IMG/VR virus record: IMGVR_UViG_3300028844_007301 | Coordinates: 1 to 42,925 of that record | Strand: one strand, 5' to 3' | DNA from: a virus | Length of the DNA stretch: 42,925 nt | In this document: in pieces, positions 1-42,925 of the stretch | Position numbering within the stretch: position 1 is the stretch's first letter | Layout: every line of letters begins with the position of its first letter | The notes under the pieces: model-generated | Seen by the model: the letters and a program-made list of their open reading frames with translations, nothing else | Databases searched by the model: none | Told to the model about the DNA's origin: nothing | Translations under genes and position numbers: made by a program

Positions 1-240
1 AAGGATGAATTTATGGTCTGGAGTTGCTGTAATGATTTCTCCATTGTCCAGATGAACATCCAGCACTTCAGCATCATTTCCTGTAACACCTGCCCAAGAA
101 ATCAAACCAGGAACCACATGACCTTTTGAATCCACAGAGTAAGTCCAGTTTTCTTTTCCTGCTTTATGCTCGACAATCAATTGCCCAAGTTCAACATTCC
201 TACCATCTAATAAAGAAATTTTTGTCTTTAAATCAAAACA
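1..240 (-). other. Intein N-terminal splicing domain inside the portal gene (partial)
   Basis: From residue 305 of the portal frame the protein reads CFDLKTKISLLDG, the pattern of intein block A: catalytic Cys1 directly after the extein Gly304, then a beta-strand and a Gly turn. About 70 residues later comes GEIITATPDHKFIL, matching block B with its TxxH signature (T73, P74, D75, H76 counted from Cys1). The insertion falls directly after PRRNG, a strongly conserved portal motif, and inteins typically sit at conserved sites. Only 80 residues are visible. The endonuclease domain (if any), the C-terminal His-Asn and the first residue of the C-extein lie beyond the window, so whether it splices cannot be judged here. 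The reading frame is intact throughout. Confidence 0.85.
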
Positions 241-1152
241 GCCATTTCTCCGGGGCATCCAATAGTCTTCAAGCATTGTTTGGAATTTGCGATCATCTCG
301 CAACATTCCAGTTTTACTATCGTACACCATTTTGTTACGATATTGATCTTTAAGTGTCTGCAAATATTGTCTTGCTTTTGCAGCGGGTAAGTTTCCTACA
401 TCAACATAATTGTGAAGGTAGGAAATCACTGTGGTGCGTCTTTCATCTAAAAGACCACTGGTAGTATAGACAATTGATTCTGGTGCGATTTTAAGCACAT
501 TTCGTTGATCCGTATTTTGTGAATATGAATCTTGTGTGAATACACCACTTTCAGAATACATGTAGAATTCTTCAAAATCAAGATTCAATTGTATTTCTTG
601 TGGACCTACTGAAATCTTTTGATCTGCATCTGCACCTTTTCGTTGACGAACTTTTTTGATTTTGAATGGATCAATCAATCTTGCTTCAACGATACCACGT
701 TGTGGTTTTTCAACGTCAATCATCACATGAAAGAATAATCTTCCATCAACAAACCATCTACGAAAGATTTCATATCCTACATATTTAAAATTTAAAATAT
801 CAAGAACAGAATAAAACTCATCAGAAATTTTCTGACAAATCATTTCTGAATAATCTTCAAGATTGTCAAGGTCAATATGAACAGGATATGCTTTGCGGTT
901 TGCAACAATTGCTTCATTCACAATTTCATCCACGGCAAGTTCACATTCTGGTTGCATAATCATTGAACGATATCTTGCAAGCAGGTCAGATTCATTTTGA
1001 AAGTTAGTTTCAAGATTGAGATAAGTACCGTAAACACCAGCAGAACCTACAATGGTAGAGCCATCATCATTTTCTGCTGTGGTGAACGATTGTAAATTTT
1101 GTTCTGAACGGTCTTGGGATTCTTCAAACTTCCAGCCGAATAATGTAGACAT
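1..1152 (-). CDS. 20: Portal vertex protein (T4 gp20-like), N-terminal part, interrupted by an intein; cut by window edge
   Basis: The frame is open for 384 codons from ATG 1152 to base 1, with no stop in the window. A GAGGAG ribosome site lies just upstream of the ATG. Residues 1-304 look like the N-terminal half of T4-type portal proteins, with the segments LLARYRSMIMQPECELAVDE, YEIFRRWFVDGRLFFHVMID and MLEDYWMPRRNG. The family forms the dodecameric ring at the head vertex through which DNA is packaged and to which the neck binds. At residue 305 the sequence leaves the portal family and becomes an intein (listed separately). The gene follows terminase, sheath and tube on the same strand, which is the T4 order 17-18-19-20. 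It has its own late promoter and is separated from the tube gene by a terminator. The family call is firm. The C-terminal extein lies outside the window. Confidence 0.9.
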   Translation of the reverse strand, partial: MSTLFGWKFEESQDRSEQNLQSFTTAENDDGSTIVGSAGVYGTYLNLETNFQNESDLLARYRSMIMQPECELAVDEIVNEAIVANRKAYPVHIDLDNLEDYSEMICQKISDEFYSVLDILNFKYVGYEIFRRWFVDGRLFFHVMIDVEKPQRGIVEARLIDPFKIKKVRQRKGADADQKISVGPQEIQLNLDFEEFYMYSESGVFTQDSYSQNTDQRNVLKIAPESIVYTTSGLLDERRTTVISYLHNYVDVGNLPAAKARQYLQTLKDQYRNKMVYDSKTGMLRDDRKFQTMLEDYWMPRRNGCFDLKTKISLLDGRNVELGQLIVEHKAGKENWTYSVDSKGHVVPGLISWAGVTGNDAEVLDVHLDNGEIITATPDHKFIL

Positions 1153-1186
1153 TCAAACTCCTCATTTTTATTGTTATTGTTTACAT

Positions 1187-1194
1187 TATTTATT
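1187..1194 (-). promoter_or_regulatory. Late promoter for the portal gene
   Basis: On the minus strand this reads AATAAATA, the T4/cyanophage late promoter octamer (NATAAATA). It lies 34 bp upstream of the portal ATG and downstream of the tube terminator, so the portal gene can be transcribed independently. Confidence 0.6.
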
Positions 1195-1203
1195 ATATTT
1201 GTA

Positions 1204-1241
1204 AAACCAAAACAAGCCTGCATGTTTTAAATGCAGGCTTG
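1204..1241 (-). terminator. Intrinsic terminator after the tube gene
   Basis: A perfect 11-bp inverted repeat (CAAGCCTGCAT at 1213-1223 and its complement at 1231-1241) encloses a 7-nt loop. On the minus strand it is followed by TTTTGGTTTT. It starts 28 bp past the stop of the tube gene, so it ends the terminase-sheath-tube transcript before the portal gene. Confidence 0.85.
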
Positions 1242-1268
1242 ATGCAGACTTATATTATCAATAATGTA

Positions 1269-1979
1269 TCAAGACTGTGGTTGTGTCCATTGTGTTTCAA
1301 AGCTCACACCCTCTACACCAGATGGCATATTACTTTCATTTTCAGTAAATGGATTTGCTGTTTGATTACCAGTTACACTCAATCCAGCAGGATTTTTCAC
1401 CCAATACTGATATGCAAATGTTACTGTGAATTCTTCAATGGTGTCTTTATCATCCCAACTTAATGTGATTTGATCTACTGAAGTTGGGAATGAGTCCTTG
1501 AAATAGTATGAAGCAAGATATGGACCACCGGGATTACCAGTAAGTGTTGAAATACCACCATCTTTTTGTAGTTGGTGTACTTGCATTTGACCATATACAT
1601 TGTCTCCAGCGGTTGAACCGAATCCTGATTGTGCTTCAAAGATTGATGCACCAGGTGAGATATATTCAATCCATGCTTCAAAGAAGTGACGGATCTTATA
1701 GTTCTCATCATTCAAGATCGTTACCGACCAAGGCGCAAAAGTTCGATCAATTGATGGTAACTTGACATCTCTTCCAAGAAACGTCTTTGTAATTTCACCC
1801 AATGTACTTTCAGGAATTGAAGATGCTTTGATAAAGAATGAAACATCTTGTGTATCAAATCCTAAATCAGATAGCGCAGCCTGAACATTAGTTGGAAAAT
1901 AAATTGTGGCAAAGAACAGAGATGGTCTTGCACCACCTCCGACTAGCCGATTTCGTAGTGCAGTGACATTAATTCCCAT
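1269..1979 (-). CDS. 19: Tail tube protein (T4 gp19-like)
   Basis: 236 residues. This is the major subunit of the inner tail tube, stacked as hexamer rings inside the sheath. The sequence carries family hallmarks: ARPSLFFATIYFP near the N-terminus, FIKASSIPESTLGEI around residues 49-63, the block DRTFAPWSVTILNDENYKIR around 79-98, and the C-terminal strand region TIEEFTVTFAYQYW. Length is somewhat above T4 gp19 (163 residues), with the extra sequence in the second half, as in many marine T4-like phages. A strong AAAGGAG site precedes the ATG, and the gene starts 19 bp after the sheath stop. It lies between sheath and portal as in T4. A second protein of apparently similar fold is encoded at 31456-32184. 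Confidence 0.9.
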   Translation of the reverse strand: MGINVTALRNRLVGGGARPSLFFATIYFPTNVQAALSDLGFDTQDVSFFIKASSIPESTLGEITKTFLGRDVKLPSIDRTFAPWSVTILNDENYKIRHFFEAWIEYISPGASIFEAQSGFGSTAGDNVYGQMQVHQLQKDGGISTLTGNPGGPYLASYYFKDSFPTSVDQITLSWDDKDTIEEFTVTFAYQYWVKNPAGLSVTGNQTANPFTENESNMPSGVEGVSFETQWTQPQS

Positions 1980-1998
1980 GGTAACTCCTTTAGTTAAA

Positions 1999-4446
1999 TT
2001 AATCTAAGCCAAGGTCTTTAAAATCAACCGTCTGTCCAACGGCTGTGAAATTCAACTTAATGAAGTTAATCACATAAGTTGGGCGAATGTAGATATCAGC
2101 TACAAATTTATTTTCTTCAATTAATTCATTTGTATTGTTTGTTTCATCACAAACAATTCTGTATTCACTACAACCTTGTTGTTGAACAATCTTCTCAAGA
2201 TAATTTTCAATTTGTCTTGTAAACTCAGCTCGAGTTGAAGGTGTGTTAAATTCAAACAACTTTCTTCTTGCTTGGAATACAACAAAATCTTTTACAGTAA
2301 TGAACAATCTTCTTACATTGATTCTGTCAAATGCACTTGCAACTTTGGTCATAGTCTTATCACCAAATAACAAAGTACCTTCACCACGAATTGTAATTAC
2401 TGGATTTACTTGATTTAGATATTGCTCATCTCTTGCCTCTTGTGATGGATTAAAAGACAGTTTCACAACATTTTTAATCTGTCCACGATTATATCCAGCT
2501 GGTGAATACCAAGGATAATAATTGATATCAGTTTGAGCCATCAAACCAGCAATGTCTCCAGACAGTGGAAGCCATCTGTATGTATCGTTGAAACTATCAT
2601 ACTGGTATTTAAAGTTACCATCCATGAAAGCATATGAACTATTATAAACACCGTCTCTCCAATTGACCATTCGATCTGTGATCAATTTTTCATCTGAGAA
2701 ACCACTTGCAATTTGCCCATAATCACCTGAGACACAAACAACACAATCTTTTCTTTCTTCTGCTATTTGAATCATCTTTGAAATTGCAATACGATAATCA
2801 ATGAAATGTCCTGGTACATATGTCCAACCAGTTACTAAGAAATCAACTTCAACATCTTCTTTTGATTTGAACAATTCAACCGCTCTGAGAATATCATCTT
2901 CTTGTGTAGGATTTCCACCGTCACCACCAGCAAATCTTTGTGCTGTATAATCACTGATATTCTTTGTTGTATGATAGGTGACAAAACGACCACCTGCAGT
3001 CATTTCACCCCAGTTGTTATCCATTTTACCATCAAGAGGATGTGCAGCCCACTTGACCCATTCGGATGTGTTATTTACTCGAGTAACATAATATGTAGGC
3101 GCTCCGAAATCATCTCTACCATCTCTAGCAACAGAGAGGCTTGCATATGATTCAAGAACTTGTCCAACATTTCCAGTAACCTCTCCACCATCATCAATTA
3201 CAGTCACATGAACTTCATCACAATAATGACCGTTCATGTTTTGATTGATTACTCTTGCATTGTTTGATGTTGCTGGTGCATTTGGATAAAGTTGTGCATA
3301 CTTCCATTCTCTTGACCAGAATGTTGGATTATTACTTTCAACTTTACCAACGATCGGACGATCAATACGAATCTCTGTATTGCTGATGATTTCAGAAACA
3401 ACAACTCGCTGGCCTGTGATGATTAGAATATCACCAAGTACTACTTGCTCACTGAATACAGTATTCTTACCATAAATTCGATCTGTATTATTGTCAAAGA
3501 AAACACGTCCCATCAAATTATTTGGAGAGTTTCTTCGAGCTCCATATGAAAATTCTTTGAACTTGCTTCTTTCACGAATTGTAATATCGGTGATAACTTC
3601 AGCAATTGTAAGTTCATGTACACCCATGTTATCAACAGTTGGAACATCTCCATATGCGTCACGATTAACGTATGCGATATGTCCAAGAGCAGGATCAAAT
3701 CCTGTAATTAAAAGATTGTAAGTACCTGCAGATGAACCGGCACAGGTAAAGCTTACAACTTTCTGCTCTGATTCAATTGCATAGTCTCCTATCCAAATAT
3801 TTGAACCAGAGCCAAATAGTGGATAGTGATTTGTTGAACCCATTGATGTATGCTGGAACTTAACATAGTATTTGTTACCAGCAATTTTCTGAAAATATAC
3901 CTCATTCAGCACTTCGGCACCAATGTCATTTACAGGCATTTTTTCTTCTGGTGAATCTGCGAAACACATATCAACTTTGATTGAGTTTCCAAGGTCACCG
4001 GGATATCTTGCAATCCATGCACCGTATTGTGTATCTTGTCCAAATTTGATTCCGGCATCTGATGGATCTTTAAGACCACCTTCTTTTAGAATAAGGCTTT
4101 CGGCATAATTGGCATCATTATAAATTAGCACTTGTTGTCCATATGTGTTATATCCAAAACAAGCATTTCTTGCGCTATCATTATCTACAACTCTTACAAC
4201 ATTAGCAGTTTTACCGTACTGCAAAAAGTTATATACATTAAACCATTCAACATAATTGTTATTCACTGGCTTTCCAAATTGCTTAATAAATTCATTTTCA
4301 CTTGTAATAAGAGTAGGAATCATGGATGGTCCCCAGTTAAATCGTCCAACTACTCCTGCAATGCTACTAAGCATAAGCTTTTCAGGACGAATGGATTTAT
4401 CAATCTCATTCGTGACGATTCCTGGAGATAGAGTAAAATCTGCCAT
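1999..4446 (-). CDS. 18: Contractile tail sheath protein (T4 gp18-like)
   Basis: 815 residues. This protein forms the contractile outer tube of the tail. The N-terminus (MADFTLSPGIVTNEID, then SSIAGVVGRFNWGPS and LQYGKTANVVRVVD) is the canonical sheath start. The C-terminal third (RINVRRLFITVKDFV, ENYLEKIVQQQGCSEYRIV, and a last strand ending YVINFIKLNFTAVGQTVDF) matches the conserved core that interlocks with neighbouring subunits. It is longer than T4 gp18 (659 residues). The extra length lies in the middle, roughly residues 150-420, where surface-exposed domains are inserted in this family. AAAGGA precedes the ATG. It sits between terminase and tube, as expected. Confidence 0.93.
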   Translation of the reverse strand: MADFTLSPGIVTNEIDKSIRPEKLMLSSIAGVVGRFNWGPSMIPTLITSENEFIKQFGKPVNNNYVEWFNVYNFLQYGKTANVVRVVDNDSARNACFGYNTYGQQVLIYNDANYAESLILKEGGLKDPSDAGIKFGQDTQYGAWIARYPGDLGNSIKVDMCFADSPEEKMPVNDIGAEVLNEVYFQKIAGNKYYVKFQHTSMGSTNHYPLFGSGSNIWIGDYAIESEQKVVSFTCAGSSAGTYNLLITGFDPALGHIAYVNRDAYGDVPTVDNMGVHELTIAEVITDITIRERSKFKEFSYGARRNSPNNLMGRVFFDNNTDRIYGKNTVFSEQVVLGDILIITGQRVVVSEIISNTEIRIDRPIVGKVESNNPTFWSREWKYAQLYPNAPATSNNARVINQNMNGHYCDEVHVTVIDDGGEVTGNVGQVLESYASLSVARDGRDDFGAPTYYVTRVNNTSEWVKWAAHPLDGKMDNNWGEMTAGGRFVTYHTTKNISDYTAQRFAGGDGGNPTQEDDILRAVELFKSKEDVEVDFLVTGWTYVPGHFIDYRIAISKMIQIAEERKDCVVCVSGDYGQIASGFSDEKLITDRMVNWRDGVYNSSYAFMDGNFKYQYDSFNDTYRWLPLSGDIAGLMAQTDINYYPWYSPAGYNRGQIKNVVKLSFNPSQEARDEQYLNQVNPVITIRGEGTLLFGDKTMTKVASAFDRINVRRLFITVKDFVVFQARRKLFEFNTPSTRAEFTRQIENYLEKIVQQQGCSEYRIVCDETNNTNELIEENKFVADIYIRPTYVINFIKLNFTAVGQTVDFKDLGLD

Positions 4447-4530
4447 ATCAGTTCCTTTAACTTGAATTATTTTAAAAGGTAAACCACGAAAAAAATAAAT
4501 TAAAAATAATTAATTTTATTAATTTAGAAA

Positions 4531-4538
4531 TATTTATC
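4531..4538 (-). promoter_or_regulatory. Late promoter for the sheath gene
   Basis: On the minus strand this is GATAAATA, a NATAAATA-type late octamer. It lies in the very AT-rich 104-bp gap between terminase and sheath, 84 bp upstream of the sheath ATG. It would give a high-copy sheath-tube message separate from the terminase message. Confidence 0.55.
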
Positions 4539-4550
4539 AATTTTGAAGTT

Positions 4551-6200
4551 TTAAAGACCTTCAAATAACCAGGCATTTTGTTTAAGAATTTCAATTCTTT
4601 CTTCTTCAAACGGATCTCGTTCTTCTTCTGGAACGTATTCTTCCACACCATCATCCAAAAATCCAAAAGGTAAATAATTTTCTTCATTTTCATTTTCTAC
4701 AATATTTGTCCGAATGTTCATATCATAAGTATCTTTGAAATATTGTTCATCAGACATCCAAGCAAAAAGAACTAAAGTCATTACACAATCATCATGTTTA
4801 CCATTCTCTGCTTTATATGAACCAGACCTTGCATCAACTGAGAATGTTAGAAATTCACCAATAGTATCAGAATCATTCACTAAAAGTTGTTCATTCTCAA
4901 GTAACATTTTTAAATTCGAACAGCCAATTCTTTTAATTCTTGGTGTTGTTGTTACACCATACTTCGCTCTTTTTTGAAATCCACTCGACAAGGTAGTTTT
5001 TAATTCTTTTTTTACAGTGGTGAACAAGTGATCATATTCTAAATCTTGAAGTAGAACATCTGTAATTTGTGAACCTATATTGTTTTCTTCAACGAGAACA
5101 TATGCTTTGTTGTATTGTAGTGCCGCATTGTGAATGATTCTTGCATAGATAATTGGTTGAATTGTATTGTCACGATAAACAGCAACAACTTTAAATGGCT
5201 TTGTTGAAACATCAATCACAGAGAAAACAGAATAGTCTTGTTCTCTACCCTTTGATACATCAGCAACAATTACATAATTGTGTTCTTCTTGAACTTCTTC
5301 ATAAATTTTAATGTCATCAAGAATTCGTGATGGCTTCATGATTGCCAACTCTTTCAATTTTGTTGATGAAATTAAAGTTGCTGTACTACCAAGAAACTGA
5401 CAACAATGTTCAACAAGAAACTTTTCTTCTCCAAACTGTGCAATTGTTTTTTTCTTCCATTCTTCATTACGATCTGGTCTTTGATACCACATGACTTTAT
5501 ATGGAATAAAGTCATTAACTTTAGCTTCTGCTTCCGTCCAAAACTTGTAGAAATGATTCAATCCTTTTGGTGTTGAAGTCATCACAACCTTCGAAGAAGT
5601 ACCAGAAGAGATAGTAGGATAGGTTGCAGACCAAAATGTTTCAAAGTTATCAACGAATGCGCACTCATCTACATACAATAGATTGATCGTTTCACCACGA
5701 ATACTGTCACCAGTCGAAGCTGAGACCATCACCATACAACCATTTTCAAGTTCAATTGAATTCACATTCCAAGACATCACTCCTTGTTGCATCCATAAAG
5801 GAATGTGTTCATATGCTTGTTTGATTAAACGTAAACTCTTTCGTGCAGTCTTTGTATAGTTTGCCAGAATTGCTACATTCTTTGAACTATTGAATAATAT
5901 ATAATGTAAAATATATCCACAAACAGTTGTAGTTTTTGAAATCTGGCGTGCAGATAATACAATTGTATTTCGATTATCATGTACTAAATTAATAATATCT
6001 TTTTGATAATCCCACAAGTCAATAATTTGTTTACCTTGGTCAATTGTAATGATATAAAAATAATTATTAAGAAAGTAAACAACATCATCTCGACACTTTA
6101 GATATTCTTCCACATGATTTCGTGTGAAAGGTATCTCTTGTCCAACACGTTTTAATTTAGGATTATTTTTATAATTAAGTACTGGTACTGGTGCAGACAT
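4551..6200 (-). CDS. 17: Terminase large subunit, packaging ATPase/nuclease (T4 gp17-like)
   Basis: 549 residues. This is the DNA-packaging motor that docks on the portal, translocates DNA and cuts concatemers. Visible motifs: a Q-motif-like DLWDYQKDII (61-70), a Walker A-like ARQISKTTT (84-92, K89), Walker B LLYVDE (174-179), and the coupling motif MTSTPKG (207-213). Nuclease acidic residues are D314 in IVADVSKG, E371/E372 in VLVEENNIG and D470/D471 in KHDDCVM. T4 gp17 is 610 residues, so the length is normal. The glycine usually found in the RQxGKTT P-loop is a serine here. The gene is divergent from the gp14-gp16 operon, so the two terminase subunits are transcribed in opposite directions. 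Confidence 0.95.
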   Translation of the reverse strand: MSAPVPVLNYKNNPKLKRVGQEIPFTRNHVEEYLKCRDDVVYFLNNYFYIITIDQGKQIIDLWDYQKDIINLVHDNRNTIVLSARQISKTTTVCGYILHYILFNSSKNVAILANYTKTARKSLRLIKQAYEHIPLWMQQGVMSWNVNSIELENGCMVMVSASTGDSIRGETINLLYVDECAFVDNFETFWSATYPTISSGTSSKVVMTSTPKGLNHFYKFWTEAEAKVNDFIPYKVMWYQRPDRNEEWKKKTIAQFGEEKFLVEHCCQFLGSTATLISSTKLKELAIMKPSRILDDIKIYEEVQEEHNYVIVADVSKGREQDYSVFSVIDVSTKPFKVVAVYRDNTIQPIIYARIIHNAALQYNKAYVLVEENNIGSQITDVLLQDLEYDHLFTTVKKELKTTLSSGFQKRAKYGVTTTPRIKRIGCSNLKMLLENEQLLVNDSDTIGEFLTFSVDARSGSYKAENGKHDDCVMTLVLFAWMSDEQYFKDTYDMNIRTNIVENENEENYLPFGFLDDGVEEYVPEEERDPFEEERIEILKQNAWLFEGL

Positions 6201-6221
6201 AGAATCACCTTTTTAGAAATG

Positions 6222-6229
6222 GATAAATA
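6222..6229 (+). promoter_or_regulatory. Late promoter for the gp14-gp16 operon
   Basis: GATAAATA on the plus strand, 40 bp upstream of the gp14 ATG. It fits the NATAAATA late consensus and faces a similar octamer on the other strand 16 bp away. Confidence 0.55.
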
Positions 6230-6245
6230 ATATAAGTTATTTTAA

Positions 6246-6253
6246 TATTTATT
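6246..6253 (-). promoter_or_regulatory. Late promoter for the terminase large subunit
   Basis: AATAAATA on the minus strand, 45 bp upstream of the terminase ATG. Together with the plus-strand octamer at 6222-6229 it forms a compact divergent late promoter region in the 68-bp gap. Confidence 0.5.
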
Positions 6254-6268
6254 TCAACCAAGGCTTTA

Positions 6269-7114
6269 ATGTCAAAAGCAAATATACATTTTAATCATTA
6301 CCAATATCAAGGAGAGCAGGACTTAGTACAGGACTTGCATGATGAGATCATACAAATTGTAGGCATCAATATGTCTTATCTACCCAAAGAACATTTCAAT
6401 TACGATCTGATCATGGGTTCTGATAATGACCAAAGATTTAATCACGCCTATCTGATTGAGATGTTGATGGAAGAAACTGATGGCTATGTTGGTCAATCAT
6501 TACTCGGTAAGTTTGGTTTGCAAATTGAAGAAACAATGAATTTGATTGTTTCAAAAAGAAGATTTGATGAGACAAGTATTCCAGACCGAAAGCGACCGCA
6601 TGAGGGTGACTTGATCTATATGCCAACAGATTCAAGATTGTATACAATTACATATGTTGATTATCAACAACCAGGATTTATGCAAGCTGGTATCTTTCCT
6701 AACTATCGGCTATCATGCGAATTGTATACACCAAGCCATGAGCAGATTGAAACGAATGTTAAAGTAATTGATCAATCAGACCAAGAAATTTATAGTCTTG
6801 ACATACCAATTGAAAACGTTACAGGTAAGTTTGCAAGAAATGAATTTGTTGTTGGTGAGAGGTCAGGATACAAAGGACAAGTGCATAAGTTTATGCCAAG
6901 AAAGAAAGTTCTTTCAGTTCGTAACCTGAACGGTTTGTTTGAACCGAATGAAATTATAACAGGTGACTCAAGTGGTGCAACTGCAAATGTTAATACAATT
7001 GTTGAACATTTGTCACATCAAAATGAAGAAATTCAAGCATTGCAAACAAACAATCAATTGCTTGATGAAAGCACAACACTTGTTGAATGGGATCCAAATA
7101 ATCCACTAGCATAA
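6269..7114 (+). CDS. 14: Neck protein (T4 gp14-like)
   Basis: 281 residues. T4 gp14 is a head-completion/neck protein that, with gp13, closes the filled capsid and provides the platform for the tail. The N-terminal half carries the family pattern: HYQYQGEQDLVQDLHDEIIQ, GINMSYLPKE, AYLIEMLMEETDGYVGQ, LLGKFGLQIEETMNLIVSK, and HEGDLIYMPTDSRLYTITYV. Residues 185-250 hold two copies of a short beta motif (RNEFVVGERSGYKGQVHKF and PNEIITGDSSGATANV), an addition I also associate with marine T4-like gp14. AAGG lies 5 bp before the ATG. It is the first gene of an operon with gp15, three membrane proteins and gp16. No gp13 homologue is present in the window. Confidence 0.85.
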   Translation: MSKANIHFNHYQYQGEQDLVQDLHDEIIQIVGINMSYLPKEHFNYDLIMGSDNDQRFNHAYLIEMLMEETDGYVGQSLLGKFGLQIEETMNLIVSKRRFDETSIPDRKRPHEGDLIYMPTDSRLYTITYVDYQQPGFMQAGIFPNYRLSCELYTPSHEQIETNVKVIDQSDQEIYSLDIPIENVTGKFARNEFVVGERSGYKGQVHKFMPRKKVLSVRNLNGLFEPNEIITGDSSGATANVNTIVEHLSHQNEEIQALQTNNQLLDESTTLVEWDPNNPLA

Positions 7115-7121
7115 CAGAGAT

Positions 7122-8069
7122 ATGTTTTTTAGTAAAAATGTTGATGAGCAAGACCAGTATCACCAAACAATAAGAAATCTGGTTGTTGTTATAGGATCAT
7201 TGTTTTCAAAAATGGTTCTTGTCCGTAAGAATCATAAGTCAGGTGACATTGAAGAAAAGATTGTAGTACCAATTAGCTTTGCAAATCGTGATAAGATGCT
7301 TACTTTAATTCGTGATGCACCTGCTGTTGAAGATAAGAATACAAACTTAACACTACCAAGAATTGGATTTTCGTTTGATGGTTTGTCTTATGATAGTCAA
7401 AGACAATTACCTAAAACAGGTGGAAGAGGACGACCAACAAACGAACAAAAAAACAAAAAAGATGTGCTTGTAATGTACAATGGAGTGCCGTATAATTTTG
7501 AATTTACAGTTTCAATTCTTGCTAAATATGCAGAAGATTTAACACAACTTGTTGAAAAAATCTTACCGTATTTTACACCAAATTTGAATGTGACATATCG
7601 TGCAATACCTGAATTAAGTATTGACATTGATGTGCCGATCATGTTGAATGGTGTAACATGGACAGATCAATATGAAGGCCTACAGGAGAGAAGACTACTT
7701 ACCGCCGACCTTGCTTTAACAGCAAAATCATATATCTTTCCGCCGATTAAAGATTATCCTAGAGTAAATACAGTATTTGTGGAGACACATACTTTAGGAA
7801 AAATTGGAACTGAAGATTTACAAAAATCTCGTAAGAAAGCCCTTTATCTTGAACAACGAATGCCGATTGCTACTGAAACTTCTGGAAGTTTACAGGATGA
7901 AGAAGCAAGTTCTGCTTTGAATGATCCTATTGCAAATGAGCATAGCTTAGTTAAGATTTATGGTTATGATGAAAATGATGATTTTGGTTTCAAAACTTTT
8001 GTCTATGAAGGCTCAAATTATGACGAAGAGCATGAAAGAGAAGAGGCTTGGAAAAAAGAAAACCCATAA
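7122..8069 (+). CDS. 15: Tail terminator / sheath stabiliser (T4 gp15-like)
   Basis: 315 residues. gp15 caps the finished tail and joins it to the neck. Recognisable segments are YHQTIRNLVVVIGSLFSKM near the N-terminus, VPISFANRDKML (residues 49-60), LPRIGFSFDGLSYDSQRQ (78-95), VPYNFEFTVSILAKYAEDL, QLVEKILPYFTPNLNVTY, and DVPIMLNGVTWTDQYEG. Length is slightly above T4 gp15 (272), the excess being an acidic C-terminal tail rich in Glu and Asp. It follows gp14 by 7 bp with an AGAGA ribosome site. In T4 the next gene is gp16. Here three membrane-protein genes intervene. Confidence 0.85.
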   Translation: MFFSKNVDEQDQYHQTIRNLVVVIGSLFSKMVLVRKNHKSGDIEEKIVVPISFANRDKMLTLIRDAPAVEDKNTNLTLPRIGFSFDGLSYDSQRQLPKTGGRGRPTNEQKNKKDVLVMYNGVPYNFEFTVSILAKYAEDLTQLVEKILPYFTPNLNVTYRAIPELSIDIDVPIMLNGVTWTDQYEGLQERRLLTADLALTAKSYIFPPIKDYPRVNTVFVETHTLGKIGTEDLQKSRKKALYLEQRMPIATETSGSLQDEEASSALNDPIANEHSLVKIYGYDENDDFGFKTFVYEGSNYDEEHEREEAWKKENP

Positions 8070-8081
8070 AGGAGAATTAAA

Positions 8082-8543
8082 ATGAATTTATTTTTGAAAT
8101 GGTGGCTACTCATCACACTCACACTCACAGGTTTAGGTGTTGCAACCTATTTTAACTTTTTGAATTTCATGTATGTGCATGACTTTACAAAACTCTCTGT
8201 TGCAATTCTAAGTATATTCGCCGCCACCAGTGTTGTGATTGGATATAAATTATGGAAAAGTTCAGTTAAAGGAGACGAAAAATATACTTATGATCGGGAA
8301 TGGTTTGTGAGTGAAATGGTAATTACTTTAGGCATGATTGGAACTGTTATCGGATTTATTTACATGCTGTACTCAGTTTTTTCAAATTTAAATATCAACG
8401 ATACTTATGCCATTCAGGAAAGTTTAACACAAATGGCAAGCGGTATGGGTACAGCATTGCTTACAACATTGGTTGGGTTAGTAAGTAGTGTTCTTATTAA
8501 AAGTCAACTGGTAATGGTGGAATCATATGTTAAAGTACAGTAG
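8082..8543 (+). CDS. ExbB/TolQ/MotA-like ion-channel subunit (phage-encoded)
   Basis: 153 residues with four predicted membrane helices (about 8-30, 36-57, 76-100, 122-140) and short connecting loops. The last two helices carry the signature of the MotA/TolQ/ExbB proton channel family: GMIGTVIGFIYML (84-96, family pattern GLLGTVxGMI) and MASGMGTALLTTLVGLVSS (118-136, family pattern IAxGIxxALLTTxxGL), including the paired Thr128-Thr129 and the small residues that line the ion path. It is far shorter than ExbB (about 240) or MotA (about 290), with most of the cytoplasmic region missing. A perfect AAAGGAG precedes the ATG. The next gene, an ExbD/MotB-like partner, starts 17 bp inside its end. 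Function in the phage is unknown. Family membership is my inference from motifs and gene pairing. Confidence 0.72.
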   Translation: MNLFLKWWLLITLTLTGLGVATYFNFLNFMYVHDFTKLSVAILSIFAATSVVIGYKLWKSSVKGDEKYTYDREWFVSEMVITLGMIGTVIGFIYMLYSVFSNLNINDTYAIQESLTQMASGMGTALLTTLVGLVSSVLIKSQLVMVESYVKVQ

Positions 8544-9261
8544 TAATCTTGCATTTATTGATCTTCTTTTCAACTTAATTTTGGGATTTGCATTCCTTTT
8601 CATCGTTGCATTTCTTCTAATTAATGATCCAACGGAAACAGCAGACATTGAAGCAAACGTTGAATACATGATCACAATGAGTTGGGAAGGAGAAAAAGAT
8701 ATTGATTTAGACCTATGGATTGAAGGCCCAAGTGGTCTTGTAGGTTTTCGGGATCCCTCACAAGGATTCATGAACCTTGACCGAGATGATTTAGGACATC
8801 GTACGGATACAATTTATGCGGGCACGGATAAGATGGAAGTTGTTCATATCAATCAAGAGATTATCAACATTCGTGGTTACCAAGCTGGTGAATATGTAAT
8901 CAATGGACATTATTTCTTTACAAAGGAACCAAAAGAAAAGAGGCGGACAGTTGCCGAAGTTAAAGTGATTAAGTTGAATCCTTTTGAAGAAGTTTGGCAA
9001 GGAACAAAAGAGTTTGAATTTCGTGGACAAGAACTTACCTTTGTTCGCTTTGACATGACACCTGAAGGACGTTATACAAACATGCATGATTTGCAAAAGC
9101 ATCTTGTAATGAAACCTGATGGTACTGGACCTGGCACAGGTTGGGTAACTTTACCAAATGATTCAAATCGTAATACAAGAGGCTCTGGACCATCCGGTGC
9201 CGTTACGCAACAAATGCAAATTAATAGTGATCCAGTTTATGGAGGCATAGGAGGACCATGA
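8527..9261 (+). CDS. ExbD/TolR/MotB-like protein with an extracytoplasmic beta domain
   Basis: 244 residues. The N-terminus is one membrane helix (8-33) beginning AFIDLLFNLILGFAFLF. D12 in FID sits where ExbD, TolR and MotB carry their single essential membrane Asp. Residues about 45-175 form a soluble domain with DIDLDLWIEGPSG (58-70), NLDRDDLG (83-90) and GYQAGEYVINGHYF (117-130). This resembles the DUF2135/YfaP-type beta-sandwich, which has DxDLxVxxPxG and LDRDN signatures. There is no OmpA-like peptidoglycan-binding domain. The C-terminal 50 residues are Gly/Pro/Asn-rich and probably disordered. Its start overlaps the channel gene and its stop overlaps the next start (ATGA), so the trio is translationally coupled. 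The DUF2135 assignment is tentative; the TM-Asp architecture is clearly visible. Confidence 0.68.
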   Translation: MLKYSSNLAFIDLLFNLILGFAFLFIVAFLLINDPTETADIEANVEYMITMSWEGEKDIDLDLWIEGPSGLVGFRDPSQGFMNLDRDDLGHRTDTIYAGTDKMEVVHINQEIINIRGYQAGEYVINGHYFFTKEPKEKRRTVAEVKVIKLNPFEEVWQGTKEFEFRGQELTFVRFDMTPEGRYTNMHDLQKHLVMKPDGTGPGTGWVTLPNDSNRNTRGSGPSGAVTQQMQINSDPVYGGIGGP

Positions 9262-9791
9262 CTTACTTAATTATTTTAGCGATATTTTTAGTTTCATTAT
9301 TTTTGTGGCTGATGATTGATGTGCGTAAAAGTGCCCACATGCTGTACATCATTCCTCTAACAATTTTGTTCACTGGTGGAAGTTACTTCTACATTGATTC
9401 ATTGTTTGGGTATCCAACTTCATTAACAAATGAAAAGAAGTTCATGCTTGTTTCTTATATACCAGATGAAACAGGTGATAATATTTTCATGTGGGTAATG
9501 CTTGAAGGTGATGCAAAACCTAAGGCAATTCAAATACCATATTCACAAGAGAAACATAAGGCTCTTGCTGCCGCTACTGAAGGTATGAAAAAAGGTCGCC
9601 AATTTGTTGGTGAGTTTGATCCTGAACTTTCGGGTGAAGAAAATGAGGGACAAGAAGGTGATCCAGGAACGAACAGTGAACAACATGCAGGTGGCACAAT
9701 CAAATCAAAAGGTGGTGGTTTTGCTCTACTTGAACTTGATGTAGAAGCCACACTTCCGAAAAAAGCAGGCCATGAAGAATACGAAGATTGA
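9258..9791 (+). CDS. Third membrane protein of the ExbBD-like cassette (unknown)
   Basis: 177 residues, not assigned to a family. Two hydrophobic helices at about 2-21 and 28-47 are separated by a short basic turn (VRKSAH). A soluble region follows: GYPTSLTNEKKFMLVSYIPD, FMWVMLEGDAKPKAIQIPYS and a Lys/Ala-rich helix around 98-112. Then comes an acidic, Gly-rich linker (about 122-150) and a short C-terminal strand FALLELDVEATLP. It starts in the ATGA overlap with the ExbD-like gene and overlaps the small terminase gene by 20 bp, so it belongs to the same coupled unit. It may be an accessory or plug subunit of the channel complex (inference from gene order only). A hairpin-anchored protein of another function is equally possible. 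Confidence 0.7.
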   Translation: MTYLIILAIFLVSLFLWLMIDVRKSAHMLYIIPLTILFTGGSYFYIDSLFGYPTSLTNEKKFMLVSYIPDETGDNIFMWVMLEGDAKPKAIQIPYSQEKHKALAAATEGMKKGRQFVGEFDPELSGEENEGQEGDPGTNSEQHAGGTIKSKGGGFALLELDVEATLPKKAGHEEYED

Positions 9792-10218
9792 GCCAATTGA
9801 AGTTTCAAACGAAGTACCTGTTGAATTCATCGAAGAAGGTGCGGAAAGAAAACTTCAAAAAGTTGAAAAGTACAACGCAATTACACCATACGAGGGTGCA
9901 ACGTCCTCGGATGAAGATTTTGAATTTGCTCAAGATACAATCAAAGAGACAATTTTAAAATCAAACGAAGTTTTACAGGAACTAGGTCAAGCTGCCATTC
10001 TCAATGAGAATGGCAAACTCTATGAATCATATTCTCAACTGATGAAAAATATCATCGATGGTTCATCTGCTCTACTTGATCTACATGTAAAACAAAAGAA
10101 AGTAAAAGAAATAAAAGAGAAGCTCGAGCCTTCTCAAACCAACACTCAAATAAATAATATAGTTGTTGGTTCAACAAAAGATCTTCTTGACATGATTGAA
10201 AACAAGATAAAAGATTAA
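9772..10218 (+). CDS. 16: Terminase small subunit (T4 gp16-like)
   Basis: 148 residues. The small subunit recognises concatemer DNA and stimulates the large-subunit ATPase. The sequence contains the gp16 helical core: DEDFEFAQDTIKETILKSNEVLQELG (about 47-72), then YESYSQLMKNIIDGSSALLDLHVKQKKVKEIKEKL (about 85-119). This is the long coiled-coil hairpin that forms the oligomer in T4 gp16. The N-terminal stretch is acidic and likely disordered; the C-terminal part (VVGSTKDLLDMIENK) is a short amphipathic helix. T4 gp16 is 164 residues. The gene overlaps the membrane-protein gene by 20 bp and ends the operon 87 bp before the giant fibre gene. Position after gp14 and gp15 supports the call. Confidence 0.75.
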   Translation: MKNTKIEPIEVSNEVPVEFIEEGAERKLQKVEKYNAITPYEGATSSDEDFEFAQDTIKETILKSNEVLQELGQAAILNENGKLYESYSQLMKNIIDGSSALLDLHVKQKKVKEIKEKLEPSQTNTQINNIVVGSTKDLLDMIENKIKD

Positions 10219-10252
10219 AGACCTGCCTTTCGTATTGTTTTTGTTAGCAAAG

Positions 10253-10260
10253 TATAAATA
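10253..10260 (+). promoter_or_regulatory. Late promoter for the giant fibre gene
   Basis: TATAAATA, an exact match to the T4 late promoter octamer. It lies in the 87-bp gap between gp16 and the giant gene, 45 bp before its ATG. The rest of the gap shows no other clear signal. Confidence 0.75.
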
Positions 10261-10305
10261 GAATAAGTACAACATTTTCTTTCATCATACAATACAAAAA
10301 GAATT

Positions 10306-13300
10306 ATGGCCGACACCATTTCTAAAATACTCATTAAAAGTTCTTTAGTAACTGATACTCCCTCCGCAAGTGACCTTGAACGAGCAGAACTAGCTTATTC
10401 ATACTCATCAAATCGTCTATTCATTGGACATCCAGATGGCAATCAATCACCAATGGTGATTGGTGGTACAAAATTCCTTGAACTATTTGAAACTATTCTT
10501 GATGATGATGGCACAATCAACTCTGGTCAAGTATTATCAAACAGAGTAATTGTTGCTGGTGAAGATCGTGATCTTGATTTTCTGGATATTGGTGTATTAA
10601 AAGTTGCTGGTAGAGAACTCGCCACAAGATTTATTGATAAAGTAACCACATCAAATGCATTTAGTGATGTTAGCCATACACAATTGGCAACAGCACAAGC
10701 AACAAAAGAATATGTCGATCAAAGAACAGAAAGATTTTTACTTAACTTTGACGAAGAATCGATACAAGAAGCACAAATTCTAATTGCTGATGCGAACAAT
10801 CGTTTTGAAAATCGAACGATTACTGGTGATGTTATTCTAAGTTCTGATGGTTTTACAAAAATTCGTGATGGTATCATTAAGAATGAAATGCTCAAGAATG
10901 CATCGATTCTTGTTGGTACTCAAGAAGTTAAACTTGGTGGTAGAATTATCATCAACATGAATGAAGATACCTCTGGTATTCTTCGTGTACATCGTGGTGG
11001 TATTGGTCGGTCACACCTCGAGAAACATCAAGTTGTTTTAGGTAATGAACTTGAAGCAGTACAAACATCAAGCAATTTTATATTTGATACAATTGAAAAT
11101 AAGTTGTACATCAATGAAAGAGCAGAGATCACTCGACATCTTTCAATTGGCGAATCTCTTGAAGTTGCAGATAGTTTCTTTGCTACTGCAGATTCAATTC
11201 GTTTTCACGATTATTTTAAAGTTGATCATACAGATAAATCTGTCAACATCGATGCTGATAATTTATCTATTGATGCCGATATTGATCTCACAAGTAATTT
11301 AATTGTTGCGCATACAAACACATTTGATTTGTTTGCGAAATCAACAAATCTTTATGGTGATTCTCTTTACATCTCGGCAAATACTGTTACTGTCAGTAAA
11401 GCACATACAACATTTGACGGTGAAGTTATTGTTAATGGTAAGAGTACGGTCAATGGTGATACAATTGTCAATGGTAAATCAACAATCAACGGCGATAGTA
11501 CAATCAATGGTGATGTACAAGTTAACAGTGATAATGTAAATATCTCCTCTTCAACAGTTACTGTAGTTGATGGTGTAGTTACATTTAACAATGATGTTGA
11601 TTATAATGGTGATACAATCACTGTATCAAGTGGAACAGTTACAACTGTCTATGGTGATGTTGATATTCAAAATCAATTAATATCATTCAATACTTTACAG
11701 TATGAAGTTGATGGTACAAGAATTGATTTTAATAGTATTGACTTTGAAATCTCAAACGGTACCCATACAACGATTCAAGGTGATAGTACAATCAATGGTA
11801 AAACGAATTTTACTGGTGATATTCTTATTGAATCGAATAATGTTGAATATAGTCTTGGTACACTCACAAAATTTGTTGGTCCAGCAATCTTCAATAATGA
11901 TATTTCTATCGTCAATGATCTAATATCGATCGATGCAAATGAATTTGAGGTCTCATCGAATACAAGATCAGTGTTCAATGGTATAACGATCTTTAATAAT
12001 GTTTCTCAACTGAATGGTGAGTTGTTTGAAATCAGTCCATTCACAGAAACAATCTACAAAGGTACTGTTGAATTTCAAAACCTAACAACTTTCAATGCAG
12101 ACTCAACATTCAATGAAGGTATCTATGTCAATAGCAATTTATACCTATCTGCAGATACAAATCTAAGTAGTGATGCAACTTCACAGTTCCGTGGTGAGAC
12201 AACTTTTGACAATAAGGTTTCCATCAATGATGAGCTTACAGTCACAGCGCCTTCAGTTTTCAACAACATTGTTGAAATCAATGATGCAACCACAATCAAT
12301 GCACCAACGGTTATCAATGACATAACAACAATCAATGATGCGACCACCATCAATGCACCACTTCGTGTAAATGATAATGTCAGCATTCGTGAATCACTCA
12401 CCATTGAGAAAGATTTGATTGTTGAACGTGACCTATTCGTTCAAGGAAACACCGTCCAGATTGACGTACAAACGATGGTTGTTGAAGATAACATCATCGT
12501 AGTTGGAAAGAACAATGAAGCCGATGCTGTTGATTTGGGATTTGCTGCAAAGTACAAGTATGAAGGTGTTGATGCATATGCTGGTATTTTCCGTGATGCC
12601 GCAGATAAGAAATTCCATCTCTTTCGAAAATATGATGCCGAACCTGGTATCACAATGGGCAACTATGAACTTGCCACTTTAGTTGGTGACTTTGAAGCAA
12701 ATCAGGTATTGATTGAATCTGGAACGATCAGTGATGTAACAATGCATCGTCCAGAAATCCACAAGGCAACATTGATTGATGCCAAGTTAGAAGGTACAGT
12801 CATTCATAATTTGTCAGCAACTGCGGCATCAATTGATCATTCAACCGCTAATGATGTTTACATCAAGAACAGTGTTCTTCAATATTCTGATGTAAAACAT
12901 TCAGAGTTAGATACCATCACATCAGTAAACTTTACAGGTACAGATACCTATTTGACTGATGGCTGGGTGAAGAACTTTGACATCTATGATTCAAGAGCAA
13001 ACAATTTCACTGCCACCAATGTTTACATAACAACTGGTACAATTGATGATTTTGATGTTGATGATATTCGTGTTACCAATTTTGATTTAAAGCATGGTGA
13101 TATTTTCAATGTTGATATTGATAATGTAAGAGCAAACAATCTCACCGCAACAAACGTATATCTGTTTGATGGTACTCAGTACAACTTTGAAATTGAGAAA
13201 ACCATTTCAAAGAACTTTACCGGTACTGATACATTTTTGACAAAAGGTACAATTGAAGATTTCGAACTTACAGATATTCGTGTCCAGGATTTCGATCTCA

Positions 13301-16300
13301 AGAATGGTAAAATTTGGAATGTTGAAATTGAAAAGATTTCATCCGCAAATGATGTCACAGTCACCAACTTTGATTTAAAGCATGGTGATATTCAAGATGT
13401 TGATGTTGAAGATATGCGAGCCAATAATGTTGTATCAACAAATACACATTCAACATTTGGTCATATTGAAACATTTACTGCCAATAATATCACAACAACC
13501 AACTTTGATTCGAGACAGGGATATCTACAGGATATTGATGTTGAGGATATGAGAGCAAATGATGTTGTTGCAACAAACTTGAATCTGGATCATGTTGTAG
13601 CAAACGATGTGACCACAACAAACTTTGATTCAAGACATGGCTATCTTCAGGATATTGATGTTGTTGATATGCGGGCGGAAGAGGTCAAGGCAAAGTTTGT
13701 CGAATTAGATCAAGTCACTGCAAATGGCGTGACAACCACCAACTACAAATCATATCACGGTTATCTTGAAGACACCGATGTTGAAGATATGAGAGCAAAT
13801 GGTGTTGTTGCTACGAATTTAGATTTAGACCATGTTGTAGCCAATGATGTAACAACAACCAATTTTGATTCAAGACATGGCTATCTACAGGATATTGATG
13901 TTGAGGATATTCGTGCAAACAATGTAGTTTCGACAAATGTACATTCAACCTTTGGACATTTAGAAACATATACACAAAACAACATTACAACAACCAACTT
14001 TGATTCGAGACAGGGATATCTACAGGATATTGATGTTGAGGATATGAGAGCCAACAATGTTGTTAGCACAAACACACACTCAACATTTGGTCATTTAGAA
14101 GATTTCACTGCAAACAATATCACAATCACAAACTTCAAACTTCAATATGGTACAATTGAAGATTATTCAATTGAAGATGTCCGTGCAAACAATGTTAATA
14201 CGACAAACTTTGTAACAGCACATGGTGATTTGACTGATATTGATGTTGAGGATATGAGAGCCAATGCTGTGATTTCAACAAATGTTCATTCAACCTTTGG
14301 ACATCTTGAAACATACACTGCCAATAATATCACAACTACCAACTACAAATCATATTATGGTTATCTTGAAAATACTGATGTTGAAGATATGCGGGCCAAC
14401 AATGTTGTATCAACGAATACACATTCAACCTTTGGGCATTTAGAAACATTCACTGCAAATGGTATCACAACTACCAACTACAAATCATATCATGGTTATC
14501 TCGAAGATACAGATGCAATTGATCTAAGAGCAACAAACGTAGCACTCGACACTGGTACAATTACAAACTTTGATGCTACTCATATTCGAGTAACAAATGA
14601 TCTTAAAGCAACAAACGTAACACTTGATACTGGTACCTTAACTAACTTTGACATTTATAATTCAAGAGTTTATGAAACACAAATTGTTGACCGTTCAACA
14701 GCAAACAATTTAGAATCAAACAATGCAACTTTAACTTTTGCTGAAATCTACGATACAAGATCAGAAAGACTATGGTCAAACAATGCTACTCTTGAAAATG
14801 CAGTCATTAAAAGAGCAGAAATTGAAAACATTGAAGGTATCAATTATAGCCTAACTGCTGGTGATATCACAAATTTCGAAATTTATGATTCAAGAGCAAA
14901 CAATTTCACTGCAACAAATGTATACTTGACCACTGGTACATTTGATGACTTTACAATGCGTGATTCAAGAACAGAAAGAATCACTGCAAATGCAACAACT
15001 GGTACCAACTTTGATCTAACAACTGGTACAATTGATAACTTCTTAGTCAAGAATAGTACATTTGAAGCAATTGTCGCAAACAATGTAAATGGTACAAACT
15101 ATGTTCTTGATACTGTAATTGCAGATAAAGTATTCTTGAACACAGGAACAATTGACCTTTTTGACATTGTTGATTCAAGAACATATAATATCACTGCAAA
15201 CAATACAACTGGTGAATACTTCTTCTTAACACATGGTACACTGGAAGACTTTACGATTGAAAAGTCTCGAATGAACAACAGTGTTGCCAACAATATGGAA
15301 ATCAATGATTCGACAATCAACAATGCAACATTGTGGAATGCGAATCTTGCAGGTATCACAATCACCGGTGCGGTTACAACACAATCAAAGTTTGATGATT
15401 CAACAGCAAACAATGTAGTTATCAACCAAAGTACATTACAAAATAGTTATATTAAAGATACTAACTTTGATCGTGTTGAAGGATATGATCTAACAGCAAC
15501 GAATGTATTCTTGTATGATGGTACACTTGAAAACTTTGATATTGAAGCATCAAGAGCCAACAATTTAACTGCTACAAATGTATATCTAACAACTGGTACA
15601 ATTACTGATTTTGATGTTGATGATATAAGAGTTGAAGCATCAACTGCAAACAATCTAACAGCAACCAATGTATATCTAACAACTGGCACAATTACTGATT
15701 TTGATGTTGATGATATAAGAGTTGAAAAGGCTGAAGCAAATAATGTTACGGCGACCAATGTATATTTAATGACCGGTACAATTGAAGATTTTGATGCTGA
15801 GAATATACGAGCAAATAATGTTACTGCAACAAATGTATTCTTAACAACTGGCACAATTGACCAGTTTACAGGAACACATCTTCATATTACAGATGATTTC
15901 AAAGCAACAAACGTTGTATTAGATACTGGTACATTAACCAACTTTGATATCTACAACTCTCGAGTTTATGATACACAAATTGTTGAAGAATCTTCTGCAA
16001 ATAACTTAGTATCAAATAACGCTACGTTAACATATGCAGAAATCTTTGACACAAGATCAGAAAGATTGTGGTCAAATAATGCTACACTTGAGAACGCAAT
16101 AATCAAACGTGCTGAAATTGAGAACATTGAAGGTAAGAATTATAGCTTAACAGATGGTGATTTAACCAATTTTGACATTTATGATTCAAGAGCCAATAAC
16201 CTCACCGCTACTAACGTCTATCTTGAAACTGGTACGATTGAAGATTTTGATGTTACGAATATTCGTGTTGAAGCATCAACTGCAAATAACTTAACAGCAA

Positions 16301-19300
16301 CCAATGTATATCTAACAACTGGTACAATTGAAGATTTTGATGTTACAAATATTCGTGTTGAAGCATCAACTGCAAACAACTTAACAGCAACGAATGTATA
16401 TCTTGAAACTGGTACGATTGACAATTTCACAGGTACACATCTTCATATCACAGATGATTTGCAGGCAACCAATGTCACAATGGACACTGGTTCAATGGTC
16501 AACTTTGATATTGAAGCATCAAGAGCCAACAATCTAACCGCAACAAATGTATTCTTAACTGATGGTACGATTGATAACTTTGACCTTGAGGCATCAAGAG
16601 CCAACAATCTAACCGCTACTAACGTCTATCTTGAAACTGGTACAATTGATAACTTTGACCTTGAGGCATCAAGAGCCAATAACTTCACCGCTACTAACGT
16701 CTATCTTGAAACTGGTACAATTGACAATTTCAAAGGTACTCATCTTCACATCACAAATGATCTTAAAGCGACAAATGTTACGCTTGATACTGGTACAATT
16801 ACCAACTTTGACATTTATAATTCAAGAGTTTATGATACGCAAATTGTTGAAGAGTCCAGCGCAAATAACTTAGTATCAAATAATGCGACCTTAAACTATG
16901 CAACATCTGAATATCTCACATCAAACAATGCAACAATCACAAATGCAAAAATTAAGAATGCAGAGATTGAAAACATTGAAGGTATCAATTACGATCTTAA
17001 AGCTGGTGATATTGATGACTTTGATATTGAGAATTCAAGAATTGCAAACTCAACATTAAATCTTGTCACTGGTACAAATGTTGATTTAGATGGTGGTTTA
17101 ATTGAGAACTATGAAATCAATGATAGCTTTGGTAATAATGTTACGCTTAATTTCTCAACATTAAATGATGCACAACTGAATAGACCAACTCTTGATCATG
17201 CAACACTGACCGGCGTAACAATTGCTGGAGCGGTTGCAACAGAATCAAAGTTTGATAATTCAACCGCAAACACTGTAGTTATTAATGATAGTGAAATTTA
17301 TACTACATTAATTGAAAACTCAAATGTTGAAAACATCACTGGTAATAATGTATACTTAACCGGCGGTACTCTTGATAACTTTAAGATTTATCGTTCAACA
17401 ATCTATGATTCACAGATTGTTCAGAATTCAGAAGCAGAATATCTAACATCAAACAATGCACAATTAAATGATGCCACTATTCTCAATGCAACTGCTGAGA
17501 ATCTAACATCAAACAATGCAACAATCACTTATGCACAAGCGCATTATCTAACATCAAATAATGCCACTTTACATCGAGCTGATATTTTTGATACTGAAGG
17601 TATAAGAGTTGATTTAACAACAGGTACAATTGATGATTATGATATCATTGATTCACGAATGGACCGAATGCAGGCAAACAATGTTGCCTTGAACAAAGGT
17701 TCCATGGCTGACTATGATATTGATGGTTCAAGATTGCGACAAGTCACAGGTAATAATGTAGATTTGACAATTGGTACAATTGATGATTATACTATTAAGC
17801 AATCAAACATTGAAGATACTAGCGGTGTACGAGTTAATCTAACAACTGGTATAATTGATCAGTATACCATTAAAGATTCTGATTTAAACAATGTTAATGG
17901 TACAAGTGTAGATTTAACAACTGGTACAATTGATGATTATACTATTCAAAATTCAGACCTTGATACTATTAATGGTGTAAGAGTTGACCTTACTACTGGT
18001 AAGATTGAACATTATGCAATTGCCAATTCAAATTTAAATCTTGTTACCGGTACAAATGTTGATTTAACTTCTGGTGAAATTAAGACATATCACATTGAAG
18101 GATCAACTGCAAACAATCTCACTGCTACGAATGTATATCTTCAGACTGGTACAGCAGATGATATTGATATTACCAACTCAACTCTTGATAGTGTTGAGGG
18201 TACAAGAGTTGATCTAACAACAGGTAAGATTGAACAATATGCAATTGCTAATACAAGCCTGAATCTTGTCACTGGTACAAATGTTGATTTAACTTCTGGT
18301 GAAATCAAAACATATCACATTGAAGGATCAACCGCAAATAACTTAACAGCAACCAATGTATATCTAACAACTGGTACACTTGATACGTTTGATGGTGTAC
18401 GAGTTGATTTGACCACTGGTGAGATTGAACAATATGCAATTGCTAATTCAAGTCTCAATCTTGTCACTGGTACAAATGTTAATTTAACAACTGGTATTAT
18501 TGATGATTATACAATCAAGCAATCAGATATTGAAGACATTGATGGTGTAAGAGTTGATTTAACAACTGGTACAATTACAACATATCATGTTGAAGGTTCG
18601 ACAGCAAATAATCTAACAGCAACCAATGTATATCTAACAACTGGTACTGCTGGTGATTTCACTGTTAGTTCTTCAAAGATTGTTGACACAACAGTTGACG
18701 GAACATTTGTTCCTGCTGATGATAGTGTAGACCTTGGTGCAAATGCCTCACGATTCCAAGATGCATACATTTCAAATGAGTTGAATCTTGGTCTTGCTGT
18801 AATGCGAATCAATGAAGATGGTCATATTGATTTTGTCAATCAAGCTGGTGAGAATGTAAGACTTGCTGACTATGCGATGAAAGAAGATGCTGCTACAGCA
18901 GTTGTTACAGAAACAGCCATTGTTGGTAGCACTTTCTCGGGTAATGTTGTTGCAAACACCATCACAGTTCATGCCGGATCTATTGCGAATGTTGAAATTC
19001 GAAATGCAGACATTTATGGTTCAAGAGTATATGAAACACAATTGATCAATGAGATTACTGCAAATAATGTATTCTCTGATAATGCAGAAATTGAAGATGC
19101 TTTAGTCACTCGAGCAACCATTCTTAATGCAACAGCAAATAACTTAACTTCGAATAATGCAACAATCAGAAATGCAGATATTACAGATGCAACGGCATTA
19201 CGCTTTACCGCAAATAGTTCATCGTTTGGTCAAGTTGAAATCTGGGATTCAAAGATTTATACATCTCAGATTATCGAATCACAAATCATTCAAGAATCAA

Positions 19301-22300
19301 CTGCTGATCAATTAACATCAAATTATGCTACCATTAATGATGCGACAATTGATAAAGCAACTATTACTGATGCCACAGCAGAAAGATTAACTTCCAATAA
19401 CGCTACCTTAAATGATGTTACTATTGAAGAAGGCACTGCAACTGATTTGTTGCTCAACAATGCAACACTTGAAGCCGCAACTGCAAATAATCTAGTCCTC
19501 ACTGGTCCCACAACAATTAGTGGTCATTTATTACCAACTGCAAATGGTGTGTATGATTTAGGTTCTATTGAGAATCCATTCAGACATATGTTCTTGTCTG
19601 GCAGCACACTCTATGTTGGCGGTGTACCAATTACAATGGGTGGTGACGGCTTTAAGTTTGGTGCTGACCTTGCTGATTATTCAAAGTCAAGCGAACAAGC
19701 AGCACATATTCAAACTGAAACCGCACAGATTAATACATTAACTGCAAATACAGGTACGGTCACAATTCTCAGTGGTGAAACATTAACCTATACAGGACTT
19801 AGCACACTCACTGAAATTGATTCAGAAACTGCAGAAATTACTGACTTAACAGTTGGACAAATTGAAGGTAATTATGCCAATGTTGATACCTTAGTTGTTA
19901 CTACAGATACAACTTTAGATGGTACTACAACAATTGGTAATGCTGATATTCAAATTGGTGATGTTGATACACTGACTGCAAGAAAACTAACTGTTACTGA
20001 AGATGCAACAGTTGCCAATTCCGTCACAATTGACGGCTTCACCATGTGGAAAGATGGTGAAGGTCATTTGAAGTTAAGTAACCGTCTTGCTGATTACTAC
20101 CTCAAGACAGATGATACAACCGGTGAACTTGTACGGACAAATCGACTTATTGCTAACAATGCCTTTATTGATGTTCTTGATGCAAATACTGGTTCAGTTG
20201 ATGAACTTGATTCAGTTGATTTAAAGGTAGCTAATTCAATCACATTGAATAACTTTGGAATGGCAATCGATGAAAATGGCCATCTGAAGTTTACACATCG
20301 TCTAGCAGATTATTATCTCAAGACTGATGATACTAGTGGTGAGAAAGTTACTACAAATAATCTGTTTGCACAGAACACATTCGTTAACTTTATTGATGCC
20401 AATACTGCTGAGATTGATGAGCTTGAAGTAGTTAATATTCATGCAACAAATGATGTATCTGCTGCCAATTCCGTTTCAGTTAACGGCTTCACAATGTGGA
20501 GAGATGGTGATGGTTATTTGAAGTTAAGTGATCGTTTAGCAGACTACTATTTGAAAACTGATGATACAACCGGTGAACTTGTACGGACAAATCGACTTAT
20601 TGCTAACAATGCCTTTATTGATGTCATTGATGCAAACAGTGGTACAATTGATGTATTAACAGTTGAAAACATCACAGTCAAAGATGGTACAATTGATGAT
20701 GTGACCTTTAACAATGTCAATGTTAATGGTGGTACAGTTGAATTTATAAACCTGAAGAATTCAACTTTAGTTGATGTTGAAGGTAATCTAAATGAACCAG
20801 ACATTGCTGATCCTGTAATTACTGGTGGTACTTGGACTGATGCAACAACAACGAATACAACACTTGACGGACAGATTGTATTTAATGCTCCATTACTTGC
20901 TGGTACAGATATTGACTTAGGTACAAATACTCAGCGATTCCGTGACCTATATCTTGCAAATGCAATCTCTGTACAAAACGCAACACATGGTGCGTATATC
21001 AGCCTTGATGCAAATGGTCATATCAAGTTCAATGTAAGACTGGCAGATTATTATCTCAAAACAGATGATACCAGTTCAGAGAAAGTTGAGAGTACACTAG
21101 GTATCTTTGAAACTGCAAATGCAGATACAGTTAATGCAACCACAGTCAATGTTGATGACCTATTTGCTGATGAAGCAGATGTCAATATTCTTGCTGCAAC
21201 AAATGCAATTATCACAAGTGGAACAATTACAACACTTGGTACAACTGATATTACCTCAACAGATATCAAAACAAATGATATTCTTGTTACTAATGGTGTC
21301 TTTGTTGGTGGTGAAACAAAAGCCGACTCCGCACTAATTACAGTTGATGAGAATGGACATATTAAGTTCAATGTTCGATTGGCAGATTATTATCTCAAGA
21401 CAGATGATACGAGTGGTGAAAAGGTCACTACTTCAAATCTGTATGCTGGTAATACATTCACTGATGTCATTGATGCAAACACTGGTACAATTGATCAATT
21501 GGAAGGTACAGACCTTGATTATGATAATGCAGTTATTGATACTGCAAACGTCACAAGATCAACGATTACCACTTTACATTCAACTACTGGTACAATTACT
21601 AATATTGATGGTACTACTGCTGACTATACTCAAGGTAAGTTTGGTTCACTTGATGTTACTGGTATCGCAGACATCAATACTATTCAGGCAACTGATGGAA
21701 CAATCACAACTGTCAATGGTACAACAGCAAACTATCTGAATGTAAATGCTACTGAAGAATTGTTTGCAGCAAACGCAACCATTCTTGCTGGTGGTATTTC
21801 AAATGTTCGAATTGACAATGCAGACATTTATAATTCACGAATCTATGAAACTCAAATTACAACAAACTCAACTGCTGAGAATTTAGTTTCAAATACTGCC
21901 ACACTACATGATGCCACTGCATACAACTTAACAAGTGAAAATGCAACCATTAATAATGCTGTAACAAACAACCTGACTTCAAATAATGCAACTCTTGAGA
22001 ATGCAACCATTAAGAAGTCGGTGATTGAAAATTCAGAAATTCGTGTATCAAAGATTATTGAATCAGAGATTGTACAAGAATCAACTGCTGATCAATTAAC
22101 ATCAAATTATGCAACCATTAATGATGCGACAATTGAACGTGCAACAATCAATGATACAACTGCTAATCGAATTACTTCAAACAATGCCACACTCAATGTT
22201 GTTACAATTAAAGGTGGTACAACTGACGGATTACAAAGCACAAATGAAACTCTGACTGATGTCAAAACAATCAATCTAACAACAGAAGGTACGTTTGTTC

Positions 22301-25300
22301 CATCTGTTGATGATACACAAGATATTGGTTCAACTACAGAAAGATATCATGATGCTTATCTATCAAATGAGTTGAACATTGATGGCGTGCGAATGCGAAT
22401 TGTCAGTGGCGAAATTGACTTTGTTGATACTGATGGCAATAATGTAAAACTTGCAGACTATAACATGGCATCTGAAACTGGTGCAACCATCACCAGTAAC
22501 GAAGCAAACTTGAACTTGATTGTTAACAATGAACTAACCGCAAACATTGCTGATGTTGTAGTGCTTGAAGCAGAAGATGCTACCATTGATGAACTCATGA
22601 TTACGACACAATTCACCTCGCCAGAGAATCAATTAGTTAATGCAACAGTCACTGGTACAGCAACAATCAATGATGAAGTTGTTACCACTTCTACTGTAGG
22701 TACTGCAGACATCACAACACTGACGGCAACGAATGTTACCATCACAACTGAAACAGTTGGTACATCAAACATCACAACCGCACAAGTTGATCAACTTGAT
22801 GCAAACACTGCCGTTCTGATTGACCTTGAAGGTACAACTGGTCGCTATGATACTTTCACTGCTGGTGTATTGACGGCAACAACTGCAACAGTCACCGATA
22901 GTTTCACATCATCATTGAATACAACACTTCTTGGTGACACAACAATTGCAGATGCAACAATCACTGAAGAAACTGTCACAACATCAACAATCACCGATGC
23001 AACAGTTACCAACACCTTAACTGTAAATCGTTCATTTACTGCCACAGCAAATGTTACGGATCTATTTGTTGAAAATAATATCGAAGCGCCAAGCGGAGCA
23101 ATTAAAACTCTTGGTGTTCAAAATGGACAAATTGATAATCTAACAGCAACAAACGTTCAATTTGCAAGAAAGATTAGTCTTGAAACTGTCGACATTTCAT
23201 TGAACAATGATAATCAAATTGTCTTCAGCGCAAATGTTGACCATCTGAATGTTACCAATTTAACAACAACTGATGAGCTAACAGTTCATAACACTCTTGT
23301 TGCTTCAGACATCGCAGAGTTTGTAGGTCAAACAACAATGAATGATGTTGCAATCAATGGAACATTCACTGCAAATACGATTGATGTTACGACTTCAGCA
23401 TTGCTTGAGAACGCAACTGTTACGGATACACTGACTGCAATGAATACTGTCCGGTTTGGACAAGCAATTTCATTGAACTCTGCAATCATGTCAGTTGATG
23501 CAAATGGTGAAATCAAGTTTAATGTTCCTCTTGCAGATTATGCAAAAGAACATGGTGAAGGATTCCATGCTGGAGATTTGGAAGGTGATGTCTTCCGTGC
23601 AAACACTGCAACAATTGTTGATGCAGAAATTGAGAATCTAACAACAAACAACACAACGCTGAACTTTGCAACTATCAACGGTGGCGTCATCACAGGATCA
23701 GTCCTGAATGGTGTAACACTTGCTGGTGGTGCTGGTATGATTGATGGCTTTGAGTATTTCAATTCTGTGATGGCAAACACTGTCGCATCGAATACTCATA
23801 TGACAGAAGGTACCATCGATGATTTCGAAATGACGAATTCATTGATTCTTGATTCAACAATGAATGATTCTTCTGCGAACAATCTAACAATCACTTATAG
23901 TGAACTCAAAGAATCACTGCTTGAAAATGTAAGAATCACAGGACATTTAATTCCAACTGCAAATGTCACTTATGATTTAGGTACACCAGATTTGAGATTT
24001 AGAGATTTATATCTCAGTGGATCAACAATCAACATTGGTAGTGCTGCAATCTCAATGAATGAAGAAGAGGGTACACTTGAAACAGACAAGTTCCGTGTTG
24101 AAGATCAAGTTGCAAACAGTTCAACATTAAATTACCTTGACAGTTATCAGGCAACAATCAATCAATTAACTGTCAACAACTTCGTCACCAATGATTCAAC
24201 AACATTGAACATTGCACAAATCAACAAGCTGCAAAGTACATCTGTTGATTTGACTGAAGTACAAGTCAATGAGCTTGATGCAAACACTGCACGATTGATT
24301 GATGCAAACATTGGTACAGCACAAGTTAATGCTCTGAACGCAAACACTGTTGACTTACTTGACGGTACAATTCGAAGCATTGAAATATATGATTCTTATT
24401 CTGACAACTTGCTGGCAGAAAATAGTACACTTGAAAGAGGTACTATTGAAGATATGACCATCGGTAATACAACTGTCAAGTTCATCACAGGTACAGATGT
24501 TGACTTGACAAGAGGTACGATTGATGATTATACAATCAAGAATTCTCAGATACAGGATACAACTGCAACTAATCTTGATATTTCTGGCAGTGAATTTACA
24601 AATGTTGAAATCTACGATGGTTATTCAAACAATCTAACCGCAGAGAATTCAACATTAGTTACTGGTTCAATTCATCGTTTTAATATCACTGATACAACTG
24701 CACAAAGAATCACTGGTACAGATTTCAATCTAACAAATGGTTCTCTTGACAACTTTGATATTCGAAACTCAAGAGTTTACGATACACAAATTGTTGAAGA
24801 AACAAGTGCAAACTATTTGGTATCAAACAATGCCACATTGCATGTTGCCACAATTCATGATAGCACAACATACAATGCTGTCATACACAATGCCGAGGCA
24901 TATAATTTAACATCAAATAATGCCACATTGAATCAAGCAACAATTCTTGATTCAACAATTCGAAATGCACAGATTTATAATTCAACAATTCATGAATCTC
25001 AAATTGTTAGTGAATCACATGCTGATGAATTAACATCAAATAATGCCACATTGCATGTTGCCACAATCTATGATAGTACAACTCATCGAGCTACAATTCA
25101 TGATGCACATGCAAACAACTTGACTTCTGATCATGCAACATTAGAAGATGCTTCACTCGCCAACTCATTCATCACAACTTCAACCTTAGATGGTGTAATT
25201 CTCAAGAATTCATCAATGCAAGGAATGTCTGTTGATTGGGTAACCATTGGACATGCATCAATTGATGATTCATGGGCAAACACAATGGAGATCCGTGAGA

Positions 25301-28300
25301 GTTTCTTTGAGAACAATGATTTTGAAGATTCAAGAACAGCCAATTCAACAATCAAACTTTCAACAATCAATGATTCAGTAGTCAATGATTCGGATGCACA
25401 TCGCTTGAAAGTTTATGACAGTGACCTATTTGATATTCGTGTGACAAATGGTACATTTACAATTGTCAATACAGAAGATTTAACTGCAAATGATGTGACA
25501 TTGACAAACGGTACTTTAGATCGTTTCACAACAACCAATGTTGATTTAACAACTGGTACAATTGATGATTATAATATCATCAATTCAAGAATCTATGATA
25601 CACATGCAAATAATTTAATCGTTGATGTAACAACAATTAAAGATGCAACAATCACTGATGCTAATATTGCTACTGCGGATGTTGATACACTTTATGTTGA
25701 TACAACATTTGGTCAAATTGGAACAATTCTGAATCTAACATCGAATTTTGTTTCAACAACTGATGCATTAATTACGAGTGCAGATATTACTGGAGCAAAT
25801 GTTAATACTGCAAATATTGATTTTGCAACTGTTGATTATGCAAACATTATTGATACAGATATTACAGAAGCTGAAGTTGAACTACTTACTGTAAATAATG
25901 CATTCATTACAACAGGTAGCTCAACCTGGCATGATATTGTGAACTTAGATGCACTCAATGGAACAATAAGAGATTTAACAGTCAATCAAACGGCGACAAT
26001 TACAAAAGAAATTGTTACCGAATCAGATATCAATACTGGTAAAATTGTTAATGCCACATTGACAACTGCGGATATTGGTGATGCAGAAATTGCCAATACT
26101 GAAATTGGTTATGCAAATGTTGGTAAATTAGTTGTTGCTCAAACAGAAATGCAAGATGTTGTTGCTGAAACACTTACCGCAAATCGTCTTGACATTAATG
26201 TTTCATCTTATTTGAAGCAAGCAGAAATTAATACATTGACCTCAACAACAATGTCTGCTTCAAATAAAGTTTTGGCACCTACAATTAAAGCAACTTTACT
26301 TGCCGATCTATTTGAAGCAGAGATTGAAAAAGAAACTGTTACCGAATCCTGGATTACAACGGCACATATTACAACTGGTTATGTTGATGATTTACATTTT
26401 ACATCCGCAAGTCCAGATGTCCTTACAGCAAATACAATTCATGTAAAAGATCTGGCAAGTGCAAATGCAGTTCTATCAACTGCTACAATCACCAACTCAG
26501 GATTTAGTGATGGCTTGATTCAGAACACCGAAATTCGTTTCTCTGATTTCAAGTATGGTGAAATTGTTGATTCAAATATCACAGGTGGCACAGCAAACGG
26601 ACTCAATCTTACCACATCTGTTCTGGATGATATCACTGTTCTTTCTGGTAATATTTTCAATGTTGTCATTGATGGTGCAATCATTAAGGAAGCAGTATTT
26701 GATGGAGGTATGGGACAAATTCGCAACTATGAGATCTATGATTCATATGCGAATTCATTTGTCATGGATGATTCAATTCTCAACCGACCAATTCTGAATG
26801 CTCCTGTCATCAATGGTGCGCAACTTCAAGGTGCCTTCGGTAGATTTGTTGATTTCGAATTCTGGGAATCAAAAGCAAACAATCTATTCCTGCGTGATTC
26901 AACAGTCAATACATCATTGATTGAAGATTCAACCGCAGAGAATTTGACAATTGCAAACAGTACAATCACATCGACTTCAACGATCAATGGTGCATCACTG
27001 AACGATGTGTTAATTGAGAAAGCTACCGCAAATGATGTTCAGCTTTCTAATGCTACAATTTCTGATTCAACGTTTGAAGATATTGTTCTGAATAATGTAA
27101 GAATTACCGGTTTTTTAATTAATGATGCTGTGACATCAAGTGGCGGTGAATTGTCTAGTGGTGACGGTTCTGCCAACTCTGGCAACGCAGGATTCTTAGA
27201 TGGTGAATACTTTGGTGAGGGTGGACTTCTGCTTGGAATTCGCTTGCATGATGCGACCGCAAATGACCTAATAGTCAACACCGGTACGATGCATGATGTG
27301 TTGATGCAGAATTCAACCATTCGTGATTCTGTTGCAAACAATATGACCTTCAACTCTGGTACATTGTATGATTTTGACATCTACAATTCCAGAATTCATG
27401 AGACACAAATTGTTCAAGATTCAACTGCTGAAAACTTGATTTCAAACAATGCAATCTTGAAGAATGCAACTGCCGAAAGTTTGACCAGTGCAAATGCAAC
27501 CATCACCACTGCAACGATCACAAATGCAATTGCGACCAATCTACAATCAACGAATGCAACAATCAGTTCAGCAACCATTCTGAATTCAACTGCAAACAAT
27601 CTGTCATCTGCAAACGCAACATTGACAGATGCCGATATTGTAGATTCTGCAGCAAACAATTTATTTGTTGAAAATTCAACAATCATGTTGTCAACACTTG
27701 ATACTGTTCAAATTAATGGTTCAAGTGCAAACAATTTAACTGTCAACAATTCATTCATTACAAACACTTCAATTGTTGATAGTACTGCTGAAAGATTGAA
27801 TAGCAACAATAGTGTAGTTGCTAATTCGACAATTACGAATTCATCACTTGAACAAGTAGCAATCACGAATTCAGACTTTACTGGAAACATTCTGACTGGA
27901 TCACAAATCAATGGCACTACAATCATTGGTGGTTCGGCACAAGGTGTTGCAATTTCTGGATCAACTGCTACGAATCTAAGTGCAGCACAATCAATTCTTA
28001 CGAATTCACAGATTCGAAATTCAACTGCAAATAATCTGACATCAAATGATGGTACATTCAATCGTCCATTTGTTGATTCAGCCACAGTTGAAAATGCAAC
28101 CGTTGCGAATTCAACATTCACAAACATCACGATTACAGATAGTAATCTTGGTACACTATCACTTGAAGGTTCAACTGCCAATGATTTGTCAGTCACTTTA
28201 TCTTCAATTGAAACAAGTGCTATTGCCAATTCAACAATTACAAATACATCTCTTGAGCAAGTTGTTGCTGCAAATTCAGAATTTAAATTAACTACAATTC

Positions 28301-30246
28301 GCAATTCTGAAATCTATGATACTTATGCAAATAACTTTGTTCTTGATAATTCAATTCTGAATGGCGCAATTCTAAATGGTGTGTTCATCAATGGTGTTGT
28401 TCTTTCTGGAAACGGACACTCAGAAGCATCAATCAGTGAATTTGATATTTGGAATTCAAACCTCATCAATGTAACACTCACTGGTGGTACACTTGATAAC
28501 GTAACATTGACAAACACAAGTGTAGATATTGATCGCCTTGTTGGTACAGAAGTTAATACATGCACAATTGTTGATTCATCAGCAAACAATATCACTGTTG
28601 CAAATAGCCATGTTGCTAATTCAACAATGAAAGATGTATCAGTTGAGAATCTAACAATTTATGGTACACTAACAAATCGTGCAACATACATTGATGGTTC
28701 ATTCCTGAATAGTGATATTCAAGATGGTAATGCAAATAGTTTGACAATCAATGCGTCATCGTTCATCAATGGTACATTGTTCAATAGTGTTGCTAACAGC
28801 ATGACCTTGCATGATGGTGCATTACATAACTTTGACATTTATAATTCACGCATTCATGAAACACAAATTGTCAATGATTCACAAGCAGAAAATCTTGTAT
28901 CAAACAATGCAATTCTAAATTATGCAACAGCAACAAATCTACAATCGAACTATGCCACAATCACCAATGCGGCAATCAATAGTGGATATGCTGAAGACTT
29001 AACAGTTGAAAGATTGACCGCAAATAGTGTTGACCTTGATAATGCAGAACTTGATCAAGTTCAATTGTCAAATGCCACACTACGGATAATTACTGCAAAC
29101 AATGTAGTGATGAATGATGTTGCAATTGATGATGCTAATATTAGCAATACAACAATGCAAGATATTACTGCTGACCGAGTTGTCACAAGTAATACAACAT
29201 TGTTCACAAGTACATTCAATGCTGGTACAATTCTTGGTTCAACAATCAATGCTGCAACTTTAAACAACGCAACAATCAATAGTGCCACTGTTAAAAATGT
29301 AAACATTGATCGTGCGAATGTATCTGTTGCCGAATTGCTCAGTGGTAATATTGCAAATGTTTCGATTATCACAAGCTTTGCTCAAAGATTTGATATTACA
29401 GATGGTACATTTGAAGGTGAGATTTCAAACACTTCAATCTTCGATAGTGAACTATTCAATGTAGATGCTGATGGATTTACAGCAAACAATTTTGCTCTCA
29501 CAAACGGCACAATTGATACTGTTACAGCAAACAATGTAATTGCAAATAATGTTGTCGCTACCAACGTTGAACTCACTGGCGGTACATTAAACAACTTCAA
29601 ACTGAATGAGATTGAAGCAAACAATATCTATCTTGCAAATTCAACATTTGACCATTCAACATTAAATCATGTTGAGATGGAAGGTGTCTATGCAAATAGT
29701 GTTGTAATGGATAATGCAATTTTGAACAGTGCATATTTGAATGGTGCAATTATTAATGGTGTTGTATTAACTGGCGATGGTAATTCAGTAATTTCTGAAT
29801 TTGAAATTTGGAATACAACAGCAAATAATCTAACAATTACCGAATCTGAATATAGTGGTAATGTTGTTCAGTCAATTATTGATGATTCAACTGTACAGAA
29901 TTCAACTGTTGCAAATACAACACTTACAAATGTTACCTTCTCAAGTGGTACAATTACTGGTGATGTAGTATTTGATAATGTAGACTTTGATATTGGTACG
30001 CTTGACAATACTACATTGAACAATTCAACATTGAATACAGCAACCATTCACAATGGAACAATTGAAGGATTGCTGGCAAATACTGTTGAAATGAATGTAG
30101 TCAAGATTACTGATTTAACTTCAAATAATTCAACATTAAATACTGCAACAATAAATAACGGTACGCTAAATAACGCTACAATAAATAATTCGGCTATAAA
30201 TAATTGTATACTTAACGATTCAGTAATTGATTGTGGAACATTCTAA
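10306..30246 (+). CDS. Giant pentapeptide-repeat fibre protein, 6646 residues
   Basis: A single open frame of 19.9 kb. Residues 1 to about 330 form a globular tail-fibre-type N-terminus (YSSNRLFIGHPDG; SHTQLATAQATKEYVDQ; LRVHRGGIGRSHL). Residues about 360-690 are simple beta-solenoid (VNGKSTVNGDTIVNGKSTIN). Residues about 695-795 are a single-copy domain common in marine phage fibres (DLFVQGNTVQIDVQTMVVED, then DAYAGIFRDAADKKFHLF). The rest is overwhelmingly pentapeptide repeat of type [AST]x[LIFV]xx, predicted to fold as a square right-handed beta-helix. Between residues about 2800 and 4600 it is interrupted by modules such as DLGTNTQRFRDLYLANAISV and DANGHIKFNVRLADYYLKTD. The last 2050 residues are almost pure repeat. 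The protein ends inside a repeat, with no separate C-terminal domain. It is Asn/Thr/Asp-rich; the only Cys I noticed are near the C-terminus. Probably a virion fibre or whisker; the exact attachment site is unknown. Confidence 0.85.
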   Translation: MADTISKILIKSSLVTDTPSASDLERAELAYSYSSNRLFIGHPDGNQSPMVIGGTKFLELFETILDDDGTINSGQVLSNRVIVAGEDRDLDFLDIGVLKVAGRELATRFIDKVTTSNAFSDVSHTQLATAQATKEYVDQRTERFLLNFDEESIQEAQILIADANNRFENRTITGDVILSSDGFTKIRDGIIKNEMLKNASILVGTQEVKLGGRIIINMNEDTSGILRVHRGGIGRSHLEKHQVVLGNELEAVQTSSNFIFDTIENKLYINERAEITRHLSIGESLEVADSFFATADSIRFHDYFKVDHTDKSVNIDADNLSIDADIDLTSNLIVAHTNTFDLFAKSTNLYGDSLYISANTVTVSKAHTTFDGEVIVNGKSTVNGDTIVNGKSTINGDSTINGDVQVNSDNVNISSSTVTVVDGVVTFNNDVDYNGDTITVSSGTVTTVYGDVDIQNQLISFNTLQYEVDGTRIDFNSIDFEISNGTHTTIQGDSTINGKTNFTGDILIESNNVEYSLGTLTKFVGPAIFNNDISIVNDLISIDANEFEVSSNTRSVFNGITIFNNVSQLNGELFEISPFTETIYKGTVEFQNLTTFNADSTFNEGIYVNSNLYLSADTNLSSDATSQFRGETTFDNKVSINDELTVTAPSVFNNIVEINDATTINAPTVINDITTINDATTINAPLRVNDNVSIRESLTIEKDLIVERDLFVQGNTVQIDVQTMVVEDNIIVVGKNNEADAVDLGFAAKYKYEGVDAYAGIFRDAADKKFHLFRKYDAEPGITMGNYELATLVGDFEANQVLIESGTISDVTMHRPEIHKATLIDAKLEGTVIHNLSATAASIDHSTANDVYIKNSVLQYSDVKHSELDTITSVNFTGTDTYLTDGWVKNFDIYDSRANNFTATNVYITTGTIDDFDVDDIRVTNFDLKHGDIFNVDIDNVRANNLTATNVYLFDGTQYNFEIEKTISKNFTGTDTFLTKGTIEDFELTDIRVQDFDLKNGKIWNVEIEKISSANDVTVTNFDLKHGDIQDVDVEDMRANNVVSTNTHSTFGHIETFTANNITTTNFDSRQGYLQDIDVEDMRANDVVATNLNLDHVVANDVTTTNFDSRHGYLQDIDVVDMRAEEVKAKFVELDQVTANGVTTTNYKSYHGYLEDTDVEDMRANGVVATNLDLDHVVANDVTTTNFDSRHGYLQDIDVEDIRANNVVSTNVHSTFGHLETYTQNNITTTNFDSRQGYLQDIDVEDMRANNVVSTNTHSTFGHLEDFTANNITITNFKLQYGTIEDYSIEDVRANNVNTTNFVTAHGDLTDIDVEDMRANAVISTNVHSTFGHLETYTANNITTTNYKSYYGYLENTDVEDMRANNVVSTNTHSTFGHLETFTANGITTTNYKSYHGYLEDTDAIDLRATNVALDTGTITNFDATHIRVTNDLKATNVTLDTGTLTNFDIYNSRVYETQIVDRSTANNLESNNATLTFAEIYDTRSERLWSNNATLENAVIKRAEIENIEGINYSLTAGDITNFEIYDSRANNFTATNVYLTTGTFDDFTMRDSRTERITANATTGTNFDLTTGTIDNFLVKNSTFEAIVANNVNGTNYVLDTVIADKVFLNTGTIDLFDIVDSRTYNITANNTTGEYFFLTHGTLEDFTIEKSRMNNSVANNMEINDSTINNATLWNANLAGITITGAVTTQSKFDDSTANNVVINQSTLQNSYIKDTNFDRVEGYDLTATNVFLYDGTLENFDIEASRANNLTATNVYLTTGTITDFDVDDIRVEASTANNLTATNVYLTTGTITDFDVDDIRVEKAEANNVTATNVYLMTGTIEDFDAENIRANNVTATNVFLTTGTIDQFTGTHLHITDDFKATNVVLDTGTLTNFDIYNSRVYDTQIVEESSANNLVSNNATLTYAEIFDTRSERLWSNNATLENAIIKRAEIENIEGKNYSLTDGDLTNFDIYDSRANNLTATNVYLETGTIEDFDVTNIRVEASTANNLTATNVYLTTGTIEDFDVTNIRVEASTANNLTATNVYLETGTIDNFTGTHLHITDDLQATNVTMDTGSMVNFDIEASRANNLTATNVFLTDGTIDNFDLEASRANNLTATNVYLETGTIDNFDLEASRANNFTATNVYLETGTIDNFKGTHLHITNDLKATNVTLDTGTITNFDIYNSRVYDTQIVEESSANNLVSNNATLNYATSEYLTSNNATITNAKIKNAEIENIEGINYDLKAGDIDDFDIENSRIANSTLNLVTGTNVDLDGGLIENYEINDSFGNNVTLNFSTLNDAQLNRPTLDHATLTGVTIAGAVATESKFDNSTANTVVINDSEIYTTLIENSNVENITGNNVYLTGGTLDNFKIYRSTIYDSQIVQNSEAEYLTSNNAQLNDATILNATAENLTSNNATITYAQAHYLTSNNATLHRADIFDTEGIRVDLTTGTIDDYDIIDSRMDRMQANNVALNKGSMADYDIDGSRLRQVTGNNVDLTIGTIDDYTIKQSNIEDTSGVRVNLTTGIIDQYTIKDSDLNNVNGTSVDLTTGTIDDYTIQNSDLDTINGVRVDLTTGKIEHYAIANSNLNLVTGTNVDLTSGEIKTYHIEGSTANNLTATNVYLQTGTADDIDITNSTLDSVEGTRVDLTTGKIEQYAIANTSLNLVTGTNVDLTSGEIKTYHIEGSTANNLTATNVYLTTGTLDTFDGVRVDLTTGEIEQYAIANSSLNLVTGTNVNLTTGIIDDYTIKQSDIEDIDGVRVDLTTGTITTYHVEGSTANNLTATNVYLTTGTAGDFTVSSSKIVDTTVDGTFVPADDSVDLGANASRFQDAYISNELNLGLAVMRINEDGHIDFVNQAGENVRLADYAMKEDAATAVVTETAIVGSTFSGNVVANTITVHAGSIANVEIRNADIYGSRVYETQLINEITANNVFSDNAEIEDALVTRATILNATANNLTSNNATIRNADITDATALRFTANSSSFGQVEIWDSKIYTSQIIESQIIQESTADQLTSNYATINDATIDKATITDATAERLTSNNATLNDVTIEEGTATDLLLNNATLEAATANNLVLTGPTTISGHLLPTANGVYDLGSIENPFRHMFLSGSTLYVGGVPITMGGDGFKFGADLADYSKSSEQAAHIQTETAQINTLTANTGTVTILSGETLTYTGLSTLTEIDSETAEITDLTVGQIEGNYANVDTLVVTTDTTLDGTTTIGNADIQIGDVDTLTARKLTVTEDATVANSVTIDGFTMWKDGEGHLKLSNRLADYYLKTDDTTGELVRTNRLIANNAFIDVLDANTGSVDELDSVDLKVANSITLNNFGMAIDENGHLKFTHRLADYYLKTDDTSGEKVTTNNLFAQNTFVNFIDANTAEIDELEVVNIHATNDVSAANSVSVNGFTMWRDGDGYLKLSDRLADYYLKTDDTTGELVRTNRLIANNAFIDVIDANSGTIDVLTVENITVKDGTIDDVTFNNVNVNGGTVEFINLKNSTLVDVEGNLNEPDIADPVITGGTWTDATTTNTTLDGQIVFNAPLLAGTDIDLGTNTQRFRDLYLANAISVQNATHGAYISLDANGHIKFNVRLADYYLKTDDTSSEKVESTLGIFETANADTVNATTVNVDDLFADEADVNILAATNAIITSGTITTLGTTDITSTDIKTNDILVTNGVFVGGETKADSALITVDENGHIKFNVRLADYYLKTDDTSGEKVTTSNLYAGNTFTDVIDANTGTIDQLEGTDLDYDNAVIDTANVTRSTITTLHSTTGTITNIDGTTADYTQGKFGSLDVTGIADINTIQATDGTITTVNGTTANYLNVNATEELFAANATILAGGISNVRIDNADIYNSRIYETQITTNSTAENLVSNTATLHDATAYNLTSENATINNAVTNNLTSNNATLENATIKKSVIENSEIRVSKIIESEIVQESTADQLTSNYATINDATIERATINDTTANRITSNNATLNVVTIKGGTTDGLQSTNETLTDVKTINLTTEGTFVPSVDDTQDIGSTTERYHDAYLSNELNIDGVRMRIVSGEIDFVDTDGNNVKLADYNMASETGATITSNEANLNLIVNNELTANIADVVVLEAEDATIDELMITTQFTSPENQLVNATVTGTATINDEVVTTSTVGTADITTLTATNVTITTETVGTSNITTAQVDQLDANTAVLIDLEGTTGRYDTFTAGVLTATTATVTDSFTSSLNTTLLGDTTIADATITEETVTTSTITDATVTNTLTVNRSFTATANVTDLFVENNIEAPSGAIKTLGVQNGQIDNLTATNVQFARKISLETVDISLNNDNQIVFSANVDHLNVTNLTTTDELTVHNTLVASDIAEFVGQTTMNDVAINGTFTANTIDVTTSALLENATVTDTLTAMNTVRFGQAISLNSAIMSVDANGEIKFNVPLADYAKEHGEGFHAGDLEGDVFRANTATIVDAEIENLTTNNTTLNFATINGGVITGSVLNGVTLAGGAGMIDGFEYFNSVMANTVASNTHMTEGTIDDFEMTNSLILDSTMNDSSANNLTITYSELKESLLENVRITGHLIPTANVTYDLGTPDLRFRDLYLSGSTINIGSAAISMNEEEGTLETDKFRVEDQVANSSTLNYLDSYQATINQLTVNNFVTNDSTTLNIAQINKLQSTSVDLTEVQVNELDANTARLIDANIGTAQVNALNANTVDLLDGTIRSIEIYDSYSDNLLAENSTLERGTIEDMTIGNTTVKFITGTDVDLTRGTIDDYTIKNSQIQDTTATNLDISGSEFTNVEIYDGYSNNLTAENSTLVTGSIHRFNITDTTAQRITGTDFNLTNGSLDNFDIRNSRVYDTQIVEETSANYLVSNNATLHVATIHDSTTYNAVIHNAEAYNLTSNNATLNQATILDSTIRNAQIYNSTIHESQIVSESHADELTSNNATLHVATIYDSTTHRATIHDAHANNLTSDHATLEDASLANSFITTSTLDGVILKNSSMQGMSVDWVTIGHASIDDSWANTMEIRESFFENNDFEDSRTANSTIKLSTINDSVVNDSDAHRLKVYDSDLFDIRVTNGTFTIVNTEDLTANDVTLTNGTLDRFTTTNVDLTTGTIDDYNIINSRIYDTHANNLIVDVTTIKDATITDANIATADVDTLYVDTTFGQIGTILNLTSNFVSTTDALITSADITGANVNTANIDFATVDYANIIDTDITEAEVELLTVNNAFITTGSSTWHDIVNLDALNGTIRDLTVNQTATITKEIVTESDINTGKIVNATLTTADIGDAEIANTEIGYANVGKLVVAQTEMQDVVAETLTANRLDINVSSYLKQAEINTLTSTTMSASNKVLAPTIKATLLADLFEAEIEKETVTESWITTAHITTGYVDDLHFTSASPDVLTANTIHVKDLASANAVLSTATITNSGFSDGLIQNTEIRFSDFKYGEIVDSNITGGTANGLNLTTSVLDDITVLSGNIFNVVIDGAIIKEAVFDGGMGQIRNYEIYDSYANSFVMDDSILNRPILNAPVINGAQLQGAFGRFVDFEFWESKANNLFLRDSTVNTSLIEDSTAENLTIANSTITSTSTINGASLNDVLIEKATANDVQLSNATISDSTFEDIVLNNVRITGFLINDAVTSSGGELSSGDGSANSGNAGFLDGEYFGEGGLLLGIRLHDATANDLIVNTGTMHDVLMQNSTIRDSVANNMTFNSGTLYDFDIYNSRIHETQIVQDSTAENLISNNAILKNATAESLTSANATITTATITNAIATNLQSTNATISSATILNSTANNLSSANATLTDADIVDSAANNLFVENSTIMLSTLDTVQINGSSANNLTVNNSFITNTSIVDSTAERLNSNNSVVANSTITNSSLEQVAITNSDFTGNILTGSQINGTTIIGGSAQGVAISGSTATNLSAAQSILTNSQIRNSTANNLTSNDGTFNRPFVDSATVENATVANSTFTNITITDSNLGTLSLEGSTANDLSVTLSSIETSAIANSTITNTSLEQVVAANSEFKLTTIRNSEIYDTYANNFVLDNSILNGAILNGVFINGVVLSGNGHSEASISEFDIWNSNLINVTLTGGTLDNVTLTNTSVDIDRLVGTEVNTCTIVDSSANNITVANSHVANSTMKDVSVENLTIYGTLTNRATYIDGSFLNSDIQDGNANSLTINASSFINGTLFNSVANSMTLHDGALHNFDIYNSRIHETQIVNDSQAENLVSNNAILNYATATNLQSNYATITNAAINSGYAEDLTVERLTANSVDLDNAELDQVQLSNATLRIITANNVVMNDVAIDDANISNTTMQDITADRVVTSNTTLFTSTFNAGTILGSTINAATLNNATINSATVKNVNIDRANVSVAELLSGNIANVSIITSFAQRFDITDGTFEGEISNTSIFDSELFNVDADGFTANNFALTNGTIDTVTANNVIANNVVATNVELTGGTLNNFKLNEIEANNIYLANSTFDHSTLNHVEMEGVYANSVVMDNAILNSAYLNGAIINGVVLTGDGNSVISEFEIWNTTANNLTITESEYSGNVVQSIIDDSTVQNSTVANTTLTNVTFSSGTITGDVVFDNVDFDIGTLDNTTLNNSTLNTATIHNGTIEGLLANTVEMNVVKITDLTSNNSTLNTATINNGTLNNATINNSAINNCILNDSVIDCGTF
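14596..17020 (+). repeat. Three copies of a ~280-bp module in the giant gene
   Basis: A block starting KATNV-LDTGT-TNFDIYNSRVY and running through RSERLWSNNATLENA and IENIEGINY occurs at about 14596-14880 and 15890-16180, and in altered form at about 16755-17020. Order and wording of successive pentapeptides are conserved across the copies, so these are segmental duplications rather than generic repeats. Confidence 0.75.
16192..16430 (+). repeat. 90-bp (30-residue) tandem units in the giant gene
   Basis: Successive units of six pentapeptides (ANNLTATNVYL, TGTIEDFDVTNIRVEAST) repeat every 90 bp with few nucleotide changes. A second pair of near-identical 90-bp units lies at about 15547-15730. 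The high DNA identity points to recent unequal crossing over or slippage. Confidence 0.75.
20110..20624 (+). repeat. 65-bp exact direct repeat in the giant gene
   Basis: The 65 bases at 20110-20174 recur exactly at 20560-20624, 450 bp downstream. They lie within a module encoding RLADYYLKTDDTTGELVRTN that appears in related form five times between about 20030 and 21430. Confidence 0.85.
30150..30202 (+). promoter_or_regulatory. Cluster of three late-promoter octamers inside the end of the giant gene
   Basis: AATAAATA at 30150-30157, AATAAATA at 30180-30187 and a perfect TATAAATA at 30195-30202. The last lies 44 bp upstream of the acetyltransferase ATG, the same spacing as the other late promoters here. 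The coding sequence switches to ATA for Ile in exactly this stretch, while ATT and ATC dominate in the rest of the gene. This is probably the promoter of the 30246-36421 operon. Confidence 0.65.
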
Positions 30247-30761
30247 TGTATATGCTTCAAGAAGGTATTGATGTATTAAGAGATTATGCGGTATCGGTTG
30301 GTAATCCTAAAACTGATATGCCGCAGGAACTTGTCTATCAGGCGATTAAATTATTAAATCGTTTTGAAGATGATGATAAAAGAAAAGAAATTTTAGCAAG
30401 TCATTCGATTGCAGTTGCTGCAGACCGTCAAAACAAAAATGTAATTTCTTGTGCTACAATGAGAAAGCCAAGAGAAACGAGAAAGAAAGAAATTTTTACT
30501 GCAGCAAATTCTTTAGAATTGATGGACGAATTTGTGTTTGAACTTGGCCATATGTACACACATGAGAATTATCGAAAACAAGGAATATTAAAATATCTTG
30601 TGTATCGTTTACTTGGTAACCGTAATAGCCGAGGACAAACAGTTTTTGCAACCGCTAGTCAAGATTATGTAATTAATATGTTATTAAACTATTTTGGTTT
30701 TGAAGTTATTGAAAAATATCAATCAGAGAAATCGGAAGTTGCGTTACTTGGTTTAATGTAA
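30246..30761 (+). CDS. GNAT-like N-acetyltransferase
   Basis: 171 residues from the ATG at 30246, which overlaps the giant gene's stop as TAATG. An in-frame ATG at 30252 is also possible. The middle holds ELGHMYTHENYRKQGILKYLVYRLLG, fitting GNAT motif A: beta4, then the acetyl-CoA pyrophosphate loop RKQGIL, then helix alpha3. It is followed by VFATASQD and YVINMLLNYFGFEVIEKY, the motif B pattern of a helix and the GF(E/K) turn. The family moves acetyl groups from acetyl-CoA to amines of proteins, small molecules or nucleobases. The substrate cannot be read here. Its place between the fibre gene and baseplate genes in a late unit suggests a virion protein or late host target, but a Mom-like DNA-modifying role cannot be excluded. 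Confidence 0.65.
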   Translation: MYMLQEGIDVLRDYAVSVGNPKTDMPQELVYQAIKLLNRFEDDDKRKEILASHSIAVAADRQNKNVISCATMRKPRETRKKEIFTAANSLELMDEFVFELGHMYTHENYRKQGILKYLVYRLLGNRNSRGQTVFATASQDYVINMLLNYFGFEVIEKYQSEKSEVALLGLM

Positions 30762-31456
30762 TGCCATATCCAATTTTTAAAAAAGTTCGTGATGTTCAAA
30801 GAAAAGATCGAGAAGAACGGCAAAAAATCACTCCATTAGATCGTAAAGTTGATGATACGCTAAAAAGTGATTCGCAAGTAAATAAAAATTTAAGTGATAC
30901 GAGAACTTGGTTTCGTGAAAAGATTAATCAAGTTTTGTATCCGTCAGTTCGTGTAATGAATCGAACTGAAAGACCTAAAAGTTATTATGATTCACATACC
31001 GACAATCGAATTTCGAAAGGTTCGCAAATAGTACCAGGTTCTTTGTACTGTTGGTTTTATGATCCAAAGTATCGAAGAACTTTGCCATATTACGATGCCT
31101 TTCCTGTAGCATTCATATTGAATATGTATAATGATGGATTTCTTGGTATGAATTTACATTACTTGCCTCTTCGAGCAAGGTCTGTTTTACTTACAAGGCT
31201 TCTTGATAATATGCTGAAAAAATCATCACGCTCAACTTATCTTGATCTTCAATATAGTACTCTTGCAGGAGCGGCACAATATCGTGAAGTTAAGCCATGT
31301 ATTCATCGATACTTACTCAAACAAATTCGTGGACAGATGATTGCAATTCCGCCAGATGAATGGATACGAGCAGTCTTTTTACCACTTGAAAGTTTCCAGA
31401 AAAAGAATGCTTCTCATGTTTGGAAAGAATCAATTCGGGCATCAAGGAGAATCTAA
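30761..31456 (+). CDS. Conserved-looking phage structural protein of unknown role
   Basis: 231 residues. I do not recognise a named family, although the segment GSLYCWFYDPKYRRTLPYYD, followed by FPVAFIL and DGFLGMNLHYLPLRARSVLL, is reminiscent of a baseplate-region protein found in marine T4-like phages. The first 60 residues are basic and charged (KKVRDVQRKDREERQK), likely flexible. The C-terminal part is helix-rich with many Lys and Arg. It starts in a TAATG overlap with the acetyltransferase and ends in a TAATG overlap with the tube-fold protein, so the three are translationally coupled. Placement among baseplate genes suggests a tail or baseplate component. Confidence 0.6.
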   Translation: MPYPIFKKVRDVQRKDREERQKITPLDRKVDDTLKSDSQVNKNLSDTRTWFREKINQVLYPSVRVMNRTERPKSYYDSHTDNRISKGSQIVPGSLYCWFYDPKYRRTLPYYDAFPVAFILNMYNDGFLGMNLHYLPLRARSVLLTRLLDNMLKKSSRSTYLDLQYSTLAGAAQYREVKPCIHRYLLKQIRGQMIAIPPDEWIRAVFLPLESFQKKNASHVWKESIRASRRI

Positions 31457-32184
31457 TGGCTGATAGCATGATATCAACTTCTTGGGGACATGCAAGTAAA
31501 GATAGTTGGGAAAATAAACATGGCAAAAAGAGGTTTAGTGTTTCAGATTTTATTCGCAAAGTTACTCCGAATTTATATCTTTGTAAATTTTATTATGAAA
31601 TTTTAGAAACAAATAATCTTGAAGAAGAATTTTTATCAAAATCACCAACACAAAAAGGTTATACTGAAGTTGAAAAATTAAAATTAAGAGATGCTTTCTT
31701 TTATTCAAAAGGTATAACATTACCATCAAGAGGATTGAATACAGATCAATATTTGTTTCCAAACGGCTTTCGAATTGAAACACCAACTGGTACAAATTAT
31801 GGTGATGGAAACGTTGCAATTCCAATGATTGCTGATGACCGTTATGCCTTTTATGATTTCTTTACATTTTGGATGAACAAGATACATTCAAAAGAAACAG
31901 GCTTTTTTGGATTTTATGATGATTATATAGCAGACATAGCAATTCGTCAGCTTCGCTCAACAACAGAAGACCGTCGATCAAGAGATGATGATGTTACTGA
32001 TGGTCTCAACGCTTTTCATGAAGAGATGTCAGCAGGTGCTGGAAACTGGGTATATGGTGTTATTTTAAAAAACGCATTTCCAAAAGCAATAAGTGCCGTA
32101 ACTTTTGCACATGATGCAAAAGAACAGGTATCATTCGAAGTTAACTTTGCATACGAAGGTATCGATTATATAAGACCATCATAA
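31456..32184 (+). CDS. Tail tube-fold baseplate protein (gp54/gp19 type)
   Basis: 242 residues from the ATG at 31456, chosen over an upstream in-frame start because AAGGAGA lies 5 bp before it and it overlaps the previous stop as TAATG. The layout resembles tube-fold proteins such as T4 gp54, the baseplate-tube initiator. It has an N-terminal membrane-like strand (TPNLYLCKFYYEIL), a Gly/Thr-rich segment (FRIETPTGTNYGDG), a domain VAIPMIADDRYAFYDFFTFW that parallels the tube protein's helix, and the final beta pair KNAFPKAISAVTFAHDAKEQ with SFEVNFAYEGIDY, which matches the tube ending. It is distinct from the major tube gene at 1269-1979. I favour the tube initiator or a junction protein. The fold is more certain than the exact role. 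Confidence 0.6.
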   Translation: MADSMISTSWGHASKDSWENKHGKKRFSVSDFIRKVTPNLYLCKFYYEILETNNLEEEFLSKSPTQKGYTEVEKLKLRDAFFYSKGITLPSRGLNTDQYLFPNGFRIETPTGTNYGDGNVAIPMIADDRYAFYDFFTFWMNKIHSKETGFFGFYDDYIADIAIRQLRSTTEDRRSRDDDVTDGLNAFHEEMSAGAGNWVYGVILKNAFPKAISAVTFAHDAKEQVSFEVNFAYEGIDYIRPS

Positions 32185-32210
32185 CATTAACTATTTCATG
32201 GAGCATATAA

Positions 32211-32933
32211 ATGCCACTACCGAAATTGAATGTGATTACATACACATTGACTTTACCTTCCAACGATAAAGAGATTGTATATAGACCCTTTACAGTTGAA
32301 GAAGAACGTATTTTATTAACTGCACAAGAATCAGATGATTCAAAAGATATTCTTCGTGCTATGCGGCAAATCATCAACAATTGTGTTCAGACAGAAATTG
32401 ATGTAATGGAATTGCCTACCTTTGATATTGAATATTTCTTTTTAAATATTCGTGGTAAATCTACAGGAGAACAAATTGAATTGATGTTGAAACATGATAA
32501 TGAAACAAACATAAAAGGTGAACACTGTGATCATCGTCAAAAAATAGGAATTGATATCGAACAAATTAAAGTTCATAAAGATCCAAATCATCGAAAAGAT
32601 TATACGTTAGATGATAATATTTCCGTGTCAATGAAGTATCCGAATATTGAAGCAATCTCTCAGGCAAATGTTTCGAACTTTGAATCATTTGTAAATTTAA
32701 TTGCCGCTTCAATTGATAAAATTTATGATAAAGAAGAAACTTATGATTCATCTGATCATACAGAAAAAGAATTACTTGAATTTGTTTATAGCATGAATCA
32801 AAAACAAATTAGTGAAGTACAACAGTTTTTTGAAACAATGCCTGTTTTAAAACATACTGTAAGTTATACATGTGCAAAATGTAAAGCAAAAGAAACTATT
32901 GACATTCAGGGGTTTCAGAATTTTTTTTTATAG
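32211..32933 (+). CDS. 26: Baseplate hub/assembly protein (T4 gp26-type, T4_baseplate family)
   Basis: 240 residues. The N-terminus PLPKLNVITYTLTLPSNDKE, then YRPFTVEEERILLTAQESDD, ILRAMRQIINNCV and LPTFDIEYFFLNIRGKSTGE, follows the T4 gp26/T4_baseplate family closely. A region of basic and acidic strands follows, then VSMKYPNIEAI. The C-terminus has a CxxC pair (YTCAKCKAKETIDIQG) and ends in FQNFFL, as is common in this family; the Cys pair may bind metal. In T4, gp26 is needed for assembly of the central baseplate hub. GGAG lies 10 bp before the ATG. The gene directly precedes a 59-codon gene and the tape measure, a position typical of tail assembly chaperones. Confidence 0.75.
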   Translation: MPLPKLNVITYTLTLPSNDKEIVYRPFTVEEERILLTAQESDDSKDILRAMRQIINNCVQTEIDVMELPTFDIEYFFLNIRGKSTGEQIELMLKHDNETNIKGEHCDHRQKIGIDIEQIKVHKDPNHRKDYTLDDNISVSMKYPNIEAISQANVSNFESFVNLIAASIDKIYDKEETYDSSDHTEKELLEFVYSMNQKQISEVQQFFETMPVLKHTVSYTCAKCKAKETIDIQGFQNFFL

Positions 32934-32935
32934 CA

Positions 32936-33115
32936 ATGAGTAACGATACATTGGCAAATCATTATAATACAAACTTTGAATTAATGTATCACCATAATAT
33001 GTCTTTGACTGAATTGAATAGCATGTTACCATATGAAAGAAGCATTTATGTCCAATTACTTAATGGGTATTTGGAAAAACGAAACATGGAAATTAAACAA
33101 GCTCAGAATCGATAA
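32936..33115 (+). CDS. Small protein with MLPYER motif, between gp26 and tape measure
   Basis: 59 residues. The ATG at 32936 is 2 bp after the gp26 stop, and the TAA ends 3 bp before the tape measure start. The sequence FELMYHHNMSLTELNSMLPY followed by ERSIYVQLL resembles short proteins of myoviruses that carry an (M/L)(L/I/V)PYER(D/E/S)IY motif next to baseplate or tape measure genes. These are often the equivalent of the second tail-assembly chaperone product. It is soluble and helical with a Lys-rich end. The function is inferred from position only. Confidence 0.65.
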   Translation: MSNDTLANHYNTNFELMYHHNMSLTELNSMLPYERSIYVQLLNGYLEKRNMEIKQAQNR

Positions 33116-33118
33116 GTT

Positions 33119-36100
33119 ATGGCAGAACAAGAAGTAAAAAAATTAAGTGATAGTATTGGTCAGGCATTTACACCGACTGTTGAAAAACTCACCAGTACTA
33201 TGTCTTCGTTTACTCAACAAATACAAACGGGCTTTATTGGACTATCAAAAAATATTGAAAGGACAAATCAAGTATTAGTTGATAATCCAAAAATACAAAG
33301 TAAAAATTTTGAAAACGCATTAAAAAAAGTCCTTCCTGAAAAAACTCAAACCGAAAAAATGTCTGAGCAAACATTGCAGAATCTCAGTCAATTAAATTTA
33401 GGGTTTGAGAACTTCAATAAAAATCAAGAATCTTCTGCACCCGCCCGCACACAATCAATCTTTAATCTTAGTGCAAAGCAAATGATGAAGGATACCTTCG
33501 GCCAAATGGGCGATAAGGCTAAGTCAATGATAAGTGATAATGCTATGACACGAGGTTTTTCCAACATGAAGAATGCTTGGGCTGCACTCAAAGGAAACCC
33601 TGCTGGTGCCGCTGGTGTGCAAGCAGCAATGCCAAAACTTCCTGGAATGATCAATCCCGAACAATCACAATCACAACTTGAAGAAAATCGAGAAAAGATC
33701 CAAAGAGAAGAACGAGTTATTACACTGCTTGAGGAAATTCTTGAAGCACTCGGAGGTAGATCTTTTGCACCAGAATCACAAGCTGAAAAAGGCAAATCAT
33801 TTATGCAAAAGATTGTTGATGGCGTCAAAGACTTCTTCAGCAAAATACCATATCTAAAAGAGATTGCTGCAGGTCTCGCCTCACTTCTAGGCGCAGGAGG
33901 CCTGATGGGTCTTCTAAGAAAGCTTCGGGGAAAGAACAAAGGTGACCTTGATATGCCAGATGTTGATGCAGATGGTAAAAGAAAACGAAAAGGACTTGAT
34001 GGTAGAAAACTTGGTACAAAAGGTCGTGGTAAAGGTGGGTTTGGGCAAGTGCTAAGAAACACGCCTGATATTGACATTGACTATGATGATGACCGCAAAA
34101 AATCAAAACGTTCTGGTGGCTTTGGTAGAAAAGCACCAGAAGCACCAAAAAAGAAGGGTTGGTTTGACGGTTTGAAAAATCTATTCAGGTCTACAGATGA
34201 CATGGATATTGAAGCCAACAAACAATCAAAAAAGGCAGATGTACAAACAAAAAAGATGGGCAAATTTGGTGGTATGTTTGATAGCATCGGCAAGTTTGCA
34301 GCCCGTGCAGGTGGTATCTTTGCTGCAGTTTCTGCAGGAGTCGATGCAATGGATGGTGTTGAAAAAGCAGTTGAATGGAATGTTGGTGAAATGTCGGCGG
34401 GTATTGGAGGTTTTCTTGGTGGTACTGATATGCTTGAAACGTTTTCAGATCGGCTTGTCAATTCATTCATGAAAGGTGGTGAATTTGCAATGATGGGTGC
34501 TGCTATCGGTTCTGTTGTTCCTGTTGTAGGTACACTCGCTGGTGGTATTATTGGTGGTGCAATCGGCGCATTGATGGGCTTCATTGGTGGTGAAGATATT
34601 GCAAAGGCAGTGAGTGCAATTGGTGATTGGTTTCTTGAATCATGGGCTTCAGTTTCAAAACTATTTGAAGATGTTTGGACTAATCATATTTCAGAACCAC
34701 TTGGAGATGCAATTGAATCAGTAAAAGAAACATTCAAAAATTTCCCTGACCTTCCCGACTTTGGTATTCTAGACACGATCAAAGAAAAGTTTTATGCTCT
34801 TCGTGATTGGGTGATGGATATGATTGACAAAATACCATCATTTGATGATATTTGGGATTTTGGTAAAGAAACTGTGGACAATGTATCTGAAGCACTTGAT
34901 ATTGATTCAGATGCTGGATTTATTAAAAATGCAGAGAATGCAGCCCGTGCAATGAAAGACGGCTATAAAGATGCAACAGTGGCTGGTGTCAATGCAATCG
35001 TTGATGTTGCAGAGCAGGGCAAAAATTATCTTGGCAATATGTTCACTGGTGACCAATCAAATGATGCGAGAATATCTGCAGCCGCTGCCGCTGCACCGAT
35101 TGTTGCTGCAGCATCTGGAGGAACACAAAAAATTTCTACACCAGCAGTACCACCTCCATCAAAAGAAGTCAAAGAAACAGACGAAGGTGGTGGTCTTTGG
35201 GGTGCAATCAAAGGATTGGGAACATCAGCCGTTGATATGGCTAAAACAGCATTATTACCAACAACAACTAAAACAGGAGTTGAAACAACAAGACCGAGCG
35301 GTATGCCATCGGAAGCAGGAGAAGTTTCACCACCTCAAACTTCATATCATCAAGGACCTGCAGGACCAAAACGTAAACAAAATGTTGAGCCTCTAACTAA
35401 TCTAACACCAGCAGAACCAACATATCCCAATCTTGATGCGCCATTCTTTACGCCGGTAGATGCGAAATCACAGGCAAGAGAAGTTATTATTAAGGAAGAA
35501 TCTTTTGTCCCTGATGCGAGACCAGAAAAAGATTATAGTAAAGTTGATCCAACAACAGGAAAAAAAGGTGCACCTATTTACTGGGACCATGGTCCAAACA
35601 AAGGTAAACCAAGATATTTTGTTGGTTATGGATTCAACACAATTAATGGAGTGCCAGTTGAAAAAGGTGATACAATTACAAAAGCTAAAGCCAATGGAAT
35701 TCTTGATAAATTCATTGTAGATGCAGAAGATAAAATTCGTGCATCAAATCGTGGTGATGCATATGACAATATTAAAAGTCCTGCACGAAAGGCAACTTTA
35801 CTTTCAATGGCATATCAAGTAGGTACTGGAGGATTTCTTAACTGGAATAATACATGGGGTGCAATTGAAAATGCTGTACGAGATAATAACACTGAAAATT
35901 GGGAAACAGTTGCTGCACATGCACTTGATTCATTAGCAGCAAGACAAACAGCAAATCGATTTGGACGTAATGCAGAAATGCTTTCGACTGGTGAGTTTCC
36001 TAGTTATTATGGTGCAATCAGTGCAAAGGCTGGATTTTTAGCTACCGCACCAACAATGGTATTTGCTGGTGATTATCCAGACGCAAAGAGCAATCCCGAA

Positions 36101-36421
36101 ATCATTGTGCCAATGAATGCACTTAAAGATCAAATGATGGATGCAACTGAAAGAATTGTTTCAAGAGTATCAAATTCCTATGAAAGAAATAATGCTCTTG
36201 TTGCTTTAACAGTTGAAAATCGAATTGCTTCAATGATTCAAAGGTCGGCAGAGAGTGAAGGAAGATTGAAAACTTTAGCAGATAATAATAAAGGGCAGGC
36301 TCAGTTAAACATTCCGGTGATTAATAATGTAGTTGATAATCGTCAAACAACACATCACAATCAATCTGTGCTGATGGATCAAACTGCATCAAACCCCCGG
36401 AATGTCTTTCGGCTATCTTAG
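33119..36421 (+). CDS. Tape measure/central hub protein with a fused T4-type lysozyme domain
   Basis: 1100 residues. Residues 1-250 are helical and coiled-coil (QREERVITLLEEILEALGG). A Lys/Arg-rich stretch lies at about 270-370. Hydrophobic Gly/Ala-rich helices occur at about 245-265 and 390-490 (PVVGTLAGGIIGGAIGALMG), typical of tape measures that are ejected into the membrane. Residues about 785-965 resemble GH24 phage lysozyme: candidate catalytic Glu in IIKEESF (E793/E794), Asp823 in IYWDHG, then YFVGYGFN, VEKGDTITKAKANGIL, LLSMAYQVGTGGF and TANRFGRNAEMLSTGEF, matching the C-terminal lobe of T4 lysozyme. The residue at T4 Thr26 is not Thr. Near the C-terminus, FAGDYPDAKSNPEIIVPMNA resembles the GExGPEAVVPL ending of tape measures. 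In T4 the tail lysozyme is instead part of gp5. Convergent with, and overlapping by 4 bp, the SGNH gene. Confidence 0.78.
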   Translation: MAEQEVKKLSDSIGQAFTPTVEKLTSTMSSFTQQIQTGFIGLSKNIERTNQVLVDNPKIQSKNFENALKKVLPEKTQTEKMSEQTLQNLSQLNLGFENFNKNQESSAPARTQSIFNLSAKQMMKDTFGQMGDKAKSMISDNAMTRGFSNMKNAWAALKGNPAGAAGVQAAMPKLPGMINPEQSQSQLEENREKIQREERVITLLEEILEALGGRSFAPESQAEKGKSFMQKIVDGVKDFFSKIPYLKEIAAGLASLLGAGGLMGLLRKLRGKNKGDLDMPDVDADGKRKRKGLDGRKLGTKGRGKGGFGQVLRNTPDIDIDYDDDRKKSKRSGGFGRKAPEAPKKKGWFDGLKNLFRSTDDMDIEANKQSKKADVQTKKMGKFGGMFDSIGKFAARAGGIFAAVSAGVDAMDGVEKAVEWNVGEMSAGIGGFLGGTDMLETFSDRLVNSFMKGGEFAMMGAAIGSVVPVVGTLAGGIIGGAIGALMGFIGGEDIAKAVSAIGDWFLESWASVSKLFEDVWTNHISEPLGDAIESVKETFKNFPDLPDFGILDTIKEKFYALRDWVMDMIDKIPSFDDIWDFGKETVDNVSEALDIDSDAGFIKNAENAARAMKDGYKDATVAGVNAIVDVAEQGKNYLGNMFTGDQSNDARISAAAAAAPIVAAASGGTQKISTPAVPPPSKEVKETDEGGGLWGAIKGLGTSAVDMAKTALLPTTTKTGVETTRPSGMPSEAGEVSPPQTSYHQGPAGPKRKQNVEPLTNLTPAEPTYPNLDAPFFTPVDAKSQAREVIIKEESFVPDARPEKDYSKVDPTTGKKGAPIYWDHGPNKGKPRYFVGYGFNTINGVPVEKGDTITKAKANGILDKFIVDAEDKIRASNRGDAYDNIKSPARKATLLSMAYQVGTGGFLNWNNTWGAIENAVRDNNTENWETVAAHALDSLAARQTANRFGRNAEMLSTGEFPSYYGAISAKAGFLATAPTMVFAGDYPDAKSNPEIIVPMNALKDQMMDATERIVSRVSNSYERNNALVALTVENRIASMIQRSAESEGRLKTLADNNKGQAQLNIPVINNVVDNRQTTHHNQSVLMDQTASNPRNVFRLS

Positions 36422-37059
36422 TTCAAGTCAAAACTTTTCGCAATTGCATAGGCAATTTTCTTACCACCAGACCGTGATGGTTCAATAGGTGATACTTCAC
36501 TGTAATCAGATTCTTGATCACAAATCGTCCTCAAGTCAATCACAGGCAAATCTCTTTTAGCAGCCTCTTCAGTAATCACATCATTAAAGAGTGCTAAAGC
36601 GGTCATCGCCTCAATCGGAAGATATCCTGATTTGTGAGTTGGAATCTTATTATAAATCGTACAGACACGAATGTTATATTCATTATAATAAGTGGTCACC
36701 GTATCAAGAACATTCGTGTAAAAACCACGAAATTCTTCAGTTATTGATCGAAGCAATGTCAGTGCTTCGTGAACATTGGAAACGGGCGCCATCAAGATTC
36801 CAGCAACTCCCAGAGCATCATTACCACCAACACTCAGAACAGCGGCAGCATTGTTTGAATAAGGTTGTGATCGTTCTTCTGTCAATTGACGAACAACATC
36901 ATGCGTGACATATCCATCAACAGCATCAAGAGCAACATTGACTCCTTTGTCAGCAACTATACTGGCAAGTAAAGAAGAAACGGCATCATACTTAGTTTCA
37001 ACATACTTGCTGTTATCGAAAATTGAATCTCCAAGCAAATGAATAGTTTCGATTGTCAT
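36418..37059 (-). CDS. SGNH/GDSL-type hydrolase
   Basis: 213 residues. Block I is LLGDSIFDNSKY (8-19) with nucleophile Ser12. Block III is SVGGNDALG (76-84) with the oxyanion Asn80. Near the C-terminus, SEVSPIEPSRSGGKKIA (187-203) sits where classic members have the catalytic DxxH. This SPIEPSxxGGxKIA form, with Glu in place of His, is seen in a subgroup of GDSL proteins, so activity is likely but the base is non-canonical. There is no signal peptide, so it is cytosolic or virion-borne. Family members hydrolyse ester bonds in lipids, or acetyl groups in polysaccharides. The ATG at 37059 lacks a strong ribosome site (TGAGA only) and lies downstream of the structured RNA locus and its terminator-like stem. 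The stop overlaps the tape measure stop on the other strand. Confidence 0.8.
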   Translation of the reverse strand: MTIETIHLLGDSIFDNSKYVETKYDAVSSLLASIVADKGVNVALDAVDGYVTHDVVRQLTEERSQPYSNNAAAVLSVGGNDALGVAGILMAPVSNVHEALTLLRSITEEFRGFYTNVLDTVTTYYNEYNIRVCTIYNKIPTHKSGYLPIEAMTALALFNDVITEEAAKRDLPVIDLRTICDQESDYSEVSPIEPSRSGGKKIAYAIAKSFDLN

Positions 37060-37100
37060 TATATTCTCACAAGAGGTTTAAAGGAACGGTGAATAAAAAT

Positions 37101-37229
37101 GAAAAAAGCCGCAAGTTCTCATCATCACCTCACATGCTGGTCCCGCATTTTCTAACGACCAGCAATTGGTCGTGCGAGGATGTTTGGTATCAACGAACTT
37201 ACGGCTCTTTTCTATCGGATACCAGCATG
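37101..37229 (-). ncRNA. Candidate structured RNA: small RNA or attenuator leader upstream of the SGNH gene
   Basis: The gap 37060-37271 holds no clear gene but a dense set of inverted repeats. Read on the minus strand, transcription from the promoter at 37235-37262 should begin near 37228. An 11-bp stem (37195-37205 with 37108-37118, one G-U pair) is followed at once by six U residues, an intrinsic terminator. Inside its loop are a 7-bp hairpin (37155-37161 with 37167-37173) and a 7-bp pair (37128-37134 with 37173-37179, one wobble). A perfect 9-bp pair joins the RNA's 5' end (37221-37229) to 37133-37141. It crosses the terminator stem, so the two folds are mutually exclusive or form a pseudoknot. 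The result is either a ~128-nt terminated RNA or a regulated leader. Confidence 0.6.
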
Positions 37230-37234
37230 ATCAG

Positions 37235-37262
37235 ATCATATCACACTGGTCAAAAAAGTCAA
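37235..37262 (-). promoter_or_regulatory. Sigma70-like promoter (P1) for the structured RNA/SGNH unit
   Basis: On the minus strand: TTGACT (37257-37262), 16-bp spacer, TATGAT (37235-37240), with an A-tract upstream. The spacer end and the 8 bases after the -10 (CTGATCAT) are shared with the second promoter at 39457-39484. Confidence 0.75.
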
Positions 37263-37271
37263 GTACTTTTT

Positions 37272-38324
37272 TTATAAATTTCCTTTAACGCCATCAATGA
37301 AATAGTTCATGGTAAGAAGTTCTGTATCAGAAGGAACAGCACCTTTCTCAACAACAAGTTTACCATCTCTGTCATAAATCGGTCCGGTAAATACTTGATA
37401 TCGTCCAGTCACAATTTCTTGCTTCTTTTTATTTACAATTTCTTGAACTTTTGGATCTACCATCTTGCCAAATTTTGACAAGTCAACAATTCCTGTATTC
37501 ATTCCCCACCACTCACTGTCAGAAGTCCACTTATCATCTTGTACTCGCCTTACCAATTCAACATAGTAGCGTCCCCAGTTGAAGATTGGTGCGGTTAGAT
37601 GTGCTTTTGGTCCATAGAGTGTCATGTCTGAATCATTACCAATGGCGTACAAGCCTCTTTTATTAGCTGCTTGTGTTGCTGCGGCAGAATCGGTTGTAAT
37701 ATGAACAACATCTGCACCATTGTCCATCAAAGTATTTGCTGCAGCACCTTCTTTCGCAGGATCAAACCAAGAGTTTACCCAGATAACATTTACTGTTGCA
37801 TCAGGATTTACTGAACGAGCGCCAAGAGTGAAGGCATTGATGTGTCGTACAATCTCAGGAATTGGATGAGAACCGATAACTCCAATTTCATCGGTCTTTG
37901 TTTGCATACCGGCAACCATTCCAGCAAGATATTTTGCTTGATACATTCTTGCAAAGTAATTGCCCATATTGTCTGCTGTTTTGAAACCGCTACAATGCAT
38001 GAAAATTACATCAGGAAATTGCTTTGCAACTTCAAGAGTTGGATCCATGAAACCAAAGCTTGTTGTGAAGATCACATTGTATCCTCTTCGTGCAAGATTT
38101 CTTAGCACTCTTTGAGAATCAGTTTCAGGCACACTTTCAACATAAGTAGTTTCAATGCCAAGTTTTTCGAGTTCACGCCTTCCAAGGTCATGAGCATAAG
38201 TCCATCCACCATCACCAACCGGACCTACATAAACAAAGGCTGCTTTAACTTCTTTAGCATATGTGGTGTTTGAAAAGGCGAAAAGGGAAAGAATCAGTGA
38301 GAAGGTCAACAAAAGTTTTTTCAT
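37272..38324 (-). CDS. BMP-family (PnrA/BmpA-like) ABC-transporter solute-binding protein, secreted
   Basis: 350 residues. Residues 1-23 are a standard Sec signal peptide (MKKLLLTFSLILSLFAFSNT), cleaved after TYA by signal peptidase I. There is no lipobox Cys, so it is a free periplasmic protein. The mature part follows the BMP family throughout: AAFVYVGPVGDGGWTYAHDL, VIFTTSFGFMDPTLEVAKQF, MHCSGFKTADNMGNYFARMY, YLAGMVAGMQTKTDEIGVIG, NAFTLGARSVNPDATVNVIW, NSWFDPAKEG and AIGNDSDMTLYGP. Characterised members (PnrA, BmpA types) bind purine nucleosides for an ABC importer. No permease or ATPase gene is present, so it would have to work with a host transporter. GGAG lies before the ATG. It probably derives from a bacterial host and acts as an auxiliary metabolic gene; ligand identity is not readable here. 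Confidence 0.9.
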   Translation of the reverse strand: MKKLLLTFSLILSLFAFSNTTYAKEVKAAFVYVGPVGDGGWTYAHDLGRRELEKLGIETTYVESVPETDSQRVLRNLARRGYNVIFTTSFGFMDPTLEVAKQFPDVIFMHCSGFKTADNMGNYFARMYQAKYLAGMVAGMQTKTDEIGVIGSHPIPEIVRHINAFTLGARSVNPDATVNVIWVNSWFDPAKEGAAANTLMDNGADVVHITTDSAAATQAANKRGLYAIGNDSDMTLYGPKAHLTAPIFNWGRYYVELVRRVQDDKWTSDSEWWGMNTGIVDLSKFGKMVDPKVQEIVNKKKQEIVTGRYQVFTGPIYDRDGKLVVEKGAVPSDTELLTMNYFIDGVKGNL

Positions 38325-38336
38325 TTTAGCTCCATA

Positions 38337-38627
38337 TTAATAATTACATCCAAGTAGAAAAGGCGTACCAGACACCTTAATCATTACATCAAGAGAACCA
38401 TTCGCCGAATGGTTATGTTTGCTCATGTAGTGGCTTTCTTCAAGACGGTCACCTACATGTGCTGAACGAAACTTTGAAAAGGAGTTTAATTCATCCTTTG
38501 CAAAGTGGGAAAGAAACCATCGTTTTGCTGCTTTTACGTTTGTAAATTCTTCATCAAGAACAGCAAGGTATAGTTCACCATTGCTTAGTTTTACAACGTC
38601 ATGTGGAGCATTATTGAAAGCTTCCAT
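38337..38627 (-). CDS. Hypothetical protein, 96 residues
   Basis: Not recognised. It starts with a strong AAGAGGTGA site and ends 12 bp before the BMP gene, so the two are probably co-transcribed. The N-terminal half, DVVKLSNGELYLAVLDEEFT, then VKAAKRWFLSHFAKDELNSF, suggests a small alpha/beta fold. The C-terminal half contains HYMSKHNHSANGS. It has no membrane segment or Cys pair. Confidence 0.7.
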   Translation of the reverse strand: MEAFNNAPHDVVKLSNGELYLAVLDEEFTNVKAAKRWFLSHFAKDELNSFSKFRSAHVGDRLEESHYMSKHNHSANGSLDVMIKVSGTPFLLGCNY

Positions 38628-38641
38628 AGTTCACCTCTTAT

Positions 38642-38872
38642 TTAGTGTGTAGTTTCGAACGAGTTCGAAATAATCATGTCATCCATATCAACAATGATAC
38701 ACTTTCTCCGTGTAGCTTGTTGCTCAGAAAGACCGGCAAGAATTGAATCAATTTTGTAGATCATATTCTTGCCTTTTTCACTTCTTGGGCGATACAGAAT
38801 TTTGCCTGAAGATAATTCAGTTCTCTGAAGAACAGGATATTCCTGCATCTCTTGCCAAGTAAGTAATCTCAT
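38642..38872 (-). CDS. Hypothetical protein, 76 residues, sharing a C-terminal motif with the 39493-40110 product
   Basis: Not recognised. The ATG directly follows the stop of the 47-residue gene (TAA then ATG) with TTGAGG as ribosome site. The N-terminal part, TWQEMQEYPVLQRTELSSGK, then ILYRPRSEKGKN, is basic. The last 20 residues (RKCIIVDMDDMIISNSFETT) parallel the end of the 205-residue protein at 39493-40110 (DKILVVDEDYMIIPNPFDKK), a shared module in otherwise unrelated proteins. Confidence 0.7.
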   Translation of the reverse strand: MRLLTWQEMQEYPVLQRTELSSGKILYRPRSEKGKNMIYKIDSILAGLSEQQATRRKCIIVDMDDMIISNSFETTH

Positions 38873-39016
38873 TTATACCTCAAGTTCTGGTTGTGATGCA
38901 AATCGGTCAGCCTCAAGTTCTTCAAACTCAGCAATCAACGCCTCATCTTCTTCAGTGAGTTCTGGGTATGCTGAATCAACCCAGGCGTTTAAGATGTCTT
39001 GTGAAACGTCTACCAT
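38873..39016 (-). CDS. Small acidic protein, 47 residues
   Basis: ATG at 39016, preceded by AGAGG; stop abuts the next ATG. The sequence begins MVDVSQDILNAWVDSAYPEL and continues with an acidic helix rich in Glu (EEDEALIAEFEELEADRF). Good ribosome site, tight spacing on both sides and an intact frame support a real gene. Function unknown. Confidence 0.7.
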   Translation of the reverse strand: MVDVSQDILNAWVDSAYPELTEEDEALIAEFEELEADRFASQPELEV

Positions 39017-39027
39017 GAGACCTCTTT

Positions 39028-39402
39028 TTAGTTAAGGGAGAAGGGTGAAACTTCGAACTCAGCAACACGGCTGCGGTTGTATTCAAAGTGGGTTCTCTGC
39101 TTGAGTTGCCACTTTTCGAAAACGGGCTTGCCAAATTCGTCTTCGTCTACGGCAACGTAGGCTACGGTCTTCAGGACTTTGCCGTAGCGGAAGCCACTGT
39201 CAAGGCAGTGACCGTTGTCTGCGAAGTGCGGGGTTGAAACCCAGATTTTGTGAGGGAGGTCGGCTTTATGCTCGGCACCCCAACCTTCTGTCTCACGATT
39301 CTCGGAGTACTCAAAGAGATGACCGTTGTCTTTCTCATCGAAGCGACCAATCACTGAGGAATCACCGGTGTTGAAGTAAGTTGAGGTAGGAGCAAATGCC
39401 AT
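39028..39402 (-). CDS. Hypothetical protein, 124 residues, first gene after promoter P2
   Basis: Not recognised. I place the start at the ATG at 39402 (MAFAPTSTYFN). The longer in-frame ATG at 39447 lies within a few bases of the start site predicted from the promoter at 39457-39484, and GAGAG precedes 39402. The protein is polar and beta-rich: DSSVIGRFDEKDNGHLFEYS, KIWVSTPHFADNGHCLDSGF, and VAYVAVDEDEFGKPVFEKWQ. The gene is visibly richer in G+C than its neighbours, which suggests a different origin or strong expression. It heads a closely spaced minus-strand run of small genes. Confidence 0.7.
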   Translation of the reverse strand: MAFAPTSTYFNTGDSSVIGRFDEKDNGHLFEYSENRETEGWGAEHKADLPHKIWVSTPHFADNGHCLDSGFRYGKVLKTVAYVAVDEDEFGKPVFEKWQLKQRTHFEYNRSRVAEFEVSPFSLN

Positions 39403-39456
39403 GTGAATCTCTCGAAGGAGTTGATAATCGTGATGTGTCTCAATCACTATGATCAG

Positions 39457-39484
39457 ATCTTATCAGACTGGCAGGAAATGTCAA
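39457..39484 (-). promoter_or_regulatory. Sigma70-like promoter (P2) for the small-gene operon
   Basis: On the minus strand: TTGACA (39479-39484), 16-bp spacer, TAAGAT (39457-39462), with a long A-tract upstream that could act as an UP element. It shares CCAGT, TGATA and GATCTGATCAT with promoter P1. It lies in the 90-bp gap 39403-39492, which shows no other feature. Confidence 0.8.
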
Positions 39485-39492
39485 GGGATTTT

Positions 39493-40110
39493 TTAATTTT
39501 TTTTATCGAATGGATTTGGTATAATCATATAGTCTTCGTCAACAACTAAAATTTTATCTTTATGCCACCTTGAATTAAGATGCAGAATTTCAGTCTCTTT
39601 GATATAAATATAATAGTTCGCTTCTTTCCAAATTTTTAGGGCGCCAAGTGTTTCCATTAAAGTTACAGCACGTTGACTAATAGGAGAATAACGGAATCCA
39701 TTTTCATCAGATATTCTTTTGAAAGTTGCATTATCTTCACATTCCTCTTCAGTGATCAAAGGAGACTTTGAAAAATCATTTTCAACTTGTTTATTTTTCC
39801 ATCTCCATTCTAAAAATAAATCATAAAATTTATCAAATTTTTCGGAAAAAACAGAATCCTCCCAGTCGATTCGTTCACCTTTATCAAGTATACCATAGAC
39901 GATAGCGTCTTTTATTTTCCATCCATCATCAAATTTTCTAGTGAAATACCATCTTTCACGTTCATTTTTGCACCATTCTGTGCTTTCTCTTTTATTATTT
40001 CTTCTTTGTCTATTCTCTATAATTTCGTTTCTCCTAGACTTTTCCACCTCTGCTTGAAACTTGGTAATGAGCAGAGCATTAGGATTTTCTTTTTGAGTTG
40101 TAATTGTCAT
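39493..40110 (-). CDS. Hypothetical mosaic protein, 205 residues
   Basis: Not recognised as a known family. It is charged and helical. Residues 10-22 (NALLITKFQAEVE) match the segment DALLITRFNEEVE in the partial gene at the right window edge. The end (DKILVVDEDYMIIPNPFDKK) matches the C-terminus of the 76-residue protein at 38642-38872. Between them is a unique region: ERWYFTRKFDDGWKIKDAIV, GERIDWEDSVFSEKF, and ALKIWKEANYYIYIKETE. The ATG is followed by ACAATT, a start context repeated in several neighbours, and AGAGAAG precedes it. It appears to be assembled from modules shared with its neighbours. Confidence 0.7.
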   Translation of the reverse strand: MTITTQKENPNALLITKFQAEVEKSRRNEIIENRQRRNNKRESTEWCKNERERWYFTRKFDDGWKIKDAIVYGILDKGERIDWEDSVFSEKFDKFYDLFLEWRWKNKQVENDFSKSPLITEEECEDNATFKRISDENGFRYSPISQRAVTLMETLGALKIWKEANYYIYIKETEILHLNSRWHKDKILVVDEDYMIIPNPFDKKN

Positions 40111-40132
40111 TTTCTTCTCTTTTTAAAATGAT

Positions 40133-41173
40133 TTATAATAAATCTTGATAACCTTGAAAAGCAAACCAAATAAATAATATATGCAAGACTATTACTGAAA
40201 TAATAACTCGATTCTTATTTTGTCTATCAATATCCTCTCGCATAATTTTTTTATTTTCAGCACGCCACTTTTCTACTCTGCAGTTTTCTTCTATTCTTAG
40301 TTCTAATAAACCTTCTATTTCTTGTAGTTTACGCATTATCTTTTCATGTTTGCGGTCCCACTCAAGGCTTGCCTGATACATCTTTTTTCTTTCTTCTTGC
40401 TCATACATATCACCCAAAACATCCGCTTTACGGATTATTTCTTGCCTAAGAGTTTCTTCTTTTTGTTTTCTTTTATAGTTTCTGTTTTTTATCTCGTTTT
40501 GTTTGAAAACATATCTTCGGAACGCATTGAATACGCTTCGGACATACTGTCCTTCATTTTTTTCTCGGATATCTTTGTTAGCTTCTGATATCCCATGATC
40601 CAAGATCATATGCCGCTGCCTTCTTTGTTCTAATTTTCTCGCTTCCCTTTCTCTTTCTTCTTGTGCTTCAAGTACTCGTTGTTTTTCTTCTGGACTCAAA
40701 GCATCAAAGTGCATTTGCTGTATTTCTTTTTGATGCCTTTCTTTTTCTTTTTGTTGCCTTTCTTTTTCTTTCTTTAATTTTTTTTCTAATTTATCTTCTC
40801 TCTCATTACTTTCTTTTATTACTCTTTTGAGTTTTTCATCACTTTCTTTTGTTACTCTTTCAAATTCGCTCTCAATATTTCCGAATTTATCATTTAGAGA
40901 ATTTTGGTTTTCAACCTTGGTGCGTTCAAGTTCATATTGAAGAGAGTCTATTTCTGTTCTTGATGCCTGCGTTTGTTCTCTAAGGTTTTGAATAAGTTCT
41001 TGGTCGTCTGAGATTCGTCTTTGTTCTTGTTCATACTGTTTTTCATATTTTTCATACAATTTATTTTCTTCAATCTCCTCATCATTCAAACAACCCCGTT
41101 GACCGTCAAAGGAAATCACGGCCCTGTATTTTTTATGTGGATTGTGATCATTTTGTGAATAATATATTGTCAT
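40133..41173 (-). CDS. Tail-anchored coiled-coil membrane protein, 346 residues
   Basis: Not a recognised family. The start is placed at the ATG at 41173 (MTIYYSQND) rather than at the in-frame GTG at 41185, because that GTG overlaps the GTGAG that serves as its ribosome site. A short N-terminal domain (KYRAVISFDGQRGCLNDEEI) is followed by about 250 residues of strongly charged coiled coil rich in Glu, Lys, Arg and Gln (KKEKERQQKEKERHQKEIQQ). A single hydrophobic helix lies near the C-terminus (VIISVIVLHILFIWFAF), leaving a short tail. With no signal peptide, this is a C-tail-anchored topology: coiled coil in the cytosol, helix in the inner membrane. The role could be membrane tethering or scaffolding; this is inference. 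Confidence 0.7.
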   Translation of the reverse strand: MTIYYSQNDHNPHKKYRAVISFDGQRGCLNDEEIEENKLYEKYEKQYEQEQRRISDDQELIQNLREQTQASRTEIDSLQYELERTKVENQNSLNDKFGNIESEFERVTKESDEKLKRVIKESNEREDKLEKKLKKEKERQQKEKERHQKEIQQMHFDALSPEEKQRVLEAQEEREREARKLEQRRQRHMILDHGISEANKDIREKNEGQYVRSVFNAFRRYVFKQNEIKNRNYKRKQKEETLRQEIIRKADVLGDMYEQEERKKMYQASLEWDRKHEKIMRKLQEIEGLLELRIEENCRVEKWRAENKKIMREDIDRQNKNRVIISVIVLHILFIWFAFQGYQDLL

Positions 41174-41224
41174 ACCAAATCTCACTTATATTACAAATGG
41201 TGCCAATAACTTTTCCACAGCCTC

Positions 41225-41407
41225 TCAACTTTCAAATAATTCGAGTCTTTTGCTCATCTCCTTATTTTTTTCGAGAAGAAGCAAAACCATTGTTTGCAAT
41301 TGCTCAGTGAATACCTGCTCCTTCTTCATCTTCTCATCCATCTCCTCCATTGCATCCTTCCAACCGGCAGTGTAAATCTTGTCGTAGTCAAAATTTTGCT
41401 TTGCCAT
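41225..41407 (-). CDS. Small coiled-coil protein, 60 residues
   Basis: The start is placed at the ATG at 41407 (MAKQNFDYDKIYTAGWKDAM) with GGA 8 bp upstream. In-frame starts at 41416, 41428 and 41476 exist but have no better ribosome site. The rest is a Glu/Lys-rich helix ending with a leucine-rich heptad segment, LQTMVLLLLEKNKEMSKRLE, which suggests oligomerisation. The stretch between it and the NADAR gene (41408-41489) is oddly G+C-rich and has no clear feature. Function unknown. Confidence 0.6.
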   Translation of the reverse strand: MAKQNFDYDKIYTAGWKDAMEEMDEKMKKEQVFTEQLQTMVLLLLEKNKEMSKRLELFES

Positions 41408-41489
41408 AATCAACATCCAGAAAGACATTGTGCTGAAGGCCGTTGGATATCCAGCCGAATTGCTGGCCGCCCTCACCTTCAGCGAAAGT

Positions 41490-41906
41490 TTATTTCAAAA
41501 GTTCTCGCAACTCCATCAATAATATACCAAGATTATTCAGGCCTTTGCCTTTACAAACACCCCAAAACCGATCATTCCAATTATTTCCCTCAATTAATTC
41601 TACATCACCAGTAGCAATTAGTTTATCTTTAAGTTCGGGGTTTAAAGTAAATTTACTTTTTAAAACATCTCTCATCACATTAATCTTCACAGTTTCCCAA
41701 TCTTCTCTCAACTCTACTTTTCTTCCCTTTCTTTTTGCTTGACCAGCAGAAAGATTAAAAAAGTCTTCTCTCACTTTCATATCTAAACATTTTGCTGCTT
41801 GAAATGCCGCCTCACTATTTAAAAATGTTTGTCCTTCAAATTCAACAGGACAAGAATAAAAGTTTGAAAGAAAATCGTATTCACCACGAAAACTATCAAT
41901 TGTCAT
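41490..41906 (-). CDS. NADAR-family (YbiA-like) ADP-ribosylglycohydrolase
   Basis: 138 residues. The family pattern is complete: FRGEYDFLSNFYSCPVEFEG, LNSEAAFQAAKC, FFNLSAGQAKRKGRKVELRE, DWETVKINVMRDVLKSKF, a TGDVELIEGN segment, DRFWGVCKGKGLNNLGILLM and LRELL at the end. Members (YbiA, DUF1768) cleave N-glycosidic bonds. Some remove ADP-ribose from guanine in DNA and neutralise DarT1-type toxins. A phage copy could therefore undo host ADP-ribosylation of phage DNA, or act in NAD or riboflavin-intermediate metabolism. AAGGA precedes the ATG. It shares a start region (ATGACAATTGATA) with the next gene upstream. Confidence 0.88.
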   Translation of the reverse strand: MTIDSFRGEYDFLSNFYSCPVEFEGQTFLNSEAAFQAAKCLDMKVREDFFNLSAGQAKRKGRKVELREDWETVKINVMRDVLKSKFTLNPELKDKLIATGDVELIEGNNWNDRFWGVCKGKGLNNLGILLMELRELLK

Positions 41907-41927
41907 AACAATCCTTAATAAGGTTTA

Positions 41928-42275
41928 TCAATCGTAAAAAACCATTTCGGCGTTACATAGATAAGCGCCAAGATTATAAGTATCAAAAATATCTTTGATT
42001 GTCCATTCAGTATCTTCATTAGCAATCATATTGATACCTTTGATTACTCTTCGGTAAATATGATATTCACCATCTTTTTCAATAAATTCGTAGCCAATGC
42101 ATTCATACTTTGAAGGAGGAATTAATGTAGTGTCTTTCAAGCTTTCAACAACCACTTCAATAGGAAGGTCTGGTGAATAGCCCTCACCTTCTGTTTGCTT
42201 GGTTGCCTCTTGTATAATAGGCAACTTACGAAGTTGCCCTTCAAGAAGTTGCTCATGAAAATTATCAATTGTCAT
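41928..42275 (-). CDS. Hypothetical protein, 115 residues; tandem paralogue A
   Basis: Not recognised. It is clearly homologous to the neighbouring gene at 42293-42667: both contain VVVESLK, then CIGYEF(I/M)EKDGEYHIYR, RVIKGIN, and WTIK-IFD-YN-GA near the C-terminus. AAGGA lies upstream of the ATG. The product appears to be a small alpha/beta protein without membrane segments. Its first 19 bases match the start of the NADAR gene, pointing to recombination at start codons or a favoured initiation context. Confidence 0.75.
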   Translation of the reverse strand: MTIDNFHEQLLEGQLRKLPIIQEATKQTEGEGYSPDLPIEVVVESLKDTTLIPPSKYECIGYEFIEKDGEYHIYRRVIKGINMIANEDTEWTIKDIFDTYNLGAYLCNAEMVFYD

Positions 42276-42292
42276 TTGAGTCCTTAAAGGAG

Positions 42293-42667
42293 TTATTCAT
42301 AATAAACAATTATGTCTCTATATAAAGTAGCGCCAATATTATAATTATCGAAAATACCTTTGATTGTCCATCCAATATCTTCAAGGTCAAACTGATTAAT
42401 ACCTTTGATTACTCTTCGGTAAATATGGTATTCACCATCTTTTTCCATAAATTCATAGCCAATGCATTTATGATTTAAAGGAGGAAACAATGAGGGAACT
42501 TTCAAGCTTTCAACAACCACCGTAATAGGAAAGTCTGGTGGACATTCGTTATTTTTTGCTGTGCGCTTGTTTGCCTCTTGTATAAATGGTATTTTTTCTA
42601 ATTGAAATTTAAGCCATTTATCACGATGAATATCTTGCCGCTGTTTGAGAGTTGAAGCAAGTGTCAT
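42293..42667 (-). CDS. Hypothetical protein, 124 residues; tandem paralogue B
   Basis: Not recognised. It is the paralogue of the 115-residue protein downstream, sharing long blocks (GYEFMEKDGEYHIYRRVIKG; VVVESLK; a C-terminal aromatic strand ending VYYE versus VFYD). The N-terminus differs (MTLASTLKQRQDIHRDKWLK), with a basic helix. The ATG overlaps neither neighbour but lies 1 bp after the stop of the partial gene at the window edge. A tandem duplication followed by divergence is the simplest history. Confidence 0.75.
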   Translation of the reverse strand: MTLASTLKQRQDIHRDKWLKFQLEKIPFIQEANKRTAKNNECPPDFPITVVVESLKVPSLFPPLNHKCIGYEFMEKDGEYHIYRRVIKGINQFDLEDIGWTIKGIFDNYNIGATLYRDIIVYYE

Positions 42668-42668
42668 A

Positions 42669-42925
42669 TTAATGGCTCAGTGAGATAATTGCGGCCTCGA
42701 CTTCTGCAAAGATTGCCTTGCCAGCAGAAATGTAGGGATTGATGCCGTTGTTGTAGCAGATGCAATCAGCATCGTCAAGGGTTTCATCGTAACCCTGTGC
42801 TTGCAACATCCAGCGGATGGCGGTGAAGCGGTCGGTAGCACCTTGATGAATGAAGGTTTCAACTTCTTCGTTGAAGCGGGTGATAAGCAGAGCATCAGTT
42901 TTCTGCTCATGCTCAATGGCATCTT
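42669..42925 (-). CDS. Hypothetical protein, C-terminal 84 residues (N-terminus beyond window)
   Basis: The frame is open from the window edge to TAA at 42669-42671 and reads DAIEHEQKTDALLITRFNEE, then FIHQGATDRFTAIRWMLQAQ, GYDETLDDADCICYNNGINP and AGKAIFAEVEAAIISLSH. This frame is favoured over an overlapping one that encodes a Ser/Pro/Thr-rich shadow. Its composition is normal and its ALLITRFNEEVE segment also occurs in the 205-residue protein at 39493-40110. It is noticeably more G+C-rich than the paralogue genes that follow it. Function unknown. Confidence 0.7.
   Translation of the reverse strand, partial: DAIEHEQKTDALLITRFNEEVETFIHQGATDRFTAIRWMLQAQGYDETLDDADCICYNNGINPYISAGKAIFAEVEAAIISLSH

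Follow-up and report, generated by a model that had tools for sequence, protein, structure and literature searches.

The window, by which we mean the whole 42,925-bp stretch of viral DNA analyzed here, ends with high probability inside a mobile, HNH-bearing intein of class-1 type, as judged from its sequence and that of its relatives. Its insertion keeps the reading frame of the portal gene of a T4-like phage known from sequence only; the site corresponds to G341^K342 of T4 gp20, within the inner clip loop. Many further uncultured phages have close relatives of the intein in this gene, at the identical site or at adjacent ones. Head building in these phages probably depends on protein splicing, which we regard as a sound inference. 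As far as the literature searched goes, an intein in a T4-type gp20 and a portal-confined clade of inteins over neighbouring sites are new.

Intein and Portal Gene of the Window

The portal ORF of the window (1152..1, minus strand) comprises 384 aa and runs open off base 1, the contig end. Its first 304 codons as assembled (241..1152) form the N-extein of a T4-type portal protein (gp20): the frame matched the Pfam profile PF07230 (Portal_T4) with 230.8 bits, and the N-extein is identical to that of the intein-free locus L003 at 303/304 aa and 905/912 nt. The PRRNG motif, residues 300–304, occupies the final 15 bases of the N-extein (241..255), and Cys305 stands directly after it. The following 80 residues (portal residues 305–384; 1..240) are the N-terminus of the intein, cut by the contig end. 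Block A, CFDLKTKISLLDG (202..240), starts with Cys1, which is portal Cys305, while block B reads ATPDHKF, and its core TPDH (13..24) is invariant in a 14-row intein alignment. Cys305 after PRRNG, block A and the TPDH block B, the features on which the preliminary description based its proposal of an intein, were thus confirmed in the frame of the portal ORF.

Against PF14890 (Intein_splicing), the stub gave E 7e-5 and 23.1 bits, which is under the cutoff of 35.8, as expected for a fragment. It agrees with each of four complete inteins at 77/80 residues. The match of the stub to the intein pattern is not due to chance, and we have little doubt that the intein in the T4-type portal gene of the window is real. 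Because the 42,925-bp IMG/VR record stops there, the window contains neither the C-extein nor the C-terminal half of the intein; everything downstream of intein residue 80 is read from another contig, L019.

The portal of the window has a further peculiarity at the junction 409..410 (minus strand), where alignment with relatives revealed that 87 bp are missing (29 codons, approximately T4 gp20 residues 256–284), and where the PF07230 match is split at profile positions 181/210. The 29 residues absent from the portal as assembled are conserved and span most of the first stem stretch. No further viral_contigs record contains the junction, and the L019 contig starts exactly at its right edge. The gap is probably an assembly misjoin; it is possible that it marks a defective genome. 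The idea that another mobile element had left the gap behind as a scar was dropped, since the frame is otherwise continuous, the junction is confined to this record and the relatives have ordinary portal sequence there.

Complete Copies in Related Contigs

A scan with the 384-aa frame yielded 37 related portal loci. Among them, the 60-kb contig L019 aligns to the window frame from residue 249 and reads on past the edge of the window. In its 429-aa intein, two Hint halves and an HNH-type part are present, and the final Asn is followed by Ser+1; after the intein end, YHDYHNFALSSGIFVMN, come SATTEID and the remainder of a portal C-extein of 244 aa. The preliminary description had expected a C-terminal splicing domain, a homing endonuclease and the portal C-extein beyond base 1; a C-terminal splicing domain, an HNH-type part and the portal C-extein were located in the frame of this neighbour contig. 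It had also expected blocks F/G with His-Asn before Ser, Thr or Cys; the blocks, Asn and Ser+1 were found in L019, but Met-Asn replaces His-Asn.

L010, L011 and L012 contain the same whole intein, and L020 and L021 have it with 52% identity. The complete copies finish VMN|S, after which the portal resumes, and the frame is open through every complete copy listed. At site 341, terminal Asn and Ser+1 are kept in 15/15 complete copies, and the penultimate residue is Met, without the usual His, in all 15. Cys1 was present in 91/91 complete inteins tabulated, for which the site callers had sought C or S.

The complete L019 copy scored 41.6 bits against PF14890, over the cutoff. In the case of the HNH_3 profile, the score was over the cutoff in L020 (36.4 bits) and just under the cutoff of 24.8 in L019 (23.6 bits); the HNH motif VIHHID..RFNN.P.NL...EH is kept and lies outside the window itself. 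AF2 modelling of the intein gave no usable structure with 7 sequences (pLDDT 39.8) but did so with 14 more diverse ones (mean pLDDT 73). Foldseek with the latter returned DnaE inteins (1zd7, 4kl5) as the best PDB matches (E 2.9e-6), while the intein profile gave weak DnaE matches alone among PDB sequences (best E 2e-4). By its Cys1, block B TPDH, terminal Asn and Ser+1, the insert appears to be a class-1-type intein, for which splicing is predicted.

Mobility and Selection

The empty alleles of the site are exact, with PRRNG|SATTEID read without gap in ten loci (L003–L007, L013–L016 and L018). Among the 37 portal loci, 7 carry an intein at this site, 28 are empty and two contigs (L008 and L009) break off directly ahead of it. 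Exteins that are 99% identical occur with the intein present or absent, while exteins that are only 62–72% identical carry inteins of 92–96% identity, and this contrast indicates that the intein moves horizontally. For instance, L019 and L010 share 71.7% aa identity in the C-extein (45.9% at fourfold sites) versus 92.5% in the intein (70.5% at fourfold sites). Five of the seven nucleotide differences between the N-exteins of the window and L003 fall in the 15 bases adjoining the intein (241..255), and their clustering suggests that this short altered flank arose by short co-conversion. On the other side of the intein, the C-extein of L019 is identical to that of L003 at 244/244 aa, with 5 nt differences, three of which fall in the initial codon (AGT to TCC). 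The patchy occupancy, the divergence of extein and intein and the short altered flank back the earlier reading of the insert as a homing element; they show its transfer between portal lineages to be horizontal.

In three pairs of complete inteins, dN/dS was 0.05–0.09; the two Hint halves gave values of ~0.05 or less and the endonuclease part 0.06–0.09, and the codon comparison shows purifying selection on both the splicing and the endonuclease parts. These ratios speak against the reading that the intein no longer splices and that the locus is a decaying insertion, as might be gathered from the penultimate Met of all complete copies at site 341 and from the 87 bp missing in the portal of the window. 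We consider such decay very unlikely, since the frames are open through the complete copies listed, the C-exteins are intact, the 87-bp junction recurs in no other viral_contigs record, and inteins with other penultimate residues do splice, e.g., the RDF intein with Gly (PMC5050341, in its accessible part). According to the same part of that source, the penultimate His is usual but not obligatory in class 1 inteins, and His at this position slowed the RDF intein, which natively has Gly and splices.

It is highly unlikely, too, that the intein of the window is an assembly chimera, that is, the intein of another virus joined onto an intein-free portal. Assemblies do break in this region: the window contig stops within the intein, those of L008 and L009 stop a little short of it, and the L019 contig begins at the 87-bp junction. 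Nevertheless, the extein allele of the window is linked to an intein in L019 too, independently and with another intein allele, and the L019 C-extein equals that of L003 throughout. The window is identical to L019 over 143 N-extein bases, from the start of L019 to 25 bases before the intein; 31/408 bases differ between the two, 28 of them in the 240 intein bases and three in the last 25 before the intein. The window intein is 9–12% of bases away from those of L019, L010 and L011, which are therefore not its source. A single extein background thus carries two different intein alleles, which points to repeated entry or replacement.

Site in the Portal and Proposed Mechanism

Alignment to 6uzc/3ja7 places the insertion at G341^K342 of T4 gp20, in the inner clip loop. 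According to the accessible text of Sun et al. 2015 (PMC4493910), the clip of T4 gp20 (279–358) docks gp17, the stem consists of residues 255–278 and 359–377, R338 and K342 of the inner clip loop face the DNA channel, and Ala mutants of these two residues lose packaging. As the site lies between the positions of these channel-lining residues, packaging should wait for splicing.

In the most likely course, the portal would be made first as a precursor of ~1,000 aa. Cys1 would attack the Gly-Cys bond and the chain would then be handed to Ser+1; the terminal Asn would cyclise, and the exteins would ligate to PRRNG-SATTEID, the sequence of the empty alleles. Twelve inserts of 429 aa would be too big for the clip at the mouth of the DNA channel, the docking place of the packaging motor, so splicing would have to come before any functional portal ring. 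Portal genes that lack the intein are probably cut by its HNH part during mixed infections, with repair then spreading the intein. Although a Met next to the terminal Asn, where His is usual, could alter the C-terminal step, it is extremely unlikely that the Hint domain serves cleavage and not ligation, with the portal working as two pieces, as the joined extein sequence equals the empty allele and Ser+1, superfluous for cleavage without ligation, is kept along with Asn in every complete copy at site 341. The predicted dependence of packaging on splicing is directly testable. The portal ring is the structure that starts head assembly and gates DNA.

Wider Family of Inteins in T4-Type Portals

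Relatives of the intein were collected in two scans of IMG/VR. The best 80 of 428 in the first scan (A3) all lie in T4-type portal frames (80/80, 74 resolved by script and 6 by eye). The best 80 of 464 in the second scan (A5), which was run from the most diverged members, comprise 19 loci already in the first list and 61 new ones, again all in portal frames (61/61). Together, 141/141 relatives examined (best 80 of 428 and best 80 of 464) are in T4-type portals. Whether the use of a single query intein had created the portal hotspot was addressed by this second scan with diverged queries, in which 61/61 new loci among the best 80 of 464 were again portals; the finding is limited to the best 80 relatives of each scan. 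A search of genome contigs gave one relative, in a Thermotogae MAG, at 29%. The unusual part is a clade which, among those examined, is confined to the portal gene and spread over neighbouring sites.

The site table contains 96 inteins in 87 contigs, 91 of them complete, and as many contigs are near-copies the counts are not independent. In T4 gp20 numbering, the sites are 328 (56 inteins), 341 (18, with the window), 353 (10), 339 (3) and others with 1–2 each. In the complete copies, the terminal Asn is preceded by Met at site 341 (15/15), by Lys at site 328 (53/55) and by mixed residues at site 353. After leaving out five partial inteins, including that of the window, and four at sites −1, −2, 256 and 276, 87 inteins remained, 67 of them distinct; the tree of these 67 requires 8 changes of site, compared with a minimum of 7 and a shuffled mean of 25.6. 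The second tree was hand-chosen and holds 48 portal inteins at 316–354, an intein of LR756508 and five non-portal inteins; the CL2, GXN1 and Thermotogae inteins were kept out as their ends were not found or unsure. The 48 portal inteins form one group (SH-aLRT 92, not starred), and the related LR756508 intein falls outside it, a placement that long branches make unsure. Both trees were built by a quick method without bootstrap.

In 177 portal frames, the site caller, which misses some, found inteins in 135 (one in 111, two in 22 and three in 2). It took double inserts as one in L052, L108 and L117 among the loci of the first scan and in L151, L152 and L153 among the 177 frames. L052, L108, L117, L153 and the six loci unresolved by script were read by eye, and start residues near site 151 are unsure. 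The portal frame of L153 (L153:404-6154) has 1,917 codons and four inteins, two apparently of LAGLIDADG type by eye. The portal of L020 (L020:5995-9555) has two inteins, one of 200 aa at 328^329 and the other of 433 aa at 341^342; on the same contig, a terminase frame (L020:1041-2849) contains further intein domains.

It is conceivable, though unlikely, that one family in T4-type portals moved among neighbouring points (gp20 316–354) and that the fixed, site-specific non-His residue before Asn (Met at 341, Lys at 328) tunes splicing so as to time the formation of the portal ring or the onset of packaging, which would make splicing a control step of head assembly and not just the toleration of a parasite. 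Portal genes with up to four inteins and one clade over neighbouring sites offer a natural system for studying site shifts of homing elements and the tolerance of structural genes. In metagenomes, the portal genes of phages like these may go undetected or be truncated.

Relation to Known Inteins

The DnaE inteins (1zd7, 4kl5) have the Hint fold of the splicing domain in common with the present intein, while their host gene is other than the portal; to our knowledge, they have no HNH part. The top match in a named cultured phage was the SP15_022 intein of Bacillus phage SP-15 (KT624200), 30.9% over residues 1–178. Like the intein here it has an HNH-like part (by eye), but it ends VHN|C with His kept, its flanks look terminase-like (by eye), and it falls outside the portal clade in the hand-chosen tree. 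The huge phage LR756508.1 (L057:527-4687; record unannotated) has a T4-type portal with three inteins, one of them related (37.9%), at other sites than here and outside the clip-segment clade.

Inteins of this kind are already known. According to the accessible text of Kelley et al. 2016 (PMC5050341), mycobacteriophage inteins also occupy a phage portal gene (PORT) and are transferred between phages, and the penultimate His is inconsistently kept in their class 1 members too; PORT is listed there under POG1190 in cluster C1 phages, whereas the portal here is of the T4-type PF07230. The 24 records matching the intein (tblastn, E 1e-3) included no Mycobacterium phage, and the PORT inteins are compared by description. 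The TerL inteins of T4-like phages (Maynard, PMC3868846; vB_CcoM-IBB_35, PMC3322345), as described in the accessible parts of these papers, are in a DNA packaging gene as well, but in the terminase and not the portal. No intein in a T4-type portal was found in the literature searched, i.e., the accessible parts of PMC5050341, PMC3556154, PMC7886860, PMC3868846, PMC3322345, PMC10448857, PMC4493910 and PMC7765530, subscription papers being mostly outside its scope.

Other Genes of the Window

The T4 gene order 17-18-19-20 is found on the minus strand with the portal last. The terminase large subunit gene, gp17-like and without intein (4551..6200), was recognized by PF03237/PF17289, and the gp18-like tail sheath gene (1999..4446) is similar to annotated phage sheath genes. 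The gp19-like tail tube gene (1269..1979), which had no Pfam match, was assigned by its position in this order only.

On the plus strand, one uninterrupted frame (10306–30246; 6,646 aa) consists of degenerate repeats such as ANNLTATNVYLTTGTI and possibly encodes a giant fibre-like protein. A MotA/TolQ/ExbB-type proton channel protein (8082–8543, plus strand; PF01618, 34.0 bits) is encoded near the structural genes, and the two genes after it begin with a hydrophobic stretch (by eye). The minus strand encodes a PnrA/BMP-type substrate-binding protein with a signal-peptide-like start (37272–38324; PF02608, 215.8 bits), which is unusual for a phage, as well as a NADAR domain protein (41490–41906; PF08719, 90.8 bits) and a GDSL-like hydrolase (36418–37059; PF13472).

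Follow-up and report, generated by a model that had tools for sequence, protein, structure and literature searches.

A three-gene phage cassette with kinship to ion-driven envelope motors, located between gp15 and gp16 of a T4-like phage and present in other marine and rhizobial phages

A T4-like phage carries, between its gp15 and gp16 genes, three overlapping membrane-protein genes (A, B and C) that form a real, co-evolving system, and whose kinship with the ion-driven motors of the ExbB/MotA kind is well supported. Flagella, the Ton and Tol systems, and Zorya defence all run on motors of this kind. By analogy with these, the trio would be an ion-driven envelope motor of a type first seen here in phages; we found no published case of a phage bringing its own ExbB/MotA-kind motor, and the open-access literature, which leaves subscription journals aside, yielded no description of a phage ExbB/MotA/TolQ-type cassette or of a link to SbmA. 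The trio is common to T4-like, other marine, and rhizobial phages and is linked to protease and peptide-importer genes, a pattern suggesting that the phages put energy into the host envelope for ends of their own.

The window, the whole stretch of DNA that was analyzed, is a 42.9-kb (42,925 bp) fragment of a T4-like phage from a virus record. Its gene order, read from profile matches (Pfam, PHROGs), is 14–15–[A–B–C]–16; the gene preceding gp15 is the T4 neck protein (PF11649, 8.4e-26), and gp17, gp18, and the tail tube gene are on the opposite strand. The three open reading frames match exactly the positions given for them in the initial annotation, which had also correctly counted four helices in A, one in B, and two in C. 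The cassette and its flanks are organized as follows.

7122–8069, + strand: gp15, tail sheath stabiliser, left flank (PF16724, E 2.3e-51)
8082–8543, + strand: gene A, 153 aa, predicted minimal four-helix channel subunit of the MotA/TolQ/ExbB type (PF01618)
8316–8495, + strand: region of A matching the MotA_ExbB profile, with helices 3 and 4 and the motifs GMIGTVIG and ALLTTLVGL
8527–9261, + strand: gene B, 244 aa, with helix 3–32, a predicted periplasmic beta-sandwich (47–187), and a disordered tail (AlphaFold2)
8560–8562, + strand: codon for Asp12 of B (NLAFIDLLF), set opposite the ExbD Asp (PFIDVML in E. coli) in an hhalign register that is non-significant by itself
9258–9791, + strand: gene C, 177 aa, with predicted helices 2–21 and 28–50, a small mixed domain (61–121), and a disordered Gly-rich tail (AlphaFold2)
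9772–10218, + strand: gp16, terminase small subunit, right flank, overlapping C (phrog_445, E 1.9e-17)

Gene A starts 12 bases past the end of gp15 (8069) and is preceded by a strong ribosome site (AAGGAG), and the genes that follow overlap by 17 bases (A/B), 4 bases (B/C), and 20 bases (C/gp16). The T4 late promoter motif TATAAATA occurs three times in the window, against 2.7 expected, and not before A, so that the timing of expression cannot be argued from the promoter.

The product of gene A matches the MotA_ExbB family (PF01618) with 34 bits (E 2.8e-8; curated cut-off 22.9), and two other members of the A family also score above the cut-off (L071, 24.7; L074, 24.8); the rhizobial members fall under it (20.1 bits in phage AF3 and 12.4 bits in phage 16-3) and take the corresponding position in the trio. 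Hydropathy identifies four hydrophobic segments with positive loops consistent with both ends being inside the cell. Built from 35 homologues, a profile of the family aligns with E. coli ExbB over the channel motifs (hhalign E 8.8e-5), pairing GMIGTVIG with GLFGTVWG and ALLTTLVGL with LLATAIGL, and its five best PDB sequences all belong to the superfamily (MotA, ZorA, and a MotA/TolQ/ExbB protein), albeit with weak E-values of 0.06–0.8. Gly84, Gly87, Gly132, and Asp34 are invariant among 51 non-redundant homologues, position 129 is Thr or Ser in all 51, and Thr88 is present in 48. The initial annotation had read A as a minimal four-helix protein of the MotA/TolQ/ExbB type, to be given up if profile searches returned no such family; the PF01618 match above the cut-off and the alignment with ExbB uphold that reading. 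Judged from its sequence, A constitutes a minimal branch that is new to this known superfamily. In one locus (L082, 3161–4028, + strand) there is a tandem duplicate of A before B, and both copies match the A profile.

The gene B product is modeled as a helix (3–32) followed by an all-beta domain (47–187) in which the pLDDT is mostly over 90 (AlphaFold2, built on 40 viral homologues; the B and C models both use homologues from viral contigs, with the rhizobial ones left out). Asp12 lies within the helix and is found in every one of the 51 non-redundant homologues, the sole apparent gap (L012) being an internal deletion immediately past this residue. The best hhalign register sets Asp12 on the ExbD Asp (pFIDv); because this alignment is non-significant by itself, the likeness of B to ExbD is one of architecture, short of demonstrated homology. 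No family was found for B in Pfam, PHROGs or NCBIfam, and its sequence profile returned nothing useful from the PDB. The proposal that B is an ExbD-type partner thus holds in part: the single N-in helix with its invariant Asp, the lack of which would have refuted the proposal, is there, and B is not a plain ExbD, since its periplasmic domain has another fold. Full membership of ExbD/TolR was rejected on this difference in fold together with the lack of a Pfam match, as was membership of MotB, as B has no OmpA-like peptidoglycan-binding domain (no Pfam match and a different fold). The outer domain is nearest to DUF4425-type sandwiches, one of which was solved with calcium (Foldseek probability 0.97–0.98, with a weak E of 0.02), and Asp60, Asp62, Asp87, Asp88, and Glu111 are invariant among the homologues. 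This likeness and the invariant acidic residues make a metal site plausible, and the modeled beta-sandwich possibly binds calcium.

Gene C codes for what is, by its sequence, a new protein. It has no family in Pfam, PHROGs or the PDB, and a fold search with its model (helices 2–21 and 28–50, domain 61–121, and the Gly-rich tail) gave no credible match. Like B, it is without a homologue of known function. As a candidate force transducer of the TonB/TolA type, C shows no periplasm-spanning region, no receptor-binding domain, and no family or fold match.

The trio can be placed among the known motors by these features. It shares with ExbB–ExbD and TolQ–TolR the conserved channel helices of A (GTVxG, ALLTTxxGL), the N-in helix of B with its Asp in the FID register, and adjacent, overlapping genes. 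It differs from them in that A, with 153 aa and four helices, is almost without a cytoplasmic domain, in that the periplasmic domain of B is a predicted beta-sandwich instead of the ExbD/TolR fold, and in that the system is phage-encoded, lacks TonB/TolA, and has a third gene of no known family. The MotA–MotB stator likewise has a four-helix subunit with a channel motif and, as predicted for A, both ends inside, together with an Asp-helix partner; however, A lacks the torque-generating cytoplasmic domain and aligns only weakly with E. coli MotA in direct hhalign comparison, and B lacks the OmpA-like domain. ZorA models are the top-scoring NCBIfam and PADLOC profiles for A, but A has no long cytoplasmic ZorA tail and the trio is found in phages and not with defence genes. 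Assignment of the trio to Zorya (ZorAB) was rejected, as A scores 29 bits against a cut-off of 500 and neither B nor C has a ZorB match.

Loci were gathered by scans with A alone, B alone, and each of two neighbouring genes alone (SbmA and c0, described below). Each of the 145 untruncated loci (82 distinct DNA sequences, 51 of them non-redundant) has the three genes complete, in the same order, and on a single strand, and the 17 incomplete loci are all broken off by the end of the sequence. The distance matrices of A, B, and C correlate at 0.84–0.89 (shuffled maximum 0.18), and comparison of the window with L003 indicates purifying selection on B (dN 0.07, dS 0.78) and C (dN 0.12, dS 0.73). 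Strict linkage, correlated distances, and purifying selection on B and C establish the cassette as a real, co-evolving system. The cassette of some rhizobial phages has taken in small genes or a homing endonuclease, with the A–B–C order intact; the endonuclease genes are Seg-like or HNH (L039, 3111–3869; L040, 4556–5098; both + strand).

Most carriers are marine, and their nearest cultured relatives infect Rhizobium. The trio occurs on marine viral contigs, both T4-like and other, where its genomic settings number at least seven, and in 27 named phage records. These 27, from a total of 50,697, were matched alike by four different B queries, are all Rhizobium or Sinorhizobium phages, and have the trio genes annotated as hypothetical; the same B queries did not find the trio in the other approximately 50,000 records. 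A tblastn search of the named phages with A gave no match, B being required to reach the rhizobial relatives. No cellular homologue was found in two scans of bacterial and archaeal genomes using short exact peptide patterns of low sensitivity, nor in one plasmid scan; given that sensitivity, the trio may still have a cellular origin. Since the rhizobial carriers, including the classical phage 16-3, are cultured, the function of the trio is directly testable.

The gp15–gp16 setting is that of the window's clade. In other phages the trio is between uvsY and uvsW, beside ClpS and Fe-S genes, or beside DnaB and DnaE-like genes (the names uvsY, uvsW, DnaB, and Fe-S being readings of the sequences by eye and not profile results), and in another marine group it is among DNA-metabolism genes (primase-helicase, ribonucleotide reductase, and PhoH, also by eye). 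In rhizobial Pootjesviridae it is beside late-sigma and gp46/47 genes, and in the temperate rhizobial phage 16-3 it consists of p038, p040, and p042 and is about 4 kb from the immX immunity genes. A tree of the joined A–B–C proteins groups the cassettes by setting, indicating that moves of the cassette are rare but repeated. The trio had been taken as a feature of the neck and terminase morphogenesis operon, and its occurrence in the uvsY–uvsW, ClpS/Fe-S, DNA-metabolism, and late-sigma/gp46–47 settings contradicts this; because the same trio is located elsewhere in other phages, the gp15–gp16 position does not carry the function.

The genes that recur beside the trio code for proteases and a peptide transporter. 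In the largest marine group c0 precedes A, and C is followed directly by a full-length SbmA/BacA transporter gene (SbmA_BacA, PF05992, 414 bits) and then by ClpP; SbmA is directly downstream of the trio in many phages, as a neighbour and not a part of it. The other partner families identified by Pfam are ClpP (PF00574), ClpS (PF02617), and an HtrA-like Trypsin_2 protease (PF13365). The c0 product has a hydrophobic signal-peptide-like start and an invariant CxSxCA...GFH pattern, and appears to be a secreted serine-hydrolase-like protein; as it is ClpP-like by motif only and its profile gave no secure match in the PDB, any enzyme activity is a guess. The arrangements are as follows.

c0–ABC–SbmA–ClpP: largest marine group
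ABC–c0–SbmA–ClpP: L165
SbmA–ABC–ClpP: L074
ABC–SbmA, with an HtrA-like protease two genes further: L120
ABC–SbmA, after gp46: L122
ABC–ClpS–SbmA, plus ClpP: L123
ABC–ClpS: L018
HtrA-like protease–ABC: phage 16-3 and relatives

The association also emerges when the search starts from the neighbours. When SbmA alone was the query, 18 loci were returned; one of them is cut, and A–B–C is upstream of SbmA in 16 of the 17 informative ones; 11 of the 16 are in the known marine group and the rest are in new settings (one with ClpS between), and the remaining locus (L124) has SbmA–ClpP without the trio. With c0 alone, the trio is adjacent in 46 of 61 informative loci. Taking one record per synteny group, 7 of 11 protease or ClpS hits are within 3 kb of the trio (1.8 expected; reached in 0 of 5000 shuffles). 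For SbmA the figure is 5 of 7 (1.3 expected; 9 of 5000 shuffles). Among the named phages, four records match SbmA, and none is related to the trio phages. In the window's clade no protease or SbmA gene adjoins the trio: a 49-kb contig identical to the window over the cassette is without PF05992, PF13365, PF00574, and PF02617, and a 105-kb relative has SbmA 21.6 kb from the trio. A 144-kb contig (L059) has no protease or SbmA partner at all. Phage auxiliary genes cluster, and the neighbours may therefore be linked by shared timing instead of function.

Other genes were noted in these regions. In part of the T4-like clade (L013, L015, L017, L022, and L032; e.g. L043, 7062–7544) a gene for a secreted 160-aa protein, c18, is between gp15 and A, the place taken elsewhere by the secreted hydrolase; c18 has no family or structure match. 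Less than 6 kb from ABC–SbmA there are, judged by eye, ammonium-transporter-like and Na/phosphate-cotransporter-like genes in L120 (10235–11407 and 12328–12810) and a Na/phosphate-cotransporter-like gene in L122 (8699–9181).

The reading that we favor, tentatively and with somewhat less than even confidence, is that A–B–C works as an ion-driven motor of the envelope in the service of periplasmic proteolysis and peptide salvage; the recurrent protease, SbmA, and ClpP/ClpS neighbours are what point to this role. The three proteins would form one phage-made machine in the inner membrane, with A assembled as a channel ring round the helices of B and Asp12 acting as the ion carrier, by analogy with ExbB/ExbD, TolQR, and MotA/MotB. 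Ions running down the host gradient would move B and its outer domain, and the B beta-sandwich and the small C domain would do their work at the outer side of that membrane, perhaps with the motor tugging at envelope proteins or unfolding them for the protease. During infection the machine would thereby help to break down and salvage proteins of the envelope or periplasm, with a secreted hydrolase or HtrA outside, SbmA/BacA importing the peptides, and ClpP/ClpS inside, and the amino acids recovered would feed virion synthesis. Phages like that of the window, in whose visible part A–B–C stands alone, would depend for the remaining steps on genes of the host or on phage genes farther away. That these parts (hydrolase, A–B–C, SbmA, and ClpP/ClpS) constitute a new class of machine, an inner-membrane motor powering phage-run proteolysis and salvage across unrelated phages of marine bacteria and of alphaproteobacterial (rhizobial) hosts, is a broader and more doubtful proposition. 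The initial annotation had listed lysis, envelope remodelling, export, and exclusion of rivals as possible roles, a list that the recurrent neighbours narrow towards envelope proteolysis and peptide import.

The same secreted hydrolase and protease genes adjoining the trio would also suit superinfection exclusion or envelope shielding, in which the motor and the hydrolases would block injection by rival phages, altering or digesting either receptors or the tail and ejection proteins that arrive in the periplasm. The proximity of the trio to immX in the temperate phage 16-3, and its being common to many unrelated phages, are in keeping with such a role; however, SbmA, ClpP, and ClpS are left unexplained by it and neither B nor C matches a defence family, and we regard it as unlikely.

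Next in probability, and also unlikely, is that A–B–C is a Ton-like energiser of the outer membrane that drives import of scarce nutrients or peptides, with SbmA completing import across the inner membrane. The hhalign resemblance of A to ExbB and the position of SbmA directly downstream agree with this, as do the transporter-like neighbours in L120 and L122 (by eye) and a Bmp/PnrA nutrient-binding protein, encoded in the window and, in L047 and L049, close to the trio. The trio nonetheless has no TonB-like domain or long periplasm-spanning region, the C domain being small, and no adjacent outer-membrane receptor gene was seen. The Bmp/PnrA-type gene of the window (37272–38324, - strand) codes for a secreted ABC-transporter substrate-binding protein (PF02608, E 8.8e-64); the loci in which this type is near the trio are of the uvsY–uvsW setting, and it is also near SbmA in L047 and L050.

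An improbable alternative is a lysis or membrane-potential device, in which timed ion leakage through A–B (and C) would set off or adjust lysis or open up the envelope. It would draw on the ion-channel homology, the small size of the membrane proteins, and the late-gene locations at gp15–gp16 in the window and at uvsY–uvsW, but the trio is elsewhere among DNA-metabolism genes (by eye) and not with endolysin or spanin genes, its coupled Asp-helix architecture is unlike that of holins, and PHROGs gave no lysis-family match. Counter-defence against Zorya, with A mimicking ZorA and poisoning the host ZorAB complex, is very improbable even though no NCBIfam or PADLOC profile fits A better than the ZorA models, since a score so far under their cut-off is expected of any superfamily member, B is not ZorB-like, and strict linkage with B, C, and proteases would be superfluous for a decoy.

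Three further features of the window are outside the cassette. A single open reading frame of 6646 aa (10306–30246, + strand) has pervasive short repeats (ANNLTATNVYL..TGTI.. units) and presumably codes for a giant fibre; it is preceded by a late-promoter-like TATAAATA site at 10253, and its relatives at other loci are 1300–1400 aa or longer. The portal (gp20-like) reading frame (1–1152, - strand) runs into an apparent intein start (NGCFDLKTKISLLDGRNVELGQL...NGEIITATPDHKFIL) and is cut by the end of the window. Finally, a NADAR/YbiA-like protein, judged by eye (FRGEYDFLSNFYSCPVEFEGQTFLNSEAAFQAAKC), is encoded at 41490–41906 (- strand).

Follow-up and report, generated by a model that had tools for sequence, protein, structure and literature searches.

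PeSL (promoter-early stem-loop) cassettes are said to have been described in T4-like phages by Arbiol in 2010 and by Comeau in 2014. According to PMC4503421, such a cassette joins a terminator-like stem-loop to a strong early promoter and lies in a plastic region of the T4-type genome. Phage-encoded small RNAs are the subject of a review (PMC12197685, in excerpt), and a scan of pelagic and cyanobacterial myophages for riboswitches found none, according to the excerpt of PMC7029224.

Here we describe a predicted structured RNA in the virus record IMGVR_UViG_3300028844_007301, that of a marine T4-like virus, which was analysed as a window (the whole stretch of DNA under analysis) of 42,925 bases. 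The element is real and probably functions as a leader within a cassette built on a repeated promoter. Only a single virus population was found to carry it, and the switch function proposed for it in a preliminary description is unproven.

Genomic setting and the repeated promoter

The unit under study lies on the minus strand of the window, between the gene for a Bmp/PnrA-like substrate-binding protein upstream (38324-37272, minus strand, 350 aa; PF02608, 8.8e-64) and the gene for an SGNH/GDSL hydrolase downstream (37059-36418, minus strand, 213 aa; PF13472, 5e-09). A T4-type tail sheath is encoded in the window (best phage matches, 30-37% identical), and the SGNH protein had no match in the phage records. 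The Bmp/PnrA-like gene is a nutrient-binding gene carried by a phage; among cellular genomes, its nearest relatives (the best 7 of 80 loci, 63-71% identity) are in MAGs that carry the label Deltaproteobacteria or SAR324, hinting at a SAR324 host for the phage. In four viral relatives of the Bmp gene (L006-L009, 70-83% identity), other genes follow Bmp, and both the RNA and the SGNH gene are absent.

One viral contig, IMGVR_UViG_3300021957_000063 (hereafter G001), is 99.8% identical to the window over 16026-39504 and diverges beyond. The split is abrupt at 39504 of the window (13521 in L031), about 20 nt upstream of a promoter copy, and past this point the gene order is shuffled, with window 41494-42925 matching G001 3798-6133 in pieces. 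Elsewhere in the window, 10306-30246 is one open frame of 6646 aa with internal repeats, ahead of which, at 10253, lies TATAAATA, which we take to be T4-late-like. A NADAR-domain protein (PF08719, 1.4e-25) is encoded at 41490-41906 among small early-region genes, and the adjoining small genes at 42293-42667 and 41928-42275 look like diverged tandem copies of one another. A tRNA in the window was looked for and dropped as a candidate.

The promoter of the unit, recognized by its repeats and a motif scan, is a 35-bp element (37262-37228, minus strand) with a -35 of TTGACT (37262-37257), a TG (37243-37242), a -10 of TATGAT (37240-37235), a conserved CTGATCAT, and a predicted +1 at A37228. Its layout, in which TTGACT and TATGAT are separated by 16 nt with TG before the -10 (extended -10, sigma70-type; 37262-37235, minus strand), was among the 10-of-12 matches of a sigma70 scan; as the scan of 9.9 kb gave 29 matches versus a shuffle mean of 27.6, such a match says little by itself. 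An A-rich, UP-element-like stretch lies directly upstream of the -35 (37276-37263, minus strand). The motif scan also matched TATAAAAA (37276-37269, minus strand) at 7 of 8 positions to what we take to be the T4 late box consensus, a likeness that is probably due to chance.

The strength of the promoter assignment comes from repetition. The 35-bp string TTGACnTTTnnnnCCAGTnTGATAnGATCTGATCA occurs in two exact copies in the window, the second at 39484-39450 (minus strand), whereas none is expected in shuffles. When the RNA was used as the query, 10 further promoter-region matches were obtained in G001, whose first 18 kb hold 11 promoter copies, and pattern scans of viral contigs returned 14 and 39 stretches. 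After merging, at least 61 distinct copies were obtained in related viral contigs, 59 of the 61 sharing the 35-bp spacing. A copy in this count has at most two substitutions (at most one in TTGAC) and 120 nt following it, and copies differing by at most three bases over the promoter plus 100 nt were merged; a looser list of 73 rows, with up to three substitutions, takes in duplicates in two spacings and two loci without a -35. Because the loci were fetched by core patterns, conservation of the core is itself circular. In a non-circular check, in which the search pattern held no -35, 43 of 46 distinct exact -10/+1 core matches had TTGAC at the proper distance, and an A-rich stretch stood above it in 36 of those 43. 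The exact second copy, the 61 distinct copies, and the recurrence of TTGAC bear out the strong sigma70-like promoter of the preliminary description. The copies are a true promoter family, shared by related phages of marine and estuarine origin and read by a host-type polymerase, and the sigma70 type suggests that these promoters are early.

The structured RNA and its alternative folds

From the predicted start, a structured leader RNA of about 128 nt (37228-37101, minus strand) would be formed if the transcript ends at the U-tract. The MFE was -48.8 kcal/mol for 37228 to 37097, and the fold of 37229-37095 had a z of -5.3, with none of 200 shuffles as stable, in agreement with the earlier claim of about 128 nt of nested complementarity. 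The fold is closed by a terminator-type stem, the 5' arm of which (nt 17-34, 37212-37195, minus strand) pairs with the 3' arm (nt 111-128, 37118-37101, minus strand) at a pair probability near 1 and runs into U6 (37107-37102). A stem followed by six U residues had been reported; both are present, but the stem has 18 bp, two G-U pairs counted, and not 11 bp. Among helices with a span up to 140 and at least 4 G-C, counted over both strands of the window, it is the longest; with U6, it lies 42 nt before the SGNH ATG. Its interior of 76 nt is unlike that of ordinary short-loop terminators, and the stem was not listed by a standard terminator scan.

Inside the stem, a central hairpin, ACGACCA-AUUGC-UGGUCGU (nt 56-62 with 68-74; 37173-37155, minus strand), is the alternative to an 8-bp pairing of UGCUGGUC (nt 65-72) with GACCAGCA (nt 87-94), that is, 37164-37157 with 37142-37135. 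Nearly every base of the 3' half of the RNA is paired in the MFE fold. Only short frames were found in the RNA, which confirms that it holds no convincing protein; a 74-aa frame with a TTG start on the plus strand (37053-37277) is antisense to the whole unit. A possible mini-ORF of 14 codons after GAGGUGAUG (37122-37078, minus strand), at the start of which a ribosome would cover the stem's 3' arm, is weak, and comparable mini-ORFs were present in 69 of 1000 shuffles.

A perfect 9-nt pairing at the 5' end had been set against the terminator stem, the two being taken as mutually exclusive folds. The pairing is present (37229-37221 with 37141-37133) and comprises 8 pairs in the transcript if the start is A37228. 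In the folding, its 5' strand is nt 1-8 (37228-37221, minus strand; 9 bp with 37229) and its 3' strand is nt 88-95 (37141-37134, minus strand), where the inner alternative pairing described above also falls. Perfect helices of at least 8, 9, and 11 pairs occurred in 67, 13, and none of 1000 shuffles, respectively, and a perfect helix starting at nt 1-2 in none of 1000, the latter being a post hoc test. Mutual exclusion holds for nested folds only; the two helices cross in the manner of a pseudoknot and share no nucleotide, so that both could form together. When the 5' pairing was forced, the nested fold had -34.0 versus -48.8 kcal/mol, the stem being ahead by 14.8 kcal/mol, and the ensemble probability of the 5' pairing was about 1e-11 in a pseudoknot-free model. 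The proposed logic, in which the 5' pairing works against the terminator, is not supported, since the crossing helices have no base in common and the terminator is ahead by about 15 kcal/mol.

In prefix folds, hairpin A, in which nt 5-11 (37224-37218) pair with nt 38-44 (37191-37185) together with inner pairs (37224-37185, minus strand), appears before the 3' arm of the stem is made, and it is a direct rival for the 5' arm. With the 3' arm left unpaired, the best fold includes hairpin A and has -32.2 kcal/mol, about 17 kcal/mol above the MFE. In these models, the true competitor of the stem would be hairpin A, not the 5' pairing. Since the terminated form is predicted to prevail at equilibrium, switching would depend on kinetics or on the action of a ligand, protein, or ribosome. 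A riboswitch or another known RNA family was rejected because nothing in the window reached the Rfam gathering scores; in the region there were four weak matches, all far below the threshold. What stands of the attenuator or riboswitch reading is a promoter-driven structured RNA with a terminator-like stem upstream of the SGNH gene, without the switch logic and without a riboswitch family.

Leader position, relatives, and possible function

Most promoter copies are followed by a start codon with SD after 20-60 nt. In the target, this distance is 168 nt, the longest among the 60 copies given a start; the next longest, 118 nt, belongs to L041, in which a tRNA-Tyr lies between promoter and gene. 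There (5721-5856), a promoter copy with two changes stands directly ahead of the tRNA-Tyr gene with a gap of 16 nt. A stem of at least 7 pairs was found within the first 40 nt of 9 of the 61 leaders (shuffle mean 0.85, maximum 2 in 40 rounds), and a terminator-like hairpin within the first 60 nt of 4 of the 61 (shuffle mean 0.125, maximum 1 in 40 rounds). As these counts exceed those in shuffles, structured leaders recur in the promoter family, and the target is the extreme case. Short terminator-like hairpins between promoter and gene were seen at L003 3424, L040 4115, L043 7059, and L003 1189.

The SGNH gene has an SD leader, AACCTC-TTGT-GAGA-ATATA (37078-37060, minus strand), of the type that follows this promoter family. 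The motif in its loose form, AACC..GAGA, was present in 17 of the 61 promoter-linked leaders, target counted, and a second count gave 6 of 28 promoter-linked ORFs versus 6 of 164 other ORFs; two of the latter six are the SGNH gene itself (in the window and in G001), and a third stands behind a degenerate promoter copy. Because the SGNH leader keeps this motif, the RNA looks as if inserted between promoter and SD leader, which suggests that the gene may once have stood directly behind such a promoter and that the RNA was set in between later. No separate promoter was listed between 37101 and 37059 in the promoter scan. In G001 (L031, about 2100), another gene has a terminator-like hairpin and the same SD motif ahead of it with no family promoter in view, so that the target spot is not the only one with a gene behind a terminator. 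A transposon-like insertion was rejected, as no flanking duplication was seen by eye.

The only other copy of the RNA that was found is identical and lies in G001; no diverged homologue was found across pattern, BLAST, and nhmmer searches. The stem pattern retrieved one stretch, the identical copy. A looser stem pattern retrieved five, and the four inspected had neither the fold nor the family promoter; a 5'-helix pattern retrieved three, of which the two besides the identical copy lie in an open frame. With blastn against phage records, one 19-nt match was obtained, and BLAST and nhmmer against the collected loci gave best other E values of 0.02 and 0.2. The best E was 0.15 in eight genomes with the nearest Bmp genes. 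Among 41 genomes of the SAR324-containing order, one 25-nt match (E 0.003 for one genome) was obtained with no like RNA around it and was judged to be chance. An RNA anti-CRISPR of the solitary-repeat kind was also rejected: the core hairpin CGACCANNTGCTGGTCGTTAGAAA, which presumably resembles I-F CRISPR repeats, had 0 matches in the genome contigs in an exact-pattern test.

The most economical reading, to which we give an even chance, is that the RNA is the 5' leader of an early-promoter cassette with fixed (unregulated) attenuation. A strong host-polymerase promoter, one of many near-identical phage copies, would start a transcript at about 37228, and its first 128 nt would fold into a structure closed by the 18-bp stem that ends in the U-tract. 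For most polymerases, transcription would probably end near 37101 and yield a stable early RNA of about 128 nt; a minority would read through into the gene for the SGNH hydrolase, the SD leader of which starts directly behind the stem and the expression of which would be low. An attenuating leader is the most likely role because the SGNH gene has retained the SD leader that characterizes the promoter cassettes. The 76-nt interior, the stem's absence from the standard scan, and the failure of the searches above to find a diverged homologue count against this reading, as do the looseness of the SD motif and its presence in only 17 of 61 leaders. The earlier suggestion that the SGNH gene is regulated by the RNA gains from this motif and from the four family leaders with terminator-like hairpins, but not as a switch based on the 5' pairing.

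It is possible, though on the unlikely side, that the RNA is a stand-alone phage small RNA acting in trans on host or phage messages, with the SGNH gene downstream by accident and expressed otherwise. Promoter, structure, and U-tract would make up a complete unit, the tRNA-Tyr behind the promoter copy of L041 indicates that RNA genes can occupy the slot, and an independent RNA with an unrelated gene start behind it would resemble an attenuating leader. However, the SGNH gene has a cassette-type SD leader, the 3' half of the RNA is almost fully paired, and the 41 genomes of the SAR324-containing order held no homologue save the match judged to be chance.

Regulation of the attenuation, by a riboswitch, a leader peptide, or a protein-bound leader, is doubtful. 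Readthrough would then be set by hairpin A, by the crossing helix, or by a ribosome at the mini-ORF GAGGUGAUGAUG, and it speaks for such a device that three helix sets compete for the same bases, that hairpin A precedes the stem in prefix folds, and that the mini-ORF start abuts the 3' arm. Against this, the best fold lacking the stem is about 17 kcal/mol less favourable (-32.2 versus -48.8), mini-ORFs of this kind arise in shuffles at the frequency given above, and Rfam gave no match. A wider proposal, which we likewise regard as improbable, is that the promoter-to-gene slot in uncultured marine T4-like phages is a site for swappable RNA modules (hairpins, terminators, tRNA, and the 128-nt pseudoknot-capable RNA) that set cassette output, the target RNA being a new class of phage leader switch.

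It is quite unlikely that the RNA serves the SGNH message as a stabilising or processing 5' structure (exonuclease block or RNase III site) with no termination: the excess of stems in the first 40 nt of family leaders would fit, but a pure stabiliser has no need of the U6 that directly follows the long stem, and the other hairpins are mostly without a U-tract. A DNA-level recombination cassette, in which inverted repeats and promoter serve as gene-shuffling sites and the RNA fold is secondary, is hardly credible, for although ends of shared blocks lie within 40 nt of promoter copies in 56 of 203 cases on the query side (8.9 expected) and in 41 of 203 on both sides, and a promoter copy (39504) marks the point where the 99.8% identical relative departs from the window, this evidence bears on the promoter rather than on the RNA, which has identical flanks in the only relative, and BLAST ends fall at conserved promoters partly by construction in contigs picked for holding the promoter.

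If fixed attenuation is right, genes under near-identical strong promoters would be tuned by leader content and not by promoter strength. As a single RNA without homologues, the target is of modest interest on its own; with the promoter family, a defined 35-bp tag becomes available for recognizing early units of uncultured marine T4-like phages, together with leader hairpins amenable to reporter assay.

Comparison with known systems

The predicted RNA resembles the phage-encoded small RNAs covered in the excerpt of PMC12197685 in being promoter-driven, terminator-ended, and about 100-150 nt long, and differs from those covered there in occupying a gene-leader position. With bacterial attenuators and terminator-type riboswitches, it shares a terminator-like stem in a gene leader and an alternative upstream hairpin; it differs in having no known aptamer, a far larger stem interior, and a strong bias to the terminated fold. 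As to an antiterminator that shares bases with the terminator, hairpin A overlaps the 5' arm of the stem but is about 17 kcal/mol less favourable, and the 5' helix shares no base with the stem.

By analogy, the closest known kind appears to be the PeSL promoter-terminator cassettes of T4-like phages. As in these, a strong, probably early promoter is present in many copies (61 distinct), and at the target it is combined with a terminator-like stem-loop in a plastic region of a T4-type genome. The ends of shared blocks between related contigs are enriched at the promoters, though partly by construction. In contrast to PeSL, the stem here lies after the promoter and closes a 128-nt RNA with a long interior, and terminator-like stems are rare in the family, being found in 2 of 61 copies in the 150 nt upstream (shuffle mean 1.1) and in 4 of 61 in the 60 nt downstream. 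Since most promoter copies are without a terminator-like stem on either side, we do not file the locus as a PeSL cassette, but regard it as one that may work like it.
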